This document shows, one piece after another, positions 1 through 64,000 of a stretch of 64,000 nt of DNA. The position numbers and the translations under genes were made by a program. Position 1 is the stretch's first letter, and every line of letters starts with the position of its first letter. Where the stretch lies: assembly GCF_020176715.1 (NCBI RefSeq), contig NZ_JAIVMF010000011.1, forward strand, positions 62,001-126,000, in the 5' to 3' direction. The notes under the pieces were generated by a model. It made no database searches. It was not told the origin of the DNA and saw only the letters and a list, made by a program, of their open reading frames with translations. Source of the stretch: Stappia stellulata. Its GTDB lineage: Bacteria; Pseudomonadota; Alphaproteobacteria; Rhizobiales; Stappiaceae.

Positions 1-3000
1 GCGACAAGTATCCTTATGAGGTCCATTATGCCCCGGCCTTGCGGAACGCGCCGACAGGTGTCGAGGCGTTTCACCTGGTTGGCCGCGCCTGGCGCAAGAC
101 ACCCGATGCGCCGATCGCTATCGCCTTCGGCTTCAACGCCTGGAAGTACGGCTTCATGGCCGACTACTGCCCGGACGTACGCATTGCCTTCGCGCCCCGC
201 AAGTTTCTCGGATGGGACGCATGGCGCGCGGCCAGGACCATGCAGCCGGCGCCAAGTCGCATCTACGTCTGGGGCTACACCGACCCGGGCTGGCTCGCCC
301 GCTTTGCCCGCAAGAAAGGAATCCCGCTCATTCGTGTGGAGGACGGGTTCCTGCGCTCGGCCGAGCTCGGCGCCAGCCACGCGACACCCTACTCACTGGT
401 TTTCGACAGCAAGGGGCTCTACTACAACGCAAGCGAGCCCAACGACCTTGCGGACATTCTTGCAAGCTACGATTTCGCCGGCGATGCGGCCCTTATGCAG
501 AATGCCCGCTCCGCGCTTAACCTTCTGATCGAAAAGCGGCTTTCGAAATACAACATGCCGGATGTCGGCGACCCGGCCCGCCATTTCTCGATCAAGACGC
601 GTCGCCGTGTTCTGGTGCTCGGCCAGGTCGACAATGACGCGGCCGTCCGCATGGGGAATCCTGCCGGCTGGCGCATGAGCGACATCGTGCGTCTTGCCAA
701 GCTGGAAAACCCGGACGCGGAAATCCTCTATCGGCCTCACCCTGATATCTATCACGGCTACCAGCGCAGCAGGTTTAAGGCCGAGCGGATCGAAAAATTC
801 GCACGGATCCTGTCTCCAGACGGGCCGCTGATCGACCTGCTCGAAACAGTCGACCACGTCTACACGCTCTCGTCTCTCTCAGGTCTCGAGGCCTTGTTGC
901 GCGGAGTTGAGGTGACGACCCTTGGAACCCCGTTCTATGCCGGATGGGGACTGACCGATGATCGGACACAGGAACACCGCGGCCGCGATCTCACGGTGCT
1001 GGAGCTCTTTGCGGGCGTCTATCTGAAGTATCCGCGTTATCTGGCCGATACTGAAAGCTCATTCGACGGCTTGACCATTGCCGCATTACGAATATTGGGC
1101 GAAAGACAGTTACTATCCACGACCCTTGAACCAGAAGACAGACTTGCGGAGAGAGGCTCTCGCGCAAATAATCCCGCACTGTTTTCCGTTCCCGCCTCAC
1201 TCGCTTTATTGGCGCAATCCAATAATTCTGCCCCAGACTCGGCGACTGAGCGTCATTTCCGCACCCTGCCGCTCAACAAGATAGCAACGTTTTCGGACGG
1301 AGCGCATTACCAAAGGTGCGCTGCATCGATCATCATCGGCTATGCCCGCTCCAATTCAAACTTGGAAGATACGATCAACCGCCTGACTAGTACCCTAGAG
1401 GAGGGCGCAGTTCTGCATGCGCTCTCCATTCTTCATCCAACAGCGACCAGTTCGGAAAAGATTGTTATCGAAACTACAATCTCAGATGCGCTTATAAAGC
1501 TCGGAAATTATAGCGACAGCGCATCGACGCTCAAGCAGATCAAAAAACAAACTCGCAGAGAACAGGAAAATTCGCTCGAACCACGCCTTGACGAAACAAA
1601 AGCGGACAATATCGAATCTCCATTATTTGAAATTCTTTTTCACGAGTTGTCGCAGCACATGCTTGTTGGCAACTACAGTGCGGCCGAACGCATTGCCATG
1701 ACTCTGATTCTTTCTAATTATAAAACGATAGAGGTCATTGAAAAGTATTATCAAATTTCATTCGGAAATTTCGACATAGCAAGCGCCCACGCAATCGCGC
1801 AAGTATCAATTGCTTGCGGCACATCAGCAGGCGCAACACGCGCCTTGGCGATGATATGTCAAACAATCCCCTTTAATAACTTGGATGCATTTACGGTGTG
1901 GCAATCTGCTAATATTGTCAAGTCGCCATCAAAAGTTTCGAATTTACTTGTTCCACAGAAACAATATGAAAGCGAACAGGAAGTCGGCGCCATTTCCAAG
2001 ATCTTAATAAGGACGATTGATGTCGATGGCAGAAACTCAATTCAAAAGGTTCAGGCGCAAATAAGCCTCGGGCGTTCCGATGCCGCCCTAGAGACGGCGG
2101 AGAATATGCTTCGCCAAAGCAACCCATCGCCACAAATGACTGTCGCTTACTCCCAAGCGCTTGCTTCAACAATGCGTTACAAAGATGCTCTTGAAAACGT
2201 CGAGCGCGCCTTGTCAGTTTGGCCAAGTAGCCTTGTTTACAGGGAAGCACTGCGCCTATGCATCCTTCTTGGAGACTACAAGAAGGGCGAAATCATCTAC
2301 CGAGCTGCAACCAAGAAGCGGATCGAACTCGGCGATATGATTCCTAGAAAAATCTTATTTGGGATTGGAGAAGTTGAGGACGCATTTAGAACATTTCGCG
2401 ATCTTCATATCCGGGAAACGATCGCTCATCACTTCCATGATCAATACTACAAGGGAAAATTAGATGAAGTAAAAGATGGGTCTGTTTTTCTAACAGCAAT
2501 ATTTGGCCCTGGCGATGAGATCAGATTCGCTAGTATCTATGCTGATATGCGAAAGGCACTTAAAGGTGATGTTCAGCTTCGAATTGGATGTGATCCGAGA
2601 CTCTTGGATCTCCTTTCCAGGTCATTCAAAGGAATAGATTTTGTTCCGGTAAAGCGACTGAGAGGAACCGACGCTTTCAAAATTGAGGACTTTGATAAAG
2701 TCAGGCACCCTGGAAATCGCTTGGCCCTTGATAATAATTCCGTGAACTATATTATGTCTTGCGATAAATTTGCTCTGGCAACCGACTTTCTGCACGAGTT
2801 CAGAAAAAATAAAGAAGACTTTTCCAGAGGCCCATACCTGGTTTCAGACAAGACGAGCCAACGGGTTATCTCCGAAAGCCTACCGAAACTGACGCCTCTT
2901 GTTGGAGTAAGTTGGCGAAGTAGTCTCAATACCTCGTCCAGAAACGAACATTATCTCTCTATCGATGAGCTCGCTCCGCTCTTTGAAATTGACGGGATCC

Positions 3001-3380
3001 AGTTCGTCAATCTCCAATACGACGATTGTGAAGATGAGATAGCCTGGGTTGAAAATAAATTCCCTGGAAAGTTGGTCGATCTCAAATTCATTGATCAATA
3101 TAACGATCTCGATTCCGTTGCATCGCTTATGTCATGTTTGGATTTGGTAATCTCGCCAGCTACCACCGTTGTGGAATTGGCTGGCGCTCTGGGACGCCCG
3201 ACCTGGCTTCTGTCGAATTCATCCGAACTACACTGGCGGAAAAGATCCGGACAAATCGATGTTTGGCATTCTTCAGTGTCTCATATTGAAGGCAATCAGT
3301 TGGGAGACAAGGAGAGCCTCGTCACCAACCTTGTCGCTGCGTTGATAGAGTGGCGGGACGCGAGACACGCTCAGGCTTGA
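1..3380 (+). CDS. KpsC-type capsule glycosyltransferase fused to TPR and GT9-like C-terminus (5' truncated by window)
   Basis: The frame is open to the window edge (first full codon at base 3), so the true start lies outside; an internal TTG at 39 is not the start. The first 350 or so visible residues match the Capsule_synth/KpsC family: an RVEDGFLRS segment near 340, RPHPD near 731-745, SSLSGLEALLRG, and the signature PFYAGWGLT at 930-956. KpsC modules add beta-Kdo linkers to the lipid anchor of exported capsule on the cytoplasmic side. From about 1050 the DNA becomes visibly AT-richer and the protein becomes helical and TPR-like. It ends in a TPR-linked glycosyltransferase fold (GVSWRSS near 2904, SPATTVVELAGALGRP from 3153), typical of GT9/GT41-like nucleotide-sugar sites. 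Membership in the capsule locus is supported by the kps genes downstream on the other strand. The fusion and the base-composition break are unusual; the acceptor specificity of the C-terminal part is unknown. Confidence 0.8.
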   Translation, partial: DKYPYEVHYAPALRNAPTGVEAFHLVGRAWRKTPDAPIAIAFGFNAWKYGFMADYCPDVRIAFAPRKFLGWDAWRAARTMQPAPSRIYVWGYTDPGWLARFARKKGIPLIRVEDGFLRSAELGASHATPYSLVFDSKGLYYNASEPNDLADILASYDFAGDAALMQNARSALNLLIEKRLSKYNMPDVGDPARHFSIKTRRRVLVLGQVDNDAAVRMGNPAGWRMSDIVRLAKLENPDAEILYRPHPDIYHGYQRSRFKAERIEKFARILSPDGPLIDLLETVDHVYTLSSLSGLEALLRGVEVTTLGTPFYAGWGLTDDRTQEHRGRDLTVLELFAGVYLKYPRYLADTESSFDGLTIAALRILGERQLLSTTLEPEDRLAERGSRANNPALFSVPASLALLAQSNNSAPDSATERHFRTLPLNKIATFSDGAHYQRCAASIIIGYARSNSNLEDTINRLTSTLEEGAVLHALSILHPTATSSEKIVIETTISDALIKLGNYSDSASTLKQIKKQTRREQENSLEPRLDETKADNIESPLFEILFHELSQHMLVGNYSAAERIAMTLILSNYKTIEVIEKYYQISFGNFDIASAHAIAQVSIACGTSAGATRALAMICQTIPFNNLDAFTVWQSANIVKSPSKVSNLLVPQKQYESEQEVGAISKILIRTIDVDGRNSIQKVQAQISLGRSDAALETAENMLRQSNPSPQMTVAYSQALASTMRYKDALENVERALSVWPSSLVYREALRLCILLGDYKKGEIIYRAATKKRIELGDMIPRKILFGIGEVEDAFRTFRDLHIRETIAHHFHDQYYKGKLDEVKDGSVFLTAIFGPGDEIRFASIYADMRKALKGDVQLRIGCDPRLLDLLSRSFKGIDFVPVKRLRGTDAFKIEDFDKVRHPGNRLALDNNSVNYIMSCDKFALATDFLHEFRKNKEDFSRGPYLVSDKTSQRVISESLPKLTPLVGVSWRSSLNTSSRNEHYLSIDELAPLFEIDGIQFVNLQYDDCEDEIAWVENKFPGKLVDLKFIDQYNDLDSVASLMSCLDLVISPATTVVELAGALGRPTWLLSNSSELHWRKRSGQIDVWHSSVSHIEGNQLGDKESLVTNLVAALIEWRDARHAQA

Positions 3381-3396
3381 GACGTGGCCAATACAG

Positions 3397-4488
3397 CTAT
3401 GCTGTCACATATGTGCTAGCTGCATATATCTCACCTGTTTCCGTCAAATGCGCATCAGTGAGGAACAAGTTCGTGCCCTCATAGGCCTGATAAGCCCCCC
3501 AAAGGCGGATGTGGCTCGCGCCGGGCTCCACGAAGCCGCCGAGCATCGTCGTATCCGCCCCCATCGACACGCTGTTGTACCAGGCGCTGGTCATTGGCGC
3601 GCGATTGACGATGCCGCTGCGGCAGGGATATGGCAGGCCTGCGATGACGGCGGTGCCGCTCAAACCGCCGAGGCTCGACCAGGCGAGCCGGGCCGTGACG
3701 AACACCAGCGCGCCGATGCGCACGAAAGAGCCGGCATTCGCGCTATAGGTCGGGGTTCCGGCGACGCTCGCGCCCACAAGCTCAGGCGTCCAGACGCCCT
3801 CCTCGTAGTGCTGAAGAAGACTGTCTCCTGCCCCGAGCCGCACCCCTTCCGGCAGCCGGGCAGCGCCATCGTCGCGCGACAGCACCAGCGCCTCGTGCCA
3901 GGTCGCACCGTCCGCGCTTGTTTTCACATGGAGGTCGTCGTCGCCGGACAGACCGATTTCCGCGCGACCGGAATAGCCGGTCTGGAACAGAACGCTTGCG
4001 GTGTCGGCCTCTGCCGCCTTGTTGATAGTGGCCTGATGCCCGGCGCCGGCATGCGTAAACAGGCTCCCCGCCGCGGCCACCGTCAACCGGTTGGTCGTGT
4101 CGGCGGTGGCGTTGATCCCGAGGCGTTCCAGATCGTCCAGGCGCGTCCCGTGGGCCGGCACGAAGGCACCCCCGTCGTGGACGACGAGGCGTTCCTCGTC
4201 GCGGACCCACACCATCCAGCCCGCCACCGGTTGGACGAACTGCCAGGCGCCATCCAGAAAGCTGGCGACAGCGCCGTCCTCCCCCGCCCATGCACCGGTC
4301 GCCGCGGCCGGCACGATATGGCGGTCGCCCTCCTGCGGTGCCGGCGGCGGCGCGGCCGGGCCGCTGCGGCTTTCCACCGCAAGCTGCACGCTGGCATCGA
4401 TCAGCCGCAGGGCCTCGTTGTGGGTGACGTGCTTCTGGGCCTGAGCGGCCTGCAGGTAGGGCAGGCCGAGAAAATGAGTCCGGTCCAT
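3397..4488 (-). CDS. DUF2793 domain-containing protein
   Basis: A 363-residue protein starting with an ATG preceded by GGAG at good spacing. The N-terminus (LPYLQAAQAQKHVTHNEAL, then RLIDASVQLAV) and the following GDRHIVP ... G.W.G....ASFLDGAWQFVQP.AGW segment are characteristic of DUF2793, found in alphaproteobacterial prophage and gene-transfer-agent loci and in stand-alone genes. The C-terminal half is Gly/Ala-rich and beta-rich (TYSANAGSFVRIGALVFVTARL), like tail- or spike-type adhesion folds. It has no signal peptide and no catalytic motif. It sits convergent to the KpsC-like gene, with only 16 bases between, and next to pseB, so it lies inside a capsule locus. No other phage structural gene is nearby. 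Function unknown; binding of, or display on, surface polysaccharide is a guess. Confidence 0.75.
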   Translation of the reverse strand: MDRTHFLGLPYLQAAQAQKHVTHNEALRLIDASVQLAVESRSGPAAPPPAPQEGDRHIVPAAATGAWAGEDGAVASFLDGAWQFVQPVAGWMVWVRDEERLVVHDGGAFVPAHGTRLDDLERLGINATADTTNRLTVAAAGSLFTHAGAGHQATINKAAEADTASVLFQTGYSGRAEIGLSGDDDLHVKTSADGATWHEALVLSRDDGAARLPEGVRLGAGDSLLQHYEEGVWTPELVGASVAGTPTYSANAGSFVRIGALVFVTARLAWSSLGGLSGTAVIAGLPYPCRSGIVNRAPMTSAWYNSVSMGADTTMLGGFVEPGASHIRLWGAYQAYEGTNLFLTDAHLTETGEIYAASTYVTA

Positions 4489-4608
4489 GTCTGGCGCTCC
4501 TGAAAATTGTCAGGAAAGCCTATCACCGGCACGAGCGGACGAGGACAAGTCGACCCGCGCGCCCATCGCCCCTTCGCGCATCGCAATCCTCAGACGCGTT
4601 CCTCGTCG

Positions 4609-5918
<1,310 letters not shown>

Positions 5919-6575
5919 TCACTCGTTCTGAACCCGCTGATGGGCAGCGATCGCATCTTCGATATCCTCGAAATAGTGCAGGTGACCGCCTTCCATGAAA
6001 CAAGCGCTCTGGCAGAACCGGCGGATCGTGCCCAGACTGTGCGAAATCATGATGATCCGGGCCTTCTCGATCTTTTCCTCGAAGACCGCCGCGCATTTGC
6101 GCTTGAAGCGCTCGTCGCCGACCGCGGTCACCTCGTCGATCAGATAATAGGAAAAATCGATCGCCATACTGACCCCGAAAGCCATCCTGGCCTTCATGCC
6201 GCTCGAATAGGTTCGGATCGGCAGCCGGATCGATTCCCCCAGCTCGGCGAATTCCTCCACATAGGCAACGACGCGCTCAGTGTCCTCGCCGTACATCCGG
6301 GCAACAAAGCGGGCGTTTTCGATCCCGGTCATGTCGCCGTTGAAGCCTCCGCCGAAACCCAGCGGCCATGAGACCTTGCCCCGGCGGATGATCCGCCCCT
6401 CATCTGGCAATTCCGCCCCGGCGATAAGGCGCATCAGCGTCGACTTGCCTGCGCCATTGCGGCCGATGATCGCCACATTGCGATCGGACGGCAGGTCGAG
6501 CGTCAGATCATCGATGACCACCTTCCGGTGACCGTTGACACGGTAGGTCTTGCGGACCCCATTGAAACTGATCAT
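5919..6575 (-). CDS. kpsT: Capsule polysaccharide ABC exporter, ATP-binding subunit (KpsT-like)
   Basis: A 218-residue ABC ATPase with Walker A GRNGAGKST (38-46), the degenerate signature YSSGM that marks polysaccharide-export ATPases rather than LSGGQ, Walker B YYLIDEVTAVGD and the switch region MISHSLGTIR. With KpsM it powers export of lipid-linked capsule across the inner membrane. Length and sequence order fit the KpsT/BexA/CtrD family. Its own ribosome site is weak. A 12-codon ORF with a strong AAGGAG site ends in an ATGA overlap with this start (6572-6610), suggesting translational coupling. It is the third gene of a minus-strand kpsE-kpsM-kpsT block. Confidence 0.9.
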   Translation of the reverse strand: MISFNGVRKTYRVNGHRKVVIDDLTLDLPSDRNVAIIGRNGAGKSTLMRLIAGAELPDEGRIIRRGKVSWPLGFGGGFNGDMTGIENARFVARMYGEDTERVVAYVEEFAELGESIRLPIRTYSSGMKARMAFGVSMAIDFSYYLIDEVTAVGDERFKRKCAAVFEEKIEKARIIMISHSLGTIRRFCQSACFMEGGHLHYFEDIEDAIAAHQRVQNE

Positions 6576-6610
6576 TGCGGTTGCCGGATAGCCGCCTCAT
6601 CAAGCGACAT
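6572..6610 (-). CDS. Possible 12-residue coupling ORF upstream of kpsT
   Basis: Encodes MSLDEAAIRQPQ followed by TGA. An AAGGAG Shine-Dalgarno sequence sits about eight bases before its ATG, better than any site before kpsT. Its stop overlaps the kpsT ATG as ATGA. The peptide resembles nothing recognised. The likely role, if real, is to deliver ribosomes to kpsT by termination-reinitiation. Chance occurrence cannot be excluded. Confidence 0.35.
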   Translation of the reverse strand: MSLDEAAIRQPQ

Positions 6611-6673
6611 TGGTCCGTCTCCTTGCTCACAGGTCATCCGGATGGCTGCTGTTTATGATCTGCAACCCGCGCG

Positions 6674-7462
6674 CTAGACCCTGTGCTTGCGGTACAGTCG
6701 TTCCATGCACAATGCGATCGCCAGGAACAGGGCGACACAGAACCACAGGAAGCCAAGGTCCAGAACAAGGCTATTGTAGTTCGGATAATATCCAACCCGT
6801 AGCCAGTCAATCGCATGCAACAACGGGTTCCAGGACAGATAGTAGCGCACCTCCGGCGGAAACTGGCTCGGCAGGAAAAACACACCCGAAATAAAGAACA
6901 GCGGGCGACTGATGATCCCCTCGATCCGCTTCCAGGTCGGCCAGAGCACCATAATCATGGCATTGGTCAAGCCAACACCCAGACCAAGCAACCCCGTCGC
7001 CCCGATCGCCATTAACACGATATCCAGCCGTCGCGGAAAATGCGCGAGCCCAAGCAAGATCAAGGCGGCAAAGAAAATCGTGAATATCATGATGTAGGTC
7101 AGAAATATAAGGAAAAACCGTCCAAAGACGACATCCAGTTCCGTCACCAACGGATAACCGAGAAGACCGCGATTTGCCGCAAAAACAGACATGAGCGATC
7201 CGGACATCTTGCGATAGAGCTGATAAGTGAAAATTCCTGTCGCATAGAACAGCGCGAAGCTCGTTCCGATGGGCGGATGGCGCACGATGAACGAAAAGAT
7301 CATGGTCAAGATCGCGGTGCCAATGACCGGCTCCGCGACGGCCCAGAAATAGCCAAGCTTGACCGACCCGAACGTGACACGCGCCTCGCGCAGCACGAGT
7401 GCGGATATCACACGGGCCTTCACCAGCAGCGGGTTTTCGATCCGGTCCATGGCTGTCGACAT
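6674..7462 (-). CDS. kpsM: Capsule polysaccharide ABC exporter, permease subunit (KpsM-like)
   Basis: A 262-residue ABC-2 type membrane protein with about six hydrophobic helices. The cytoplasmic N-terminus LVLREARVTFGSVKLGYFWAVAEPV matches the KpsM/BexB/CtrC family, as does the C-terminal WNPLLHAIDWLR segment. An in-frame TGA directly before the ATG at 7462 fixes the start region, and AGGGAC provides a ribosome site. It forms the membrane channel for capsule export with KpsT. The 98-base gap to kpsT contains the small coupling ORF; the 125-base gap to kpsE has no recognisable gene. Confidence 0.9.
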   Translation of the reverse strand: MSTAMDRIENPLLVKARVISALVLREARVTFGSVKLGYFWAVAEPVIGTAILTMIFSFIVRHPPIGTSFALFYATGIFTYQLYRKMSGSLMSVFAANRGLLGYPLVTELDVVFGRFFLIFLTYIMIFTIFFAALILLGLAHFPRRLDIVLMAIGATGLLGLGVGLTNAMIMVLWPTWKRIEGIISRPLFFISGVFFLPSQFPPEVRYYLSWNPLLHAIDWLRVGYYPNYNSLVLDLGFLWFCVALFLAIALCMERLYRKHRV

Positions 7463-7587
7463 TCAACGGTCCCTGCCCTTCGGGCGCTACCACGCTCCCG
7501 CGCCATCGCCTGCGCTTCACGCACCCTCGTCTTCCGCTTGGCATGTCCTTCAGGCTGAACGCCCCAAAACAGCCTGTGAGGACAGCG

Positions 7588-8901
7588 CTAGCGCATGCTG
7601 TCCCTGACGGAATAGGCGATAAGCACACCGATGGACCACAGGATCAGCGCGATGACGAACGTCAGCGTGGCACCGATGAATCGATAGGGATAGATCGCCG
7701 TCTGCGGGATACCGGGCGAAACGAATACCGCCAAAAAGCGCTGCTGACGGTCCGCTTCGGCGCGGGCCCGCTCCAGAGAGGACAGCGCAGCGGCATAGCT
7801 CTTCTGTCCGAACTCCATGTCGACTTGCAGCTTTTCATAGTCGGAGAGCAAGCTGGACAAGCCCCGGCCGATCCGGCTGGCGTCTTGCCCCTCGCCATTC
7901 ACTTCCGTCTGCCTCTCGATCATCTGCTTCTCGAGGGAGGCAATCTGCTTGCGGATCTGCACAACCGGCAACGCGTCCTCGTCGAGCGACGCCAGAAGCG
8001 TTCCGAGCCGCGCCCTGAGTTCGATCAATTGTGATTCTATTCCGGTCACAAGTTGAAGCTGGGCCGCCGCGGAGGCCGCCGGATCAACCGCACGCGAGGA
8101 CGAGCGGAATTTGCGCATCTCTTCCCGGATGACCTTCAGCCTGACTTCGGCTGTCGCCACTTCCTTTTGCGCGAACCGAACGGCATCCTGTCTTGCGCTT
8201 TCCGACAGCTTGTTGATCAGTTCCTGGGAATATTTGACGATCAGGCTCGCGATCGCTTCTGCATCTTCTGCGGTGAACGCCTGTACCTCAAAGGTCAGGA
8301 TCGACGAGGTGTTTTCGTAGGACGCCGTGATCATCGACCCCCAATAGCTCACCACATCCTCGATGGGAGCATCCGCATCCAGCCGGTAGAGAAAGTCGAT
8401 ATTGCTATTGCTGAAGGCCGATCGCAGATCAAATTCGCTTTGAACCTTCTCGATTAGTTCGCGGCTTTTCAGGTACTCGAGAAGGATAAAGGAATCCGTC
8501 GTCGTGGTTCCGACGCTCGACAGACCCGCGATGGCGCCAAGAAAGTCGCCTCCGGCCGGCGTCGCATCCATGCTGCGAACAGAAAAACTCGCGCTGGCCG
8601 CATAACGATCCGACGCAATCACGAAGAAATACAAAGCGCCCAAAAGTCCGGGCAGAAGCACACACAGAGCGAAAGACAGCTTCAGAAGCAACCGCCGCCA
8701 CTGACGCGGCCGCATGTTCAGATCGGTCTTGCGCACGATCGCTGCCGCGGCGCGATCAATGCGCAGCGGAATAACCCGAGGCTCTTTCTGCTCCTTGACC
8801 TGTTTGGCCGTCTCGGAAGCAGCGTCCTCAGTCTTTGGTTGTGAATTGACAGCCTTGCTCTTTTCGGGCGCAGCAAGCTTCACGTCGGATTTTTCAGACA
8901 T
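7588..8901 (-). CDS. kpsE: Capsule export inner-membrane/periplasmic adaptor (KpsE-like, Wzz/PCP family)
   Basis: About 437 residues. A basic, disordered cytoplasmic N-terminus is followed by a first membrane helix (LLKLSFALCVLLPGLLGALYFFVIA). A long periplasmic region with coiled coil follows (FAQKEVATAEVRLKVIREEM; SLEKQMIERQTEV), and a second helix lies at the C-terminus (FIGATLTFVIALILWSIGVLIAYSV). This matches KpsE/CtrB/BexC polysaccharide co-polymerase-like proteins that bridge KpsMT to the outer-membrane exporter. The family's C-terminal P-G-I-P-x-x-A-I-Y-P-x-R motif is present (SPGIPQTAIYPYR). The start is uncertain: an ATG at 8901 or a GTG four codons earlier at 8913. No outer-membrane KpsD is in the window. 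Confidence 0.85.
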   Translation of the reverse strand: MSEKSDVKLAAPEKSKAVNSQPKTEDAASETAKQVKEQKEPRVIPLRIDRAAAAIVRKTDLNMRPRQWRRLLLKLSFALCVLLPGLLGALYFFVIASDRYAASASFSVRSMDATPAGGDFLGAIAGLSSVGTTTTDSFILLEYLKSRELIEKVQSEFDLRSAFSNSNIDFLYRLDADAPIEDVVSYWGSMITASYENTSSILTFEVQAFTAEDAEAIASLIVKYSQELINKLSESARQDAVRFAQKEVATAEVRLKVIREEMRKFRSSSRAVDPAASAAAQLQLVTGIESQLIELRARLGTLLASLDEDALPVVQIRKQIASLEKQMIERQTEVNGEGQDASRIGRGLSSLLSDYEKLQVDMEFGQKSYAAALSSLERARAEADRQQRFLAVFVSPGIPQTAIYPYRFIGATLTFVIALILWSIGVLIAYSVRDSMR

Positions 8902-9101
8902 TGGCTCCGTCACCGTCAGAGAGTCGACAAGATGCGTCTCGAGGGTTCATTCAACAACTTTTTGTTTAAAAAATGGAAAATTCATTAACCACATCTGTTC
9001 CGGCACCCAATGAACGACCCGTCATCCACCGCTGCTATATAGCAAACGAGGCCATCCGAACAGACACATGACTGACGGGCGACCAGAGAGCCGCAGGAAT
9101 T

Positions 9102-10295
9102 CTATTTGTTCTTGGCAGCCTGGTAGGACCCGCTGGCCTTGGCCAACTCCGATACCGCACAAACAATGTGGTAGAATGAGCTTGCCGGTGCGGGCTCCGC
9201 GACGAACCGACCGTCGTCGCCCAGCTTGTCACGCCACAGCCCGGCCGGGTCGTCCACCAGAAACATCTCCAGCGCCGAAACGGCCTGCCGGGCGGAGGCG
9301 AAATAGTGCAGCCGCTCCGGCCCGGCGGACGCATGGGCGAGCGCCAGCGCCGCCTTGATCCATTCGGCCTGCACCCAAAGCCTGGCGACGGGCGCGCGCG
9401 CCGAAAAATCGTCATTCAGCTCCAGAACCGCAACCTTTCGCCGGGGGCAAATGCCCCATGTCTCGCCAATGGCGAACAGGCGACGGGCGGCGATCGCGGC
9501 ATCCGCACGCCCGCGCCTCCGCGACCACAAAAGCGCGAGCCAGGCCCATTCGAACTGATGTCCCGGCTCGACCTGGCGTCCGCTGTCGCCAGGCATGGGG
9601 TGCCAGTCACTTGCGAAAAACTCCCTCAACGCCCCGGTCTGCGGATCGATGAAGCGGGCAAGCGCAAGCTCCATGATCTCGTCGGCGATCCTGCTCCACG
9701 CGGTGTCCTCGGAGATCTCCTCCCAGGCGAGTGCGGCTTCAAGCAGATGCATATGCGGATTGGCGCGCAACGGCAGGCTTGGCGGCCGGCTCTCCTCAAA
9801 CCCCGCGTCCGGATGCCGGTAGTGCGTCTCGAGCCTGTCGAGAAGCGTGAGCGCGACCGCCTCAAGCTCCGCGCGCCGTCCAGGCAGCGCTGCGGCTGCA
9901 TGCGCCAGCCCGAAAAGCGCGAAGGCCTGATTGTAGAGGTCGAAACGCCCCTCAAGAAGCGTTCCGTCGGGAGCAACCAGGTCGGCGAATGTCCCGTCGG
10001 GCAACCGGAAGCAGTCGAGATACCAGTCCAGGGCCCGGCCCGCGATTGCCGGCCAGTCTCCCGGCCAGCCAAGCCTGCCGGCTTCAATCACCGAATAGAT
10101 CTGCCGCGGCTGGACACGACTGCGCCGGGGAACCGTCAGACCCGGTGCACCGCCAAAGTCAATCTCTTCCACAAAGCCGCCGTTGGCGGGATCGACGCCA
10201 AGCCCGCTCCACAGCGGCATCGCCGAGCCCAGCAGCCAGTTGGTCCAGCGGTCGGACGCGTCGCAAAGCCAGGCGACGTGCGCGTCGTCATTCAT
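9102..10295 (-). CDS. N-acylglucosamine 2-epimerase / mannose isomerase (AGE) family protein
   Basis: 397 residues, the usual AGE family length. The frame extends upstream, but the ATG at 10295 has GGGAG in place and begins the recognisable domain (WLLGSAMPLWSGLGVDPANGGFVEEIDF). Conserved blocks of the (alpha/alpha)6 barrel are visible: RVQPRQIYSVIEAGRLGW, YDLYNQAFALFGLAHA-like FDLYNQAF, NPHMHLLEAALAWEE (with the HL.EA histidine), and EPGHQFEWAWLLL-like VEPGHQFEWAWLALL (catalytic histidine). The family isomerises aldoses or ketoses or epimerises N-acylglucosamine; substrate cannot be assigned. It lies just upstream of the capsule genes on the same strand, 200 bases from kpsE, so a capsule sugar is plausible. 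Confidence 0.8.
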   Translation of the reverse strand: MNDDAHVAWLCDASDRWTNWLLGSAMPLWSGLGVDPANGGFVEEIDFGGAPGLTVPRRSRVQPRQIYSVIEAGRLGWPGDWPAIAGRALDWYLDCFRLPDGTFADLVAPDGTLLEGRFDLYNQAFALFGLAHAAAALPGRRAELEAVALTLLDRLETHYRHPDAGFEESRPPSLPLRANPHMHLLEAALAWEEISEDTAWSRIADEIMELALARFIDPQTGALREFFASDWHPMPGDSGRQVEPGHQFEWAWLALLWSRRRGRADAAIAARRLFAIGETWGICPRRKVAVLELNDDFSARAPVARLWVQAEWIKAALALAHASAGPERLHYFASARQAVSALEMFLVDDPAGLWRDKLGDDGRFVAEPAPASSFYHIVCAVSELAKASGSYQAAKNK

Positions 10296-10457
10296 TGCAT
10301 ACAGTCTCCCACCAGGGCTTGCGGCACGTATCGCCGGGAGTGCGAGTCGGTCGCGCCCGTTTGCCCCCCGCTCCTGTGTACAACCCTCGCCTGACCGCCG
10401 CACCCCCTGACGATCACTACCCGGCAAACAGATGCACGGGCGCGCGCCCGGCACTCC

Positions 10458-11759
10458 TCAGATGCCGATCCGGTCGCGCAGCCGATAGACAAGCACCGAC
10501 GGCGCCAGGAACCAGGGATTTCCGGCATAAAGCGGTCGCGTGGGAAAGGAGATCCGCGAAAAGGCGGAGCGCTCCCGGTCAAGACCGGCGGCCGCCCGGC
10601 CTGTCCGCATGCCAAGATAGCTCGCCATGCCGACGCCCGACCCGCAAAAGCCCATGGCATGAAACAGGCCGCGATCCTCGCCGCAATGGGCCATCGTGTC
10701 GAACGTATAGCCGACGAACCCCATCCAGGACTGGCTGACACGGGTCGCTTTCAGTTCCGGGAACAGCTGTACGAGGTCGCGGTGCAGCTTCACCGCGCTC
10801 TTGCGCGGATCGGTCTCGCTCAGCGACACCCGTCCGCCGAAGAGCACCCGTTTGCGGTCCGGCGAGGGACGGTAGTAATAGACGAGCTTGCGGGTGTCGG
10901 AGAGCACCCTGTCCGTCGGCATGATCGTATCCATCACCGCGCGCGGGATCTCCTCCGTCGCGATGACATAGGAGCCGATGGGGATGATACGACGGCGGTG
11001 CCAGGGCGAGAGCGGTCCCGAATAGCCGTTCGTCGCCAGGATCACCTTGCCGGCCCGCACCGGTCCTTGCGCGGTTGCAACTTCAAAGCCAGCGCCAACG
11101 CGCGACAGCGCGGTCACCGCGCAATGCCCCTTCACCAGCGCGCCGGCCTCGCACACGCGCCGAAGCACGGCGGGATGATACTTGCCGACATCAATCGAGG
11201 CATGATGCGGATAGACCACCCCGCCATGATAGGCGTCGGTGCCGAGCTCGCTTGCCATCTCCGCCTTGGGAACCGCATAGGCGCCCGTGTCCCAGACCGG
11301 GTGGCCGGAAGCGCATTCGCGCACAAGCGCGTCGTAGAGATGCGGCTTGTGCGCCCCGTGGAACCGGCCGACCGTCCTGAGATCGCAGTCGAGCTTTTCC
11401 TCAGAGACAAGCGCATGCATGTAGTCGAGCGAGGCCTGTCCCTCTTCCAGCAACTCGCGGGCAAGTGCCTCGCCATAGCGGCGCGTCAGGGCGGCGAAGG
11501 ACGGCTTGATGGAGGTGGAAACCTGTCCGCCGTTGCGGGTGCTGCATCCCCAGCCTGGCTGCTGTGCATCGAGCACAAGCGTCGACAGGCCCGCGCGCGC
11601 CGTCTGCAGCGCGGCACTGAGGCCGGTGTAGCCTGCGCCGACGATGACCACATCGGCCTCCCCCGGAAGGTCCACCGGCGGAACAACCGGCTGTGGCGTG
11701 GCGCCTTGCCAGTAGGGCATTGCGGAAAAATCCTCGGTGAACAGGTCGGTGGCACGCAT
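10458..11759 (-). CDS. FAD-dependent oxidoreductase, gamma-glutamylputrescine oxidase (PuuB)-like
   Basis: 433 residues, DAO family. The Rossmann motif VVIVGAGYTGLSAALQTARAG near residue 35 is followed by QPGWGCSTRNGGQVSTSIKP, the FAD-linking segment typical of PuuB-like amine oxidases. The C-terminus carries FVGYTFDTMAHCGEDRGLFHAMGFCGSGVGMASYLG. These enzymes oxidise amines or N-methylated amines to aldehydes with O2. The start is the ATG at 11759, only 12 bases after the upstream GMC gene, so the two are co-transcribed. Together with a Pot-type transporter and a PuuC-like dehydrogenase across the MocR gene this points to polyamine or related amine catabolism. No gamma-glutamyl ligase (PuuA) is visible, so the substrate is open. 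Confidence 0.82.
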   Translation of the reverse strand: MRATDLFTEDFSAMPYWQGATPQPVVPPVDLPGEADVVIVGAGYTGLSAALQTARAGLSTLVLDAQQPGWGCSTRNGGQVSTSIKPSFAALTRRYGEALARELLEEGQASLDYMHALVSEEKLDCDLRTVGRFHGAHKPHLYDALVRECASGHPVWDTGAYAVPKAEMASELGTDAYHGGVVYPHHASIDVGKYHPAVLRRVCEAGALVKGHCAVTALSRVGAGFEVATAQGPVRAGKVILATNGYSGPLSPWHRRRIIPIGSYVIATEEIPRAVMDTIMPTDRVLSDTRKLVYYYRPSPDRKRVLFGGRVSLSETDPRKSAVKLHRDLVQLFPELKATRVSQSWMGFVGYTFDTMAHCGEDRGLFHAMGFCGSGVGMASYLGMRTGRAAAGLDRERSAFSRISFPTRPLYAGNPWFLAPSVLVYRLRDRIGI

Positions 11760-11770
11760 GACGGCCTTTC

Positions 11771-13393
11771 TCAGGCGTTCGAATGATCGGCGAGGATCAG
11801 GTCCGCGCCCTTTTCGCCGACCATGATCGCCGGGGCATTGGTGTTTCCGGAGGTCACGGTCGGAAAGATCGAGGCATCGACGACGCGCAAGGCGTCCACC
11901 CCGTAGACCCGAAGCCTTGCATCGACGACATCGATCTCCGGATCCGGCCCCATGCGGCAGGTGCTCACCGGATGAAACACGGTGGAGCAGCGGTTGCGCA
12001 CATCCTCCAGCATCTCCTCGTCGTCCTGCACCAGCGGACCGGGCACGATCTCCGCGTCGATCACGGCCTGCATGGCGGGCGTCGCCGCGATCTTTCGCAG
12101 CAGCTTGCACCCCTCGACCATCTCGGTCAGGTCCTGACTGGTGCTGAGCGAATTGGGATGGATTTGCGGTGCGGCAAACGGGTCGGCGCTGCGCAAGCAG
12201 ATATGACCCCGGCTCGTCGGGCGGGTCGGCTGCATGCCGAGCAGGAAACCGGGAAACGGATCCGGGTTCATCAGCGGGCGCTTGCCCTTGGGCGCTTTCG
12301 TGTAGCTCACCGGCGAAAAATAGAGCTGCATGTTCGGACGCGGCGCATCCGGATTACTTCTCACGAAACCGCCGGCCTGGTTGACGCCGAGCGACAGCGG
12401 CCCGCGCCTTGTCGCGACATAGCGCATGCCCTGCAGGAGCTTGGCCCACCAGGGATAGAGCTGGTTGTTGAGGGTCGGCACCTTCGAGCGATAGAGATAG
12501 TCGAGCCCCAGGTGGTCCTGCAGGTTCTGGCCAACGCCCGGCCGGTCCTCCAGAACCTCGATCCCCTTGGCCCGCAAATGCGCCGCCGGTCCGATACCGG
12601 ACAGCATCAGGATCTGCGGAGAATTCACCGCACCGGCACTCAGGATCACCTCGCGGCGGGCGCGCACGATCTTTTCCGCGCCGCCTTGCCGGTAAGCGAT
12701 GCCAACCGCGCGCTTTCCTTCCATCAGGATGCGGGTGGTGTGAGCGCGGGTGACGATCTTCAGGTTCGCCCGCCGGCGGGCCGGCGCCAGATAGGCGCGC
12801 GCCGTCGACATGCGAAAACCGCCCTTGGCGGTGTTCTGATAGACGCCCACCCCCTCCTGGTCGGCACCGTTGAAGTCAACATTGCGCGCAAAGCCCGCCT
12901 GTTCTCCGGCTTCCAGGAACACATCGCACAAGGGATGGAGATCCCGGCGCATGGTCGCCACATGCAAGGGACCGTCGCCACCCCTGAAGTCGTCGCCGCC
13001 GGCGTCGTTGGTTTCGGCGCGCTTGAAGAAGGGCAGTACGTCGTCCCAGCCCCAGCCGGGATTGCCCATTGCCTTCCAGTCGTCGAAATCCGCGTGCTGG
13101 CCACGGATATAGACCATGGCATTGATCGAGCTGGAGCCGCCCAGCACCTTGCCGCGCGGCCAGTAGCCGGAGCGGTTGGCGAGGCCGGGGTCCGGCTCGG
13201 TCCTGTACATCCAGTTGATGGAGGCGTTGTAGAACGCCTTGCCATAGCCGATCGGCATCCAGATCCAGAAATTCAGGTCCGATCCGCCCGCCTCCAGCAG
13301 GCAGACGGAATATCGTCCGCTCTCGCTGAGGCGCGCGGCAAGGGTCGCGCCGGCAGACCCCGCGCCAACGACCACGAAATCAAAGTCCGACAT
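11771..13393 (-). CDS. GMC family oxidoreductase (choline/alcohol dehydrogenase-like)
   Basis: 540 residues, a standard GMC length. FAD-binding VVVGAGSAGATLAARLSE at the N-terminus; GMC signature 1 is YWPRGKVLGGSSSINAMVYIRG; the second signature is SAGAVNSPQILMLSGIGP. The C-terminal active-site region STVFHPVSTCRMG ends with TSGNTNAPAIMVGEKGADLIL. Such flavoenzymes oxidise alcohol groups, as in choline, PEG or aldose oxidation. Here it lies within an amine-uptake operon, so an amino alcohol is a reasonable guess. A gap of only 7 bases separates it from the upstream permease gene. Confidence 0.88.
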   Translation of the reverse strand: MSDFDFVVVGAGSAGATLAARLSESGRYSVCLLEAGGSDLNFWIWMPIGYGKAFYNASINWMYRTEPDPGLANRSGYWPRGKVLGGSSSINAMVYIRGQHADFDDWKAMGNPGWGWDDVLPFFKRAETNDAGGDDFRGGDGPLHVATMRRDLHPLCDVFLEAGEQAGFARNVDFNGADQEGVGVYQNTAKGGFRMSTARAYLAPARRRANLKIVTRAHTTRILMEGKRAVGIAYRQGGAEKIVRARREVILSAGAVNSPQILMLSGIGPAAHLRAKGIEVLEDRPGVGQNLQDHLGLDYLYRSKVPTLNNQLYPWWAKLLQGMRYVATRRGPLSLGVNQAGGFVRSNPDAPRPNMQLYFSPVSYTKAPKGKRPLMNPDPFPGFLLGMQPTRPTSRGHICLRSADPFAAPQIHPNSLSTSQDLTEMVEGCKLLRKIAATPAMQAVIDAEIVPGPLVQDDEEMLEDVRNRCSTVFHPVSTCRMGPDPEIDVVDARLRVYGVDALRVVDASIFPTVTSGNTNAPAIMVGEKGADLILADHSNA

Positions 13394-13400
13394 GGGAACC

Positions 13401-14258
13401 CTACCGAACGCTCTTGTCGCGCTGGACAGCGATCGAGACCAGCGCCAGGAGCCCCGAGCCGACCATCAGGACGAAGGACACGGCATTGAGCACCGGCGTG
13501 GACCCGACCTTGGCCATGCGGTCATACATGGTGATTGTCAACGGCGCCTCGGAACCGACGAGAAACAGCGTGGTGTTGAAATTCTCGAAGGAGACGAGGA
13601 AGGCGACGATTCCGGCGGCGATCATCGCCGGACGCAGGAACGGCAGCGTGATGGTGCGCAGCACCCGTGCGCGGCCCGCCCCCAGGTTCAGCGCAGCCTC
13701 CTCCATCGTCGCGTCGAACTTCTTCAGCCGCGCGGTAATCACCAGCGAGGTGATCGTGGTGATGAAGGAGAACTGGCCAAGCACCACGAGAAAGATGCCC
13801 GGTCGCAGGAAATCGAGATCGATCCCCAGACTGCGGTCGAAGTAGTTGGCCATGTTGCTGGCGATCACCAGGATGGAGATGCCGAGGATCACGCCGGGAA
13901 TGACCAGCGGGATCACCATCACGATGTAGAGCGCGTTCTTGAAGGGAAACTGCCCGCGCACGAAGAGGAAGGCGTTCGTCGTGCCGACGAAGACCGACAA
14001 CACCGAGACCATGAGCGCGATTACGAAGGAGTAATACAGCCCGCGCAGCAGCCGCCGGTCGTGGAACATCCCGAGCTTGGGTTCTGTATCGTTGAAGAAC
14101 CAGTCGAGCGTGAAGCCCTGCCAAGGGAGTGCAGGAAACAGGCTGTCGTTGAATGCAAAGGTGCCGGCTGCCACCAGCGGGGCGGCGAGGAATAGGAAAA
14201 ACGCCAGGACGTAGGCGCGGTAGCCCCAGACGAAGGGCGCGGGTGCGGATCTGGCCAT
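13401..14258 (-). CDS. Polyamine-type ABC transporter permease (PotC/PotI-like)
   Basis: 285 residues with six predicted membrane helices and the binding-protein-dependent transport EAA loop (ATMEEAALNLGAGRARVLRTITLPFL), where the cytoplasmic ATPase docks. Sequence style (YVLAFFLFLAAPLVAAGTFAFNDS, FVGTTNAFLFVRG) fits the PotC branch. Start ATG at 14258 follows a GGAGGAGG ribosome site and lies 14 bases after the companion permease. Confidence 0.9.
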   Translation of the reverse strand: MARSAPAPFVWGYRAYVLAFFLFLAAPLVAAGTFAFNDSLFPALPWQGFTLDWFFNDTEPKLGMFHDRRLLRGLYYSFVIALMVSVLSVFVGTTNAFLFVRGQFPFKNALYIVMVIPLVIPGVILGISILVIASNMANYFDRSLGIDLDFLRPGIFLVVLGQFSFITTITSLVITARLKKFDATMEEAALNLGAGRARVLRTITLPFLRPAMIAAGIVAFLVSFENFNTTLFLVGSEAPLTITMYDRMAKVGSTPVLNAVSFVLMVGSGLLALVSIAVQRDKSVR

Positions 14259-14272
14259 CGTGCTCCTCCTCC

Positions 14273-15142
14273 TCAGCTCTTGGCGACGGTGTTGGCGAGG
14301 GTCTGGCCGCTGAGCTTCAGCCCGAGCCAGATCACCGTGGAGGTGAAGGCAAGCAGCAGGAAGCCGAAGGCAGCGCCCGATTCCCAATTGAAGCGGGTGA
14401 TGAACTGGTCGTAGATCTGCTCCGTGAACCAACTGGAGTTCTTGCCGCCGAGCAGGATCGGCGTCAGATAGGACCCGGCCGTCAGCATGAAGACGACGAT
14501 GCAGCCCGAGACGATGCCCGGCATCGCATAGGGCACGATGATGCGCCTGAGCACGGTGAAGCCGCTGCCGCCGAGGTTGTAGCCGGCCTCCACCAGGCTG
14601 TCGTCCATGCCGTCGAGCGTCGAGACCAGCGGCACGATCATGAAAAGGATCACCGTGTAGACGAGACCGATGATCACGGTCACGTCGTTGTAGAGGAATT
14701 CGATCGGCCCCGAGACCAGCCCCGACCACTGCAGGAAGGTTGAAATCACGCCGGTCTCGCGCAGAAGCAGGATCCAGCCGAAGGCGCGGATCAGGTCGCT
14801 CACCCACAGCGGGATCAGGCACAACAGGAACAGCGCGCCGCGCGTGCGGTTTCCGGCGATCTTGGCGATGTAATAGGCGATCGGAAAGCCGATCAGCAGC
14901 GCCAGCGCCGTCACCAGCAGCGACATCGATCCGGTGCGCAGCAGCGTGTTCCAGTAGATCGGCTCGTTTATGAAATCGATATAGTTGCCGAGACCGAACT
15001 CATAGACGCGCGGCGCCACCTTCTCGCGCAGCGACAGCGCGACCATGCCGATATGCGGCACGATGATCAGCAGCGCGATCCACATCGCGAAGGGCGCGAA
15101 GAGCAGGATCAGCGTCAGCCGGCGGACATCCTTCTGCACCAT
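14273..15142 (-). CDS. Polyamine-type ABC transporter permease (PotB/PotH-like)
   Basis: 289 residues, six membrane helices, with an EAA loop DDSLVEAGYNLGGSGFTVLRRIIVPYAMPG. The N-terminal LLIIVPHIGMVALSLREK and the PIYWNTLLRTGSMSLLVTALAL segment match PotB. Its ATG overlaps the stop of the ATPase gene by one base (TGATG), so translation is coupled. It forms the heterodimeric channel with the next gene. Confidence 0.9.
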   Translation of the reverse strand: MVQKDVRRLTLILLFAPFAMWIALLIIVPHIGMVALSLREKVAPRVYEFGLGNYIDFINEPIYWNTLLRTGSMSLLVTALALLIGFPIAYYIAKIAGNRTRGALFLLCLIPLWVSDLIRAFGWILLLRETGVISTFLQWSGLVSGPIEFLYNDVTVIIGLVYTVILFMIVPLVSTLDGMDDSLVEAGYNLGGSGFTVLRRIIVPYAMPGIVSGCIVVFMLTAGSYLTPILLGGKNSSWFTEQIYDQFITRFNWESGAAFGFLLLAFTSTVIWLGLKLSGQTLANTVAKS

Positions 15143-16257
15143 CACGCATCCCCGCTTCGCGGAAAGCACATGGCGTGCTGCGCCGACCAGGACAGACGCA
15201 CCGCCTCGCCCGGCGCCAGGTCGCCGTCGCCGGTCAGCGTCACGTCGGCCTCGATCAGTTCGCCCGTCTGGCTGCGCACCAGCACGCGGCTGTTGGCGCC
15301 GTTGAACAACAGGCTGTCGACAACGCCGTCCATGTGGTTGTCGCCCGGCGCGGCGGCCGCATCGGCTGCCCGCACCGTGTTGATGAACTCCGGCCGCACG
15401 AAGATCTCGACAGCCTCGCCCTTGCCGATGCGCAAGCCGCCGCCGGCGGTGAACTGCATGGTCAGGCCTTGCGCCGTCTCCACCGTGCCGCCCGTGCCGT
15501 CGCTCGCCGTCACCTTGCCGGACCAGCGGTTGCTGTCGCCGACGAAGCCCGCGACGAAGGCCGTGTTCGGCCGGTGATAAAGCGCCTGCGGCGTGCCGAT
15601 CTGCTCGAAGTTGCCGTCGTTCATGATCGCGACGTGATCGGACATCACCAGCGCTTCCGACTGGTCGTGGGTGATGTAGATGAAGGTGGTGTTGAACTGG
15701 TGCTGCAGCAGCTTCAGCTCGATCTTCATCGCCTCGCGCAGCTTCAGGTCGAGCGCGCCGAGCGGTTCGTCGAGCAGGAGCACGTCGGGGTCGAGCACCA
15801 TGCAGCGGGCAATCGCGATGCGCTGCTTCTGTCCGCCCGAAAGCTGGTGAATTTCGCGGCCGCCGACGTCGGGCAGCGCGATGCGCTCCAGCACATCCTG
15901 CACGCGGCGCTTGATCTCGTCGTTGCTCGCCCCGCGGCAGCGCAGGCCGTAGGCGATGTTCTCGTAGACATTCATCATCGGGAACAGCGCCAGATGCTGG
16001 AACACCATCTTGACGTTGCGCCGGTTGGGCGGCGTGCCGAGCACCGACTTGCCCTTGATGCGGATGTCCCCGCCGCTCGGTTCCTCGAAACCGGCGATCA
16101 TGCGCATCAAGGTGGTCTTGCCACAGCCGGACGGCCCGAGAATGGAGAAGAACGAGCCGCTTGGAATGTTGAAGGACACGTCCTTCACCGCGCGAACGGA
16201 TCCGAAGGACTTGGAAATGCCGTGGCACTCAAGATCGTAGGCCGGGGTTTCGGTCAT
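15142..16257 (-). CDS. Polyamine-type ABC transporter ATP-binding protein (PotA/PotG-like)
   Basis: 371 residues. Walker [10 protein letters not shown] (41-49), Q-loop [17 protein letters not shown], signature [13 protein letters not shown], Walker [14 protein letters not shown] and H-loop [12 protein letters not shown] are all intact. A C-terminal TOBE-like regulatory domain ([24 protein letters not shown]) is present as in PotA. The ATG at 16257 is preferred over an upstream start because homology begins there. It energises uptake through the two downstream permeases. Confidence 0.92.
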
Positions 16258-16380
16258 GAAGTACGCCAACTGAAAAACATGCGGACAAGCGGCGGCGGGC
16301 AAGAGCACGCCGGCACCATCGAGGAGCCCCGATGTCCCGAGCCGGGTCGAGGCGTCACCCTGTGAAGGTCACAAGCCTGG

Positions 16381-16421
16381 GCGGGGCCGCGCACGCGTCT
16401 CGAGCGCGCGCGCGGCCCCGC
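16381..16421 (-). terminator. GC-rich intercistronic hairpin between binding-protein and ATPase genes
   Basis: Perfect 11-bp stem GCGGGGCCGCG / CGCGGCCCCGC around a 19-base loop, in the 191-base gap after the PotF-like gene. It has no T-tract, so it is more likely a 3' stabiliser or partial attenuator giving excess binding protein than a full terminator. Confidence 0.6.
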
Positions 16422-16448
16422 AAGGTTCAGGGTCGGCTTGCGCGGCAA

Positions 16449-17525
16449 TCAGCCGCCGGTCGCCGCCTTGATCTTCTCAAGCGTCTTGCCTTCCATGTCC
16501 TCCACGCCGGGAGGGATGTTGGCGAAGAACTTCAGGTTGTCGATGTCCGCGTCGGTGAAGGCGGCGTTGACGGCAGCCTTCTTGTCTTCCGGCAGCAGCT
16601 CCTTGGCGCCCTTGATCGAGGCAATGGCACCGGTGCTCGCGGACATGATCGTCACGTTTTCCGGCCGCAGCACGAAGTTGATCCACTTGTAGGCGGCATC
16701 GTCGGCCTCGCCCTTGCGCGGGATCGCGAAGGTGTCGATCCAGGCAAGCGCCCCCGTCTCCGGCGGAATGAAGACGATGTTCTTGTTCTGGTCGAAGAGC
16801 TTGTAGGCGGTGGAATCCCACGTCTCCGATGCCACGATCTCACCCGAGAGCATCATCGCCGAAAGGTCGTCGCCGCCCTTCCAGTAGGCCTTGATGTTGT
16901 CCTTGCACTCGATGAGCTTGTCGGCAACCTTGTCGAGGAGTTGCTGGTACTTGTCGAGGTCGGCATAGGCCGCAAAGGGGTCCTCGCCCATGGAGAAGGC
17001 CGTGCCGAGCAGGATCGTGCGGCGCAGCCGCATCGAGGTCTTGCCCTTGTAGGCCGGATTGCAGAGATCGTCCCACCCCTTTACGTCGGGCGCCTTGGTC
17101 ACGTCGGCCATCAGGCCGGAGGTGCCCCACTGATGCGGCACGGCATAGACTTCGCCGTCGATCGTCGTGTTGGCCTTCACGCCATCCAGAAGCGACGGCT
17201 GCATCGCATCGGTGTCGATCTTCGACAGGTCGAGCGGCTTGTAGATGTCGTATTCAAGCTGGGCGGCATAGATGCGGTCGTGGCTCGGCTGGGCGAGGTC
17301 GAAGCCCGCCCCGCCGGTGGCGCGCAGCTTGGCGATCATTTCCTCGTTGTTGGAGAAGGTCACCTCGACGTCGATGTCGGGATACTCTTCCTCGAATTTC
17401 TGCACCAGTTCCTCGGGCGCATAGGAGCCCCAGGTCAGGAGCCGCAAGGTTTCCGCCTGCGCGGTGCCGGCGCCGACCAGCATGGTCGCGGCCAGCAGGC
17501 TGGCGATAGTTGTCTTGGTGCGCAT
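16449..17525 (-). CDS. Periplasmic polyamine-type substrate-binding protein (PotD/PotF-like)
   Basis: 358 residues with a Sec signal peptide (RTKTTIASLLAATMLVGAGTAQA, cleavage after AQA). The mature start ETLRLLTWGSYAPEELVQKFEEEYP and the later W.S motif region (ASETWDSTAYKLFDQNKNIVFIPPETGALAWIDTFAIPRKG) are typical of the PotD/PotF cluster of type 2 binding proteins. It captures the amine in the periplasm for the transporter below. GGGAGGAACTG precedes the ATG. It heads a six-gene minus-strand operon. A palindromic element at 17604-17653 lies upstream of it. Confidence 0.9.
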   Translation of the reverse strand: MRTKTTIASLLAATMLVGAGTAQAETLRLLTWGSYAPEELVQKFEEEYPDIDVEVTFSNNEEMIAKLRATGGAGFDLAQPSHDRIYAAQLEYDIYKPLDLSKIDTDAMQPSLLDGVKANTTIDGEVYAVPHQWGTSGLMADVTKAPDVKGWDDLCNPAYKGKTSMRLRRTILLGTAFSMGEDPFAAYADLDKYQQLLDKVADKLIECKDNIKAYWKGGDDLSAMMLSGEIVASETWDSTAYKLFDQNKNIVFIPPETGALAWIDTFAIPRKGEADDAAYKWINFVLRPENVTIMSASTGAIASIKGAKELLPEDKKAAVNAAFTDADIDNLKFFANIPPGVEDMEGKTLEKIKAATGG

Positions 17526-17603
17526 CAGTTCCTCCCTTTAACGCAATCGACACGATCGAAATGACATGACCGTCATGACAGCATCGTGAAAAAGTCTATG
17601 GCT

Positions 17604-17653
17604 CGATTGGACTGCAAAATATATCCATTGCCGTTATTTTATCAGTCCAATCG
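17604..17653. promoter_or_regulatory. Inverted repeat, probable MocR operator of the transporter operon
   Basis: Perfect 11-bp arms CGATTGGACTG (17604-17614) and CAGTCCAATCG (17643-17653) separated by 28 AT-rich bases. The element overlaps the mocR stop and lies 79-128 bases upstream of the potF-like start. The ATTGG...CCAAT core has the same 41-base offset as the element before the enolase-family gene (19148-19193). A terminator hairpin for mocR is the alternative reading. Confidence 0.6.
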
Positions 17654-19132
17654 CACTTTCGGTGAAACAATCTTGCGAATAACCGCAATTCCCTTTCGGA
17701 TATCCTCCACGCCGGCGCTGCCGAACCCGAGAACGACTCCCTTTTGCGCGAGTGACGAAAGAGCGTAGCGGCCAAGCGGCGAGATGACGACACCGTCCGC
17801 CCTTACTCTCGATACCACCTCGTCTTCCGTCAAGTCATCTGCCAAAAGTCCGACAGCGTGAAACCCGCTTGCCGTTGGCTGCACGTCGATGCGTCCGCTG
17901 AGCGATGCGGCGGCCTCTATCAGGGCGTCGTGCCGCTCCCGGTAAAGCTGCCGCATGGTGCGGATATGCGTGGCAAACAGCCCCTCGTCCATGAAATCAG
18001 CGACGACCGCCTGGGTGACCGTCGGTGCGCCGCTGAGCCAGGCTTCCCAGATGCGCTCGCAGGCGGAGACCAGACCGCGCGGCGCAAGCACGAAGCCCAG
18101 CCGCAGGCTTGGAAACAGCGATTTGGAAAACGTGCCGACGTAGATCACCCGCTCGCGGGTATCAATGCTCTTCAGCGTCGGCGGGGGCTGGTCGCCATAG
18201 TAGAATTCCCCGTCGTAATCGTCCTCGACGATCATCGCGTCGGCGTCATGCGCGGCCTGCAGCAGTGCCAGCCGGCGCTCCAGGCTCATGACGTGGCCAA
18301 GCGGCTGCTGATGCGAGGGCGTGACGAAGGCCAGCCGGAAGTCGGGCGCCTTGGCAAGCCCCTCGTCCACGCACAGCCCTTCCGCATCGACGCTGATCGG
18401 CGCGAGCCGCGCGCCATTCGCGACGAAGGCATTGCGCGCGCCGATCGCGCCGGGATTCTCGAACCACACCGTTTCGCCCGGATCGACCAGCATCGCGCTG
18501 ATCAGCGAGAACCCCTGCTGTGCGCCGTTGACGATGAAGATCTGGTCGGCCTCGCAGACGATGCCGCGCGAGGCGTTGAGCTGGCGGGCGATCGCCGCGC
18601 GCAGGCGGGGATACCCGAACGGCTCGCCGTAGCCGGTGACATGATCGCGCCCGCCCCGCCAGTGCCGGGCCGACAGGCGCGCCCATTGCGCCATGGGAAA
18701 AGCATCGAGCGCGGGCAGCGCCGTGGTGAAGGCCATCGACTTGTGCGGCAGGCGGCTGCGCGGCGCGAACTGCGGCGCCGCGGTGCGGGCGGCCTGCGAC
18801 AGGCGCGGGTCGGCCGCGCCGCGCGCCGCCATTGGCGCATCGCCCGGCGTCTCGCCCCGTCCCTTCAGCGCATCGCTGACGAAGGTGCCGGCCCCGACGC
18901 GCGCCTCCAGAAGTCCCTCCGAGACCAGCCGGTCGACCGCATCGATCACGGTGGTGCGGGAGACGCCAATCTCCTGCGCCAGCGTGCGCGTTGCCGGCAG
19001 CCGGTCCCCGGGCGCGAGCCCGCCCGACAGGAGCAGCTCGCGCAAGGCCATGTAGAGCTGCACGGAAATGCGCCGGTCCGACGTTTTGTCGATCCGGATC
19101 GAGGACAGCATCATTCCGGCGTGGCGCTTCAT
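17642..19132 (-). CDS. MocR/PdxR-type GntR regulator with aminotransferase domain
   Basis: 496 residues. An N-terminal GntR winged helix (residues 10-80: RISVQLYMALRELLLSGGL...LPATRTLAQEIGVSRTTVIDAVDRLVSEGLLEA) is joined to a fold-type I aminotransferase-like domain. PLP contacts are visible: DEDYDGEFYY-like VEDDYDGEFYYGDQ, and YVGTFSKSLFPSLRLGFV with the Schiff-base lysine. MocR proteins sense PLP adducts with amines or amino acids and usually control adjacent catabolic genes. Here the gene sits between the transporter operon (same strand) and the divergent enzyme genes, both of which carry a matched ATTGG-N36-CCAAT element. Confidence 0.9.
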   Translation of the reverse strand: MKRHAGMMLSSIRIDKTSDRRISVQLYMALRELLLSGGLAPGDRLPATRTLAQEIGVSRTTVIDAVDRLVSEGLLEARVGAGTFVSDALKGRGETPGDAPMAARGAADPRLSQAARTAAPQFAPRSRLPHKSMAFTTALPALDAFPMAQWARLSARHWRGGRDHVTGYGEPFGYPRLRAAIARQLNASRGIVCEADQIFIVNGAQQGFSLISAMLVDPGETVWFENPGAIGARNAFVANGARLAPISVDAEGLCVDEGLAKAPDFRLAFVTPSHQQPLGHVMSLERRLALLQAAHDADAMIVEDDYDGEFYYGDQPPPTLKSIDTRERVIYVGTFSKSLFPSLRLGFVLAPRGLVSACERIWEAWLSGAPTVTQAVVADFMDEGLFATHIRTMRQLYRERHDALIEAAASLSGRIDVQPTASGFHAVGLLADDLTEDEVVSRVRADGVVISPLGRYALSSLAQKGVVLGFGSAGVEDIRKGIAVIRKIVSPKVRLD

Positions 19133-19147
19133 GGTCCCTCGCGCAAG

Positions 19148-19193
19148 ATTGGTATGGAAACTTCCGCAAAACGGACCTTAATTCAAGACCAAT
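19148..19193. promoter_or_regulatory. Inverted ATTGGT/ACCAAT element, probable MocR operator in the divergent promoter
   Basis: ATTGGT at 19148-19153 and ACCAAT at 19188-19193 lie in the 131-base gap between mocR and the enolase-family gene. The ATTGG-to-CCAAT offset is 41 bases, identical to the 17604-17653 element. Expected role: autoregulation plus substrate-responsive control of the plus-strand genes. Confidence 0.6.
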
Positions 19194-19263
19194 TCTGAGT
19201 AGGTTGGCGCGAATGGTTGGACCTGCGGCCGAGAGACGTGGCCGCGCAGCGGGATTTTCGCCA

Positions 19264-20370
19264 ATGAGAATCAGGGCAATCGAGACCTTCGCCACGCAGT
19301 TCGTCTGCTTTGTGCGGGTCACGGCGGAAAACGGCACGCAGGGCTGGGGGCAGGTCGCCCCCTATTGCGCCGATATCACGGCGGAGGTGCTGCATCGCCA
19401 GGTCGCTCCTCATGCCCTTGGCCAGGATGCCTTCGACATCGCGCATCTGATGGAGATCATCCCCGAGCGGGAGCACAAGTTTCCGGGCGCCTATGTCAGC
19501 CGCGCCATGGGCGGCCTCGACACCGCATTGTTCGACCTGCGCGGACGGATCGAGGGCAAGCCGGTGTGCGAACTCCTTGGCGGCACGCCGGGCCGTGTGC
19601 GTGCCTATGGCTCGTCGATGAAACGAGACATCACGCCGAAGGACGAGGCGGAGCGGCTGAAACGCCTGCAGGACGCCCACGGCTTTACCGCCTTCAAGTT
19701 CCGCATCGGCGCCGAATGCGGCCGCGACCAGGACGAATGGCCGGGGCGCACCGAGGAAATCGTGCCGACGATGCGCGCGGCCTTTCCCGACGACACCGCA
19801 CTTCTGGTCGACGCCAACTCCTGCTACTCGCCGCAGAAGGCAATCGAAGTCGGCCGGTTCCTTCAGGACAACGGCATCTCGCACTATGAGGAGCCCTGCC
19901 CCTATTGGCACTACGACCAGACCAAACAGGTGACGGACGCGCTCGACATCGACGTCACCGGCGGCGAGCAGGATTGCTCGCTCGTCGACTGGGCGCGGAT
20001 GATCGACCAGCGCGTGGTCGACGTGATCCAGCCGGATATCTGCTATCTCGGCGGCATGGTCCGCACCCTGCAGGTGGCACGGATGGCGGAGGCGGCGGGC
20101 CTGCCCTGCACGCCGCATGCGGCCAATCTGTCGATGATCACGCTTTTCACCATGCACCTGCTGCGCGCAATTCCCAACGCCGGCAAATACCTCGAGTTTT
20201 CCATCGAGGGCCGGGACTACTACCCCTGGCAGGAGGACCTGTTCGTCTCCTCGCCCTACGCCATTGACGACGGGCATGCCACGGTGACCGACGCCCCCGG
20301 CTGGGGTGTGGAGGTCAATCCCGAATGGCTTGCCCGGTCGACCTACAAGATCAGCACCCAGGATTTGTGA
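19264..20370 (+). CDS. Mandelate racemase/muconate lactonizing (enolase superfamily) enzyme
   Basis: 368 residues from the ATG at 19264, where homology starts (MRIRAIETF). An upstream in-frame ATG at 19213 is possible. The N-terminal capping domain is followed by a TIM barrel with metal ligands in VDANSCYS (first Asp), YEEPCPYW (Glu) and VTGGEQD (Glu). A FKFRIG strand occupies the usual KxK/KxH position as K-F-R. HAANLSM may supply the second-half histidine. The family abstracts a proton alpha to a carboxylate (dehydratases, racemases, epimerases). Genes around it handle amines, so the substrate may be an amino or hydroxy acid formed downstream; it cannot be named. Confidence 0.82.
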   Translation: MRIRAIETFATQFVCFVRVTAENGTQGWGQVAPYCADITAEVLHRQVAPHALGQDAFDIAHLMEIIPEREHKFPGAYVSRAMGGLDTALFDLRGRIEGKPVCELLGGTPGRVRAYGSSMKRDITPKDEAERLKRLQDAHGFTAFKFRIGAECGRDQDEWPGRTEEIVPTMRAAFPDDTALLVDANSCYSPQKAIEVGRFLQDNGISHYEEPCPYWHYDQTKQVTDALDIDVTGGEQDCSLVDWARMIDQRVVDVIQPDICYLGGMVRTLQVARMAEAAGLPCTPHAANLSMITLFTMHLLRAIPNAGKYLEFSIEGRDYYPWQEDLFVSSPYAIDDGHATVTDAPGWGVEVNPEWLARSTYKISTQDL

Positions 20371-20372
20371 CC

Positions 20373-21881
20373 ATGACCACTTCCACCGAAACTTCCGGGA
20401 CGGATCTCGTGACCGAGGCGCTGCGCACGGGCACGCTTGCCGGATTGCCGGAGGGCCATTTCATCAACGGCGGATTTGTCCGCCCCGCGCACAACCGGCG
20501 CATGGAAAGCTTCGATCCGGGTCGGGGCGAGGCCTTTGCCGAATTTGCCGCCGGCACGGCGGAGGATGTCGACGACGCGGTGGCAAGCGCCCGCCATGCC
20601 TTCGAAACCGTCTGGCGCGACACGCTCCCCGTCGAGCGCGGCCGCATCCTGATGCGCGCCTCGCGGCTGATCCAGGACAATCTCGAAAGGCTCGCCGTTG
20701 CCGAAACGCTCGACAGCGGCAAGCCGATCGCGGAAGCGCGCGGCGACGTGCGCGGCGCGGCCCGCACCTTCGAGTATTACGCCGGCGCCTGCGACAAGCT
20801 GGAGGGCGAGAGCTTCCCGCTCGGCCCCGATTATCTCGCCTATTCCATCCATGAGCCGGTCGGCGTTACCGCCCATATCATCCCCTGGAACTTCCCGATC
20901 TCCACGGCGGCGCGTGGTTTCGCCCCTGCCCTTGCCGCCGGCTGCGCGATCGTCGCCAAGCCGGCGGAACAGACGCCCTTCACCGCCCTGATGCTCGCCG
21001 AGATCCTGTCGCAGGCAGGTCTTCCGGACGGCGTGTGCAATGTCGTTACCGGAACCGGCGCCGAGGCCGGCGCCCCGCTGACGCGCCATCCGGGCATCGA
21101 CCACATCACCTTCACCGGCTCCGTCGCCACGGGCCGCCAGGTGATGAAGGCCGCGGCCGACGACATCACCCGCGTGGTGCTGGAACTCGGCGGCAAGTCT
21201 CCGGTGGTGGTTTTGAAGGATTGCGACCTTGACCAGGCAATCGCCGGCGTTCTCGGCGCGATCTACGAGAACGCCGGGCAGATCTGCTCGGCCGGATCGC
21301 GGCTGATCATCGAGCGGCCGATCCAGGACGAATTCCTCGCCGCCCTCGCCGCGCGCGCCAAGGCGCTGTCGCTCGGCCATGGGTTGCGGGGACCCGATGT
21401 CGGGCCGGTGAACTCCGCGGCACAGCTCGACAAGATCGCCGGGTTCGTCGCCCGGGCCCGCCAGCAGGGCGCGGAGATCCTGGCCGGCGGCAAGGCAACG
21501 ACCGATCCGGAAACCGGCAAGGGCTGGTTCTACGAGCCGACCATCGTCGCCAGGCTCAGCCCGCGCGACGAGATTGTGCAGGAGGAAGTGTTCGGGCCCG
21601 TGCTTGCAGTGCAAAGCGCGGAGGATGCCGATCACGCCCTGGCGCTGGCCAACGACAGCCAGTACGGCCTGGTCGCCGGCGTCTATACCAGCGACCTTGG
21701 CACCGCCCATCGGCTCGCCCGCCGCATCGACGCAGGACAGGTGTTCATCAACGAGTATTTCGCCGGCGGCATCGAGGTGCCCTTCGGCGGCAACAAGAAA
21801 TCCGGCTTCGGTCGCGAAAAGGGCCTGGAGGGCCTGAAGAGCTACTGCAAGACCAAGAGCGTCGCCGCGCGCATCACCTGA
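20373..21881 (+). CDS. NAD(P)-dependent aldehyde dehydrogenase (PuuC/betaine-aldehyde-like)
   Basis: 502 residues, two bases after the upstream stop, so co-transcribed. Typical ALDH motifs: IIPWNFPIS, the glycine motif FTGSVATGRQV, catalytic-glutamate block VLELGGKSPVVVL, catalytic cysteine in NAGQICSAGSRL, and EEVFGPVLAVQ. The C-terminal PFGGNKKSGFGREKGLEGL is shared by PuuC and BetB. It would oxidise the aldehyde produced by the PuuB-like or GMC enzymes to the acid. Confidence 0.9.
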   Translation: MTTSTETSGTDLVTEALRTGTLAGLPEGHFINGGFVRPAHNRRMESFDPGRGEAFAEFAAGTAEDVDDAVASARHAFETVWRDTLPVERGRILMRASRLIQDNLERLAVAETLDSGKPIAEARGDVRGAARTFEYYAGACDKLEGESFPLGPDYLAYSIHEPVGVTAHIIPWNFPISTAARGFAPALAAGCAIVAKPAEQTPFTALMLAEILSQAGLPDGVCNVVTGTGAEAGAPLTRHPGIDHITFTGSVATGRQVMKAAADDITRVVLELGGKSPVVVLKDCDLDQAIAGVLGAIYENAGQICSAGSRLIIERPIQDEFLAALAARAKALSLGHGLRGPDVGPVNSAAQLDKIAGFVARARQQGAEILAGGKATTDPETGKGWFYEPTIVARLSPRDEIVQEEVFGPVLAVQSAEDADHALALANDSQYGLVAGVYTSDLGTAHRLARRIDAGQVFINEYFAGGIEVPFGGNKKSGFGREKGLEGLKSYCKTKSVAARIT

Positions 21882-21884
21882 CCG

Positions 21885-21927
21885 CGCCCCTCGCGGAAAG
21901 GCCTGAGGGGCGACGGCCTGCCCGTCG
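21885..21927 (+). terminator. Tandem hairpins after the aldehyde dehydrogenase gene
   Basis: CGCCCCTC / GAGGGGCG (8-bp stem, 12-base loop, 21885-21912) followed directly by CGACGG-cctgc-CCGTCG (21911-21927). They begin right after the stop codon. No T-run follows, so termination strength is uncertain. Confidence 0.5.
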
Positions 21928-21951
21928 TCCCGCAAACGGAAGCCTGTCCGA

Positions 21952-21967
21952 TTGGGTCACTTTTGAC
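21952..21967 (+). promoter_or_regulatory. Putative response-regulator site before the sensor binding-protein gene
   Basis: TTGGGTCACTTTTGAC, containing the dyad GTCA-N4-TGAC. Fourteen of its 16 bases match the inverted copy at 26742-26757 upstream of the second binding-protein gene. A TTGACA hexamer overlaps its 3' end, but no good -10 follows at 17 bases. Confidence 0.5.
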
Positions 21968-22191
21968 ACATCGCGCGGGCGCGCGCGGTCTTTGCCATTG
22001 AACACGACCGGCGCATCGACCAAAACTCGGGGAACGCCGCATCCCGCGGCAGGAAACGGATCGGGCTTGCGCCCGAAAGCGCAAGCCGCGATGCCGACGG
22101 GAAACCCGAGATCGACATGCCGCGTTCCATTGCCCCTCTTCACGCAGACCCAAAAGCGCCCCCGACGGCGGGGCGGGCAGACGGGACGCGC

Positions 22192-23463
22192 ATGAGCGCG
22201 TTGCAGCGGCTCCTTGTCGCCGTTCTCGGCCTGGCGCTTGCCCTGCTGCCGGTCCTGCCGGCCCACGCGGCGAACGAGCTGCGCATTCTCACCTCGATGC
22301 CACCGGCGCTGTTCCAGCCGTACAAGGAGGCGTTCGAGGCCGCCAACCCGGGCACCTATGTGCTGGTTCTGAACAAGCACACGGGCGCTGCGCTGGAAGA
22401 GGTGGTGCGCGGCAATCCCCGGCATTTCGACATCTTCTGGGCGAGCGCGCCGGAGGCCTTCTCGATCCTGGCGAGCCACGACGCCTTCGCCTCGGCACGG
22501 ACGCAGGAAACCGTCTGTCCGGCCACCGGCGGCCGCGGCTACCGGCCCTTCGCCCTGTCCTCGATCGGCTGGACCCGGCGCGCGGACAGCACGCTGTTCA
22601 TGCCGGGCGACTGGAACGACCTGCTGCTTCCCGCCTATCGCGAGCGCATCGGCATGGCGCGGCCCTCGCGCTCGGGCACCATGCACATGCTGGTCGAGCG
22701 TTTCCTGCAGGTGCGCGGCTGGAACGAAGGCTGGAGCTATTTCCTCGCCCTGTCGGAGAACCTCTCGACGCTGACGTCGCGCAGTTTCGGCGTGATCGAC
22801 GGGGTGCGCAGCAACCGCTTCGACATCGGCATCACCATCGACTTTCTCGCGGTGAGCGCGCAGCCCGACCTGATTTTCCGCTATGGCAAGCCGGTGATGA
22901 TCTTCCCGGCGCAGATCGGAATTCTCGCAAGCGGCCAGGCCGGCGATCTCGCCTGTGCCTTTGTCGCACACCTGTTGTCGGACGAGGGCCAGCGCGTGCT
23001 GCTCCATCCCGCGATCGGACGCGTCCCGATCGCGCGCACGATCCACGAGGCGGACCCCGACAATGTGCCCCGGGAAATCCGCGAGGCGATGCGCCTGCCC
23101 TGGCTCGCCTATGACGCGGAACTGGCCCGCGACCGCTACTGGGCGGTCAACGGCTTGTTCGACATCTTCATCTCCGACGTTCTGCCCGAGCGCCGGGCGC
23201 TGTGGGACCGGTATCGCAGGCTGGAAGCGCAGGGCGCGTCGATCGGACTCGCCCTCATTCACGACATGCTCACCACCCTGCCGGTGCCCGAAACCCTCGC
23301 CACTTCCAGCGAATTGAACGACCTGCCGCTGCGCATCACCAATCTGACAGCGCAGACGGAGCGCCAGAAAGCGGCGCTGGATGCCTGGCGCGAGGCGGCG
23401 CTCAACCAGCTCGCCGCGATCGACGCGGCGCTCGTTGCCCTCGAGGACGGGGCAAGCCCATGA
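22192..23463 (+). CDS. Periplasmic binding protein with regulatory role (PgtC-like sensor subunit)
   Basis: 423 residues from the ATG at 22192, which begins a signal peptide (ALQRLLVAVLGLALALLP ending AHAA). The mature part, LRILTSMPPALFQPYKEAFEAANP then DIFWASAPEAFSIL, is a type 2 solute-binding fold. It is clearly paralogous to the protein at 26863 (TSFP..., DLFWASAPDAFEVL). The C-terminus adds a coiled segment (LRITNLTAQTERQKAALDAWREAALNQLAAIDAALVAL). It overlaps the kinase gene by four bases (ATGA), and kinase and regulator follow. That order matches Salmonella phosphoglycerate-transport regulation, in which PgtC is the periplasmic component acting with kinase PgtB. Inference: it presents ligand to the kinase rather than to the transporter. 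Confidence 0.78.
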   Translation: MSALQRLLVAVLGLALALLPVLPAHAANELRILTSMPPALFQPYKEAFEAANPGTYVLVLNKHTGAALEEVVRGNPRHFDIFWASAPEAFSILASHDAFASARTQETVCPATGGRGYRPFALSSIGWTRRADSTLFMPGDWNDLLLPAYRERIGMARPSRSGTMHMLVERFLQVRGWNEGWSYFLALSENLSTLTSRSFGVIDGVRSNRFDIGITIDFLAVSAQPDLIFRYGKPVMIFPAQIGILASGQAGDLACAFVAHLLSDEGQRVLLHPAIGRVPIARTIHEADPDNVPREIREAMRLPWLAYDAELARDRYWAVNGLFDIFISDVLPERRALWDRYRRLEAQGASIGLALIHDMLTTLPVPETLATSSELNDLPLRITNLTAQTERQKAALDAWREAALNQLAAIDAALVALEDGASP

Positions 23464-25448
23464 CGACGACCCGGCGCGGCTATTGGGCGGGCGGCATCTG
23501 GCGGCGCCTGTTCGTCGTCATCGGAGCGACCGTCATGGTCCTGTGGTTCATGCTGGCGCTGTCGATCCTGCTGTTCGCGCGCGTGCAGGAGGACTATTCG
23601 GACCTCGCCGCCTCGCATGTGCCACGCCTGGCGCTGTCGAGCGAGCTTGCGGAATATTCCGCCCGTCTGGCCGGCCTCGCCACGGCGATCCTGGGGCGAC
23701 AGACCGAGGATCAGGACCTTCTCGCCGAGATCAAGCGGGTCTCCGTGCAACTCTCCTCGGCGCTGCAGGACCCGGCCTGGACCGATCCCCTGCCCGCCAA
23801 TGCGCCGGACGTACGCCGGATCGCCGAGACCCCCGGCGATGTCGAGGGCGAACTTCTGACGCTGCTGGCGCTTTTCGAGAACCGCCGTGCGCTTTCCGAT
23901 GCGCTGGCCGACCGGATCGAGCGGCTGCGCTGGCTGAATGTCGACATTCAGGACGAGGTCGACCCGATCCTCAATGACTATACGTTCAACATCGAGGCGA
24001 TGATGCGGGCCATCGGCGCCGCCGATGAGCGCTCCGTCCGTGAGGATCTGGTGCGCCGCATCGGCGACGAACGCACCCTGCGCAACACCATCGCCCAGAT
24101 CGGCGGCGATGCGGCGACCGCCGTGACCTTGATCATTCAAGGCAGCGTGGCGGCCGACCCGCTGCAACTTGAGCGCTTTTCCGATCTGACCAACGACATG
24201 CTTGTGCGCGTCGCGGAGACGGTCGACACCATTCCGTCGAAGCCGGAGTTCCTCACCCTGCGCCAGTCGGTTGCCGGCCTGCGTGAGGTCGCGCAAGGCG
24301 AAAAGGGCGTCTTCGCCCTGCGCAAGGACTGGCTGACGCAGGAACTGCGGGTCTATGCGCGCATCCAGTCGCTTCAGGACGGGATCACCGCGCTGCAGGC
24401 CAACTTGACAGAGGTCGCGGAAAGCGAGAAGCGCAGCGTTCTGGCCTCCGTCGACGGCGCGGCACAGCGCCTGCGCACGACGATGGCCTGGCTGATCGGC
24501 GCCACCATCCTCGTCGGGATAGCCGGTGTCGCCGCGCTGTTCGGCATCGTGCAGAAGGGCATCATCGCCCCCTTGCAGCAACTGACCGATGCGATGATGG
24601 GGATCGCCGAGGGCGAACGCACCGGCGCCCTGCCGCCGGTCACCGGCGACGAGATCGGCCGCATGGCGCAGGCCGTCGGCGCCTTCCAGTCCTCGATCCG
24701 CGCGCGTGACGAGGCCATCGACGACCTGCACCGCACCCAGGCGGAGCTGGTGCAGGCCGGCAAGATGGCAGCGCTTGGCAATCTCTCCGCCGGCATCAGC
24801 CACGAGCTGAACCAGCCGCTTGCCGCGATGAAATACCGCCTGCATCTGCTGCGCAGCGCAAGGGACACGCATGACGCCTCCCAGGTGGACCGCCAGATCG
24901 GGCGGATCTCCGCGCTGGCGGAGCGGATGGAGGCGATCATCGCCCATTTGCGCCGTTTCGCTCGGCGCGCCGATCAGGAGCGGGTGCCGCTGTCGCTCGG
25001 CGAGGCCATCGACAACGCGATCGCATTGATGCGCGGCAAGATCGACGCGCCGGGCATCGCGCTCAAGGTGCAGGACGCCAGCCGCGCCGCGTCCGTGATC
25101 GGCGACCCGATCCTGGTCGAACAGGTGCTGGTCAACCTGCTGTCGAATGCGGTCGATGCCATCGAGGATGCCGGGGGAACCGGCGAGATCGAGATCGCCG
25201 GCGCCCGGGCCGGCCCGGACTTCGTGCTGACCATTTCCGACACCGGCATCGGTCTCGGCGATCTCGCGCCGGAAGTGGCGATCGATCCTTTCGTGTCCAC
25301 CAAGTCGGCCGGCCGGGGCATGGGGCTCGGGCTGTCGATTTCCTACAATATCGCACGCGATCTCAATGGCGACTTCCGCCTGGAACCGGGCGACAAGGGC
25401 GGCGCGCGCGCCGTCCTGCAACTTCCCAGCGGGGACAGCGATGACTGA
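23460..25448 (+). CDS. Membrane sensor histidine kinase (PgtB-like)
   Basis: 662 residues. The first membrane helix (about residues 16-38) and the second (about 342-365, TTMAWLIGATILVGIAGVAALFGIV) bracket a 300-residue, largely helical periplasmic domain. A HAMP linker follows, then the H-box AGISHELNQPLAAMKYRL with phospho-acceptor His448. The ATPase boxes are N (VLVNLLSNAVDAIED), G1 (ISDTGIGL) and G2 (GRGMGLGLSISYNI). The NQPL kinase subtype is shared with DctB and PgtB. Its start overlaps the binding-protein gene by four bases and its end overlaps the regulator by eight, so all three are translated together. Confidence 0.9.
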   Translation: MTTTRRGYWAGGIWRRLFVVIGATVMVLWFMLALSILLFARVQEDYSDLAASHVPRLALSSELAEYSARLAGLATAILGRQTEDQDLLAEIKRVSVQLSSALQDPAWTDPLPANAPDVRRIAETPGDVEGELLTLLALFENRRALSDALADRIERLRWLNVDIQDEVDPILNDYTFNIEAMMRAIGAADERSVREDLVRRIGDERTLRNTIAQIGGDAATAVTLIIQGSVAADPLQLERFSDLTNDMLVRVAETVDTIPSKPEFLTLRQSVAGLREVAQGEKGVFALRKDWLTQELRVYARIQSLQDGITALQANLTEVAESEKRSVLASVDGAAQRLRTTMAWLIGATILVGIAGVAALFGIVQKGIIAPLQQLTDAMMGIAEGERTGALPPVTGDEIGRMAQAVGAFQSSIRARDEAIDDLHRTQAELVQAGKMAALGNLSAGISHELNQPLAAMKYRLHLLRSARDTHDASQVDRQIGRISALAERMEAIIAHLRRFARRADQERVPLSLGEAIDNAIALMRGKIDAPGIALKVQDASRAASVIGDPILVEQVLVNLLSNAVDAIEDAGGTGEIEIAGARAGPDFVLTISDTGIGLGDLAPEVAIDPFVSTKSAGRGMGLGLSISYNIARDLNGDFRLEPGDKGGARAVLQLPSGDSDD

Positions 25449-26724
25449 GAAAACCCGGGTCTATGTCGTCGACGACGATGGCGATCTGCGCGAGGCGCTC
25501 CTGGAGGTGCTGGCGAGCGAAGGCATTCCGGCGGACGGCTTCGCCACCGGCCGCGACATGTTGCGCCAGCTCGACCCGGAATGGGAGGGCGTCATCCTGT
25601 CCGACATCCGCATGCCGGGGCTCTCCGGCCTGGAGGTGATGCAGGAAGCCCGGCAACTGGCGCCCGACGTGCCCTTCATCCTGATCACCGCCCATGGCGA
25701 TATCCAGATGGCGGTAAAGGCGGTGCGGGACGGCGCCTTCGATTTCATCGAGAAGCCGGCGCCGCCGGAACATCTGCTCGCGGTCGTGGCCCGCGCGCTG
25801 ACCACCCGCAAGCTGCAGCTCGAGAACGCCCGGCTGCGGCGGCGCGTGGCGCGCGGGGCGAACCTCGGCGCGCGGTTTCTCGGCCGCTCCGCGGTGATCC
25901 GCACCTGCCGGCGCGAGATCATTTCCGTCGCGCCGCTTGACGTCGACGTGCTGCTGCACGGCGAGACCGGCACCGGCAAGGAACTGGCCGCGCGCTGCAT
26001 CCACGACCTGTCCGGGGCGGAAGGCGACTTCGTTTCGCTCAATTGCGGGAGCCTGAGCGAAGCCACCTTCGACGACGTGATGTTCGCGGAATCGGAGACC
26101 CGCCCCGGCGCCATCCCGCGCGCACGCGGTGGCACCCTGTTTCTCGACAATGTCGCGTCGCTGTCGGAAACCGTGCAGTTGCGGCTGCTCGATGTCATGG
26201 ACCGACGCAGTGGCGAAATCCCGTTTCGCGTGATCGGCGCCAACCCGCGCTCCCTGTCGGACGCGCATGGCGCGGGCGAACTGCGCGACGACCTCTACTA
26301 TCGCCTCAACCTTGCCGAGATCGAGCTGCCACCGCTCAGGGAGCGGGAAAACGACGTCTTCCTGCTGCTCGACCATTTCATCAACGAATCCGTCGCCCGC
26401 CACGAACGGCGCTATCCGACGATGACCGCCGACGACTTGCGCCCGTTCAAGGCCTACCACTGGCCCGGGAACTTGCGCGAGTTGCGCAATGTGGCGGAAA
26501 AGCTCGTGATCGGGCTGAAGGTCCGCTTTCAAAAACCCAGCGAACAGGTGCCGGACGGTCTCGACTACGACAGCGCCATGCAGGACTTCGAGGCGTCGCT
26601 GCTGCGCGCGGCCCTGCTCAAGGCCGGCGGGCGCAAGGGCGAGGCCGCGGAGCTGCTGAAGATCCCGCGCAAGCGCCTCTATCTGCGGCTGAAGGCCACC
26701 GGCCTGCTCCAGGATGGGTCATAA
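25441..26724 (+). CDS. NtrC-family response regulator lacking GAFTGA (PgtA-like)
   Basis: 427 residues. The receiver domain (1-120) has acidic DDD near residue 10, phospho-Asp55 (LSDIRMPG) and EKPAPPEH. The AAA+ domain has an intact Walker A GETGTGKE (174-181) and the RDDLYYRLNL sensor region. However, the segment between DDVMFAESETRPGAIPRAR and GGTLFLDN is about a dozen residues shorter than usual and contains no GAFTGA sigma54 contact loop. Walker B ends D236-N237 instead of Asp-Glu. A Fis-type helix-turn-helix closes the protein (GRKGEAAELLKIPRKRLYLRLKATGL). These changes argue against sigma54 activation and ATP turnover and suggest action at a sigma70 promoter, as reported for Rhodobacter capsulatus NtrC. 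It presumably controls the binding protein and ABC genes that follow. Confidence 0.88.
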   Translation: MTEKTRVYVVDDDGDLREALLEVLASEGIPADGFATGRDMLRQLDPEWEGVILSDIRMPGLSGLEVMQEARQLAPDVPFILITAHGDIQMAVKAVRDGAFDFIEKPAPPEHLLAVVARALTTRKLQLENARLRRRVARGANLGARFLGRSAVIRTCRREIISVAPLDVDVLLHGETGTGKELAARCIHDLSGAEGDFVSLNCGSLSEATFDDVMFAESETRPGAIPRARGGTLFLDNVASLSETVQLRLLDVMDRRSGEIPFRVIGANPRSLSDAHGAGELRDDLYYRLNLAEIELPPLRERENDVFLLLDHFINESVARHERRYPTMTADDLRPFKAYHWPGNLRELRNVAEKLVIGLKVRFQKPSEQVPDGLDYDSAMQDFEASLLRAALLKAGGRKGEAAELLKIPRKRLYLRLKATGLLQDGS

Positions 26725-26757
26725 CTGCCCCAAAAACGCGTGTCGATAGTGACCCAA
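26715..26757. promoter_or_regulatory. Paired TGGGTCA operator upstream of the second binding-protein gene
   Basis: TGGGTCA at 26715-26721 faces TGACCCA at 26750-26756, 35 bases apart. The second half is part of GTCGATAGTGACCCAA (26742-26757), the inverted near-copy of 21952-21967. The proximal site would fall near -46 to -31 of a promoter with its -10 at 26776, a classical class II activator position. Confidence 0.55.
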
Positions 26758-26775
26758 CATCGAAAAATTTCTCTT

Positions 26776-26781
26776 TATACT
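26776..26781 (+). promoter_or_regulatory. Probable sigma70 -10 hexamer for the ABC operon
   Basis: TATACT in an AT-rich stretch, about 19 bases downstream of the TTGGGTCACT element and about 80 bases before the start at 26863. No good -35 accompanies it, as expected for an activator-dependent promoter. Confidence 0.45.
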
Positions 26782-26862
26782 TCAATGATTTGACTAGATT
26801 TCCGAGACATGGATAGCCTTTCACTGCGCGACATCAGACCGCGCAAGTTTGGGAGGACTACC

Positions 26863-28185
26863 ATGAAGACGTTTTTGCGCGGCAGCGTTGCCGCAACGGT
26901 TCTGCTCGCCAGTTCCGCCTTCGCGGCGGAGCCGGTGGTTATCGTCACGTCGTTTCCCGACACAATGACGACGGTCATCGAGAAGGCCTTCGAGGAAGCG
27001 CACCCGGAATACGATCTGGAAGTGCTCAACAAGAGCACCTCCTCCGGCGTCAAATACATTCAGGAAATTGCCGGTTCCAACACCGCCGACCTGTTCTGGG
27101 CATCGGCACCCGACGCCTTCGAGGTCCTGAAGTCGGGCGATCACCTCGCCAAGGTCGGGATCAAGGTCGACGGCATTCCCGACATGATCGGCTCCTATCC
27201 GATGAACGATCCGGACGGGGCCTATTACGGCTTTGCCGCCTCGGGTTACGGCATCATGTGGAACGAGCGCTATCTCGCCGCCAACGAGCTTGAGCCGGCG
27301 CGCGACTGGTCGGACCTGAAGAAGCCGGAATACCACGGCCATGTCGGCATGTCCGCGCCGTCGCGCTCGGGCACCACGCATCTGACCGTGGAAACCCTGA
27401 TCCAGGGCGAAGGCTGGGAGAAGGCCTGGGCCGACTGGAAATGGATTGCGGGCAACTTCGCCTCCGTGACCGAGCGCAGCTTCGGCGTTCCGGACGGCGT
27501 CAACACCGGCAACTTCGGCCTCGGCATCGTGATCGACTTCTTCGGCTTCTCGTCGAAGGCCTCCGGCTTCCCGGTCGACTTCGCCTATCCGTCGGTCACC
27601 GCGCTGGTTCCGGCCAACATCGGCGTCGTCAGCAATGCGCCGAACGAGGAAGGCGCCAAGACCTTCATCAAGTACCTGCTGTCGCCGGCCGGCCAGAAGA
27701 CCCTGTTCAACCCGGCGATCATGCGTCTTCCGGTCAATCCGGCGAGCTATGCCGATGCCCCCGAGGGCCTGCCCAATCCGTTCGGGGAGGGGGCGATCGC
27801 CGCGTCGGTCAAGTTCGACGTCGACACGTCCGGCAAGCGCTACTACGTGGTCAGCTCGCTGTTCGACGTGATGATCACCTACCGTCTCGACGACCTGCGC
27901 GCTGCCGTGCGGGCCGTGCAGATGGCGGAGGCCAAGCATGCGGACGGGTCGAACGCGGAAGCCAAGGAGCTGATCGCCGAAGCCCGCAAGCTGATCGAGA
28001 AGACCCCGATCACCGAAGCGCAGAGCCTTGACCCCAGCCTGAACGGCGCCTTCACCAAGCGCCGCAAGAAAGCCACCGACACCGTCGACCGGCGCCAGGC
28101 CGAGATCGAACAGGAGTGGGACGCACAGGTGACCGCGAACTACGCGCTCGCCAAGCAGCTGGCGGACAAAGCCGCCGCAATGTAA
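26863..28185 (+). CDS. Periplasmic substrate-binding protein of AfuA-like ABC importer
   Basis: 440 residues. Strong GGGAGGA ribosome site six bases before the ATG; signal peptide KTFLRGSVAATVLLASSAFA ending FAA. The mature start EPVVIVTSFPDTMTTVIEKAFEEAHPEYDLEVL and later VSNAPNEEGAKTFIKYLLSPAGQKTLF are typical of the Fe(III)/AfuA/phosphonate cluster of binding proteins. A C-terminal helical tail follows (KAAD-type repeats, DRRQAEIEQEWDAQVTANYALAKQLADKAAAM). It precedes a two-domain permease and an ATPase, so it is the transport binding protein. Ferric-iron tyrosine ligands are not evident, and close linkage to a PgtCBA-like module favours an organic phosphate or sugar-phosphate ligand (inference). 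Confidence 0.85.
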   Translation: MKTFLRGSVAATVLLASSAFAAEPVVIVTSFPDTMTTVIEKAFEEAHPEYDLEVLNKSTSSGVKYIQEIAGSNTADLFWASAPDAFEVLKSGDHLAKVGIKVDGIPDMIGSYPMNDPDGAYYGFAASGYGIMWNERYLAANELEPARDWSDLKKPEYHGHVGMSAPSRSGTTHLTVETLIQGEGWEKAWADWKWIAGNFASVTERSFGVPDGVNTGNFGLGIVIDFFGFSSKASGFPVDFAYPSVTALVPANIGVVSNAPNEEGAKTFIKYLLSPAGQKTLFNPAIMRLPVNPASYADAPEGLPNPFGEGAIAASVKFDVDTSGKRYYVVSSLFDVMITYRLDDLRAAVRAVQMAEAKHADGSNAEAKELIAEARKLIEKTPITEAQSLDPSLNGAFTKRRKKATDTVDRRQAEIEQEWDAQVTANYALAKQLADKAAAM

Positions 28186-28218
28186 CGGCGGGCCCGCGCC
28201 CCCGGCGCGCGCCCCCCA

Positions 28219-28252
28219 GGCCCCGGACCCGCTCCCTTGCGGCTCCGGGGCC
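28219..28252 (+). terminator. Intercistronic hairpin after the binding-protein gene
   Basis: GGCCCCGGA / TCCGGGGCC outer stem with an inner CCGC-tccctt-GCGG stem, one C-C mismatch between them. It lies in the 96-base gap before the permease and has no T-tract. The likely effect is to stabilise the upstream mRNA or attenuate read-through so that binding protein exceeds membrane subunits. Confidence 0.6.
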
Positions 28253-28281
28253 GCCCATCCCCGAAAACGCCGGAAATCGAA

Positions 28282-30033
28282 ATGACATCCTCATCCCGCC
28301 CTGCGGCAGGAGGGCGGTCGCTTGCCGACCGCTTGCCAGATGCCCTCTTTCCCAAACTCAGTGGCCCGGCCATCGTTGGCCTGTTCATCGCCATCTTCCT
28401 TGGCGGCTTCCTGATCTTTCCCGTCCTGCAAGTGATCTATGTCGCGTTCCAGGATCCGGGCAGCGGTGCGCTGACACTGCGCAATTTCGGCGATTTCTTT
28501 GCGACAAGCCTGTTTCGCGAGAGCTTCGTCAACTCCTTCTACGTTTCGGCGATGTCGGTGGTCTTCGCGACCCTGATCGCCCTGCCGCTGGCCTATATCA
28601 CCACCCGCTTCAACTTCGGCGGCGCGATGATCGTCCAGAGCCTCGGATTCATTCCGCTGATCATGCCGCCCTTCGTCGGCGCGGTGGCGATGCAGCTGAT
28701 CTTCGGCCGCAACGGCACGGTCAACCTGCTGCTGCGCGAGCACTTCGGCTTCACCATCCCGTTCATGGACGGGCTGAACGGCGTGATCCTGGTGCAGAGC
28801 ATCCACTATTTCCCCTTCATCCTGATCAACCTGTCGACCTCGCTGCGCAACATTGACCGCTCGATGGAAGAAGCCGCCCAGAACCTCGGCTCGCACGGCA
28901 TGCGGCTGTTCCGCAAGATCGTGTTCCCGCTGGCGATGCCCGGCTATATCGCCGGCGCGGTGCTGGTCTTCATCAAGGTCTTCGATGATCTCGGGACCCC
29001 GCTTCTGCTCAACGTCAACAACATGCTGGCGCCGCAGGCCTATCTGCGCATCACCTCCGTCGGCATCAGCGATCCGATGGGCTATGTGATCTCGGTCATC
29101 CTGGTCGCCTTCTCGGTGCTGTCGCTGTGGGCCTCCTTCCTGGTGATGCGGGGCAAGGACTACGCCACCGTGCAAAAGGGCGGCGGCGGACTTGCCCGGC
29201 GCGATCTCAAGACGCGCGAGAAGGTGCTGGCCTATGGCGCCGTCGCGCTGATCCTGCTGCTGGTGCTGTCGCCGCACATCGGGCTCCTGCTCCTGTCGCT
29301 CGGCACCGTGTGGTCCTATGCGCCGCTTCCCGACGGCTACACGCTCCAGAACTACGTCACCATGTGGGAGAACTCGCAGCAGTATATTGCCAACACGCTG
29401 CTGTACGCCGGTCTTGCCGCCCTCGGCGACGTGATCATCGGCACGGCCATCGCCTATATCGTGCTGCGCACCGGCATCTGGGGCCGCAAGGGGCTCGACT
29501 ATCTGGCAACGGCAGCACTGGCCGTTCCCGGCGTCGTCCTCGGCATCGGCTACCTGCGCTCGTTCCAGGGCATCGACGTGCCCTTCGTCGGCGAGCCGCT
29601 GGCAAGCTGGTGGGTGATCATCGCCATCGCCCTGATGATCCGTCGCCTGCCCTACGCGCTTCGGGCCTGCATGGCCGCACTGCAACAGGTCAGCCATGCC
29701 CTGGAAGAAGCAGCGGAAAACCTCGGCGCCTCGAAGACGCGCACCATCCGGCGGATCGTCATCCCGCTGATGATGGGCGGCATCCTCGCCGGCTTCGTCA
29801 CCAGCTTCGCGACCGCGGCCGTCGAGCTGTCGGCGACGATCATGCTGGTGTCCTCGGATGCGGACTCCCCGCTTGCCTACGGCATCTACCTGTTCATGCA
29901 GACGCCGTCCGGTCGCGGCGCGGGTGCGGCCCTTGGCATCGTCGCGGTGGTGATTGTCGGCCTTGGAACCCTGCTTTCGCAGATCATCATCGATCGCGAC
30001 AAGAAACTCAAAACCCAAAGTGGCGACCACTGA
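28282..30033 (+). CDS. Two-domain ABC transporter permease (AfuB/FbpB-like)
   Basis: 583 residues with about twelve membrane helices: two fused copies of the permease domain. Each copy has its own EAA loop (RSMEEAAQNLGSHGMRLFRKIVFPLAMPG and HALEEAAENLGASKTRTIRRIVIPLMMGG). This architecture is typical of AfuB/FbpB/PhnU-type importers for iron, sugar phosphates or aminoethylphosphonate. The ATG at 28282 begins the domain; upstream in-frame sequence is the GC-rich hairpin. Co-transcribed with the ATPase 22 bases downstream. Confidence 0.92.
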   Translation: MTSSSRPAAGGRSLADRLPDALFPKLSGPAIVGLFIAIFLGGFLIFPVLQVIYVAFQDPGSGALTLRNFGDFFATSLFRESFVNSFYVSAMSVVFATLIALPLAYITTRFNFGGAMIVQSLGFIPLIMPPFVGAVAMQLIFGRNGTVNLLLREHFGFTIPFMDGLNGVILVQSIHYFPFILINLSTSLRNIDRSMEEAAQNLGSHGMRLFRKIVFPLAMPGYIAGAVLVFIKVFDDLGTPLLLNVNNMLAPQAYLRITSVGISDPMGYVISVILVAFSVLSLWASFLVMRGKDYATVQKGGGGLARRDLKTREKVLAYGAVALILLLVLSPHIGLLLLSLGTVWSYAPLPDGYTLQNYVTMWENSQQYIANTLLYAGLAALGDVIIGTAIAYIVLRTGIWGRKGLDYLATAALAVPGVVLGIGYLRSFQGIDVPFVGEPLASWWVIIAIALMIRRLPYALRACMAALQQVSHALEEAAENLGASKTRTIRRIVIPLMMGGILAGFVTSFATAAVELSATIMLVSSDADSPLAYGIYLFMQTPSGRGAGAALGIVAVVIVGLGTLLSQIIIDRDKKLKTQSGDH

Positions 30034-30055
30034 CGGGCGCCGGGAGGACATGACT

Positions 30056-31117
30056 ATGACAACGGAAATGGTTGGAATCGAGATCGAGGACCTTCACCTC
30101 GCCTTCGGGAAGACAAAGGTGCTGACGGGCGTGAACCTCACGATCGAGCCCGGCGAGTTCTTCGCCTTCCTCGGCCCGTCGGGGTCGGGCAAGTCGACGC
30201 TGCTGCGCTCAATCGCGGGCTTCGGTCCGCAACCGGAGGGGCATATCCGCATCGGCGGCAAGGATGTGGTCGACCTTCCGCCCTGGAAGCGCAATGTCGG
30301 CATGGTGTTCCAGTCCTATGCGCTCTGGCCGCATCTGTCGGTGCGCGAGAACGTCGCCTTCGGCCTGAAGGAGCGCAAGATGCCCTCCTCCGAGATCGGC
30401 CCGCGCGTTGCGGCCGCACTCGATCTGGTCGGCCTGAAGCATCTGGCGGAGCGCATGCCCAACCAGCTTTCGGGCGGCCAGCAGCAGCGCATCGCGCTGG
30501 CCCGCACCGTGGTGGTGGAACCCAAGGTTCTGCTTCTGGACGAGCCGCTGTCCAACCTCGACGCCTCGCTGCGCGTGCAGATGCGCCGCGAGCTGCTCGC
30601 GCTGCAGCGCAAGTTGGGTCTGACGACGATCTTCGTCACCCATGACCAGGAGGAGGCCAACACCACCTCCGACCGTATGGCGGTGCTCGACGGCGGCGTC
30701 ATCCAGCAGATCGGGACGCCCCAGACGCTCTACGACACGCCGGAAAACCTCTTCGTCGCGAGCTTCCTCGGCACCGCCAACATTCTGGAAGGCAAGGTCG
30801 AGCGCGACGGCGGCGATATCCGTTTCGTGGCCGGGACCGGCGACAAGCTGCTCCTGTCGAGCGAGGCGGACGGGACCGGCGCCATCGTGCTCCGGCCGCA
30901 GAACATCGCGATCAGCGAAAAGCCTGACGCGGACACGCTGTCGGGACGGATCCTGCACCGCGAATTCCTCGGCAGCCAGATCCGCTACATCGTCCAGGCG
31001 GCGGGCACGGAAATGGTCGTCGATCAGGGTCACAAGGCCGGCGAGGCAGGCTACCTGCCCGAAACCGACGTGCACCTGAAGGTCAACACCCAAAGCGCCG
31101 TCTGGATCCCGCAGTAG
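30056..31117 (+). CDS. ABC transporter ATP-binding protein (AfuC/FbpC-like)
   Basis: 353 residues. The start at 30056 is preferred to 30050 because GGGAGGA sits seven bases upstream. Walker A GPSGSGKST (40-48), Q-loop VFQSYALWPHLSVRENVAFGL, signature LSGGQQQRIALAR, Walker [15 protein letters not shown]-loop VTHDQEEANTTSD. A C-terminal TOBE domain follows (VLRPQNIAIS, REFLGSQIRYIVQ). It completes the importer with the two preceding genes. Confidence 0.92.
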   Translation: MTTEMVGIEIEDLHLAFGKTKVLTGVNLTIEPGEFFAFLGPSGSGKSTLLRSIAGFGPQPEGHIRIGGKDVVDLPPWKRNVGMVFQSYALWPHLSVRENVAFGLKERKMPSSEIGPRVAAALDLVGLKHLAERMPNQLSGGQQQRIALARTVVVEPKVLLLDEPLSNLDASLRVQMRRELLALQRKLGLTTIFVTHDQEEANTTSDRMAVLDGGVIQQIGTPQTLYDTPENLFVASFLGTANILEGKVERDGGDIRFVAGTGDKLLLSSEADGTGAIVLRPQNIAISEKPDADTLSGRILHREFLGSQIRYIVQAAGTEMVVDQGHKAGEAGYLPETDVHLKVNTQSAVWIPQ

Positions 31118-31130
31118 GCGGCGCAAACGG

Positions 31131-31173
31131 CAGGGCTGCGCGGCGGACCGAGATCCCCCGCTGCGCAGCCCTG
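31131..31173. terminator. Hairpin between convergent ABC ATPase and oxidoreductase genes
   Basis: CAGGGCTGCGC at 31131-31141 pairs perfectly with GCGCAGCCCTG at 31163-31173, with further GC pairing inside. It lies 13 bases past the ATPase stop and 20 bases past the stop of the opposing gene, so it can serve both strands. No T-run. Confidence 0.6.
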
Positions 31174-31192
31174 ATCGGGCAGCCCGACACCA

Positions 31193-32149
31193 CTAGGACG
31201 CCAGCATCGTCTCCACCAGCTTCTGCACGGCAAGTGCTTCGGCGGGCGTGGCGAGGCGGTTGGGCTTGCCGTCGATCAGCAGCAGGAGATCGTCGAGCTG
31301 GGCCTTGAGGCTGACGGCGCGCGGATCGGCGGGGCGCTTGCGCAACTCCACGAAGTCTCCGCCATCGGAGCGGGCATCGACGTAGAAATCCGTGATCCGC
31401 CGGCTGGTCTTCGTGCCCTTGACGGTGAACTCCTGACGGTCGGGCTGCGCGCCGCCGACACTTGCCAGAATGGAAACCGGCAGGCCGTCCGCGTTTTCCA
31501 GGCGGGCGAGAAGCTGGGTCTCGCAAAGCGCCGGGTCCTTGGGATAGCTCGGCTTGGCCCAGACGACCTCGAGCGGCCCCAGAACACGGCTCGTGAAAAA
31601 CAGGAAATGCGAGAGCACCTCGCGCGTCATCCCGCCCTCGGCGCGGAACCGCAGCCAGTCCGCCGCCACCTGCCAGGCGCGCGGCCAGGCGGGATAGGTC
31701 AGCACGACATCGACACCGACGAGATCGCCCATCTCGCCTGCCTTCGCCGCATGGGACACATCGGTCAGCGCCGCACCGGCGGCCTGGGTGAAATTGACGG
31801 CGGCCGGAACGCCGGCAGCCTCGAGGCGGGCAACCAGATCCTCGCTCTCCGCGACATCGACGCCGAGCGGCTTTTCCAGGAACACCGCCTTGCCGGCACT
31901 GGCTGCGGCCAGTGCGTAGGTCTTGCGCGGCTCCGGCGGGCAGGCGAGATAGACGAGATCCGCCGCCGCGATGGCCGCATCCGGGCCGTCGGTCACTTTT
32001 GCCGAGGGCGCCAGCTTCGCCGCTGCCGCGCAGGCCTCGGCGCTCGGATCCCAGAGCGCAACGACATCGTAGCCTTCGTGGCGACCCATGTGCTCCAGCA
32101 TGCGCTGCCCCATGATGCCAAGGCCGATGACTGCTGTTTTCACGCCCAT
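31193..32149 (-). CDS. Gfo/Idh/MocA family NAD(P)-dependent oxidoreductase
   Basis: 318 residues from the ATG at 32149 (GAGG upstream; the frame continues further but without homology). Rossmann start VKTAVIGLGIMGQRMLEHM, then the family motif AGKAVFLEKPLGVDVAESEDLV with the EKP lysine, and a C-terminal alpha/beta domain (GGMTREVLSHFLFFTSRVLGPLEVVWAKPSYP). Members oxidise or reduce sugars, inositols or similar polyols. It stands alone between convergent and divergent genes, so the substrate is unassigned. Confidence 0.85.
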   Translation of the reverse strand: MGVKTAVIGLGIMGQRMLEHMGRHEGYDVVALWDPSAEACAAAAKLAPSAKVTDGPDAAIAAADLVYLACPPEPRKTYALAAASAGKAVFLEKPLGVDVAESEDLVARLEAAGVPAAVNFTQAAGAALTDVSHAAKAGEMGDLVGVDVVLTYPAWPRAWQVAADWLRFRAEGGMTREVLSHFLFFTSRVLGPLEVVWAKPSYPKDPALCETQLLARLENADGLPVSILASVGGAQPDRQEFTVKGTKTSRRITDFYVDARSDGGDFVELRKRPADPRAVSLKAQLDDLLLLIDGKPNRLATPAEALAVQKLVETMLAS

Positions 32150-32371
32150 GCGTTTGTCCTCTTTCGGGTTTTTGCTTTTGGTATGATGATTTCCGGCCCC
32201 TGTTCTGCCCCGCCACGACGCCGACGTCCAGTGCATCCGGTTGAAAACGCCTCGCGCACCGCAGCGGCACGGGCAAGGCGGCACTTGCGCTTTACTGTGA
32301 CGGTCGGCGCGCTACTCTGAGGTCGGCCCGACAGCGAACGGGCGCTCCCGCCAGCAAGACATCAGGACCAC

Positions 32372-34342
32372 ATGAGCGAGACCCGCCCCTCCCCCGACTG
32401 GACGCCGACGCCTGCGTTCATCGAACAAAGCAACATGACCGCCTTTCAAAGGTTTCTTGCTCGCACCCACGGCCTGCAGCTTGAGGACTATCACGCGCTC
32501 TGGGCATGGTCGGTCCGCGAACCGGGCGCTTTCTGGGAAGCGATCATGGCGTTTTCGCAGGTCGAGAGCCCGACGCCCTGGCGCGCAGCGCTGGAGGACG
32601 CGCGCATGCCGGGCGCGGTGTGGTTTCCAGGTGCCACGCTGAACTACACGGCGCATGCGATGCGCCATGTCCGGCCCGGTCGCACGGCCATCCGCCACGA
32701 GGCGGAGGACGGCACGCAGACGGAGCTCGACTGGGAAACGCTCCGGGACCGGACGGCGGCGGTCGCAGCAGGGCTTGCAGCCCTTGGCGTGGCGCGCGGC
32801 GACCGGGTCGTCGGCTATCTGCCCAACACGCCGGAGACGATCGTCGCCTTTCTGGCAACGGCCAGCCTTGGCGCCGTCTGGTCGCTGTGCGCGCCCGACA
32901 TGGGTGCTGCCACCGTGCTGGAGCGCTTCCGCCAGATCGAGCCGAAAGCGATTGTCACCGCGTCCGGCTACGCTTTCGGCGGCAAATGGCGCGACCGCAG
33001 CGCCGAAGTCTCGGAGCTTCTCGCGGGACTTCCGACACTTGCCGCCTGGATCTCGATGGATACGGCCGAAAATGTCGACGGCGGGTCGCTCGCGCGCACC
33101 GATTGGGCCGCGCTTTGTGCATCCGGGACCCGCCTCGCGCTCGAGATGCTGCCCTTCGACCATCCCTTGTGGATCGTCTATTCCTCCGGCACCACCGGCA
33201 CGCCCAAGGCCATCGTGCATAGCCACGGCGGGGTGATGCTGGAGCATCTGAAGCTCCTCGGCCTTCACTGCGACATCGGCGCGGACGACGTCTTCGCCTG
33301 GTACAGTTCGACCGGCTGGATCATGTGGAACGTGCAGGTCGGCGGCCTGCTGACCGGCGCGACCGTCGCCATTGCGGAAGGCAGCCCCGGCCATCCCGAC
33401 AACGGCCGGCTCTGGCGCTTCATCGAGCGCGCGGGCGTCACGGTCTTCGGCGCGGGCGCGGCCTGGTACATCGCCTGCATGAAGGCCGGCATCGTGCCGC
33501 GCGCGGAAGCCGATCTTTCGGGCTTGAAGATGCTGGGCTCGACCGGCTCGCCGCTGCCGCCGGAGGCCTACCGGTGGATCCAGGACACCGTCCGGCGCGA
33601 CATCTGGATCGCGCCGATTGCCGGCGGAACGGACCTTGCCGGCGTCTTTCTCGCCGGCGCGCCGACGCTGCCGATGCGGGTCGGCGAAATGCAGTGCCGT
33701 GCGCTTGGCGCCGGCGTCTACGCCTTCGACGAGGCCGGAAATCCTGTGGAGGACGAGGTCGGCGAGCTGGTCTGCACCACGCCGATGCCCTCCATGCCGC
33801 TGTTCTTCTGGGGCGACACGGACGGGCAGCGCCTGCGGGAGAGCTATTTCGACACCTATCCCGGCGTCTGGCGGCACGGCGACTGGGTGCGCATCACGCC
33901 CGACGGCGGCGGCATCATCTATGGCCGCTCGGATGCGACGATCAACCGGCACGGCATCCGCATGGGCACCGCCGACATCTACCGCGTGGTCGAGGACATG
34001 GCGGAGATCGCCGACAGTCTGGTGGTCGATCTGGAGTATCTCGGCAAGCCCTCCTGCATGATCCTCTTCGTCAAGCTTGCGCCCGGCGCGTCGCTGGATG
34101 CGGAGCTGGAACATGCCATTGTCGCGGCCCTGAAACGCCGGGTGTCGCCGCATCACGTGCCGAATGAAATCGTCGCGGCGCCGGACATTCCCTATACGCT
34201 GACGGGGAAGAAGCTGGAGGTGCCGGTCAAGAAGCGTCTGCTCGGCCATCCGATGGAGGCTGTTGTGACGCGCGACGCCATGGCCAATCCCGAGTGCCTC
34301 GCCTGGTACGACCGCTTCGCGGACGATTTCGGCACCGGTTAG
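32372..34342 (+). CDS. acsA: Acetoacetyl-CoA synthetase
   Basis: 656 residues, the length of acetoacetate-CoA ligases. Acyl-adenylate motifs: [18 protein letters not shown] (P-loop), [19 protein letters not shown], and [21 protein letters not shown] near the C-terminus. Catalytic lysine is expected in [18 protein letters not shown]. The N-terminal block [13 protein letters not shown] and NYTAHAM (ACAS_N domain) separate it from generic acyl-CoA ligases and fit AacS. It activates acetoacetate with ATP and CoA in the cytoplasm, feeding ketone-body or PHB-related carbon into central metabolism. It converges with the next gene, overlapping by four bases. Confidence 0.9.
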
Positions 34343-34797
34343 GTCTCGTTCAACGCCCGCCGCGCCATCCGGTCGAGGGCCTGCAGGAAGCGCGAGCGGT
34401 CGGCCTTGGAGAAAGACTTGCCGCCGCCGCTTTGATGGAAGGGGTTCGCCGCGCGAATGTCCTGCATCAGATCGCGCGTTGCCAGCCGGGCGCCGATATT
34501 CGCCGGCGTCAGCATTTCGCCGTCGTGCTGCAGCACATGAGCGCCGGCCTTCAGGCAGCGGTCGGCAAGGGGAATGTCGCCGGTGATCACCACATCGCCG
34601 GCGCCGCAATGGGCGGCGATCCACTGGTCGGCCACATCCGGCCCCTCCGGCACGATGCGCAGGCTCACCAGCGGATTGCGCGGCGGGCGAATGCCGCCGT
34701 TGCACACCAGCACCACCGGAATGTCCAGCCGGGTCGCCACGCGCTCGACCTCGTCCTTCACCGGACAGGCATCGGCATCGACATAAATCGTGGTCAC
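34339..34797 (-). CDS. YaiI/YqxD family protein (UPF0178, DUF188)
   Basis: 152 residues, the normal family size. It opens with the conserved [18 protein letters not shown], followed by [23 protein letters not shown] and a C-terminal [17 protein letters not shown]. The acidic DAD and TGDIPLA motifs resemble a PIN-like nuclease fold, but no activity has been established for the family to my knowledge. It converges with, and overlaps by four bases, the acetoacetyl-CoA synthetase gene. Confidence 0.9.
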
Positions 34798-34956
34798 GGC
34801 TGAAAGTCCATCACGGGCGGAGCGGGCGGGCCTCCCCCGCCCTGCCCCGCACGGGCGAGAGAGACGGATCTTCTACAAAATCGCTCCGGTGAAGACCACC
34901 CCGACGGCAAACCGGCCGCCCGTGACAGGCGGCCGGCCAATTTGCCTTCGTGGCGA

Positions 34957-37197
34957 TCAGTCGAGCCCGCGGACCGGGATGCTGGCGCCCGGTTTGGGGT
35001 GGAAGATCCGCTGGATGGCAAACACCACGGCGGCGACCGCGATACCGCTCAGATCGGTCCAGATCCCGCCCTCGATCATCAGCAGTGCTGCGAGGATCAG
35101 CCCGATGCGCAGGAACCAGGCGGCGAAACCGCCGAGGAACCAGCCCTGAACGCCCGAACTGAGCAGGAACACGCCGACGATGGCGGTCACCGCCGCGCGG
35201 GCGATCTCCAGCGTCGTGCCTTCCATCAGGAGCGCGGAGTTGTAGAAGAACATGAAGGGCACGATGAAGGCGGCGATGCCGAACTTGAAGGAGGTCACCG
35301 AGGTTTCCATCGGATTCGCCCCGGAGATACCGGCGGCCGCGTAACTTGCCAGCGCGACCGGTGGCGTGATCGCCGAAAGAACCGCGTAGTAGAACACGAA
35401 GAAATGCGCGGTGAGCAGCGGAATACCGAGTTCGACGAGGCCCGGCGCGACCACGGAGGCCGCCACCGCATAGGCGGCCGTCGTCGGCATGCCCATGCCG
35501 AGCAGGATCGCGATGCACATGGCAAAGAACAGCGCCAGCAGTTGGCTCGCCTCGGCAAGACCCAGAAGCAGCGAGGAGAAGCGCGCGCCGACGCCGGTCA
35601 GCGAGATCACGCCGACGATGATGCCGGCGCAGGCGCAGACCGCGATGATCTGCACCGACATGGTTCCGGCGAGTTCGAACGCCTTGGCGATCGAGCGGAT
35701 CCCCATGCGATAGGGCGTCAGCCAGGAGACGACGGCAGCGGCCATGGTGGCGAGCGTGCCGGCGCGGATCACCGAGTAGCCCATGAACAGCGCGTAGATC
35801 AAGATGATGATCGGCAGGAACAGATAGACCTGACGCGCCAGTCGGGCGAACTTCGGCAACTCGTCGGCGCGCATGCCGCGCATGCCGAGCTTGGCCGCTT
35901 CCATGTCGACCATGAAGTAGACCGACACGAAGTAGAGGATCGCCGGGATCAGCGCGGCAAGCGTGATGTCGGTGTAGGGAATGCCGGTGATCTCGGCCAT
36001 GATAAAGGCGCCGGCGCCCATGATCGGCGGCATGATCTGGCCGCCGGTGGAGGCGGCCGCCTCGACCGCGCCGGCGGTCTTGCGGTGGTAGCCGACCTGC
36101 TTCATCAGCGGGATGGTGAGCGAGCCGGTGGAGACCACATTGCCGGCGGACGTGCCGTTGATCATGCCCATCAGGCCGGAGGCGAAGATCGCCACCTTGG
36201 CCGGACCGCCGCGGGCGCGACCGGCGGCTGCGAATGCGAAGTTCACGAAGTACTCGCCGACCTTGGAGGCCTGCAGGAAGGCCGCGAAGATGATGAACAG
36301 GATGATGTAGGTCGACGACACGGCGGTGGTCGGGCCCAAGATGCCGGCGTCGGTATAGACCTGGCTGAAGAAGCGCTGCCAGGTGATCGCCGGCGAATTC
36401 AGGAAGCCGGGCAACAGGTCGCCGACGAAAACATAGATCAGGAAGATCGCGGAAATCACGATCAATGCCATGCCGGCAACGCGGCGGGTCAGCTCCATGA
36501 TCAGCGCCGTGCCGGCGACGGCGGCGATCGAGATGCCGATCGGCGCGAAGGGCGTGCCGGTCGAATTGCGCATCAAGGTGCCGTAGATGATGATCAGATA
36601 GGTCGCGACCGAAACGCCGCAGACGGCCAGCACGATGTCGGGCGCGGCGAAGCCGGAGCGCTCGCGCTTGTGGAACCACGACAGGACGATGCCGCCCATG
36701 GTGGCGATGATCAGCGGCAGGCCGAAGAGATAGGTCTCGTTGAACTTGATCCGCGGATCCATGCCGTTCCAGCTTACGCCGTTGCTGATCTCGACGCCGA
36801 AGGACATGGCGGTGCCGAGCGAAAACAGCGCGGGAACCATCAGGGCATAGGCCACATAACCCAGGGTCCTGGTTTCCTCGTCCTTGCCCGGAAAGTCGAG
36901 CCGGCCGGCGTAGAGGATAAAGCCGAGAGCCAGGGCTCCGGCGACGTGGGCGATGCGGAAGTTCCAGGTTTCCATCGGAAAGGACGGAAGCAGGGGCACC
37001 CGAATGCCGGTCCACTCGGAAATCGACACGCCGTTGAGGGCGGCCATGTGGAACAGCGCATAGAGCGCGGCAAAGGCACTCACGAAGATGAGGGCCTTGC
37101 CCTCGTACAGTCGACGGTTGATCTCGACCGGTTCGTCGTCGACGCCCTTGGCGATCATGTGGTCTTCGGATTCCGTGACAGCGCTCTTGTCCGTCAT
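34957..37197 (-). CDS. TAXI-type TRAP transporter fused permease (DctQM)
   Basis: 746 residues with around 17-18 hydrophobic helices. A short DctQ-like N-terminal part (about residues 30-220) runs into the large DctM domain. TRAP-M signatures include GMINGTSAGNVVSTGSLTIPLMKQVGYHRKTAGAVEAAASTGGQIMPPIMGAGAFIMAEITG and GMGMPTTAAYAVAASVVAPGLVELGI. This fused form accompanies TAXI binding proteins and imports solutes by ion symport. It lies downstream of the TAXI binding-protein gene, with a strong hairpin between. No transport substrate can be read from sequence. Confidence 0.9.
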   Translation of the reverse strand: MTDKSAVTESEDHMIAKGVDDEPVEINRRLYEGKALIFVSAFAALYALFHMAALNGVSISEWTGIRVPLLPSFPMETWNFRIAHVAGALALGFILYAGRLDFPGKDEETRTLGYVAYALMVPALFSLGTAMSFGVEISNGVSWNGMDPRIKFNETYLFGLPLIIATMGGIVLSWFHKRERSGFAAPDIVLAVCGVSVATYLIIIYGTLMRNSTGTPFAPIGISIAAVAGTALIMELTRRVAGMALIVISAIFLIYVFVGDLLPGFLNSPAITWQRFFSQVYTDAGILGPTTAVSSTYIILFIIFAAFLQASKVGEYFVNFAFAAAGRARGGPAKVAIFASGLMGMINGTSAGNVVSTGSLTIPLMKQVGYHRKTAGAVEAAASTGGQIMPPIMGAGAFIMAEITGIPYTDITLAALIPAILYFVSVYFMVDMEAAKLGMRGMRADELPKFARLARQVYLFLPIIILIYALFMGYSVIRAGTLATMAAAVVSWLTPYRMGIRSIAKAFELAGTMSVQIIAVCACAGIIVGVISLTGVGARFSSLLLGLAEASQLLALFFAMCIAILLGMGMPTTAAYAVAASVVAPGLVELGIPLLTAHFFVFYYAVLSAITPPVALASYAAAGISGANPMETSVTSFKFGIAAFIVPFMFFYNSALLMEGTTLEIARAAVTAIVGVFLLSSGVQGWFLGGFAAWFLRIGLILAALLMIEGGIWTDLSGIAVAAVVFAIQRIFHPKPGASIPVRGLD

Positions 37198-37251
37198 GCC
37201 TGCTCCCCCCGGGGTGCGTTATCTTGTTGCGATAACAGTTCTTCTTGTTCA

Positions 37252-37279
37252 GGCAGGGCCCCTATGGCGGGGCCCTGCC
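37252..37279 (-). terminator. Intercistronic hairpin between TAXI binding protein and permease
   Basis: Perfect 11-bp stem GGCAGGGCCCC / GGGGCCCTGCC with a six-base loop, 22 bases past the binding-protein stop. It has no T-run on the minus strand. Such hairpins commonly raise the binding-protein to permease ratio. Confidence 0.65.
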
Positions 37280-37300
37280 AGGTGTCGGCGATGGTAAGGC

Positions 37301-38284
37301 TTACTTGCCGTGGATCATGTCGTCCGGAATGCTCGCGCCGGCGTTCTCGATGAACCATTCGGCGGCACCCGGGTGCCACTTCAGGACCTTGTTCTTGTCC
37401 CAGTTCTCGGGAAGCGTCGAACGGGCGGCCTTATGGATGCCGACCATGCGCTCGTTGTCGGACATCACGACATCGACCGCCGCCTTCACGAAGGAGGCCG
37501 GCAGGTCGCAGTTGGCGACGGCGAAGTTCCACATGGAGACCGAGCGAGCCGGCGCCTTCAGCGTGGAATAGGTGCTTTCCGCGATCTGGAACTCGGAGAC
37601 CGGGAAGGCCTCCATGATCTTGGCCTGCTCTTCTTCCGTGAACTCGATGATGTTGATGTCGGTCTGGACTTCCAGCTGGCTGACAGCGGGAACCGGGACG
37701 CCGGCGGCAAAGGCGATCACGTCGAGCAGACCGTCCTGAAGCTGACCGCCGAGATCCGACCAGCCGCCGTTGCGGCGCTCGAAGTTGACGCCCAGCGCTT
37801 CCATCATGCGCGGGAAGTAAGTGTCGGAGGTCGACCCGGCCGGGCCGAAACCGATCTTGGCGCCGTCCGGAATGTCGGCGATCGACTTGATGCCGGACGA
37901 GGCCAGCGCGGTCACCGAGAACGGCGTCTGATACATCGGGAACATCGCGCAGGCGTTGTCCATCTTGAGACCCGGCGCGATCGGGTTGGTGCCGGCCAGC
38001 GATTCAGCCGCCGGACCCATCGTGGTCATGCCGAACTGCGCGTCGCCGGTGTGCACCAGCGCCATGTTCTGCATCGGGCCGCCGGTGACTTCGCCACCGC
38101 CGGAAATGCCGAGCTGATCGGCGACAAGGTTCGCCCAGCCGGAGCCATAGGCGAAATAGGTGCCGCCCTGCGATGCGGTGCCGACCGTGAAGCTTTCCGG
38201 CCAGCCGGTGCGGTCCTGAGCGACGGCGACCGAGGTGGACATCGCGACGGCAACCAGCGTGCCTGTAAGGGCTTTGAGTTTCAT
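37301..38284 (-). CDS. TAXI family TRAP transporter solute-binding protein
   Basis: 327 residues from the ATG at 38284 with GGAGGA upstream; longer in-frame extensions lack a signal. Signal peptide KLKALTGTLVAVAMSTSVAVAQ, then FTVGTASQGGTYFAYGSGWANLVADQLGI, the diagnostic TAXI start (T-A-x-x-G-G-T-Y). A NM ALVHTGDAQFGMTTMGPAAESLAG ligand-site block and GFGPAGSTSDTYFPRMMEALG follow. It delivers an unidentified, probably carboxylate, ligand to the fused permease. The adjacent DctBD-like pair likely controls it. Confidence 0.9.
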   Translation of the reverse strand: MKLKALTGTLVAVAMSTSVAVAQDRTGWPESFTVGTASQGGTYFAYGSGWANLVADQLGISGGGEVTGGPMQNMALVHTGDAQFGMTTMGPAAESLAGTNPIAPGLKMDNACAMFPMYQTPFSVTALASSGIKSIADIPDGAKIGFGPAGSTSDTYFPRMMEALGVNFERRNGGWSDLGGQLQDGLLDVIAFAAGVPVPAVSQLEVQTDINIIEFTEEEQAKIMEAFPVSEFQIAESTYSTLKAPARSVSMWNFAVANCDLPASFVKAAVDVVMSDNERMVGIHKAARSTLPENWDKNKVLKWHPGAAEWFIENAGASIPDDMIHGK

Positions 38285-38354
38285 GGGTTCCTCCAGATTT
38301 CCGCCGGACAGCCAGGAAACAAGGTCCCCGCTCCCTCCCGTCCGGCATTCTTTC

Positions 38355-38374
38355 GGGTGGACAGAGATCCACCC
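38355..38374. promoter_or_regulatory. Inverted repeat GGGTGGA-N6-TCCACCC upstream of the TAXI gene
   Basis: Perfect seven-base arms at 38355-38361 and 38368-38374, about 71-90 bases before the binding-protein start. It may be an operator or a leader hairpin. It is not followed by T residues on the minus strand. Confidence 0.4.
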
Positions 38375-38510
38375 TACAGGCCTCTCGGGGCCCGCACCGG
38401 TCAAAAAAGGAGCGACCTCGCATAAAAACAAGAGCGCTTGCGCAGTTCATCTCCGGTGATTTTGCAATTCCGGTAAAAATGGGTCGATCAGGTAACATGA
38501 CAGGCCAAAC

Positions 38511-38532
38511 GGTGGGTCACCTTCTACCCACC
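38511..38532. promoter_or_regulatory. Inverted repeat GGTGGGT-N8-ACCCACC, candidate site for the DctD-like regulator
   Basis: Perfect seven-base arms at 38511-38517 and 38526-38532, in the gap between the regulator gene and the TAXI gene, about 230 bases upstream of the latter. That is a typical distance for an enhancer-type site bound by a sigma54 activator. No convincing -24/-12 promoter was found by eye. Confidence 0.45.
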
Positions 38533-38555
38533 GCAACGTTCAAGCGTCGCCGCCC

Positions 38556-39908
38556 TCAGTCATCGTCCAGAAAGTCGTCCCGCGACAGGCCGTATTTCTG
38601 CATCTTCTCGTAGAGGGCCTTGCGCGAGATTCTGAGGCTTTCGTAGGTGTCCTTCAGCCGGCCGCCGTTCGCGGCAAGACTAGCGGCCACGAGAGCTTTT
38701 TCGTGATCGGCCAATTGTTCCGCAAGGCCGGGCCGGTCGGGCGACAAGTGTTCGTCGAAGCTGCGCCCGAGAGCGAGGTCGAAGCCGAGAACATATCGGT
38801 CCGCGGCATTGCGCAACTCGCGCACGTTCCCCGGCCACTCCTGGGCGGCGATCGAGGACAGCACCGCGCCCGAGACCTCCGCGACCTCGCGCTTGTAGCG
38901 GGCCGCGGCTTCGGCGACGAGCTGCAGGAACAGGTTCGGCACGTCCTCGCGGCGCTCGCGCAGCGGCGGTATCTGCAGCGTGACGACGTTGAGGCGGTAC
39001 AGCAGGTCGGCGCGGAACCGACCGGCCTCCGCCTCTTTCACCAGATCCAGCTTGCTGGTGGCGACAAAGCGGACGTCCAGTTCCAGCCGTTCGTTGGAGC
39101 CGAGCCGGGCGATCACCCGGTTCTGGATGGCGTGCAGCAGCTTGGCCTGCATCGCCTGGGACAGGCAGTCGATCTCGTCGAGCAGTACCGTGCCGCCGCG
39201 CGCCGCCTCGAAGCGCCCGACGCGGGTGCGCATGGCGCCGGCGAAGGCCCCCGCCTCGTGGCCGAAGAGCTCGCGCTCGATCATGTCGGCGGGAAGGGCG
39301 GCGCAATTGATCTGGATGAAGGGCATGTTCGCACGGCTGGATGCCTGATGCAGCGCCCGCGCCGCGACTTCCTTGCCAACCCCGGTTTCGCCCAGGATCA
39401 GCACATCCACCTCCGCCGCCGCCACGCGCCTCACCTGCTGGCGCAGCGCCGCCATGACCGCACTCTGGCCATGGATCTGCACGTCGATCGCCTCGCGGGC
39501 ATCGACCTGCCGGCGCAACACGCGGTTTTCCAGCGTCAGCCGACGCTTTTCCAGCGCGCGCCGCACGGTTTCCGTCAGGCGGCTGGGCGCGAAGGGCTTT
39601 TCGAGGAAATCATAGGCGCCGTCGCGCATCGAGTTGACCGCCAGTTCGACGTCGCCCTGCCCGGTCACCAGGATCACCGGAAAGGCCGGGTCGATCTCCA
39701 GTGCGCGTCGCATCAGCGTCAGCCCGTCCATCCCCGGCAGGCGGATGTCGGTGACGAGCACGCCGGGAAAGTCGCGCTTCAACTGGCCAAGGGCCGCCTC
39801 CGCGTCGCCGAAACACTGGGCGGACAATCCGTCGAGCTGCAGGCTCTGCTCGGCGGCAAACCGCAGATGTTCCTCGTCATCCACAAAAAGGACCGTATCG
39901 ATCTTCAT
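38556..39908 (-). CDS. Sigma54-dependent response regulator (DctD-like)
   Basis: 450 residues. Receiver domain with acidic DDEE at 10-13 and phospho-Asp54 (VTDIRLPGMDG). AAA+ domain with Walker A GETGVGKE, LFGHEAGAFAGA (the GAFTGA loop with Thr changed to Ala), Walker B GGTVLLDEI and the arginine-finger region FRADLLYRLNVV. Fis-type helix-turn-helix at the C-terminus (GRLKDTYESLRISRKALYEKMQKYGL). Unlike the regulator at 25441, it keeps the parts needed for sigma54 activation. ATGA overlap with the kinase gene; the likely target is the TAXI transporter downstream. Confidence 0.9.
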   Translation of the reverse strand: MKIDTVLFVDDEEHLRFAAEQSLQLDGLSAQCFGDAEAALGQLKRDFPGVLVTDIRLPGMDGLTLMRRALEIDPAFPVILVTGQGDVELAVNSMRDGAYDFLEKPFAPSRLTETVRRALEKRRLTLENRVLRRQVDAREAIDVQIHGQSAVMAALRQQVRRVAAAEVDVLILGETGVGKEVAARALHQASSRANMPFIQINCAALPADMIERELFGHEAGAFAGAMRTRVGRFEAARGGTVLLDEIDCLSQAMQAKLLHAIQNRVIARLGSNERLELDVRFVATSKLDLVKEAEAGRFRADLLYRLNVVTLQIPPLRERREDVPNLFLQLVAEAAARYKREVAEVSGAVLSSIAAQEWPGNVRELRNAADRYVLGFDLALGRSFDEHLSPDRPGLAEQLADHEKALVAASLAANGGRLKDTYESLRISRKALYEKMQKYGLSRDDFLDDD

Positions 39909-41776
39909 TCGGCCGCCGTCTCCCGCGCGTCCAGGGCCACCGTGTCGGCCTGTGCCGCCTGCAGCTCCAGACTGAAGACGGCACCGTTCTGCGCGTGGTT
40001 CTGCGCAAGCAGGCGGCCGCCGAAGTCCCGGATGATGTTGTAGGAGATCGAGAGCCCGAGGCCGAGGCCGCGACCCGGCGTCTTGGTGGTGAAGAAGGGA
40101 TCGAAGATCTTGCCGATGGTCTCCTCGTCGATGCCGGGTCCGTGGTCGCGGATCTTCAGGCTCCAGCGGTCGCCAACCCGCGACAGGCCGACCTCGATCA
40201 CCGGCCTCTCCTCATCCTCCATCGCGTCGAGCGCGTTGTTGAGCAAATTGACGATCACCTGCTGCAGCCGCACGTGGCCGCCGATCACCCAGGCGGGCTC
40301 GTCGGGCAGGTCGAGCCGCACGTCAACCCGCCCCGCCTCCAGCCGCCCCTGGAGAATGGCAAGCGCATCCTGCATCACCGGCACCAGCTCGACCGGACGG
40401 ACCTTCTCCTGCGGCCGGCGGGCAAAATTCCGCAGATGCTTGGAAATCGACGCCATGCGGTCGGTCATGGCGGAGATGCGGCGGATGTTCTCGCGCGTTT
40501 CCTCCTCCCGTCCGCGTGCCAGGAACTGGATGGCGTTGTCGGCATAGGATTTGACCGCCGCAAGCGGCTGGTTGAACTCATGGCTGAGTGCTGCGGACAT
40601 CTGCCCGAGCGCGGCGAGCTTGCCGGCCTGGATCAATTCGGTCTGGGTCTGGCGCAGGCGGTTTTCCGCGTCGCGGCGTTCGCGCACCTCCTCGACCAGC
40701 TTGTCGTTGGCCTGCTTGAGATCCAGCGTGCGTTCCGCGATCCGCGCCTCCAGCGTTTCCGTCGCCGCCCGCTGGACGGCAATCCGCTCCAGAAGCTGAG
40801 CCCGGCGCTGGAGATAGAAGGCGACGCCGAACCCGAGCAGCATGATCAAGAGCGCCAGGATCGACACGGCGCCAAGCGCCTGGGCATTCGCCCGCTCGGT
40901 CGGGGTCAGGATCGTGACGGCCCAGCCGGCGTCGTGGATCGGCAATGTGTTGGCGATGAACTCCCTGCCCTGCCCGTCGACCTCGATGGACAGCAGCGCC
41001 ATGTCGCCGCGCAGCGGCGAGGCCGTGTTGGGCAGCAGCTCCATCCTGTCGACCGGATACTGGCGGATCGCCTCGATGCGCTCCCGCTCCCCGTCCGAGA
41101 GCGGCCGCACGGTGCGAAAGTGCCAGCGCGGATTGCTGGACATGAAAACGACACCGTTGAGATCCCTGACGATCACCCAGTGATCGCCGCCGCGCCAGGC
41201 CTCCTCGAAGGGCGCGACCAGGAATTTCACCGCGACGACCCCGATGATGCGCTGCCCGACCTCCACCGGAAACGCGTAGAAATAGCCGCGCTCGCCGGAG
41301 GTGGTGCCGAGCGCGAAAAAACGGCCGAGACCGCCCTCGACCGCCTGGGTGAAATAGGGCCGATAGCCGAAATTCCGTCCGACAAAGGAGAGTTCCTTGC
41401 GGTAGCTGCTGGCGGCGATGGTGAGGCCGGTCGTGTCCATCAGATAAACGTCTGAGGCTTTCAGGCGTTCCGCGGTCAGGCGCAATTCCTCGTTCACGCG
41501 CTGCAGCAGTTCGGTATCGTCCGGCGCCTGCAACGCCTGCGCCAGAACCGGGCGCTCGGCGATCAGGCCGGGCAGCGGCTCGTAGCGACGCAGCGCCCCG
41601 TTCAGCCCTTCCACCGTCAGGCGCAGCGTTTCCTTGCCCCTCAGCCCCGCCTGGATCTGGAAGAAGGCCTCCAGACGCGGAAAGGTGACGAGCGTGGCGA
41701 CAACCGCCAGCGCCGCGAATGCCATCAGCGCCTTGCCGCCGGTAAAGCGGGTGGGTGTCGAGGTCCGGGTCTTCAT
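39905..41776 (-). CDS. Membrane sensor histidine kinase (DctB-like)
   Basis: 623 residues from the ATG at 41776; the longer frame has no signal. Membrane helix near 16-35, a double-PAS/Cache periplasmic domain (LMDTTGLTIAASSYRKELSFVGRNFGYRPYFTQAVEGG is classic DctB), second helix (AVSILALLIMLLGFGVAFYL), a coiled coil, then H-box ALSHEFNQPLAAVKSYADN and N, G1 and G2 ATPase boxes. DctB-type sensors read C4-dicarboxylates or similar organic acids directly. Pairing with a TRAP transporter fits that role. It overlaps its regulator gene by four bases. Confidence 0.92.
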   Translation of the reverse strand: MKTRTSTPTRFTGGKALMAFAALAVVATLVTFPRLEAFFQIQAGLRGKETLRLTVEGLNGALRRYEPLPGLIAERPVLAQALQAPDDTELLQRVNEELRLTAERLKASDVYLMDTTGLTIAASSYRKELSFVGRNFGYRPYFTQAVEGGLGRFFALGTTSGERGYFYAFPVEVGQRIIGVVAVKFLVAPFEEAWRGGDHWVIVRDLNGVVFMSSNPRWHFRTVRPLSDGERERIEAIRQYPVDRMELLPNTASPLRGDMALLSIEVDGQGREFIANTLPIHDAGWAVTILTPTERANAQALGAVSILALLIMLLGFGVAFYLQRRAQLLERIAVQRAATETLEARIAERTLDLKQANDKLVEEVRERRDAENRLRQTQTELIQAGKLAALGQMSAALSHEFNQPLAAVKSYADNAIQFLARGREEETRENIRRISAMTDRMASISKHLRNFARRPQEKVRPVELVPVMQDALAILQGRLEAGRVDVRLDLPDEPAWVIGGHVRLQQVIVNLLNNALDAMEDEERPVIEVGLSRVGDRWSLKIRDHGPGIDEETIGKIFDPFFTTKTPGRGLGLGLSISYNIIRDFGGRLLAQNHAQNGAVFSLELQAAQADTVALDARETAAE

Positions 41777-41979
41777 GCGATGCAGTATGCCGGGCCGCGT
41801 CGACAACGTCGACGTCGCTTTGCCGCTGCGCAAACTCGCACACAACAAACCGTGTTCTCGTTCGACCTGTGCTTGAGATCTGCGCAGGGAGCACGAGCCG
41901 GCTGCGACGGATCGTGTCGGAGGTCTGCAGCGATCCCCGATAAGGGGATTGCCGCGAAACCGCGGCAACCGGACCGGCC

Positions 41980-43131
41980 CTACCAGGCCGCCTCATAGAT
42001 CCGGAGCGCGTCGGCCCGGGTCACCTCCCGGGGATTGTTGACCAGAAGACGGGTCTGGTTCATTGCGTCCGACGCCATGTCGGCCAGCGCCTCGCGGCCA
42101 ATGCCGACATCCCGCAGGCGCGCCGGCAAGCCGCAGCGTCCGGCAAGCGCGGCGAGGCTGTCGCAGAAGGCGGCCGCGCAATTCCCGACGCCGCCCAGGT
42201 CGGGAAACAGGATCGGCGCGATCTCCTCATACCCTCCGGGCGCGGTTTCAATATTGAAGCGCAGGACATGCGGCAGCACCAGCGCGTTCGACAGCCCGTG
42301 CGGCACCTTGAAGCGTCCGCCGATGGGATAGGCCAGCGCATGGACGGCGGCGACCGGCGAATTGGCGAAGGCCTGCCCGGCCAGAAGCGAGCCCAGCAGC
42401 ATGTCGGAGCGTGCGGACATGTCGTCAGGCGTCGTCACCGCCCGCTCCAGCGCGCCTCCCATCAACCGCAGCGCCTCGCAGGCAAGCGCCCGCGACACCG
42501 GATTGTTGTTGGCGCTTTTCGAGCAATAGGCCTCGATGGCATGCACCATCGCGTCGACGCCGGTTGCGGCCGTGACATGGGCGGGAAGGCCGCGCGTGGT
42601 CTCCGGATCGAGGATCGCCAGATCGGGCAGGAGGACCGGGCTGACGACGCCCGACTTCTCGTTTTCGCCGGTGGTGACGATGGCAATCGGCGTCACCTCG
42701 GAGCCGGTTCCGGCCGTGGTGGGAACAACGACGAGTGGAAGGCGGCCGGCCGGCAACTGGCCGATGCCGTAGCTCTTGCGCAGATCGGCCCCGCTTTGCG
42801 CCAGGGCGGCGGCGAGCTTGGCGACATCCAGAGACGACCCTCCGCCAAGGCCAAGAACACCCGTTGCCGAGACCTCCAGCATCCGGTCGCGCGCGGCCAG
42901 GACCACGCTCTCGGACGGATCGGCGGTCACCTCGTGAAACAGATGCACCTCGGCGCCGGCCTTTCGCAGGGCGCGCTCCGCCCTCCCCGGCATGTCGGTC
43001 GCAAGCATTCCAGGGTCCGTGACAATGACGATGCGCGCGCCAAGCAAGGGCGCAGCAAAAGCGTCCAGCCTGTCGAGCAGGCCGGAACCGAAGCGGATCG
43101 AACGGGTGGTGTCGAAGCTAAAGGGCATCAT
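41980..43131 (-). CDS. Iron-containing (group III) alcohol dehydrogenase
   Basis: 383 residues from the double ATG at 43131 (GGAGG nine bases upstream), the usual family length. NAD-binding GGGSSLDVAK, VPTTAGTGSEVTPIAIVT, and metal-ligand histidines in MVHAIEAYCS and HALAYPIGGRFKVPHGLSNALVLPHVLRFN. It oxidises or reduces alcohols, aldehydes or lactaldehyde-like substrates. The same frame runs on for 83 codons to an ATG at 43380 with coding-like third positions, and that ATG overlaps the stop of a 25-codon ORF, so a longer translated form is possible. Confidence 0.88.
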   Translation of the reverse strand: MMPFSFDTTRSIRFGSGLLDRLDAFAAPLLGARIVIVTDPGMLATDMPGRAERALRKAGAEVHLFHEVTADPSESVVLAARDRMLEVSATGVLGLGGGSSLDVAKLAAALAQSGADLRKSYGIGQLPAGRLPLVVVPTTAGTGSEVTPIAIVTTGENEKSGVVSPVLLPDLAILDPETTRGLPAHVTAATGVDAMVHAIEAYCSKSANNNPVSRALACEALRLMGGALERAVTTPDDMSARSDMLLGSLLAGQAFANSPVAAVHALAYPIGGRFKVPHGLSNALVLPHVLRFNIETAPGGYEEIAPILFPDLGGVGNCAAAFCDSLAALAGRCGLPARLRDVGIGREALADMASDAMNQTRLLVNNPREVTRADALRIYEAAW

Positions 43132-43376
43132 CTGGTCGGCCTCCGGGGTCTCTTGCAGCGTCTGCGGATCGTGGAGCCGCGGCAACCGCGCCGTGACACC
43201 GGCATCGCGCTCCTCGACATCGATCCGCAGGTCTCGGGCGAAGATATCGCGGACTTGCGCATATCCGTAAAGCACCACGGCACAGCTGGCGCCAAGCGCC
43301 GGAAAATCATCGGCGTCCGGCGTCACACCGGACGCACGGTCGCGCGCGAACCGCATCGGCTCGCCCGGCGCCCGGT

Positions 43377-43454
43377 TCATGCCCGCGGCTTTGCCACGTC
43401 GTTGAGGTTGATGCCGTTCATCCCGCCCGGCTCATGAGGGTGACGGGGTTTCAT
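43377..43454 (-). CDS. Possible 25-residue ORF coupled to the alcohol dehydrogenase frame
   Basis: Begins MKPRHPHEPGG and ends NDVAKPRA. A strong GGGAAGGAG ribosome site precedes its ATG, an in-frame TGA lies 24 bases upstream, and its own stop overlaps the ATG at 43380 as ATGA. No family recognised. It could be a coupling leader or a short peptide gene; chance is possible. Confidence 0.35.
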   Translation of the reverse strand: MKPRHPHEPGGMNGINLNDVAKPRA

Positions 43455-43510
43455 GGCTCCTTCCCGGCAAACCGGTCAAAACGACGCTCCCTGGCGCGTC
43501 AGCCCCCAGT

Positions 43511-44145
43511 CCACTCGACCAAGAGAACGGCCGGTTCAAGGCACCGGCGCCGGACGGGCTCCGGGTTTCGGACGTCACATCTGTGGCCACTTGGCAGGGC
43601 TTCATCTCTGTCGCCGCGCGCCATCGGCCACGAACCAGTGGCGCCTGCCACGGCTGGCTCATCGACGCGCTTGCCCGGCGTATCATCGGCTGGCGTGTCA
43701 GCCGGACAGCGCCTGCGACCTTTGTCCTCGATGCCCTGGAGCAAGCGCTTCATGATCGGCGTCCCGCTCATGATTGCGGGCCCCGGCACCATTCTGACAG
43801 GGGCGTCCAATGGGTGTCGGTCAGGTACTCGGAGCGGCTGGCCGAGGCCGCAGGCAAGCCTTGCGCCGCAAGTGTCGGCGACAACTACGACAATGCTCTC
43901 GCCGAAACGATCAACCGGCTATACAAGGCCGAAATCATTCATCGGCCCGGACCTTGGCGAAGCTTTGAAACCGGTGAATTCGCCACACTCGACGGGGCGA
44001 CCGGCTCAATCGCAGGCGCTTGCTGGGGCTTGTGGGAAACTTCCCTCCGGCTGAAGCGGAGGAACAATATACCACCCCGTGTCAAACGAACGCGCCCACA
44101 TAACTCAACCCAAACAGCCGCCGCCAAACCTGGCACGGTTCAAAA
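43511..44145 (+). pseudogene. Decayed IS3-family transposase (OrfB) remnant
   Basis: The C-terminal two thirds of an rve/DDE transposase. Visible: FKAPAPDGLRVSDVTSVATWQGF (first Asp), FVLDALEQALHDRRP, HHSDRGVQWVSVRYSERLAEA (second Asp), NYDNALAETINRLYKAEIIHR (Glu). Damage: the N-terminal third and OrfA are absent. About 30 extra bases interrupt the strand after WQGFISVA. A frame change near 43985-44050 moves the terminal PPAEAEEQY motif out of frame. The likely right end is near 44145, some 26 bases from the tRNA-Thr 3' end. Not functional. Confidence 0.85.
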
Positions 44146-44171
44146 ATTAATGGGGCGATCTGGCGAAGAAC

Positions 44172-44246
<75 letters not shown>

Positions 44247-44704
44247 GATGGACGCGGGTGTAAGTGCAAAGAACCTAGCAGTCAAGCCGGTTTGACGCGG
44301 CTTCTGTGGGAAATCGGGATTTTCGCGGCGCGCGCATTCGCATCGGTTTGCGCAGGCGCCTGGGCCGCGGCTCGCACAGCTCCAGCCCGGGTTTTGTCGC
44401 AGGCTGCGCAGCCGAAAATGCGGCCTCGCCGCGCGACCGGACGCATGGACGCCGAAGCGTGGCCATTGGCCGGAGCCCGGGCGCAGTTTCATGCCACCCG
44501 GAGACGGCACAGCCCCAGTAAAGATCCCCGCAAGACGGTTTTGCCGCTGCGCCGGCGGACTTGCGCCAGGACGCTGTTTCCGGCACATGCTGTTCATGTC
44601 GTGACCACGGGCGGGCGGTGCTTTTTCATGGGCGCAAAACCGCCTGCGGCCGGCCTCGCCGGATCCGCGCACCGCAACGTTCAGGCGCCAGGAGTACCTC
44701 AGAC
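44247..44704. other. 458-base region between tRNA-Thr and the small protein gene
   Basis: No supported gene. ORFs on both strands here are rich in Arg, Ala and Pro and show no domain or ribosome site. The part next to the tRNA (44247-44300) should carry the tRNA promoter and includes a GTCAA-gccggt-TTGAC dyad at about 44281-44296. The remainder is featureless GC-rich sequence. Confidence 0.5.
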
Positions 44705-44953
44705 ATGAGCACATCCAACGAAAGACCGGAGCGTCCGACGGGCGCGGATCACTCGGCCTTCGAGGCAGCGCCCGCCGGCACCGACCGCAGCGCGGCACCG
44801 GACGACGCATCGCACCCGGCGGATCCCTCCGCGCGGGAGAGCGCGCCCGCCGCACCGGCGAAGACCCGCGACACCCGCGAGGAGCGGCTTGTCGCCGCGC
44901 TTCGCGCCAATCTGCGCAAGCGCAAGGCCGCCGCGCGGCCACGCTCGCAATAG
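44705..44953 (+). CDS. Small conserved-looking hypothetical protein with basic C-terminus
   Basis: 82 residues, AGGAG about ten bases before the ATG. The first 50 residues are low-complexity (Ala/Pro/Asp/Ser). The end, REERLVAALRANLRKRKAAARPRSQ, resembles the R..RL.AALRANL.RRK.QA.AR tail of short alphaproteobacterial proteins often found as single genes. No function known; nucleic-acid or ribosome contact is possible from the basic helix. Its position directly after a gene-poor region does not help. Confidence 0.65.
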   Translation: MSTSNERPERPTGADHSAFEAAPAGTDRSAAPDDASHPADPSARESAPAAPAKTRDTREERLVAALRANLRKRKAAARPRSQ

Positions 44954-45087
44954 GCTTCCGGGCCGGCGCGCGCGACCAGCACCGTCCGGGCGCCCCCGGC
45001 GCCGAAAGGGCACGGGATCCGGTCGGCGAGGCCCGCCCGCGACGCAAGCGCCGCCCCATGGCGGGCCTGCACAAGGCGGCATCGGTT

Positions 45088-45567
45088 TCAGTCGACATAG
45101 ACGATATAGTAGGTCGAGGCCGCAATCGTCATGTCGAGAAACACCATCCGCCGGATCGATGCCATCATCGACGCGCGTTCGGCCGCCGGCAGGACCGCGG
45201 ACTGCAGCCTCTTCTCGAAGGCATTGAGAAACCATCCGTAGGAGGCGATGTAGTCGGTCATCGTCACCCCGTAGCGGTGATGCTTCACCGCGATCGATCG
45301 CGCATGCGAGCGGTAGACGTCATCCAGCACGCCTGAAAACAGCAGCGCCCAATAGCTCTCCTGCTTGCCCTTGAGGCCCTCGACATCGATCTCCTTCAGC
45401 CGCCACTTCTCGTCGGACATGATGCGATTGTCATAGAATTCGTTGAGGATTGAAGGAATTAGCGGCGACAAGATCCGCCATGCATGCCTGATATTGTCCA
45501 GGTCGGCACTCGAGAGTTCGATGAATTCAGCCAGGTCATGGATCTTCGCCCAGTTTTCAGCCTGCAT
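45088..45567 (-). CDS. Single-domain globin-like sensor (protoglobin/globin-coupled-sensor type)
   Basis: 159 residues, all helical, with no transducer domain. The pattern IRHAWRILSPLIPSILNEFYDNRI, then HARSIAVKHHRYGVTMTDYIASYGWFLNAFEKRLQ, matches the globin domain of HemAT-like sensors. His96 (four before Gly100) is the likely proximal heme ligand. The ATG at 45567 follows GGGGG. It is divergent from an NsrR-like regulator across a 213-base, very AT-rich spacer containing two palindromes, suggesting a role in NO or O2 sensing or scavenging. Heme binding is inferred, not shown. Confidence 0.7.
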   Translation of the reverse strand: MQAENWAKIHDLAEFIELSSADLDNIRHAWRILSPLIPSILNEFYDNRIMSDEKWRLKEIDVEGLKGKQESYWALLFSGVLDDVYRSHARSIAVKHHRYGVTMTDYIASYGWFLNAFEKRLQSAVLPAAERASMMASIRRMVFLDMTIAASTYYIVYVD

Positions 45568-45639
45568 GCTGCACCCCCGACCCAAAATTCACTTTTCTCT
45601 ATCTAATAATCGTCCTAAATCACATTTCTTTGCTGTTCA

Positions 45640-45656
45640 AGTATTTTTGAAATACT
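45640..45656. promoter_or_regulatory. Palindrome AGTATTT-TTG-AAATACT, candidate Rrf2/NsrR operator
   Basis: Perfect seven-base arms with a three-base centre, in the AT-rich gap between the globin-like gene and the Rrf2 regulator gene. The AT-rich dyad resembles NsrR-type operators in general form. A second dyad follows two bases later. Confidence 0.55.
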
Positions 45657-45658
45657 CA

Positions 45659-45676
45659 ATTTGCTTTTACGCAAAT
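45659..45676. promoter_or_regulatory. Palindrome ATTTGC-N6-GCAAAT in the same divergent promoter
   Basis: Perfect six-base arms at 45659-45664 and 45671-45676. Adjacent to the first dyad, about 100 bases from each start codon. It could be a second operator or a site for another regulator. Confidence 0.45.
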
Positions 45677-45780
45677 GCAAAATGCACTTCCTAGATATAT
45701 GATTTTTCATGGAAATTGATTTCTTGTTTGTATTACCTTACGATTCAAAAAAAAGCGAAAATTCCAAAAAGGGAATAGAC

Positions 45781-46248
45781 ATGCGCCTTACGAACCGGAC
45801 CGATATCGCGGTTCGAACGCTTATGTACTTGGCTATTCATGGCGACAGAATTGTGCCGATCGATGAAATCGTCGAGAAAAGCGCAAGTCATCGCTCCCAG
45901 GTCGTCGCGGCTGTGCAGAAGCTGCGCAAGACCGGCTACATAAGATCGACGGTGGGACGCAGTGGCGGGGTCGCGCTGGATCGGGATCCGGCCGAAATTC
46001 GCATTTCTTCCATTGTCAAACTTATTGAGCCGGACTTTTTCCTTACGGAATGCCACGAGAAGGACTGTGCCGCGCGCTGCACCTTCTACACAGCCTGCCA
46101 GTTGCGCAGCGCGCTGGACGGTGCCCTGGAGGCGTTTTTCGCGGCGCTGTCGCGGGTCACCCTTGCCGATCTCGTCGACAACAAGACCGACTTGCTGTCC
46201 GCAATCGCCGAGAGCCGCGCCCGAAATTCCCCAGAGTTGACACGGTAG
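45781..46248 (+). CDS. nsrR: Rrf2-family regulator, NsrR-like (nitric-oxide-responsive type)
   Basis: 155 residues. N-terminal winged helix MRLTNRTDIAVRTLMYLAIHG...VPIDEIVEKSASHRSQVVAAVQKLRKTGYI, wing GRSGGVAL, then a cysteine cluster C91, C96, C100 and C106 (ECHEKDC..RCTFYTAC). C91 and C96 coincide with the first two [Fe-S] ligands of E. coli NsrR. The ATG at 45781 is the first residue of the family. It probably represses the divergent globin-like gene and itself until NO damages its cluster. IscR or another Rrf2 member is less likely given the cysteine spacing. Confidence 0.8.
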   Translation: MRLTNRTDIAVRTLMYLAIHGDRIVPIDEIVEKSASHRSQVVAAVQKLRKTGYIRSTVGRSGGVALDRDPAEIRISSIVKLIEPDFFLTECHEKDCAARCTFYTACQLRSALDGALEAFFAALSRVTLADLVDNKTDLLSAIAESRARNSPELTR

Positions 46249-46265
46249 TTCAGGACGCAGGCCCG

Positions 46266-46766
46266 TCAGGCTGCCTGCCCGCCTTCCCCGTTTTCCATGC
46301 TTTGCCAGATTTTCTGGCGGTTGCGGATCTCGCGCGGAGCGGGACCGAAATAGCTCGGCGTCTTGACGAAGTCGCGCGGCTGCATGATCACCGAATTGAC
46401 CCGCTGGTAGAGCGCCTTGGCGGAAATCGGCTTGGACAAAAGCTCGTGCACGCCGAGCCGGCGCGCCTCGATGATACGGCTGCGCTCGGTGTGGCCGGTA
46501 ACCATGATGATCGGGATATAGGCGAAGGGATTGTGCGGATTGCGGATCATGCGGACCATGTCGGCGCCGTCGAGGATCGGCATGACCCAGTCGAGGATCA
46601 GGATATCCGGGTTCGCGCGTTCCATCGCCTCAAGCCCGGACGCGCCGTCCTCCGCCTCGACGATGCGACGCGCGCCGAACCCTTGCAGCATGGTGCGCAG
46701 GATCGTGCGCATATACGCACTGTCTTCGACGAGAAGAAACGTCAGGGATGCAAGATCTAGCGACAC
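46266..46766 (-). CDS. Single-domain response regulator (CheY-like)
   Basis: 166 residues. Receiver domain only: acidic VEDSAYMRTILRTML, phospho-Asp in ILILDWVMPILDG, Thr in IMVTGHTE, Lys in LSKPISAK. A 40-residue tail follows (RDFVKTPSYFGPAPREIRNRQKIWQ) of a kind common in alphaproteobacterial CheY-like proteins, without output domain. No kinase is adjacent, so the partner is unknown. It is convergent with nsrR, 17 bases apart. Confidence 0.85.
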   Translation of the reverse strand: MSLDLASLTFLLVEDSAYMRTILRTMLQGFGARRIVEAEDGASGLEAMERANPDILILDWVMPILDGADMVRMIRNPHNPFAYIPIIMVTGHTERSRIIEARRLGVHELLSKPISAKALYQRVNSVIMQPRDFVKTPSYFGPAPREIRNRQKIWQSMENGEGGQAA

Positions 46767-46848
46767 GCGGAAACCTCCAGTCCGCCCCCTTATGACATGC
46801 GAAATCTGAAATAACGGTTATCCCCGCGCCACAACCGGAAAAACGAAG

Positions 46849-47064
46849 TCAGCGCCCGGCGGGACGCTTTTCGCGCGTCTCGGGACCAGCCGCGCGCGTC
46901 ACCGGCGGGTCGGTCTGGTCGGGCAGATCGTCGTCCTGCAGGATGCGATACTTGGCGCCTTCCAGATCGTCGTATTGCCCGGCCTTGAGCGACCACAGGA
47001 AACCGGCAAGGCCGAGCAACCCGAGCACCAGGGCGACCGGAATGAGATAGATCAGGACGTCCAT
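46849..47064 (-). CDS. ccoS: cbb3 oxidase maturation protein CcoS
   Basis: 71 residues. A single N-terminal membrane helix (MDVLIYLIPVALVLGLLGLAGFLWSLKAGQYDDLEGAKYRIL) carries the invariant F.W....GQYDDLEG..RIL motif. Required for heme and copper cofactor insertion into CcoN. Starts within the ccoI stop (TGATG). Confidence 0.92.
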   Translation of the reverse strand: MDVLIYLIPVALVLGLLGLAGFLWSLKAGQYDDLEGAKYRILQDDDLPDQTDPPVTRAAGPETREKRPAGR

Positions 47065-49298
47065 CAGCTCTCTTCCTGGCGAGGGGAAACGGCGGCGCCA
47101 CCGGCGTTCTGCGCGCAAAGACGCAGGCGAAGCGCATTGAGCGTGACCACAAGCGACGACAGCGACATGGCGAGTGCCGCAATCAGCGGGGTCACGAAAC
47201 CGGCGACCGCGAAGGGCACGGCGACGAAGTTGTAGAGCGTGGAGAACCACAGGTTCTGCATCATCGCCGCATGCGCCCGGCGCGACAGCGCCAGCGCGTC
47301 GCAGACCGGCGACAGACGGTCGCCGAGGAACACCGCGTCGGCCGCCGCCTGGGCGACATGCACCGCCGTGACCGGCGACAGCGAGACATGGGCGGCAGCC
47401 AGCGCCGGCGCGTCGTTCAGCCCGTCGCCGACCATCAGCACCTTGCGCCCCTCGGCGGCGAGCACCTCCAGGCGGGCGATCTTGTCTTTCGGCGTCAGGC
47501 CGGCGCGCCAGTCGGCAATCCCGAGTGTCCTCGCGATGTCGGCGACGGGCGCCTCGCGGTCGCCCGAGAGAATTGCCAGCCGGTAACCGGCCTGCCGCAG
47601 CCGCACCACCGCCTCTGCCGCGTCGGGCCGAAGGCGCTGCGCGATGAGGAAGGGCACCGGCGCGGCCTCGCCGTCGCGAAAGACCAGCAGCGAGGCACCG
47701 GGGTGACCGGCGGCGGCGCGTTCGGCATCGGCGGGAGACAATTCGCAGAAGCTGGCACTGCCAAGCCTCAGGCTGCGACCCTCGAAGATCGCCTCGACGC
47801 CTTCGCCCGGGACTTCGCTCACCTGATCCAGCGGCACGCGCGCGTCGCTTGCCCTTGCCAGCGCGGCGGACAGCGGATGCCGGCTCGACAGCGCCAGCCG
47901 GCCGGCGAGCGCCTGCACGTCGGGGTCGACACCGTCGGCGGCGACAAGCTCGGGCACGGCGAGCGTCAGCGTGCCGGTCTTGTCGAAGACGATGGTATCA
48001 GCCTCCGCCAGCCGCTCGACCGCATCGCCGGCGTGCAGCAGGACGCCGGCGCGAAAGAGCAGCCCGGAGGTGACGACCTGAACGGCCGGGATCGCGAGAC
48101 CCAGCGCACAGGGACAGGTGATGATGAGCACGGAGATGGCGGTCACGAGCGCAGGCTGCCAGCCCTGCCCGGTCGCCCACCAGCCGAGGAAGGTCAGAAG
48201 TGCGGCGAGATGAACCAGCGGCGAATAATAGGCGGCCGCCCGGTCGGCAAGGCGCACGTGACGCGACTTCGCCTGGCCGGCGGCCTCCAGCAGGCGGGTG
48301 ACCTCGTCGAGCAGCGTCGCCCCCGAGGCGGTCGTCACCTGCACGGTGAGATTGGCGGAGGCGTTGAGCGTGCCGGCATAGACCGCATCGCCCGGCTCGA
48401 CCCGCGCAAGGGCCGTTTCGCCGGTGACGAGGCTCTGGTCGATCTCGGAGGTTCCCGTCTCGATCCGCCCGTCGAGCGGCACCCGCTCGCCGGCGCGCAC
48501 ATAGATACGCTGGCCCGGCTCGACCTTGGAGAGCGGCACCTCGCGCAAGGAGCCGTCGGCGCGCTGCACGACGGCGGTCTCCGCCTTCAGCGCGGCGATG
48601 TTTTCGGCGAACGCCCGGGTGCGCCGGCGCATCATGTGGTCGAGATAGCGGCCGATCAGCAGGAAGAACAGGAGCATCACCGCCGATTCGAAATAGGCGT
48701 GATGCGCCGACTGAACGGTCTGCATGACCGACAGGAACAGCGCCAGCGACACGCCGATGACGATCGGCACATCCATGTTGAGCCGGCGGGCGGCGATGGC
48801 GGAAAAGGCGGAGCGCAGGAACGGCCGGCCGGCGTAGACCGCCGCCGGCAGCGCGATCAGCGCGGAAAGCCAATGGAAGAAGTCGCGGGTTTCGGGCGTG
48901 ATGCCGGTGGCGTTGCCGGACCAGACGGAGACCGACAGCAGCATGATGTTCATCATGGCGAAGCCGGAGACGGCAAGCGCGCGCAAAAGCTCGCGCCCCG
49001 TCGCGTCGGCGCGCTCGCGCACCTGTGCCGGGTCGAAGGGATGGGCGCGGTAGCCCAGCCTGGACAGCGTCTCGACGATCCGTTCGGCTGTCGTGCGCTC
49101 GGGCGCCCAGTCGACCGCAAGCCGATGGCTCGTCAGGTTGAGCCGCGCGGTCTCCACGCCCTCCTGCGCGCCGAGGCCGCGCTCGATCTCCACCATGCAG
49201 GCGGCACAGGTCACGCCCTCCACGGCGAGATCCATATGCGCGCGCCCTTCCGGCGTCAGCGTGATGAAGGCGTCCCAGTCCCGCTCATGCGCGGTCAT
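47064..49298 (-). CDS. ccoI: Copper-exporting P1B ATPase for cbb3 oxidase assembly (CcoI/FixI)
   Basis: 744 residues. Cytoplasmic metal-binding domain with CAAC (C31-C34), eight membrane helices, the CPC copper site (ITCPCALGLAIP), phosphorylation motif DKTGTLT, HP motif SSRHPLSAAL and hinge GDGLNDAPAL. FixI/CcoI supplies copper to the periplasm or to the oxidase. The ATG at 49298 is used; a GTG at 49328 directly after the ccoH stop would add ten residues and is possible. Confidence 0.93.
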   Translation of the reverse strand: MTAHERDWDAFITLTPEGRAHMDLAVEGVTCAACMVEIERGLGAQEGVETARLNLTSHRLAVDWAPERTTAERIVETLSRLGYRAHPFDPAQVRERADATGRELLRALAVSGFAMMNIMLLSVSVWSGNATGITPETRDFFHWLSALIALPAAVYAGRPFLRSAFSAIAARRLNMDVPIVIGVSLALFLSVMQTVQSAHHAYFESAVMLLFFLLIGRYLDHMMRRRTRAFAENIAALKAETAVVQRADGSLREVPLSKVEPGQRIYVRAGERVPLDGRIETGTSEIDQSLVTGETALARVEPGDAVYAGTLNASANLTVQVTTASGATLLDEVTRLLEAAGQAKSRHVRLADRAAAYYSPLVHLAALLTFLGWWATGQGWQPALVTAISVLIITCPCALGLAIPAVQVVTSGLLFRAGVLLHAGDAVERLAEADTIVFDKTGTLTLAVPELVAADGVDPDVQALAGRLALSSRHPLSAALARASDARVPLDQVSEVPGEGVEAIFEGRSLRLGSASFCELSPADAERAAAGHPGASLLVFRDGEAAPVPFLIAQRLRPDAAEAVVRLRQAGYRLAILSGDREAPVADIARTLGIADWRAGLTPKDKIARLEVLAAEGRKVLMVGDGLNDAPALAAAHVSLSPVTAVHVAQAAADAVFLGDRLSPVCDALALSRRAHAAMMQNLWFSTLYNFVAVPFAVAGFVTPLIAALAMSLSSLVVTLNALRLRLCAQNAGGAAVSPRQEES

Positions 49299-49328
49299 GA
49301 TCGCACCGCCCGCATGGACCCGCTCCAC

Positions 49329-49832
49329 TCACTGCGATAGGAAGACGCGGTTGCGCGACTTGAAGGCATCGCCCTCACGCCCGCCCAGCGCCTCGAGATC
49401 GAGGATCCAGTTGCCCGCCGCCAGGTCGTTGACCATCGCCTGATAGCGCCCGGTTTCGCCTTCCTGAAGAACGACGACCACAGGGGCTTCGGGGCTTGCC
49501 GGCCGCCGCAGCGTCGCGGTGACCGTCAAGCCGGACAAGGGGGCGCCGTCGGCATCTTTCGCCAGAACCGCGACGCGCGCAGCCTCCGCGCCGGCCCGCT
49601 CGATCTCGCCCGACACCGACCAGTCGCGCGCCGCCTGTTCGCGCGACGCGGCGATGGCGTCATTATAGGCCAGTCCGTCCTCATAGGCCGTCTCGGTGAC
49701 AACGCCGGGGAAGGACTTCCATGCCAGATGGAGGAAGATCGCATTGGCGATGAAGATGACAGTGAAAAAGCCGATCATCCAGAACAGCACCGTCCGTCCA
49801 GTGATTTTCCGCTCTGTGCGCGCCTGGGTCAT
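49329..49832 (-). CDS. ccoH: cbb3 oxidase assembly protein CcoH/FixH
   Basis: About 167 residues. An N-terminal membrane helix (TGRTVLFWMIGFFTVIFIANAIFLHLAWKSFPGVV) is followed by the conserved YE.GLAYN..IA....QAA-type motif (TAYEDGLAYNDAIAASREQAARDWSV) and an Ig-like periplasmic domain. FixH is needed for stable oxidase assembly. The start is the ATG at 49832 with GGCGGA upstream; an ATG seven codons earlier at 49853 is an alternative. Confidence 0.9.
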   Translation of the reverse strand: MTQARTERKITGRTVLFWMIGFFTVIFIANAIFLHLAWKSFPGVVTETAYEDGLAYNDAIAASREQAARDWSVSGEIERAGAEAARVAVLAKDADGAPLSGLTVTATLRRPASPEAPVVVVLQEGETGRYQAMVNDLAAGNWILDLEALGGREGDAFKSRNRVFLSQ

Positions 49833-50031
49833 TGTATCCGCCGTTGATGTCATTTTTGAAAAAACCGTCCTATCGCATGGCACCGCACGGCGCCGGCCGC
49901 AAGCTTTCTCCATGCATAGCCCGCGTCGCTCCCCGGTTCCTTGACAAGGATCATGGGAGACAAGGATCATGGGACAACGGAGACGGCCGGGACACCTGCG
50001 CGTCCCGGCCGCGATCCGACGGCGCCCGCCC

Positions 50032-51501
50032 TCAGGGCGCCTTGAAGAAGTCCGTGCCGGTCGCCACCTCGCCCATCACCGTCTCGGTGATGCGGAAGGT
50101 GATCGGCGTCGTCTTCGCCATCTCGGCGTCGGCGGGCGAGAAGACAAGCACGCGCACCTCGCGGGTGGTGTCCGGCCCGACGCCGATCACCGGCCTGCCG
50201 TTCACGGTCTGGTCGATGCCGACGGCCTCGATCCGGCTGCCCTCTGGCATGCCCTCGACCGACAGGATGAAGTCGCGCTGGACCTGCCGCTTGTTGAGCA
50301 GGCGGATGGTGTAGCCGTTCCTGACCGCGCCGTCGGACAGCTCGACGTAGATCGGGTTGCGGTCGTGGAGCACATTGACGCCCTCCAGTTCCCGCGTCGC
50401 CAGCGCATAGGTCATGATCCCGGCGATCAGCAGAATCACCGCGACATAGATCACCGTGCGCGGGCGCACGATGCGCACGAAGGTTTCCTTGCCTTCCATG
50501 CGCCGCTTGATGTTCTCGTCGGTGTCATAGGCGATCAGGCCGCGCGGCTTGCCGACCTTGTCCATGACATCGTCGCAGGCATCGATGCACAACCCGCACT
50601 GGATGCAGCCGAGCTGCGTTCCGTTGCGGATGTCGACACCCGTAGGGCAGGCGTGGAAGCACTGGTGGCAATCGACGCAGTCGCCGGCCGGCAGCCCTTC
50701 CGCCTCGCGCTTCAGGTTCTGCTTCAGCGAGCCGCGCGGCTCGCCGCGGTCGTAGCGATAGGTGACATTCAGCGCTTCCTCGTCGGTCAACGCCGCCTGA
50801 ATGCGCGGCCAGGGGCAGAGGAAGATACAGACCTGCTCGCGCATGTGGCCGGCGAGCGCATAGGTGGTGAAGGTGAGAATGCCGATCCACAGATAGGCGG
50901 CGAAGGCCGCCTGTCCGGTTGCGAGATCCATCACCAGCGTCGGCGCATCGGCGAAATAGAGCACCCAGGCACCGCCCGTCCACCAGGCGATCATCAGCCA
51001 CAAGGTGTGTTTGGAGACCTTCTGGGTGATCTTCTTCAAGGTCCAGGGCTGCTTGTCGAGCCGGATCCGGTCGCGCCGGTCACCCTCGGTGTGACGCTCG
51101 ACCCAGAGGAACAGGTCGGTCCAGACGGTCTGCGGGCAGAGGTAGCCGCACCACACGCGGCCGGCAACGGCGTTCATCAGGAAGAGCGCCATGGCCGCCA
51201 GGATCAAGAGGCCGGTGAGGTAATAGACCTCCTGCGGCCAGATCTCGATGAAGAAGAAATAGGCACGGCGGCCCTCCATGTCGATCAGCACCGCCTGGTC
51301 CGGTGCATTTGGGCCTCGGTCCCAGCGCACGAACGGCAGGAAATAGTAGATGCCAAGGGTCGCGAACAGGACCGCCCACTTTATCTTGCGGAAGGTTCCA
51401 TGGACCGCCATCGGGTAAATCTTCTTCGCCGAGGCGAACCACTCGTCAGGGTGGGCGCCAGAGCCCGATGGATCCGTTTCAGCACGCATCGTTCCGTCCA
51501 T
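50032..51501 (-). CDS. ccoG: cbb3 oxidase accessory ferredoxin-like protein CcoG/FixG/RdxA
   Basis: 489 residues. Membrane helices in the N-terminal half, GRVWCGYLCPQTVWTDLF, the FLCPWPRIQ block, two 4Fe-4S motifs (CVDCHQCFHACPTG and CIQCGLCIDACDDVM), a further helix and a C-terminal Ig-like periplasmic domain. CcoG is linked to copper handling and redox of the oxidase. It heads ccoGHIS. A FNR/FixK box sits about 215 bases upstream. Start at 51501 or four codons later. Confidence 0.93.
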   Translation of the reverse strand: MDGTMRAETDPSGSGAHPDEWFASAKKIYPMAVHGTFRKIKWAVLFATLGIYYFLPFVRWDRGPNAPDQAVLIDMEGRRAYFFFIEIWPQEVYYLTGLLILAAMALFLMNAVAGRVWCGYLCPQTVWTDLFLWVERHTEGDRRDRIRLDKQPWTLKKITQKVSKHTLWLMIAWWTGGAWVLYFADAPTLVMDLATGQAAFAAYLWIGILTFTTYALAGHMREQVCIFLCPWPRIQAALTDEEALNVTYRYDRGEPRGSLKQNLKREAEGLPAGDCVDCHQCFHACPTGVDIRNGTQLGCIQCGLCIDACDDVMDKVGKPRGLIAYDTDENIKRRMEGKETFVRIVRPRTVIYVAVILLIAGIMTYALATRELEGVNVLHDRNPIYVELSDGAVRNGYTIRLLNKRQVQRDFILSVEGMPEGSRIEAVGIDQTVNGRPVIGVGPDTTREVRVLVFSPADAEMAKTTPITFRITETVMGEVATGTDFFKAP

Positions 51502-51904
51502 TTCTTCGATCTCTCATGTCCCGCCCCACGGGACAAACGGGGAGCACGGGTCTGCAAGGGCGCGACAACCGTTCGCTCATCTGCCGGCACATTATCGACA
51601 GCGGCCCGATCCCGCGTTGCGACACGTCAACACCGCGACAATCGGTCACTTTGGCAATGCGTGAACCCTGGTTTGCCAGCCTAACACGGATAGCGCGGAA
51701 GCGATGCCCGCGCCTTGACCGGGATCAAGGAAACCGCGCCTCCCGCGCCCGACGGCGTGCAGTCAAAGGGTGCGACAATTTGGCCGGATCTGCACAATCA
51801 CGTCGCGTCGACCGCGCTAGGTTTGGTCTGGCGCGAAGACCGCGAGCAACGCGGCGCGCGCCTGCGATCAACCAGACCGGATCAAGCTTCAGGGGAACAC
51901 CATC
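51502..51904. other. Divergent intergenic region, ccoG to amine oxidase
   Basis: About 400 bases without a supported gene. It contains the FNR/FixK box at 51715-51728. On the ccoG side a CTATCC-like -10 falls about 23 bases beyond the box. Nothing comparable is seen toward the amine oxidase. The rest is GC-rich and featureless. Confidence 0.5.
51715..51728. promoter_or_regulatory. FNR/FixK box upstream of ccoG
   Basis: TTGACCGGGATCAA, matching TTGAT-N4-ATCAA with one change. Placed for low-oxygen activation of ccoGHIS on the minus strand. Confidence 0.75.
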
Positions 51905-53905
51905 ATGCGATTGTCGCAAATCGGAACGCTGCTGACCGGAGGCGCGCTGACGCTCGCCGCCGCCCTGTCCAGCGCCACCGCCCATCCGCTCGACGGCCTC
52001 AGCGAGGCGGAGATCGGCGAGGCCGTCGCGCTGCTGCAGGCCGCCGGCCACACCAATGCCGAGACGCTCTATCCCTATATCTCGCTGCTGGAACCGGAGA
52101 AATCCCTCGTTCTCAACTGGCGCGAGGGCCAGCCGGAACCGCGCGCGGCCGAGGTTCACTTCAAGACCCCGGAGGGTGCCTTCATCGCCGAGGTCAACCT
52201 CGCCGGCGATGCCGTCGTCTCCGTCGAGCCGGCGGCCGGCGAGACCATGATCCTGCTCACCGAGTTCCTGACGGCGATGGAGCTTGCCACCTCCGATCCC
52301 GCTTTCGTCGCCGGTCTTGAAAAACGTGGGCTGACGGCGGCCGATGTCTTCTGCCTGCCGCTGACCGCCGGACGGTTCGGCCTCGCGGAGGAAGACGGAC
52401 GGCGGCTGATGAAGGTGCCCTGCTACGTCCTGCCGGAGGGATCCAACTTCTACGCCAAACCGATCGAGGGGCTCTACGCGGTCGTCGACCTCAACGCCGA
52501 CGAGGTCGTGGAAGTGTTCGACAGCGGCGTGTTGCCGCTTCCCGAAGACCCCTGGGGCTACACGGAGGCCGAAGTGGAGGAGCGCCTCGGCGCGCTTCGC
52601 CCGCGCGCCAACCCCGCGCGGCTCAGCCAGCCGGGCGGCTCGAACATCACCATCGAGAACGGGCTGATCTCCTGGGACATCTGGCGGTTTCGCGCCCGCG
52701 TCGACAAGCGCCCGGGGCTGGTTCTCTCCAACATCGACGTGAAGGACGGCGAGCGCTGGCGCTCCGTGCTCTATCAGGCGCATCTGTCGGAAGTCTTCGT
52801 TCCCTACATGGATCCGGACGCCGGCTGGTACTGGCGCACCTATATGGACAGCGGCGAATACGGCTTCGGCATCTTCCTGTCGCCGCTGCGCCCCGGCGTC
52901 GATTGCCCGGCCTATGCGCAATATCTGCCGGCACTCGTCCATCAGGACGACGGCTCCCCGCTCGCGATCCCCGGTGCGATCTGTGTCTTCGAGCGCAACA
53001 TCGGCGATCCGGCCTGGCGGCATTTCGAGATCTTCGCGCAATCCGAAACCGAGATGGTCCCGGCCGAAGGGCGTCCGGCAACGCAGCTTGTCGTGCGTAC
53101 GGCGTCTGAAGTCGGCAACTACGATTATCTCGTCGACTACGTCTTTCATCAGGACGGGCGCATCGACGTGATGGTCGGCTCCACCGGACTGGATGCGGTC
53201 AAGGGGGCCGCGATCAGGTCGATGACCGACGAGGGGGCCGCGGAGGAAACCCGCTACGGTACGCTGATCGCGCCGAACCTGATCGCCCCCAATCACGACC
53301 ACTTCTTCAACTTCAAGCTCGACTTCGATGTCGACGGGACGTCCAACACGTTCATGCGCACCGCATTGGTGAAGGGCGAGGTCGCGGCCGATGCGCCGCG
53401 CCGCTCGCTCTGGGTGACGCAGACGACGCCGGCGGAAACCGAGCTTGGCGGGCGCTACAAGGTCAATCCGGACACGCCGGCGATGTATCACGTCATGAAC
53501 ATGGGCGCGGAGGGACCGCTCGGCCACAAGCCCGGCTACATGATCGTGCCGAACAACTCGGTCGCCTATTCGCCGTTCGATTTTGCAAACGACCCGCCGA
53601 TGAAGCGAAACGCCTATGTGGAATACACCATCTGGAACACGCCCTATGACCGCGACGAGCGCTACGCGGGCGGGCGCTTCGCCTTCCAGAGCGACGGATC
53701 GGACACGCTGGCGGCCTGGACCGCGCAGGACCGGCCGATCGCGAACACGGATATCGTCACCTGGTACACGATGGGCTTCCATCACGTGCCGCACACGGAA
53801 GACTGGCCGGTGATGTCGACCATGTGGAAGGGTTTTTCGCTGAGACCCTTCAATTTCTTCCCGCACAATCCGGCGCTGTCGATCCGTCTCGACGACGGCT
53901 CCTGA
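51905..53905 (+). CDS. Periplasmic copper amine oxidase (TPQ-dependent primary-amine oxidase)
   Basis: 666 residues with a signal peptide (SQIGTLLTGGALTLAAALSSATA, then HPLDGLSEAEI). TPQ precursor Tyr406 in VGNYDYLVDY; catalytic-base Asp315 in TYMDSGEYGFG; copper ligands in NHDHFFNFKLD and HHVPHTEDWPVM. Converts primary amines (tyramine, phenethylamine, aminoacetone-like) to aldehydes, ammonia and H2O2 in the periplasm. A downstream AraC regulator is the probable controller. It lies between the two cco clusters. No dedicated phenylacetaldehyde dehydrogenase is adjacent. Confidence 0.92.
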   Translation: MRLSQIGTLLTGGALTLAAALSSATAHPLDGLSEAEIGEAVALLQAAGHTNAETLYPYISLLEPEKSLVLNWREGQPEPRAAEVHFKTPEGAFIAEVNLAGDAVVSVEPAAGETMILLTEFLTAMELATSDPAFVAGLEKRGLTAADVFCLPLTAGRFGLAEEDGRRLMKVPCYVLPEGSNFYAKPIEGLYAVVDLNADEVVEVFDSGVLPLPEDPWGYTEAEVEERLGALRPRANPARLSQPGGSNITIENGLISWDIWRFRARVDKRPGLVLSNIDVKDGERWRSVLYQAHLSEVFVPYMDPDAGWYWRTYMDSGEYGFGIFLSPLRPGVDCPAYAQYLPALVHQDDGSPLAIPGAICVFERNIGDPAWRHFEIFAQSETEMVPAEGRPATQLVVRTASEVGNYDYLVDYVFHQDGRIDVMVGSTGLDAVKGAAIRSMTDEGAAEETRYGTLIAPNLIAPNHDHFFNFKLDFDVDGTSNTFMRTALVKGEVAADAPRRSLWVTQTTPAETELGGRYKVNPDTPAMYHVMNMGAEGPLGHKPGYMIVPNNSVAYSPFDFANDPPMKRNAYVEYTIWNTPYDRDERYAGGRFAFQSDGSDTLAAWTAQDRPIANTDIVTWYTMGFHHVPHTEDWPVMSTMWKGFSLRPFNFFPHNPALSIRLDDGS

Positions 53906-54035
53906 GAAACGCGACCTGTGGCAGGGCGGCACGCCGCCGCCCTGCCCGCCCCTTCCGACACGCTCCTTCCGCCATCCCGCGATTGACACGGCCCGCCGTC
54001 GCGGGCGACGCTTCGCGGCGAGGACGGGAAACCCC

Positions 54036-55094
54036 ATGCAGGATTTCACCATTCCCGAGGCGACCATCGGCGCGGCCGCGCTGCCGCTGATCGCCGACGC
54101 GATGCAACAGGCCGGGGTCGACGCCGCGCGCGCCTTCGCCGACAGCGGCCTCGCCGTGCGCCCCGCCGCGCCGCCTGCGGTCGGCGAGGAATTGCCGCTC
54201 GCCCAGTTCACCCGGCTGCTGCAGGCCGGCGGCGCCCAGGCCCCGGATCAGGGGCGCATGTGGCGCTGCGGCGAGGCGATCGCAGCCCCCGCGCTCGCCG
54301 GTCTGTTTCCCGCCTGCCTTGGCGCAACGCATCTCGGCGACCTGCTGGACCGGCTTCTCGCCGATCTCGAAGCGCTGCAGCATGGCACGGCCTTTCGCCG
54401 CGAGGTGGCCGGCGACACCTGCATCCTGAGCTACCGGATCATCGATCCCGCGATCTGGCCGCGCTCGCGCGACGCGGAATTCACGCTTGCCTTTCTCGAT
54501 GCGGTGGTGCGCCGCTATGCGTCGGCCAACCCCGGCGACGACACGCTTGCCGTCGCGCTTTCCTTCGAACACGAACGCGACACGCCCGCCGATATCGCCC
54601 GCGTCGCCGGGCTCGCACCGCTCTTCGGCGAACCTTGCAACATGCTGGCGTTTCCCGCGCGACTGCTGGATGCGCGGGTTGCGGGAACCCCGGCGCCGGC
54701 CGGCAGGCTTGCGCCCCCGACGGCAACGCGCGGTGGGGCACCTGTTCCGGTCGCCGACATCGTCGAGGCGGTCTATCGCAGGCTCGGCCAGGGCGATCTC
54801 AACCAGGGCGCCATCGCGGCGGACTGCGGTCTGTCGCAACGCAGCCTGCGCCGGCGGCTCGACCGGGCCGGCGTCACCTTTCGACAGCTCACCGAAGACG
54901 CGCGGACGCAATATGCGCTGTGGGCACTGCGCGAGACCCATCTGCCGGTGAGCGAAATCGCGCATCGGCTGGGCTACGACAGCCAGGGCGCCTTCGCCCG
55001 CGCCTTCAGAAAGTCCACCGGCACACCGCCCAGCGGATTGCGCCGGGGCGGGCGAACGGACCGCCGCGCAACCGCGCCCGACCCCCCATCCTGA
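54036..55094 (+). CDS. AraC-family transcriptional regulator
   Basis: 352 residues. An N-terminal AraC_binding-type region of the OruR/ArgR kind (FRREVAGDTCILSYRIIDPAIWPRSRDAEFTLAFLDAVVRRY) and a C-terminal double helix-turn-helix (QGAIAADCGLSQRSLRRRLDRAGVTFRQLTEDARTQYALWALRETHLPVSEIAHRLGYDSQGAFARAFRKSTGTPPSGLR). It starts 130 bases after the amine oxidase on the same strand, and a strong terminator follows. The likely target is the amine oxidase gene. Confidence 0.88.
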   Translation: MQDFTIPEATIGAAALPLIADAMQQAGVDAARAFADSGLAVRPAAPPAVGEELPLAQFTRLLQAGGAQAPDQGRMWRCGEAIAAPALAGLFPACLGATHLGDLLDRLLADLEALQHGTAFRREVAGDTCILSYRIIDPAIWPRSRDAEFTLAFLDAVVRRYASANPGDDTLAVALSFEHERDTPADIARVAGLAPLFGEPCNMLAFPARLLDARVAGTPAPAGRLAPPTATRGGAPVPVADIVEAVYRRLGQGDLNQGAIAADCGLSQRSLRRRLDRAGVTFRQLTEDARTQYALWALRETHLPVSEIAHRLGYDSQGAFARAFRKSTGTPPSGLRRGGRTDRRATAPDPPS

Positions 55095-55109
55095 CACGCT
55101 TGAACGCAA

Positions 55110-55139
55110 GACGCCCGGGGCCTTTCGGTCCCGGGCGTC
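55110..55139. terminator. Bidirectional terminator between araC-type and amidohydrolase genes
   Basis: Perfect ten-base stem GACGCCCGGG / CCCGGGCGTC with a ten-base loop, lying between two convergent stops. T-rich bases (GGTGTTTC) follow on the plus strand. Confidence 0.8.
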
Positions 55140-55164
55140 GGTGTTTCAACCGGTATCGCGCGCC

Positions 55165-57054
55165 TTAGCGGCTGGCGGCATCCGGCCCGGCGAAGCCGGC
55201 GGCAAAGGCCTGGTAGAGAATGTCCGGCCCGTGCGCATGGCCGCCGGATTCCTCGATGCTATGCGAGGCATGACGCAGGAAGTTGCCGAGCGCATCGCTT
55301 CCGTCCGGTCCGGGACGCATGCGCAGGTTGCCCTGCTTCTCGTCGTCCTTGCGGGTGTAGATCGTCTCGCCGTGCTTGATGGTCTCCTCGACCTTCAGGC
55401 TGTCGAGCGTCTCCGGGTCGATGGCCGTCGGATCGTCGGACAGGACGATCAGGTCGGCGACCTTGCCGACCTCGATGGAGCCCTTCCCGGTCTCCTCGAA
55501 GTGCTGGTAGGCCGGCCAGATCGTCATCGCCTTCAGCGCGGTCATCACGTCGACCCGCTGGTCGGGACCCAGTATGTCGCCAGAGCGCGTGCGCCGCGTC
55601 ACCGTGGCATCAAGGATGCGCATGCTGTCGGGGAAGGCCACCGGCGCATCGTGATGCGAGGAGAACATCATGCCGCGCTCGCGCACCCAGCCCGTCGGCG
55701 AGATGTTGTCGGCGTTGTCCGGACCGACGGTGCGGTCGCGGTGCCAGTCGCCCCAGTAGAAGGTGTGCATCGGAAACAGCGAGGGGAACACGTCCAGCTC
55801 GTCGAAGGCCGCGACCTGGTCCTTGCGCAGGAACTGGCCGTGGATCAGCACCGGCCGGCGGTCGACATTGCCGTGTTTTTCCGTTGCGGTCTTGATGCCC
55901 GCGATCAGCATGTCCGAGGCGCCTTCGCCGTTGGAATGGGTGATCACCTGGATGTTATTCTCAAACGCCCAGTCGATCGCGTCGAACACCTGATCGGGGG
56001 TGGCGGCGGAATAGCCGGCGTAATCCGCGCGGTACTGCTCCGGCGGCTTGTAGTAGGGCCGGTCGCGCAGCGCGGTGAAGCCCTGCGGCGAGCCGTCGAT
56101 GGTCAGCTTGGCGCCGGCGACGCGGAAGCCGTTCTTGTAGGTCCGCGACACGTTCTTGGCGATGAAGTCGCGGTCGACCAGCACATCCGGATAGGTCACG
56201 ACGTCGATCTTGATCCGGCCGGCATCCGAGGCGGCCTGCATCAGCTTGACGACATTGGGCGTCGAGCGCCCCTCGTGGCCGGTGGTGTAGCCATAGCTTG
56301 CCAGCAGCTCGGTGCCGGCGACGAAGAGCTCCTCGCCGCCTTCCTTGTCGAGCCCGGACAGCAGCTTCACCAACGCCGGGAAGAAGGCGGATTCCTCCAG
56401 CACGCCGTTTGGCTCGGTGCTGCCGTCCTCACGCCGGATGACACCGCCCTCGGGATCCTTGGTGTCGGCGGTGATGCCGGCCACTTCGAGCGCCTTGGAG
56501 TTGAAAACCCCCAGATGGCCGGACTGGTGAATGATCAGCACCGGCTGGTCGGTGGAGACGGCGTCGAGATCCTCGCGCGTCGGGTGGCGCTGCTCCTTGA
56601 GCTGGGCGTCGTCATAGCCAAAGCCGAGGATGGTTCCAAGCCGTTCGATCCGCTCGGGATAGGCCTTCTGCCACTCGCTCAACGTCTGCTGCAGGGCGGG
56701 AATGTCGTTGACCTTGCCGTCGGGCGCCGGCTGGGTGTTGGCGGAGACCGCCTGCACGCCGATCATGAAGGCGTGGCCGTGGGCGTCGACGAAGCCGGGC
56801 AGCATCGTGCGGCCCTTGAGGTCGATGAGCTTCGTGCCCTCGCCCTTGTGCTTCATCACCTCGGCCTCGGAGCCCACGGCAATGATCTCGCCATCCTTTT
56901 CCGCGACCGCTTCCGCGCGCGGCGCGAGATCGTTCATGGTCAGGATCGGACCGCCGGACCAGATGCGGTCGGCGATGTCCTCGGCGGCGAACGCGGGCAG
57001 CGAACTGACCCCGGCGACCAGCATGGCCATGAGGGATTTGGACAGTGGTTTCAC
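55165..57054 (-). CDS. Secreted amidohydrolase family 3 protein (YtcJ-like)
   Basis: 629 residues from a GTG at 57054 with GGAG seven bases upstream; this gives a clean signal peptide (KSLMAMLVAGVSSLPAFAAED). Metal-site motifs: GRTMLPGFVDAHGHAFM (HxH), HEGRSTPN, ITHSNGEGASDMLI, HGQFLRKDQ and FSSHHDAPVAFPDS (HHD). C-terminal GKGSIEVGKVADLIVLSDDP is the usual amidohydrolase closing strand. Family 3 members cleave amides, including N-acyl amines and formamides. The periplasmic location is notable. Substrate unknown. Confidence 0.88.
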   Translation of the reverse strand: MKPLSKSLMAMLVAGVSSLPAFAAEDIADRIWSGGPILTMNDLAPRAEAVAEKDGEIIAVGSEAEVMKHKGEGTKLIDLKGRTMLPGFVDAHGHAFMIGVQAVSANTQPAPDGKVNDIPALQQTLSEWQKAYPERIERLGTILGFGYDDAQLKEQRHPTREDLDAVSTDQPVLIIHQSGHLGVFNSKALEVAGITADTKDPEGGVIRREDGSTEPNGVLEESAFFPALVKLLSGLDKEGGEELFVAGTELLASYGYTTGHEGRSTPNVVKLMQAASDAGRIKIDVVTYPDVLVDRDFIAKNVSRTYKNGFRVAGAKLTIDGSPQGFTALRDRPYYKPPEQYRADYAGYSAATPDQVFDAIDWAFENNIQVITHSNGEGASDMLIAGIKTATEKHGNVDRRPVLIHGQFLRKDQVAAFDELDVFPSLFPMHTFYWGDWHRDRTVGPDNADNISPTGWVRERGMMFSSHHDAPVAFPDSMRILDATVTRRTRSGDILGPDQRVDVMTALKAMTIWPAYQHFEETGKGSIEVGKVADLIVLSDDPTAIDPETLDSLKVEETIKHGETIYTRKDDEKQGNLRMRPGPDGSDALGNFLRHASHSIEESGGHAHGPDILYQAFAAGFAGPDAASR

Positions 57055-57392
57055 GATGAACTCCAGACTGAAAACAGGGTTTGCCAAAGCGGACGGCCGG
57101 CATGGACAGGCGACTCGCCCTGGCGCACGGACGCAGCTTGATCTCCAAACTCTTTCGGGAATGTGAAGGCTTTCCGGGCTTTTTGCATCGCGGTGGCGGG
57201 TGTCACCGGAAAGATCCCTCCTGACGCAGCGGAAGCGAGATGTCACCCCCTTGAAGGCTTTGGCGCGCGAGAAGATTTCACCCGCACCCAGTACCAAAAA
57301 CGCCAAATATTGATTGCTAAATTTCAATATGCAATCCTAGTGTGCATTTTTACTCAAAGGTGAAGTGTCCGAATTCAATGGGGGTGCTACCA
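57055..57392. other. Divergent intergenic region, amidohydrolase to crystallin-like gene
   Basis: About 338 bases, GC-rich near the amidohydrolase and AT-rich from 57295 on. ATATTGA at 57307-57313 faces TTCAATAT at 57323-57330, an imperfect dyad that may be an operator for the crystallin-like gene. No gene is seen. Confidence 0.5.
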
Positions 57393-57887
57393 ATGTTCCG
57401 GATCCTTTTCGTTTTCATCATTTTTTTCGCAAGCGCTTCCTTTGCGAACGCAGGTACTTGTGAATGCTGGGATGACGGCGTCATGAAGTATCGCTACTGC
57501 GCTGATTCAGCACTGTCTTGTTCGTGTTCACATTGGGAGCAATCACGCTACGTTCGCGAGGGAAGCCTGTGCCCAGTTGGAAGCGGCTCGCCCGCATGCA
57601 ATATCGGCAGCGGCGACAATTGCGTTGTTCTGTTCCTTGGCAAAAATTACACCAACGGTGCGCACGGACGTTCCGCCGGCGAATATTCGGATTTCGCTGG
57701 ATGCGGCTTCAATGATCGCATTGAGAGTCTGCAAGTCGCGGCAAATTGCGCCGTTACTCTCTGCCAGCACGCGAACTTCGTCGGACCTTGTCAGTACTAC
57801 GGACCAGGCGAATGGATCCCGGATCTTTGGGCACATGGAAACGTCCCCGGACGAACGGCCTCATCGATGATCGTCGAAAGCAAGTAA
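57393..57887 (+). CDS. Secreted cysteine-rich beta/gamma-crystallin-like protein
   Basis: 164 residues from the ATG at 57393 (GGGGGTG upstream; an ATG five codons earlier lacks a site). Signal peptide FRILFVFIIFFASASFANAG. A short Cys-rich segment with about eight cysteines follows (TCECWDD...YCADSALSCSCSHW...LCPVG..SPACNIG). Two crystallin-like Greek keys come next: VVLFLGKNYTNGAHGRSAGEYSDFA and VTLCQHANFVGPCQYYGPGEWIPDL, the second with the typical aromatic-G spacing and tryptophan corner. Bacterial members usually bind calcium or act outside the cell, some as toxins or inhibitors. Lower GC than its neighbours suggests transfer. No partner gene is obvious. Confidence 0.75.
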   Translation: MFRILFVFIIFFASASFANAGTCECWDDGVMKYRYCADSALSCSCSHWEQSRYVREGSLCPVGSGSPACNIGSGDNCVVLFLGKNYTNGAHGRSAGEYSDFAGCGFNDRIESLQVAANCAVTLCQHANFVGPCQYYGPGEWIPDLWAHGNVPGRTASSMIVESK

Positions 57888-57929
57888 GGCTCGGAAGCGC
57901 GGACGCGGGGACATCGATACCAAAACAAG

Positions 57930-57954
57930 AGAAGGCGCCCGCGAGGGGCGCCTT
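57930..57954. terminator. Bidirectional terminator between crystallin-like gene and ccoP
   Basis: Perfect ten-base stem GAAGGCGCCC / GGGCGCCTTC with a five-base loop. On the minus strand it is followed by TCTTGTTTT, a good T-tract for ending ccoNOQP. Confidence 0.85.
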
Positions 57955-58022
57955 CTTACATCTTTCCGAAATCGGCCGGGGAGGCTGCACGCGGTGCGCG
58001 CAGAACCGTTCGCGTCTCCCGC

Positions 58023-58901
58023 CTATTCGCCGCCGCCGAGCGAGTGCACGTAGACGGCGAGCGACTTGACGGTCGCCGGCTCGAGACGGGGCGACCAGGC
58101 CGGCATCACACCATAGCGCGGATTGATGACCTGAGCGGCAATACCGTCGATGGACCGCTCGAACGTGTAATTGTTGGCAAGGAGGTTCGGCGCGCCGAGA
58201 TCCCGGTTGCCCTTGAGGTCATCGCCGTGACAGGCGGCGCAATTGTCGGCGTAGACCGTCTCGCCCGCGGCCAGATCGACGTCTGCGGCCGGTTCCAGGC
58301 CGGCTTGCGCGCCGACATAGTTGGCCACTTGGGTGATCTGCTCCTTGTCGAGGATTTCGTCGCGACCGAACGCCGGCATCTCGCCGAACCGGGTTTCGTC
58401 ATGATCGGAGCGGATACCATACTGCAGGGTCGTGTGGATAGCATCGAGCGAGCCGCCCCAGATCCAGTTGTCGTCCTGGAGGTTGGGATAGCCCGGAAAG
58501 CCTTCCGCACCGGTTCCGTGACAGCCGGCGCAATTGTCGCCGAAGGCGGCCTCGCCGTTGGCCAGCGCGAACTCCAGCAACGACTGGGTCGAGCGGATTT
58601 CCTCCAGCGGGGCATTGATCAGCTTCTCGCCGATCTGCGAACGCGCCTCCAGGTCGGCCTGATAGGCGGCCAGCGCATTGGCGCGCTGGCTGTCGCCGAT
58701 GACGCCGGCGGTATAGCCGGAGATCAGCGGCCAGGACGGGTAGACGATCCAGTAGCCGATGGCCCAGACGATGGTGGCGTAGAAGATATAGAGCCACCAC
58801 TTCGGGAGCGGATTGTTCAGTTCCTTCAAGCCGTCCCACTCGTGCCCGGTCGTTTCCACGCCGGAGAGCTTGTCGACTTCCTTGTTGTGCATGTCAGCCA
58901 T
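58023..58901 (-). CDS. ccoP: cbb3 cytochrome c oxidase subunit III, diheme CcoP
   Basis: 292 residues. N-terminal membrane helix (WWLYIFYATIVWAIGYWIVYPSWP, about 35-58), then two c-type heme sites CAGCH (124-128) and CAACH (221-225), with methionine ligands in FGEMPAFG and YGVMPAWS. It accepts electrons from cytochrome c and passes them to CcoO and CcoN. It begins four bases after the ccoQ stop. Confidence 0.95.
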   Translation of the reverse strand: MADMHNKEVDKLSGVETTGHEWDGLKELNNPLPKWWLYIFYATIVWAIGYWIVYPSWPLISGYTAGVIGDSQRANALAAYQADLEARSQIGEKLINAPLEEIRSTQSLLEFALANGEAAFGDNCAGCHGTGAEGFPGYPNLQDDNWIWGGSLDAIHTTLQYGIRSDHDETRFGEMPAFGRDEILDKEQITQVANYVGAQAGLEPAADVDLAAGETVYADNCAACHGDDLKGNRDLGAPNLLANNYTFERSIDGIAAQVINPRYGVMPAWSPRLEPATVKSLAVYVHSLGGGE

Positions 58902-58904
58902 TCA

Positions 58905-59060
58905 TCAATCCTCCCGCAAGGGGATATGCGCGGCCTCGTCGAAGCGGCTGCGGTTCTTGGGCCACAGCGCGTATGCCAGGACGACGGCGAACAGAACCAC
59001 GAAGTAGACCAGGCCCCATGTCTGGGCGAAGCTGGCGACGGAGTTGTACGCTTCGTTCAT
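58905..59060 (-). CDS. ccoQ: cbb3 cytochrome c oxidase subunit CcoQ
   Basis: 51 residues: it begins MNEAYNSVASFAQTWG, has one membrane helix (LVYFVVLFAVVLAYALWP) and ends NRSRFDEAAHIPLREDstop. The W-P-K-N-R..FDEAA..PL motif is typical of CcoQ, which stabilises the complex. It is easily missed because of its size; the order ccoN-O-Q-P confirms it. Confidence 0.93.
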   Translation of the reverse strand: MNEAYNSVASFAQTWGLVYFVVLFAVVLAYALWPKNRSRFDEAAHIPLRED

Positions 59061-59076
59061 GTCACGTTCCTCTTCG

Positions 59077-59811
59077 TCAGCGCAGGTTGGCCTTGTTGTC
59101 GTAGATCGAGAAGTCGACCAGCGTGCCGAGCATCTGGAGATAGGCGACGAGCGCGTCCATCTCCGTCACGTCCCTCGGGTTGCCGTCGAAATCGCGGACG
59201 ATGGCGTTGGGATAGCGTTCCAGGAACGCATCCACGTCGTCGCCGTCGGGATTGGCCTGAGCCAGCATGTCGGCGCGTGCGGAGGCGATCATGTCCTCGC
59301 TGTAGGGCACGCCGACGATGGCATTGGCGGTCAGGTGATCCTCGATACCGCGCGTCTCCAGCTTCGCTTCCAGCAGGAAGGGATATCCCGGCATGATGGA
59401 GGCGGGCACGACGGAGCGCGGGTTCACAAGGTGATCGCGGTGCCATTCGTCGGAGTATTTGCCGCCGACGCGGGCAAGGTCGGGACCCGTGCGCTTCGAT
59501 CCCCACTGGAAGGGATGGTCGTACATGGATTCCGCCGCCAGGCTGAAGTGTCCGTAGCGCTCCAGCTCGTCGCGCATCGGACGCACCATCTGCGAGTGGC
59601 ACAGATAGCAGCCCTCGCGGATGTAGACGTTGCGCCCGGCAAGCTCCAGCGGGGTGTAGGGCCGCATGCCCTCCACCTTCTCGATGGTGCTCTTCAGGTA
59701 GAAGAGCGGTGCGATTTCGACGAGGCCGCCAATGGCGACGACGACGAGGATGCCGATGACAAGCACAAGCGAATGCTTCTCAAAGACTTCGTGTTTTTTC
59801 CAGATCGACAT
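59077..59811 (-). CDS. ccoO: cbb3 cytochrome c oxidase subunit II, monoheme CcoO
   Basis: 244 residues. N-terminal membrane anchor ([25 protein letters not shown]), heme c motif CYLCH (68-72) in [20 protein letters not shown], and an axial Met in SIMPGYPFL. Length and motifs are standard for CcoO/FixO. It starts 15 bases after ccoN ends. Confidence 0.95.
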
Positions 59812-59826
59812 TATGTCCCTCTCCCC

Positions 59827-61482
59827 TTATTCGGCAGGGGCCATGGCGCCGGCGCCCACGGTGTCGGCTTCTTCAGCCTCGCCGTGACGAACCGTCATCC
59901 ACAGGTTGTAAGCCATGATCAGGGCACCGACGACGAACAGGGCGCCGCCCAATGCGCGGATCACATAGAAGGGGTGCATCGCCTCGACGGTCTCGATGAA
60001 GGAATACTCCAGGAAACCGAGCTGATCGTAGGCGCGCCACATCAGGCCCTGCATGATGCCCGACACCCACATCGCGCAGATGTAGAGCACGATGCCGATG
60101 GTGGAGATCCAGAAGTGCCAGTTCACCAGCTTGAGCGAATAGACCTGCTTCTTGTTCCACAGCCACGGGATCAGGCAGTAGAGGGCACCGAAGGAGATGT
60201 AGCCGACCCAGCCGAGCGCGCCGGAATGCACGTGACCGATGGTCCAGTCCGTGTAGTGCGACAGCGAGTTGACCGAGCGCAGGCTCATCAAGGGGCCTTC
60301 GAAGGTCGACATGCCGTAGAAGGCGATCGACACGACCATCATGCGCAGAACCGGATCCGTGCGCAGCTTGTCCCACGCGCCTGACAGGGTCATCAGGCCG
60401 TTGATCATGCCGCCCCAAGAGGGCATCCACAGGATGATCGAGAAGGTCGCACCCAGCGTCGAGGCCCACTGCGGCAGCGCCGTGTAGTGCAGGTGGTGCG
60501 GACCCGCCCAGATGTACAGGAAGATCAGCGCCCAGAAGTGCACGATCGACAGGCGGTAGGAATAGACCGGCCGCTCGGCGCGCTTGGGCACGAAGTAGTA
60601 CATGATGGCGAGGAAGCCGGCGGTCAGGAAGAAGCCCACCGCGTTGTGGCCGTACCACCACTGCACCATCGCGTCCTGAACGCCCGCCCACACGATGTAG
60701 GACTTGGTGCCGTAGATCGACACGGGGACCGTCAGGTTGTTGGTGATATGCAGCATGGCGATCGTCACGATGAACGCCAGGTAGAACCAGTTCGCCACGT
60801 AGATATGCGGCTCCTTGCGCTTCCACAGCGTGCCCAGGAAGACCAGCAGATAGGCCACCCAGACGATGGTCAGCCACAGATCGGCGTACCACTCCGGTTC
60901 GGCGTATTCCTTCGACTGCGTGGCGCCGAGCAGGTAGCCCGTGCCCGCGATCACGATGAAGGCGTTGTAGCCGAGAATGACGAACCAGGGCGCGATGCGG
61001 CCGGGCATGCGGGCGCGGCTCGTGCGCTGGACCACATAGAAGGAGGTGGCAAGCAGCACGTTTCCGCCGAAGGCGAAGATCACGGCCGAGGTGTGAAGCG
61101 GCCGCAGGCGACCGAAGCTTGTCCAGGGCAGATCGAAGTTCAGCACCGGATAGGCCAGCTGAAGCGCGATGATCAGACCGACGGTGAAACCGGCGATGCC
61201 CCAGAAGACCGCAGCCCACGCCCCGAACTTGATCGGGCCGAGATTGTAGTTCGGCTTGCCGTCGATCTCTTGCGGAATCGCCAATCCGCCGTCGTTGAAA
61301 TAGTTCTTGAAAATGATGAACGCGCCACCGGCTGCAAAGAGCGAGCCGATTGCGGTGTGAAACGCCATAACCTGATCGTAGGTCTTACCCGCGATGATCA
61401 GGCAGACGAAGGCAATCACGATGAGAAAGACGGCAAAGAAGCCTTCCTCCAGCGTGAGGTATTTGGCTTTTGTCTGAGCCAT
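59827..61482 (-). CDS. ccoN: cbb3 cytochrome c oxidase catalytic subunit I (CcoN/FixN)
   Basis: 551 residues, twelve membrane helices. Low-spin heme ligand in [15 protein letters not shown], CuB ligand and cross-linked tyrosine region in [13 protein letters not shown], the histidine pair in [15 protein letters not shown], and heme ligands in [12 protein letters not shown]. The terminal oxidase of high O2 affinity. The ATG at 61482 starts a normal CcoN; the longer frame is not used. A FNR/FixK box lies 80-93 bases upstream. Confidence 0.95.
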
Positions 61483-61561
61483 GTCCGCGCCCCGAGTCCG
61501 TTTGTGATCCAACCCCCTATGGGTCCAGGAGGACGGTATGACGCACTGCGCCAAATCCGCC

Positions 61562-61575
61562 TTGATCCAGGTCAA
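61562..61575. promoter_or_regulatory. FNR/FixK box upstream of ccoN
   Basis: TTGATCCAGGTCAA, matching TTGAT-N4-ATCAA with one change. If centred at -41.5, transcription would begin near 61527, leaving a 45-base leader to ccoN. Confidence 0.8.
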
Positions 61576-61747
61576 CCTGCCATAGGATAAGTCGCCTGGA
61601 ATTTCACCTGCCAAAAAGTCCGTGCGACGATTTGTACAGATAATCCGCTTTAAAAATCATACTACTAAGTATATCCCCCTAAGCAAACCTCCGATTATCG
61701 TCACAGATACGGCGGCGCTTCGTCCCCAACCGGCGATACCAGACGCC

Positions 61748-62812
61748 CTAGACTGCGGAGCCCGGTCCGGCGGGCGGACGCGCGGTGCCCAGAAACCGCG
61801 ACGTCAGGAAGGGAAGAATCAGGACCATCGCGACATAGCGCGCGATCTGATGCGCCGCGACGAAGGCCGGATCGAGGTTGAGCAGGAAGGCAAGCAGCGT
61901 CATCACCTCCAGTCCGCCGGGCGCGAAGGCGAGGAGCACCTGACCGAAGGGCAGTCCGAATACGGCCCAGACAAGCGCCGACATCCCGACCGAGATGGTC
62001 ATGCCGACGAAAAAGGCGCCGAGGCACACGACGAACATCCGCGCCAGCGCCTGCGCTCCGAAATCGGAAAAGCGCGTGCCGACCACGCATCCCAGGCCGA
62101 TCAGCGCCGCATGGGTCAGCCAGCCCGGCAGGATAATGTCCACCGTGCCGGTGGCGCTCAGGATGGCGCTCATGAAAAAGGGACCGGTCATCCACCCGGC
62201 CGGCACGCCCGCGCGGGCGGTGCCGAAGCCGATTAGTCCGGCAAGCGCCACCAACACGGCGAGCACCGGCAGGCCGGGTCCGGCCGGCGGTTGCGCGGAG
62301 ATATCCAGAACCGGCGCCCCGCTGCCCGCGATCAGCGACGGCAGAACCGCCATGAGAATAAAGAGCCGCACCGACTGGGCAAGCGCCACGCGCCCGACAT
62401 CCGCGCGGGGATAGGACAAGGTCATCGCCATCACCACGGCGAGCGCGCCGGGGATCGCCGCGAAATAGGAGGTTTCCCGGTCCCAGCCCGCGACCTTGCG
62501 CTGATAGAGATAGGTCGCCCCCATTACCGCGATCATGGTGAGCCCGAGCAGCGCCATGGTGAAGGGCCACTCGCCGATGCGCGCAATCGTGTCCGGCGTG
62601 ACCCCTGTTCCCATCGTCACGCCCAGCACCACGAAGAGCCCGTCGCGCAGGGGCGTTGGCACATGCGCGGGCATCTTCGCCAGGCTCGCCAGCGCAACCG
62701 CGATCATCGCCCCCGACAGCCAGGCGGCCGGCAGGCCGACCCAGGCGAACAGCGCGCCGCCGAGCGCACCGACGACGAGTGTGGCAAGCGTTGCGGGAAC
62801 GGCGTGTGGCAC
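61748..62812 (-). CDS. AbrB-family (ammonia-monooxygenase-like) membrane protein
   Basis: 354 residues, about ten membrane helices arranged as a tandem repeat: VVGALGGALFAWVGLPAAWLSGAMIAVAL is mirrored by ALAGLIGFGTARAGVPAGWMTGPFFMSAIL. The repeated G....W..GA-type motif and the FAPGGLEVMTLLAFLLNLDPAFVAAHQIARY segment define the AbrB duplication family. Molecular function is not established. It is not an ammonia monooxygenase despite old annotations. It is encoded divergently from hemN. Confidence 0.88.
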   Translation of the reverse strand: MPHAVPATLATLVVGALGGALFAWVGLPAAWLSGAMIAVALASLAKMPAHVPTPLRDGLFVVLGVTMGTGVTPDTIARIGEWPFTMALLGLTMIAVMGATYLYQRKVAGWDRETSYFAAIPGALAVVMAMTLSYPRADVGRVALAQSVRLFILMAVLPSLIAGSGAPVLDISAQPPAGPGLPVLAVLVALAGLIGFGTARAGVPAGWMTGPFFMSAILSATGTVDIILPGWLTHAALIGLGCVVGTRFSDFGAQALARMFVVCLGAFFVGMTISVGMSALVWAVFGLPFGQVLLAFAPGGLEVMTLLAFLLNLDPAFVAAHQIARYVAMVLILPFLTSRFLGTARPPAGPGSAV

Positions 62813-62989
62813 GGAGGAAATCGCTTCGCGTTCGAAAATGGAGGATCGAGACCGCGCGAGCGCGGGTCTGCGATGACAGGCGGGAACCTCGCCAGCATAG
62901 CGCGTCTTTCAGGGTTTGCGCAGACCGGTTTTTCGCAAAACGCCCCCTGCCCGTGCCCTTGCATAAAAAGCCGCGTTCGACCGTCCTGA

Positions 62990-63003
62990 TTGAGGAAGAT
63001 CAA
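62990..63003 (+). promoter_or_regulatory. FNR/FixK box upstream of hemN
   Basis: TTGAGGAAGATCAA, one change from TTGAT-N4-ATCAA. Its centre is 41.5 bases before the A of the hemN ATG at 63038, and AATATT at 63026-63031 is in -10 position. Confidence 0.75.
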
Positions 63004-63037
63004 GGCGGGCGGTTTCCAGGCGGCGAATATTGGGGGC

Positions 63038-64000
63038 ATGACACAGCTCGACGATCGCTATGCCGCACGTTCCGTGCCGCGCTACACCAGCTACCCGACC
63101 GCGCCGCATTTCCATGCCGGCATCGACGGGCCCACCTATGGCCGCTGGCTGGACGAGATCCCGGCCGAAGAGGCGCTGTCGCTCTACCTCCACGTGCCCT
63201 ACTGCCGGACCATCTGCGCCTATTGCGGATGCCACACCAAGGGCGCGCGCAAGGACGGGCCGGTGATCGCCTATGCCGAGACCCTGTTGCGCGAGATCGA
63301 CCTTGTGGCCGACCGTCTGGGATCGCAACGGCCGGTCACCCACATCCACTGGGGCGGCGGCACGCCGAGCCTGTTGCCGCGCGACAGCTTTCTGGCGCTG
63401 GTCGAGCGATTGCGCCGGCGTTTCCGGCTCGAGGACGGCCACGAACACGCCATCGAGCTCGACCCGCGCACGGTGACGCCGGAGCTGGCCGACACCCTGC
63501 GCGACGCCGGCATCACGCGGGCGAGCCTCGGCGTTCAGGACTTCGACGCCACGGTGCAGGTCGCGATCGGGCGGGTTCAGCCGCAGGCCCAGGTGGCGCG
63601 CGCCGTGGAGCTGCTGCGCGCCGTCGGCATCACCGCGATCAACTTCGACCTGATGTACGGACTGCCGCACCAGAGCGTGGCGACGATCGACGAGACCGTC
63701 CGCGCAACGCGCGAGATGGCGCCCGGGCGCATCGCGCTCTTCGGCTACGCCCATGTGCCCTGGTTCAAGAAGCACCAGCGGCTGATCGACGAGGAGGCCC
63801 TCCCCGACACGCAGGCGCGCATCGCGCTGGCCGATCATGCGCGCGCCGCGCTGATCGATGCCGGCTACCGCGCCATCGGTCTCGACCATTTCGCCCTGCC
63901 CGACGACAGCATGGCCATCGCGCTTGAAGCCGGGACGCTGCGGCGCAACTTCCAGGGCTATACAACGGACACCGCCGACACGCTGATCGGTTTCGGCTGT
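63038..64000 (+). CDS. hemN: Oxygen-independent coproporphyrinogen III oxidase, HemN (3' truncated by window)
   Basis: 321 codons visible, open to the right edge. PRYTSYPTAPHF at the N-terminus, radical-SAM cluster motif C56-x3-C60-x2-C63 in PYCRTICAYCGC, HWGGGTPS, and FDLMYGLPHQ all match HemN. It converts coproporphyrinogen III to protoporphyrinogen IX without O2 in the cytoplasm, supplying heme when oxygen is scarce. That fits the adjacent cbb3 oxidase. A FNR/FixK box precedes it. GGGGG lies only one base from the ATG, too close to act as a ribosome site. Confidence 0.95.
   Translation, partial: MTQLDDRYAARSVPRYTSYPTAPHFHAGIDGPTYGRWLDEIPAEEALSLYLHVPYCRTICAYCGCHTKGARKDGPVIAYAETLLREIDLVADRLGSQRPVTHIHWGGGTPSLLPRDSFLALVERLRRRFRLEDGHEHAIELDPRTVTPELADTLRDAGITRASLGVQDFDATVQVAIGRVQPQAQVARAVELLRAVGITAINFDLMYGLPHQSVATIDETVRATREMAPGRIALFGYAHVPWFKKHQRLIDEEALPDTQARIALADHARAALIDAGYRAIGLDHFALPDDSMAIALEAGTLRRNFQGYTTDTADTLIGFGC

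Follow-up and report, generated by a model that had tools for sequence, protein, structure and literature searches.

The window, a 64,000-nt stretch of a 4.55 Mb Stappia stellulata genome, carries at 22192-31117 six intact, co-directional open reading frames (all on the + strand), on which Pfam and NCBIfam agree. The first, SBP1 (22192-23463), is a sensor-class (PgtC-like) binding protein with a signal peptide and a C-terminal extension. It is followed by HK (23460-25448), a PgtB-like histidine kinase with HAMP, an HELNQPL box, and two TM-like stretches (13-44 and 340-370), and by RR (25441-26724), a PgtA-like response regulator without the GAFTGA loop and with DN instead of DE as its Walker B. 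SBP1 and HK overlap by ATGA, and HK and RR by 8 bases. A gap of 138 bases separates RR from SBP2 (26863-28185), a binding protein of the transport class that shares the C-terminal extension of SBP1. SBP1 and SBP2 are paralogues (133 of 420 positions, 32% identity, E 2e-59). The last two frames encode a fused ABC permease with two BPD_transp_1 domains (28282-30033) and an ABC ATPase with TOBE_2 (30050-31117). An RNA hairpin at 28219-28252 (+), between SBP2 and the permease, is more stable than expected (z -3.26, 0 of 200 shuffles as stable) and is possibly an element for differential expression, perhaps favoring an excess of receptor. The dehydratase and aldehyde dehydrogenase genes upstream (19261-21881) were considered as further parts. 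They are kept in two of the loci fetched for comparison, L055 and L056, but a search found no match in the Paracoccus locus L057, and they were therefore not counted.

The order of binding protein, kinase, and regulator, together with the short overlaps, is that of Salmonella pgtC-pgtB-pgtA, as the original prediction had stated, and the HELNQPL box in the translation agrees with its NQPL-type kinase. PgtB (NF047794, E 3e-51) and PgtA (NF047793, E 1e-82, residues 3-423 of 428) are the best-matching curated models for the kinase and regulator, though both miss their cut-offs by a wide margin (174 bits versus 1000 and 278 versus 650, respectively). In the window's own genome, the highest score against the PgtB model belongs to another kinase (window 39977-40747, 184.9 bits), which matches over the kinase core only; HK ranks second at 173.9 bits, but over model positions 142-651. 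Like the Salmonella system, the module has a regulator without GAFTGA, and two similar palindromes occur in the Salmonella pgtP-pgtC intergenic region. The Salmonella proteins control a single MFS antiporter. The transporter next to the sensor genes here is instead an ABC importer that brings a paralogous receptor of its own, SBP2, which shares 31% identity with PgtC; this is in line with the claim that PgtP had been replaced. No pgt genes were seen in the stretches of E. coli CFT073 that were inspected, which were chosen by guess.

The importer resembles AfuABC in its fused permease, single ATPase, and SBP_bac_6-class receptor, and the binding proteins share their class and a phosphate-holding SGT with AfuA and P5PA. 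The module differs in its C-terminal extension, its own sensor cassette, and the absence of AfuA His205, and AfuA (E 2e-9) and P5PA (E 2e-11) are distant by sequence. The best curated models for SBP2 and the ATPase are the putative 2-aminoethylphosphonate (AEP) models PhnS2 and PhnT2. All AEP models score below cut-off: PhnS2 gives 91 of 393 bits for SBP2, PhnU2 166 of 593 for the permease, and PhnT2 356 of 458 for the ATPase. The description "AfuABC-like" thus holds for the wider FbpA/PhnS2/AfuA class but no more closely, as the binding proteins fall far below the AEP models and the closest solved structures are distant. The module works like Pgt joined to an FbpABC-class importer, yet by the tests run it is a member of neither PgtBAC nor AfuABC. 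Two named importers were considered and rejected as identities: GpxB (glycerol-1-phosphate), described as a PhnT-family transporter unlike this one, and AepXVW/AepSTU (AEP), of which AepXVW is described as a separate system.

The combination of sensor cassette and ABC importer is a recurrent family, not a one-off. The six-gene order is contiguous in 18 other fetched loci (L035, L036, L041, L046, L049, L050, L051, L055, L056, L057, L086, L097, L142, L144, L146, L147, L148, and L153), not all of them independent: L055 and L056 are the window's closest kin, and L049-L051 come from one genus. L056, from Stappia stellulata DSM 5886, is the nearest named relative among those scanned, its six proteins being 91-98% identical. 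In Azospirillum (L143), two opposite-strand genes lie between the regulator and SBP2. Relatives of SBP1 (E <= 1e-30) occur in 20 of 249 genomes of the order; for SBP2 (E <= 1e-50), the figures are 15 of 385 in the class and 12 of 398 in the phylum, and SBP2 also matched 56 plasmid records. A receptor profile (E <= 1e-40) matched 22 of 398 phylum genomes, some of these matches being shorter receptors. Importers without an adjacent sensor also occur, as do sensor cassettes with another transporter. In L037 (4182-14794) and L038 (4858-15466), receptor, kinase, and regulator are followed by TctC and TctA-type (TctCBA-type) genes, and the fetched stretch contains no ABC genes; the Tct genes are preceded by two palindromes and a sigma-54 promoter.

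The original prediction assigned one receptor to sensing and its paralogue to transport, and a comparison of binding proteins favors this division. In a tree of 75 rows, the 40 transport-labeled rows and one unlabeled row form a single clade (97/100). In a reduced tree, one change suffices to separate the 24 sensor rows from the 40 transport rows, and the transport clade has a support of 100 in a quick tree; grouping the sensor rows as one clade was not rejected (p-AU 0.34). This role test omits five long-branch rows, including Salmonella PgtC, and its transport rows do not include two short receptors that had received this label only by proximity to a distant permease. Given the single role change on the tree, the split between sensing and transport is old, not a recent duplication in Stappia, and so are the paired receptors.

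In Ruminiclostridium cellulolyticum, the CuaDSR two-component system is reported to have its own binding protein and the CuaABC importer another (PMC10384115). The likeness is that a two-component system governing an ABC importer has a binding protein to itself, besides the one that serves the importer; the Cua system differs in being Gram-positive, in its AraC-type regulator, and in its substrate, cellobiose, and we do not claim relatedness. The members of CuaD/CuaA-type pairs are also reported to differ in range (PMC10384115), which would suit a reading in which SBP1 is not reserved for sensing and serves the permease as well, or even chiefly, so that two receptors widen the range of one importer. 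That SBP1 and SBP2 both keep the C-terminal extension and the SGT motif would suit it too. We consider it highly improbable, given the single role change on the tree and the occurrence of sensor-class receptors with TctCBA in L037 and L038 and with PgtP in Salmonella.

Two further arrangements of these receptors were observed. In L101 (5144-9293), a transport-clade receptor comes right after a kinase-like ORF, with no importer found there, a possible re-recruitment to sensing. In L152 (7923-12780), L102 (9067-12411), and L096 (6738-11644), PgtC-like receptors adjoin TonB-dependent receptor genes (annotated as such in L152, identified by eye in L096 and L102), and no ABC importer genes were found at these places.

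Across 20 aligned receptors, the residues invariant in both classes include SGT (S161-G162-T163 of SBP1) and RS.GV. The SGT aligns with that of AfuA and P5PA, in which it is reported to hold the phosphate (PMC4546632, PMC8427247). The pocket residues common to SBP1 and SBP2 are compatible with a common ligand and are not proof of one. Both classes also carry the C-terminal extension of ~100 residues, which the tree's shorter relatives, receptors of about 345-365 aa, do not have. Structure prediction for SBP2, using 7 sequences, gave a poor model (mean pLDDT 49.5) with confidence only in the C-terminal extension, which was modeled as helices.

Neighboring genes bear on the nature of the ligand. 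Importer loci were defined by a permease at least 55% identical together with an ATPase, and in 14 of 46 (L035, L084, L086, L088, L142, L143, L144, L145, L147, L148, L149, L150, L151, and L153) the one or two same-strand genes directly 3' of the ATPase encode a HAD and/or histidine phosphatase. The same two phosphatase models found one match elsewhere in those loci. Nine of the 14 loci supplied the sequences for these models; the matches in L084, L088, L149, L150, and L151 are independent. Four HADs were scanned, of which two lie above the TIGR01449 phosphoglycolate phosphatase cut-off and two just under it; for the four histidine phosphatases, no model was exceeded at cut-off. The window locus and, overall, 32 of the 46 have neither phosphatase after the ATPase; in one of the 32 (L085), a calcineurin-type phosphoesterase gene comes next. 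The window branch of the SBP2 tree comprises the window, L056, L057, and L146, all without phosphatase. It belongs to a starred 7-row clade whose other members, L084, L142, and L151, do have one, as do L035 and L144, which join this clade in a weaker 9-row group (84/40). The window's nearest relatives outside the Stappia/P. zhejiangensis group carry such a gene.

Other neighbors include a pyruvate kinase downstream of the Pseudochrobactrum importer, a PEP-mutase-family gene in L086, and Na/Pi cotransporter genes beside the sensor cassettes of L037 and L038. Salmonella PgtP is reported to have 2- and 3-phosphoglycerate and PEP as substrates (PMC10715179), and PgtC is described as a 3PG sensor (PMC11077982). 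Together, the phosphatase neighbors and the PgtP substrates point to a phosphorylated C2/C3 acid as the likely ligand. In P. denitrificans, the acid phosphatase gene aphA (AphA) lies 5' of the sensor operon. The earlier proposal of a phosphorylated C3 compound or sugar fares well in its first part. Other neighbors, a PNPOx-type gene in P. denitrificans and a four-carbon acid sugar kinase and a dehydrogenase downstream in L046, suggest that the ligand may differ between family members. Hexose phosphate is disfavored: AfuA contacts the sugar through His205-Asp206, and the His is absent from the aligned position; Asp206 is aligned in one HMMER alignment and shifted by one residue in the other.

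The same architecture might instead serve another ligand, namely 2-aminoethylphosphonate, hexose phosphate, pyridoxal phosphate, or a four-carbon sugar acid. The PhnS2 and PhnT2 matches speak for this, as do AfuA and P5PA being among the solved relatives of the binding proteins, the PNPOx-type gene of P. denitrificans, and the four-carbon acid sugar kinase of L046. The SBP2 and ATPase scores are nevertheless far below the AEP cut-offs, and Stappia stellulata is reported to have a separate, characterized AEP importer, AepXVW (PMC8316502). Phosphoglycolate-type HADs and pyruvate kinase are at odds with AEP or PLP, and the absence of His205, seen with two alignments one residue apart, weakens the case for a hexose phosphate. 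We regard a ligand from this group as doubtful, though far from negligible, and favor a phosphorylated C2/C3 acid.

By its domains, RR is the NtrC-type regulator of the original prediction, which did not remark that the sigma-54-contacting GAFTGA loop is missing; the Walker B glutamate is missing as well. Among loop-less kin, Walker B is DN in Stappia, DR in P. zhejiangensis, and DE in P. denitrificans and P. pantotrophus. The 46 importer loci comprise 18 with a local regulator that has the loop (15 GAFTGA and three degenerate, GAFTSA in L036 and GAFTNA in L039 and L041), 7 with a local regulator that lacks it, and 21 with no local regulator. L044, L045, and L047 were placed in the last group because their nearby NtrC-type regulator adjoins, by eye, DctP/DctM-like TRAP genes. 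Upstream regions of the transport operons were scored against the -24/-12 consensus. All 18 loop-bearing loci have a match of 10-12 of 12, a score reached by no more than 7 of 200 shuffles; the matches of L049-L051, from one genus, lack the -12 GC itself. All seven loop-less loci (window, L055, L056, L057, L142, L146, and L151) reach 7-8 of 12, with at least 127 of 200 shuffles as good, and the window's best match, 7 of 12, is at chance level. One of the 21 loci without a local regulator, L145, scores 12 of 12 and has a GAFTGA regulator 11 kb upstream. The Tct loci L037 and L038, in which the loop is present, score 11 and 12 of 12, and Salmonella pgt, in which it is absent, scores 9 of 12, at chance.

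In a regulator tree built with the loop columns left in, the seven loop-less rows form a single clade (99/97) with L035 and L144, where loop and promoter are both kept, as its sister (93/82); the bootstrap had not settled. The association of loop and promoter (Fisher p 2e-6) is descriptive only, since loop loss is one event on the tree with Salmonella as the only second case, and the p value overstates independence. Loop losses here would number at most two. A tree count of 4 loop changes was discarded, as it included the window's second regulator, RR2, whose GAFAGA the search pattern did not recognize, together with L143_22645, an unrelated regulator. The region that holds this second NtrC-type regulator (37301-43380) also has a second kinase (dCache); its neighbors are an iron alcohol dehydrogenase and a TAXI-type TRAP receptor.

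Operator-like palindromes lie before both operons. Upstream of the SBP1/sensor operon, TGGGTCA-N4-TGACACA (TGGGTCACTTTTGACACA, 21953-21970) matches at 13 of 14 positions, a score reached by 0 of 2000 shuffles. Upstream of SBP2 are TGGGTCATAACTGCCCCA (26715-26732, 13 of 14) and a second site, CGTGTCGATAGTGACCCA (26739-26756, 11 of 14), and 0 of 2000 shuffles of this region match them. A -10-like box, TATACT (26776-26781, +), lies 19 bp past the second site and reads TATAAT in L055 and L056. Two such sites, 23-24 bases apart, precede SBP2 in 7 of 7 loop-less loci, the second being kept in all as GTGTCGAWANTGACCCA. The loop-bearing L035 and L144 have one 12/14 site, further upstream. L036, L039, and L043 score 12-13 of 14, nine other loop-bearing loci only 10, and four have none, so the site is not general. 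In the Salmonella pgtP-pgtC intergenic region, the palindromes score 12 and 11 of 14, and 0 of 2000 shuffles had both. With at most one mismatch, the 4.55 Mb genome holds two sites only, those at 21953 and 26715; with at most two it holds four, as does the reversed control, and the extra two lie inside a glycerol-kinase-like ORF and at 38513 (12/14), by the window's second NtrC-type regulator.

The paired sites and the -10-like box would fit a class-II activator at a sigma-70 promoter. In the Paracoccus loci the box is weak, at 4 of 6; no -35 matching the window's box was found, and scanning 21860-32400 for the sigma-70 consensus turned up no promoter. Loop-less NtrC proteins of Rhodobacter capsulatus and Caulobacter, which like RR belong to the NtrC family and lack GAFTGA, are reported to act at sigma-70 promoters (PMC10274813). 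The present case concerns a different regulator family and adds the Walker B change and a promoter co-change that can be read across sister loci. Conceivably, RR still needs sigma-54 through an unusual contact, or represses at the operator-like sites: rpoN is present in the window's genome, the two sites overlap or adjoin the presumed promoter, and the sigma-70 consensus scan was negative. Against this stand a -24/-12 match no better than chance in all seven loop-less loci and the published action of loop-less NtrC at sigma-70 promoters (PMC10274813). We judge this alternative improbable, repression being its possible part, and prefer activation at a sigma-70 promoter.

Our best overall explanation, which we consider probable, is that the locus both senses and takes up a small carboxylic acid that bears a phosphate: 2-phosphoglycolate, 2- or 3-phosphoglycerate, or PEP. 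By analogy with PgtC, SBP1 would bind the compound in the periplasm and act on the kinase, which would phosphorylate the regulator. The regulator would then bind the paired TGGGTCA-N4-TGACCCA sites and raise transcription of SBP2, permease, and ATPase, and probably also of its own operon. SBP2 would hand a compound of the same kind to the ABC importer, which would take it up with energy from ATP. The phosphatase that relatives make from the same operon would free the phosphate inside; in Stappia, a gene elsewhere would have to do so. Because the loop and the -24/-12 promoter are both gone, we infer that the regulator of this lineage no longer works with sigma-54, its sites being placed as for a class-II activator of the housekeeping polymerase.

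A fuller proposal is plausible but more tentative. These would be high-affinity ABC importers for acids of the phosphoglycolate/phosphoglycerate type, with a dedicated sensing receptor, and the Stappia/Paracoccus lineage would have converted an NtrC-type sigma-54 activator to sigma-70. The loop would have been lost first and the Walker B glutamate later (on the Stappia/P. zhejiangensis branch), with the enhancer sites moved beside the -10 box and the rest unchanged. Paired receptors (CuaD/CuaA) and Pgt-type sensing (Salmonella) have been described before. Literature searches of titles and abstract openings found no description of Pgt sensing combined with a paired-receptor ABC importer, of the phosphatase association, or of the sigma switch, and within that scope these appear to be new. 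If the proposal is right, alphaproteobacteria would have a widespread uptake route for small phosphorylated acids, products of photorespiration and glycolysis, through importers currently annotated as iron or generic ABC transporters. One operon that has a sigma-54 regulator and promoter, and a sister clade that lacks both, would also make the switch from enhancer-dependent to housekeeping transcription testable with matched parts.
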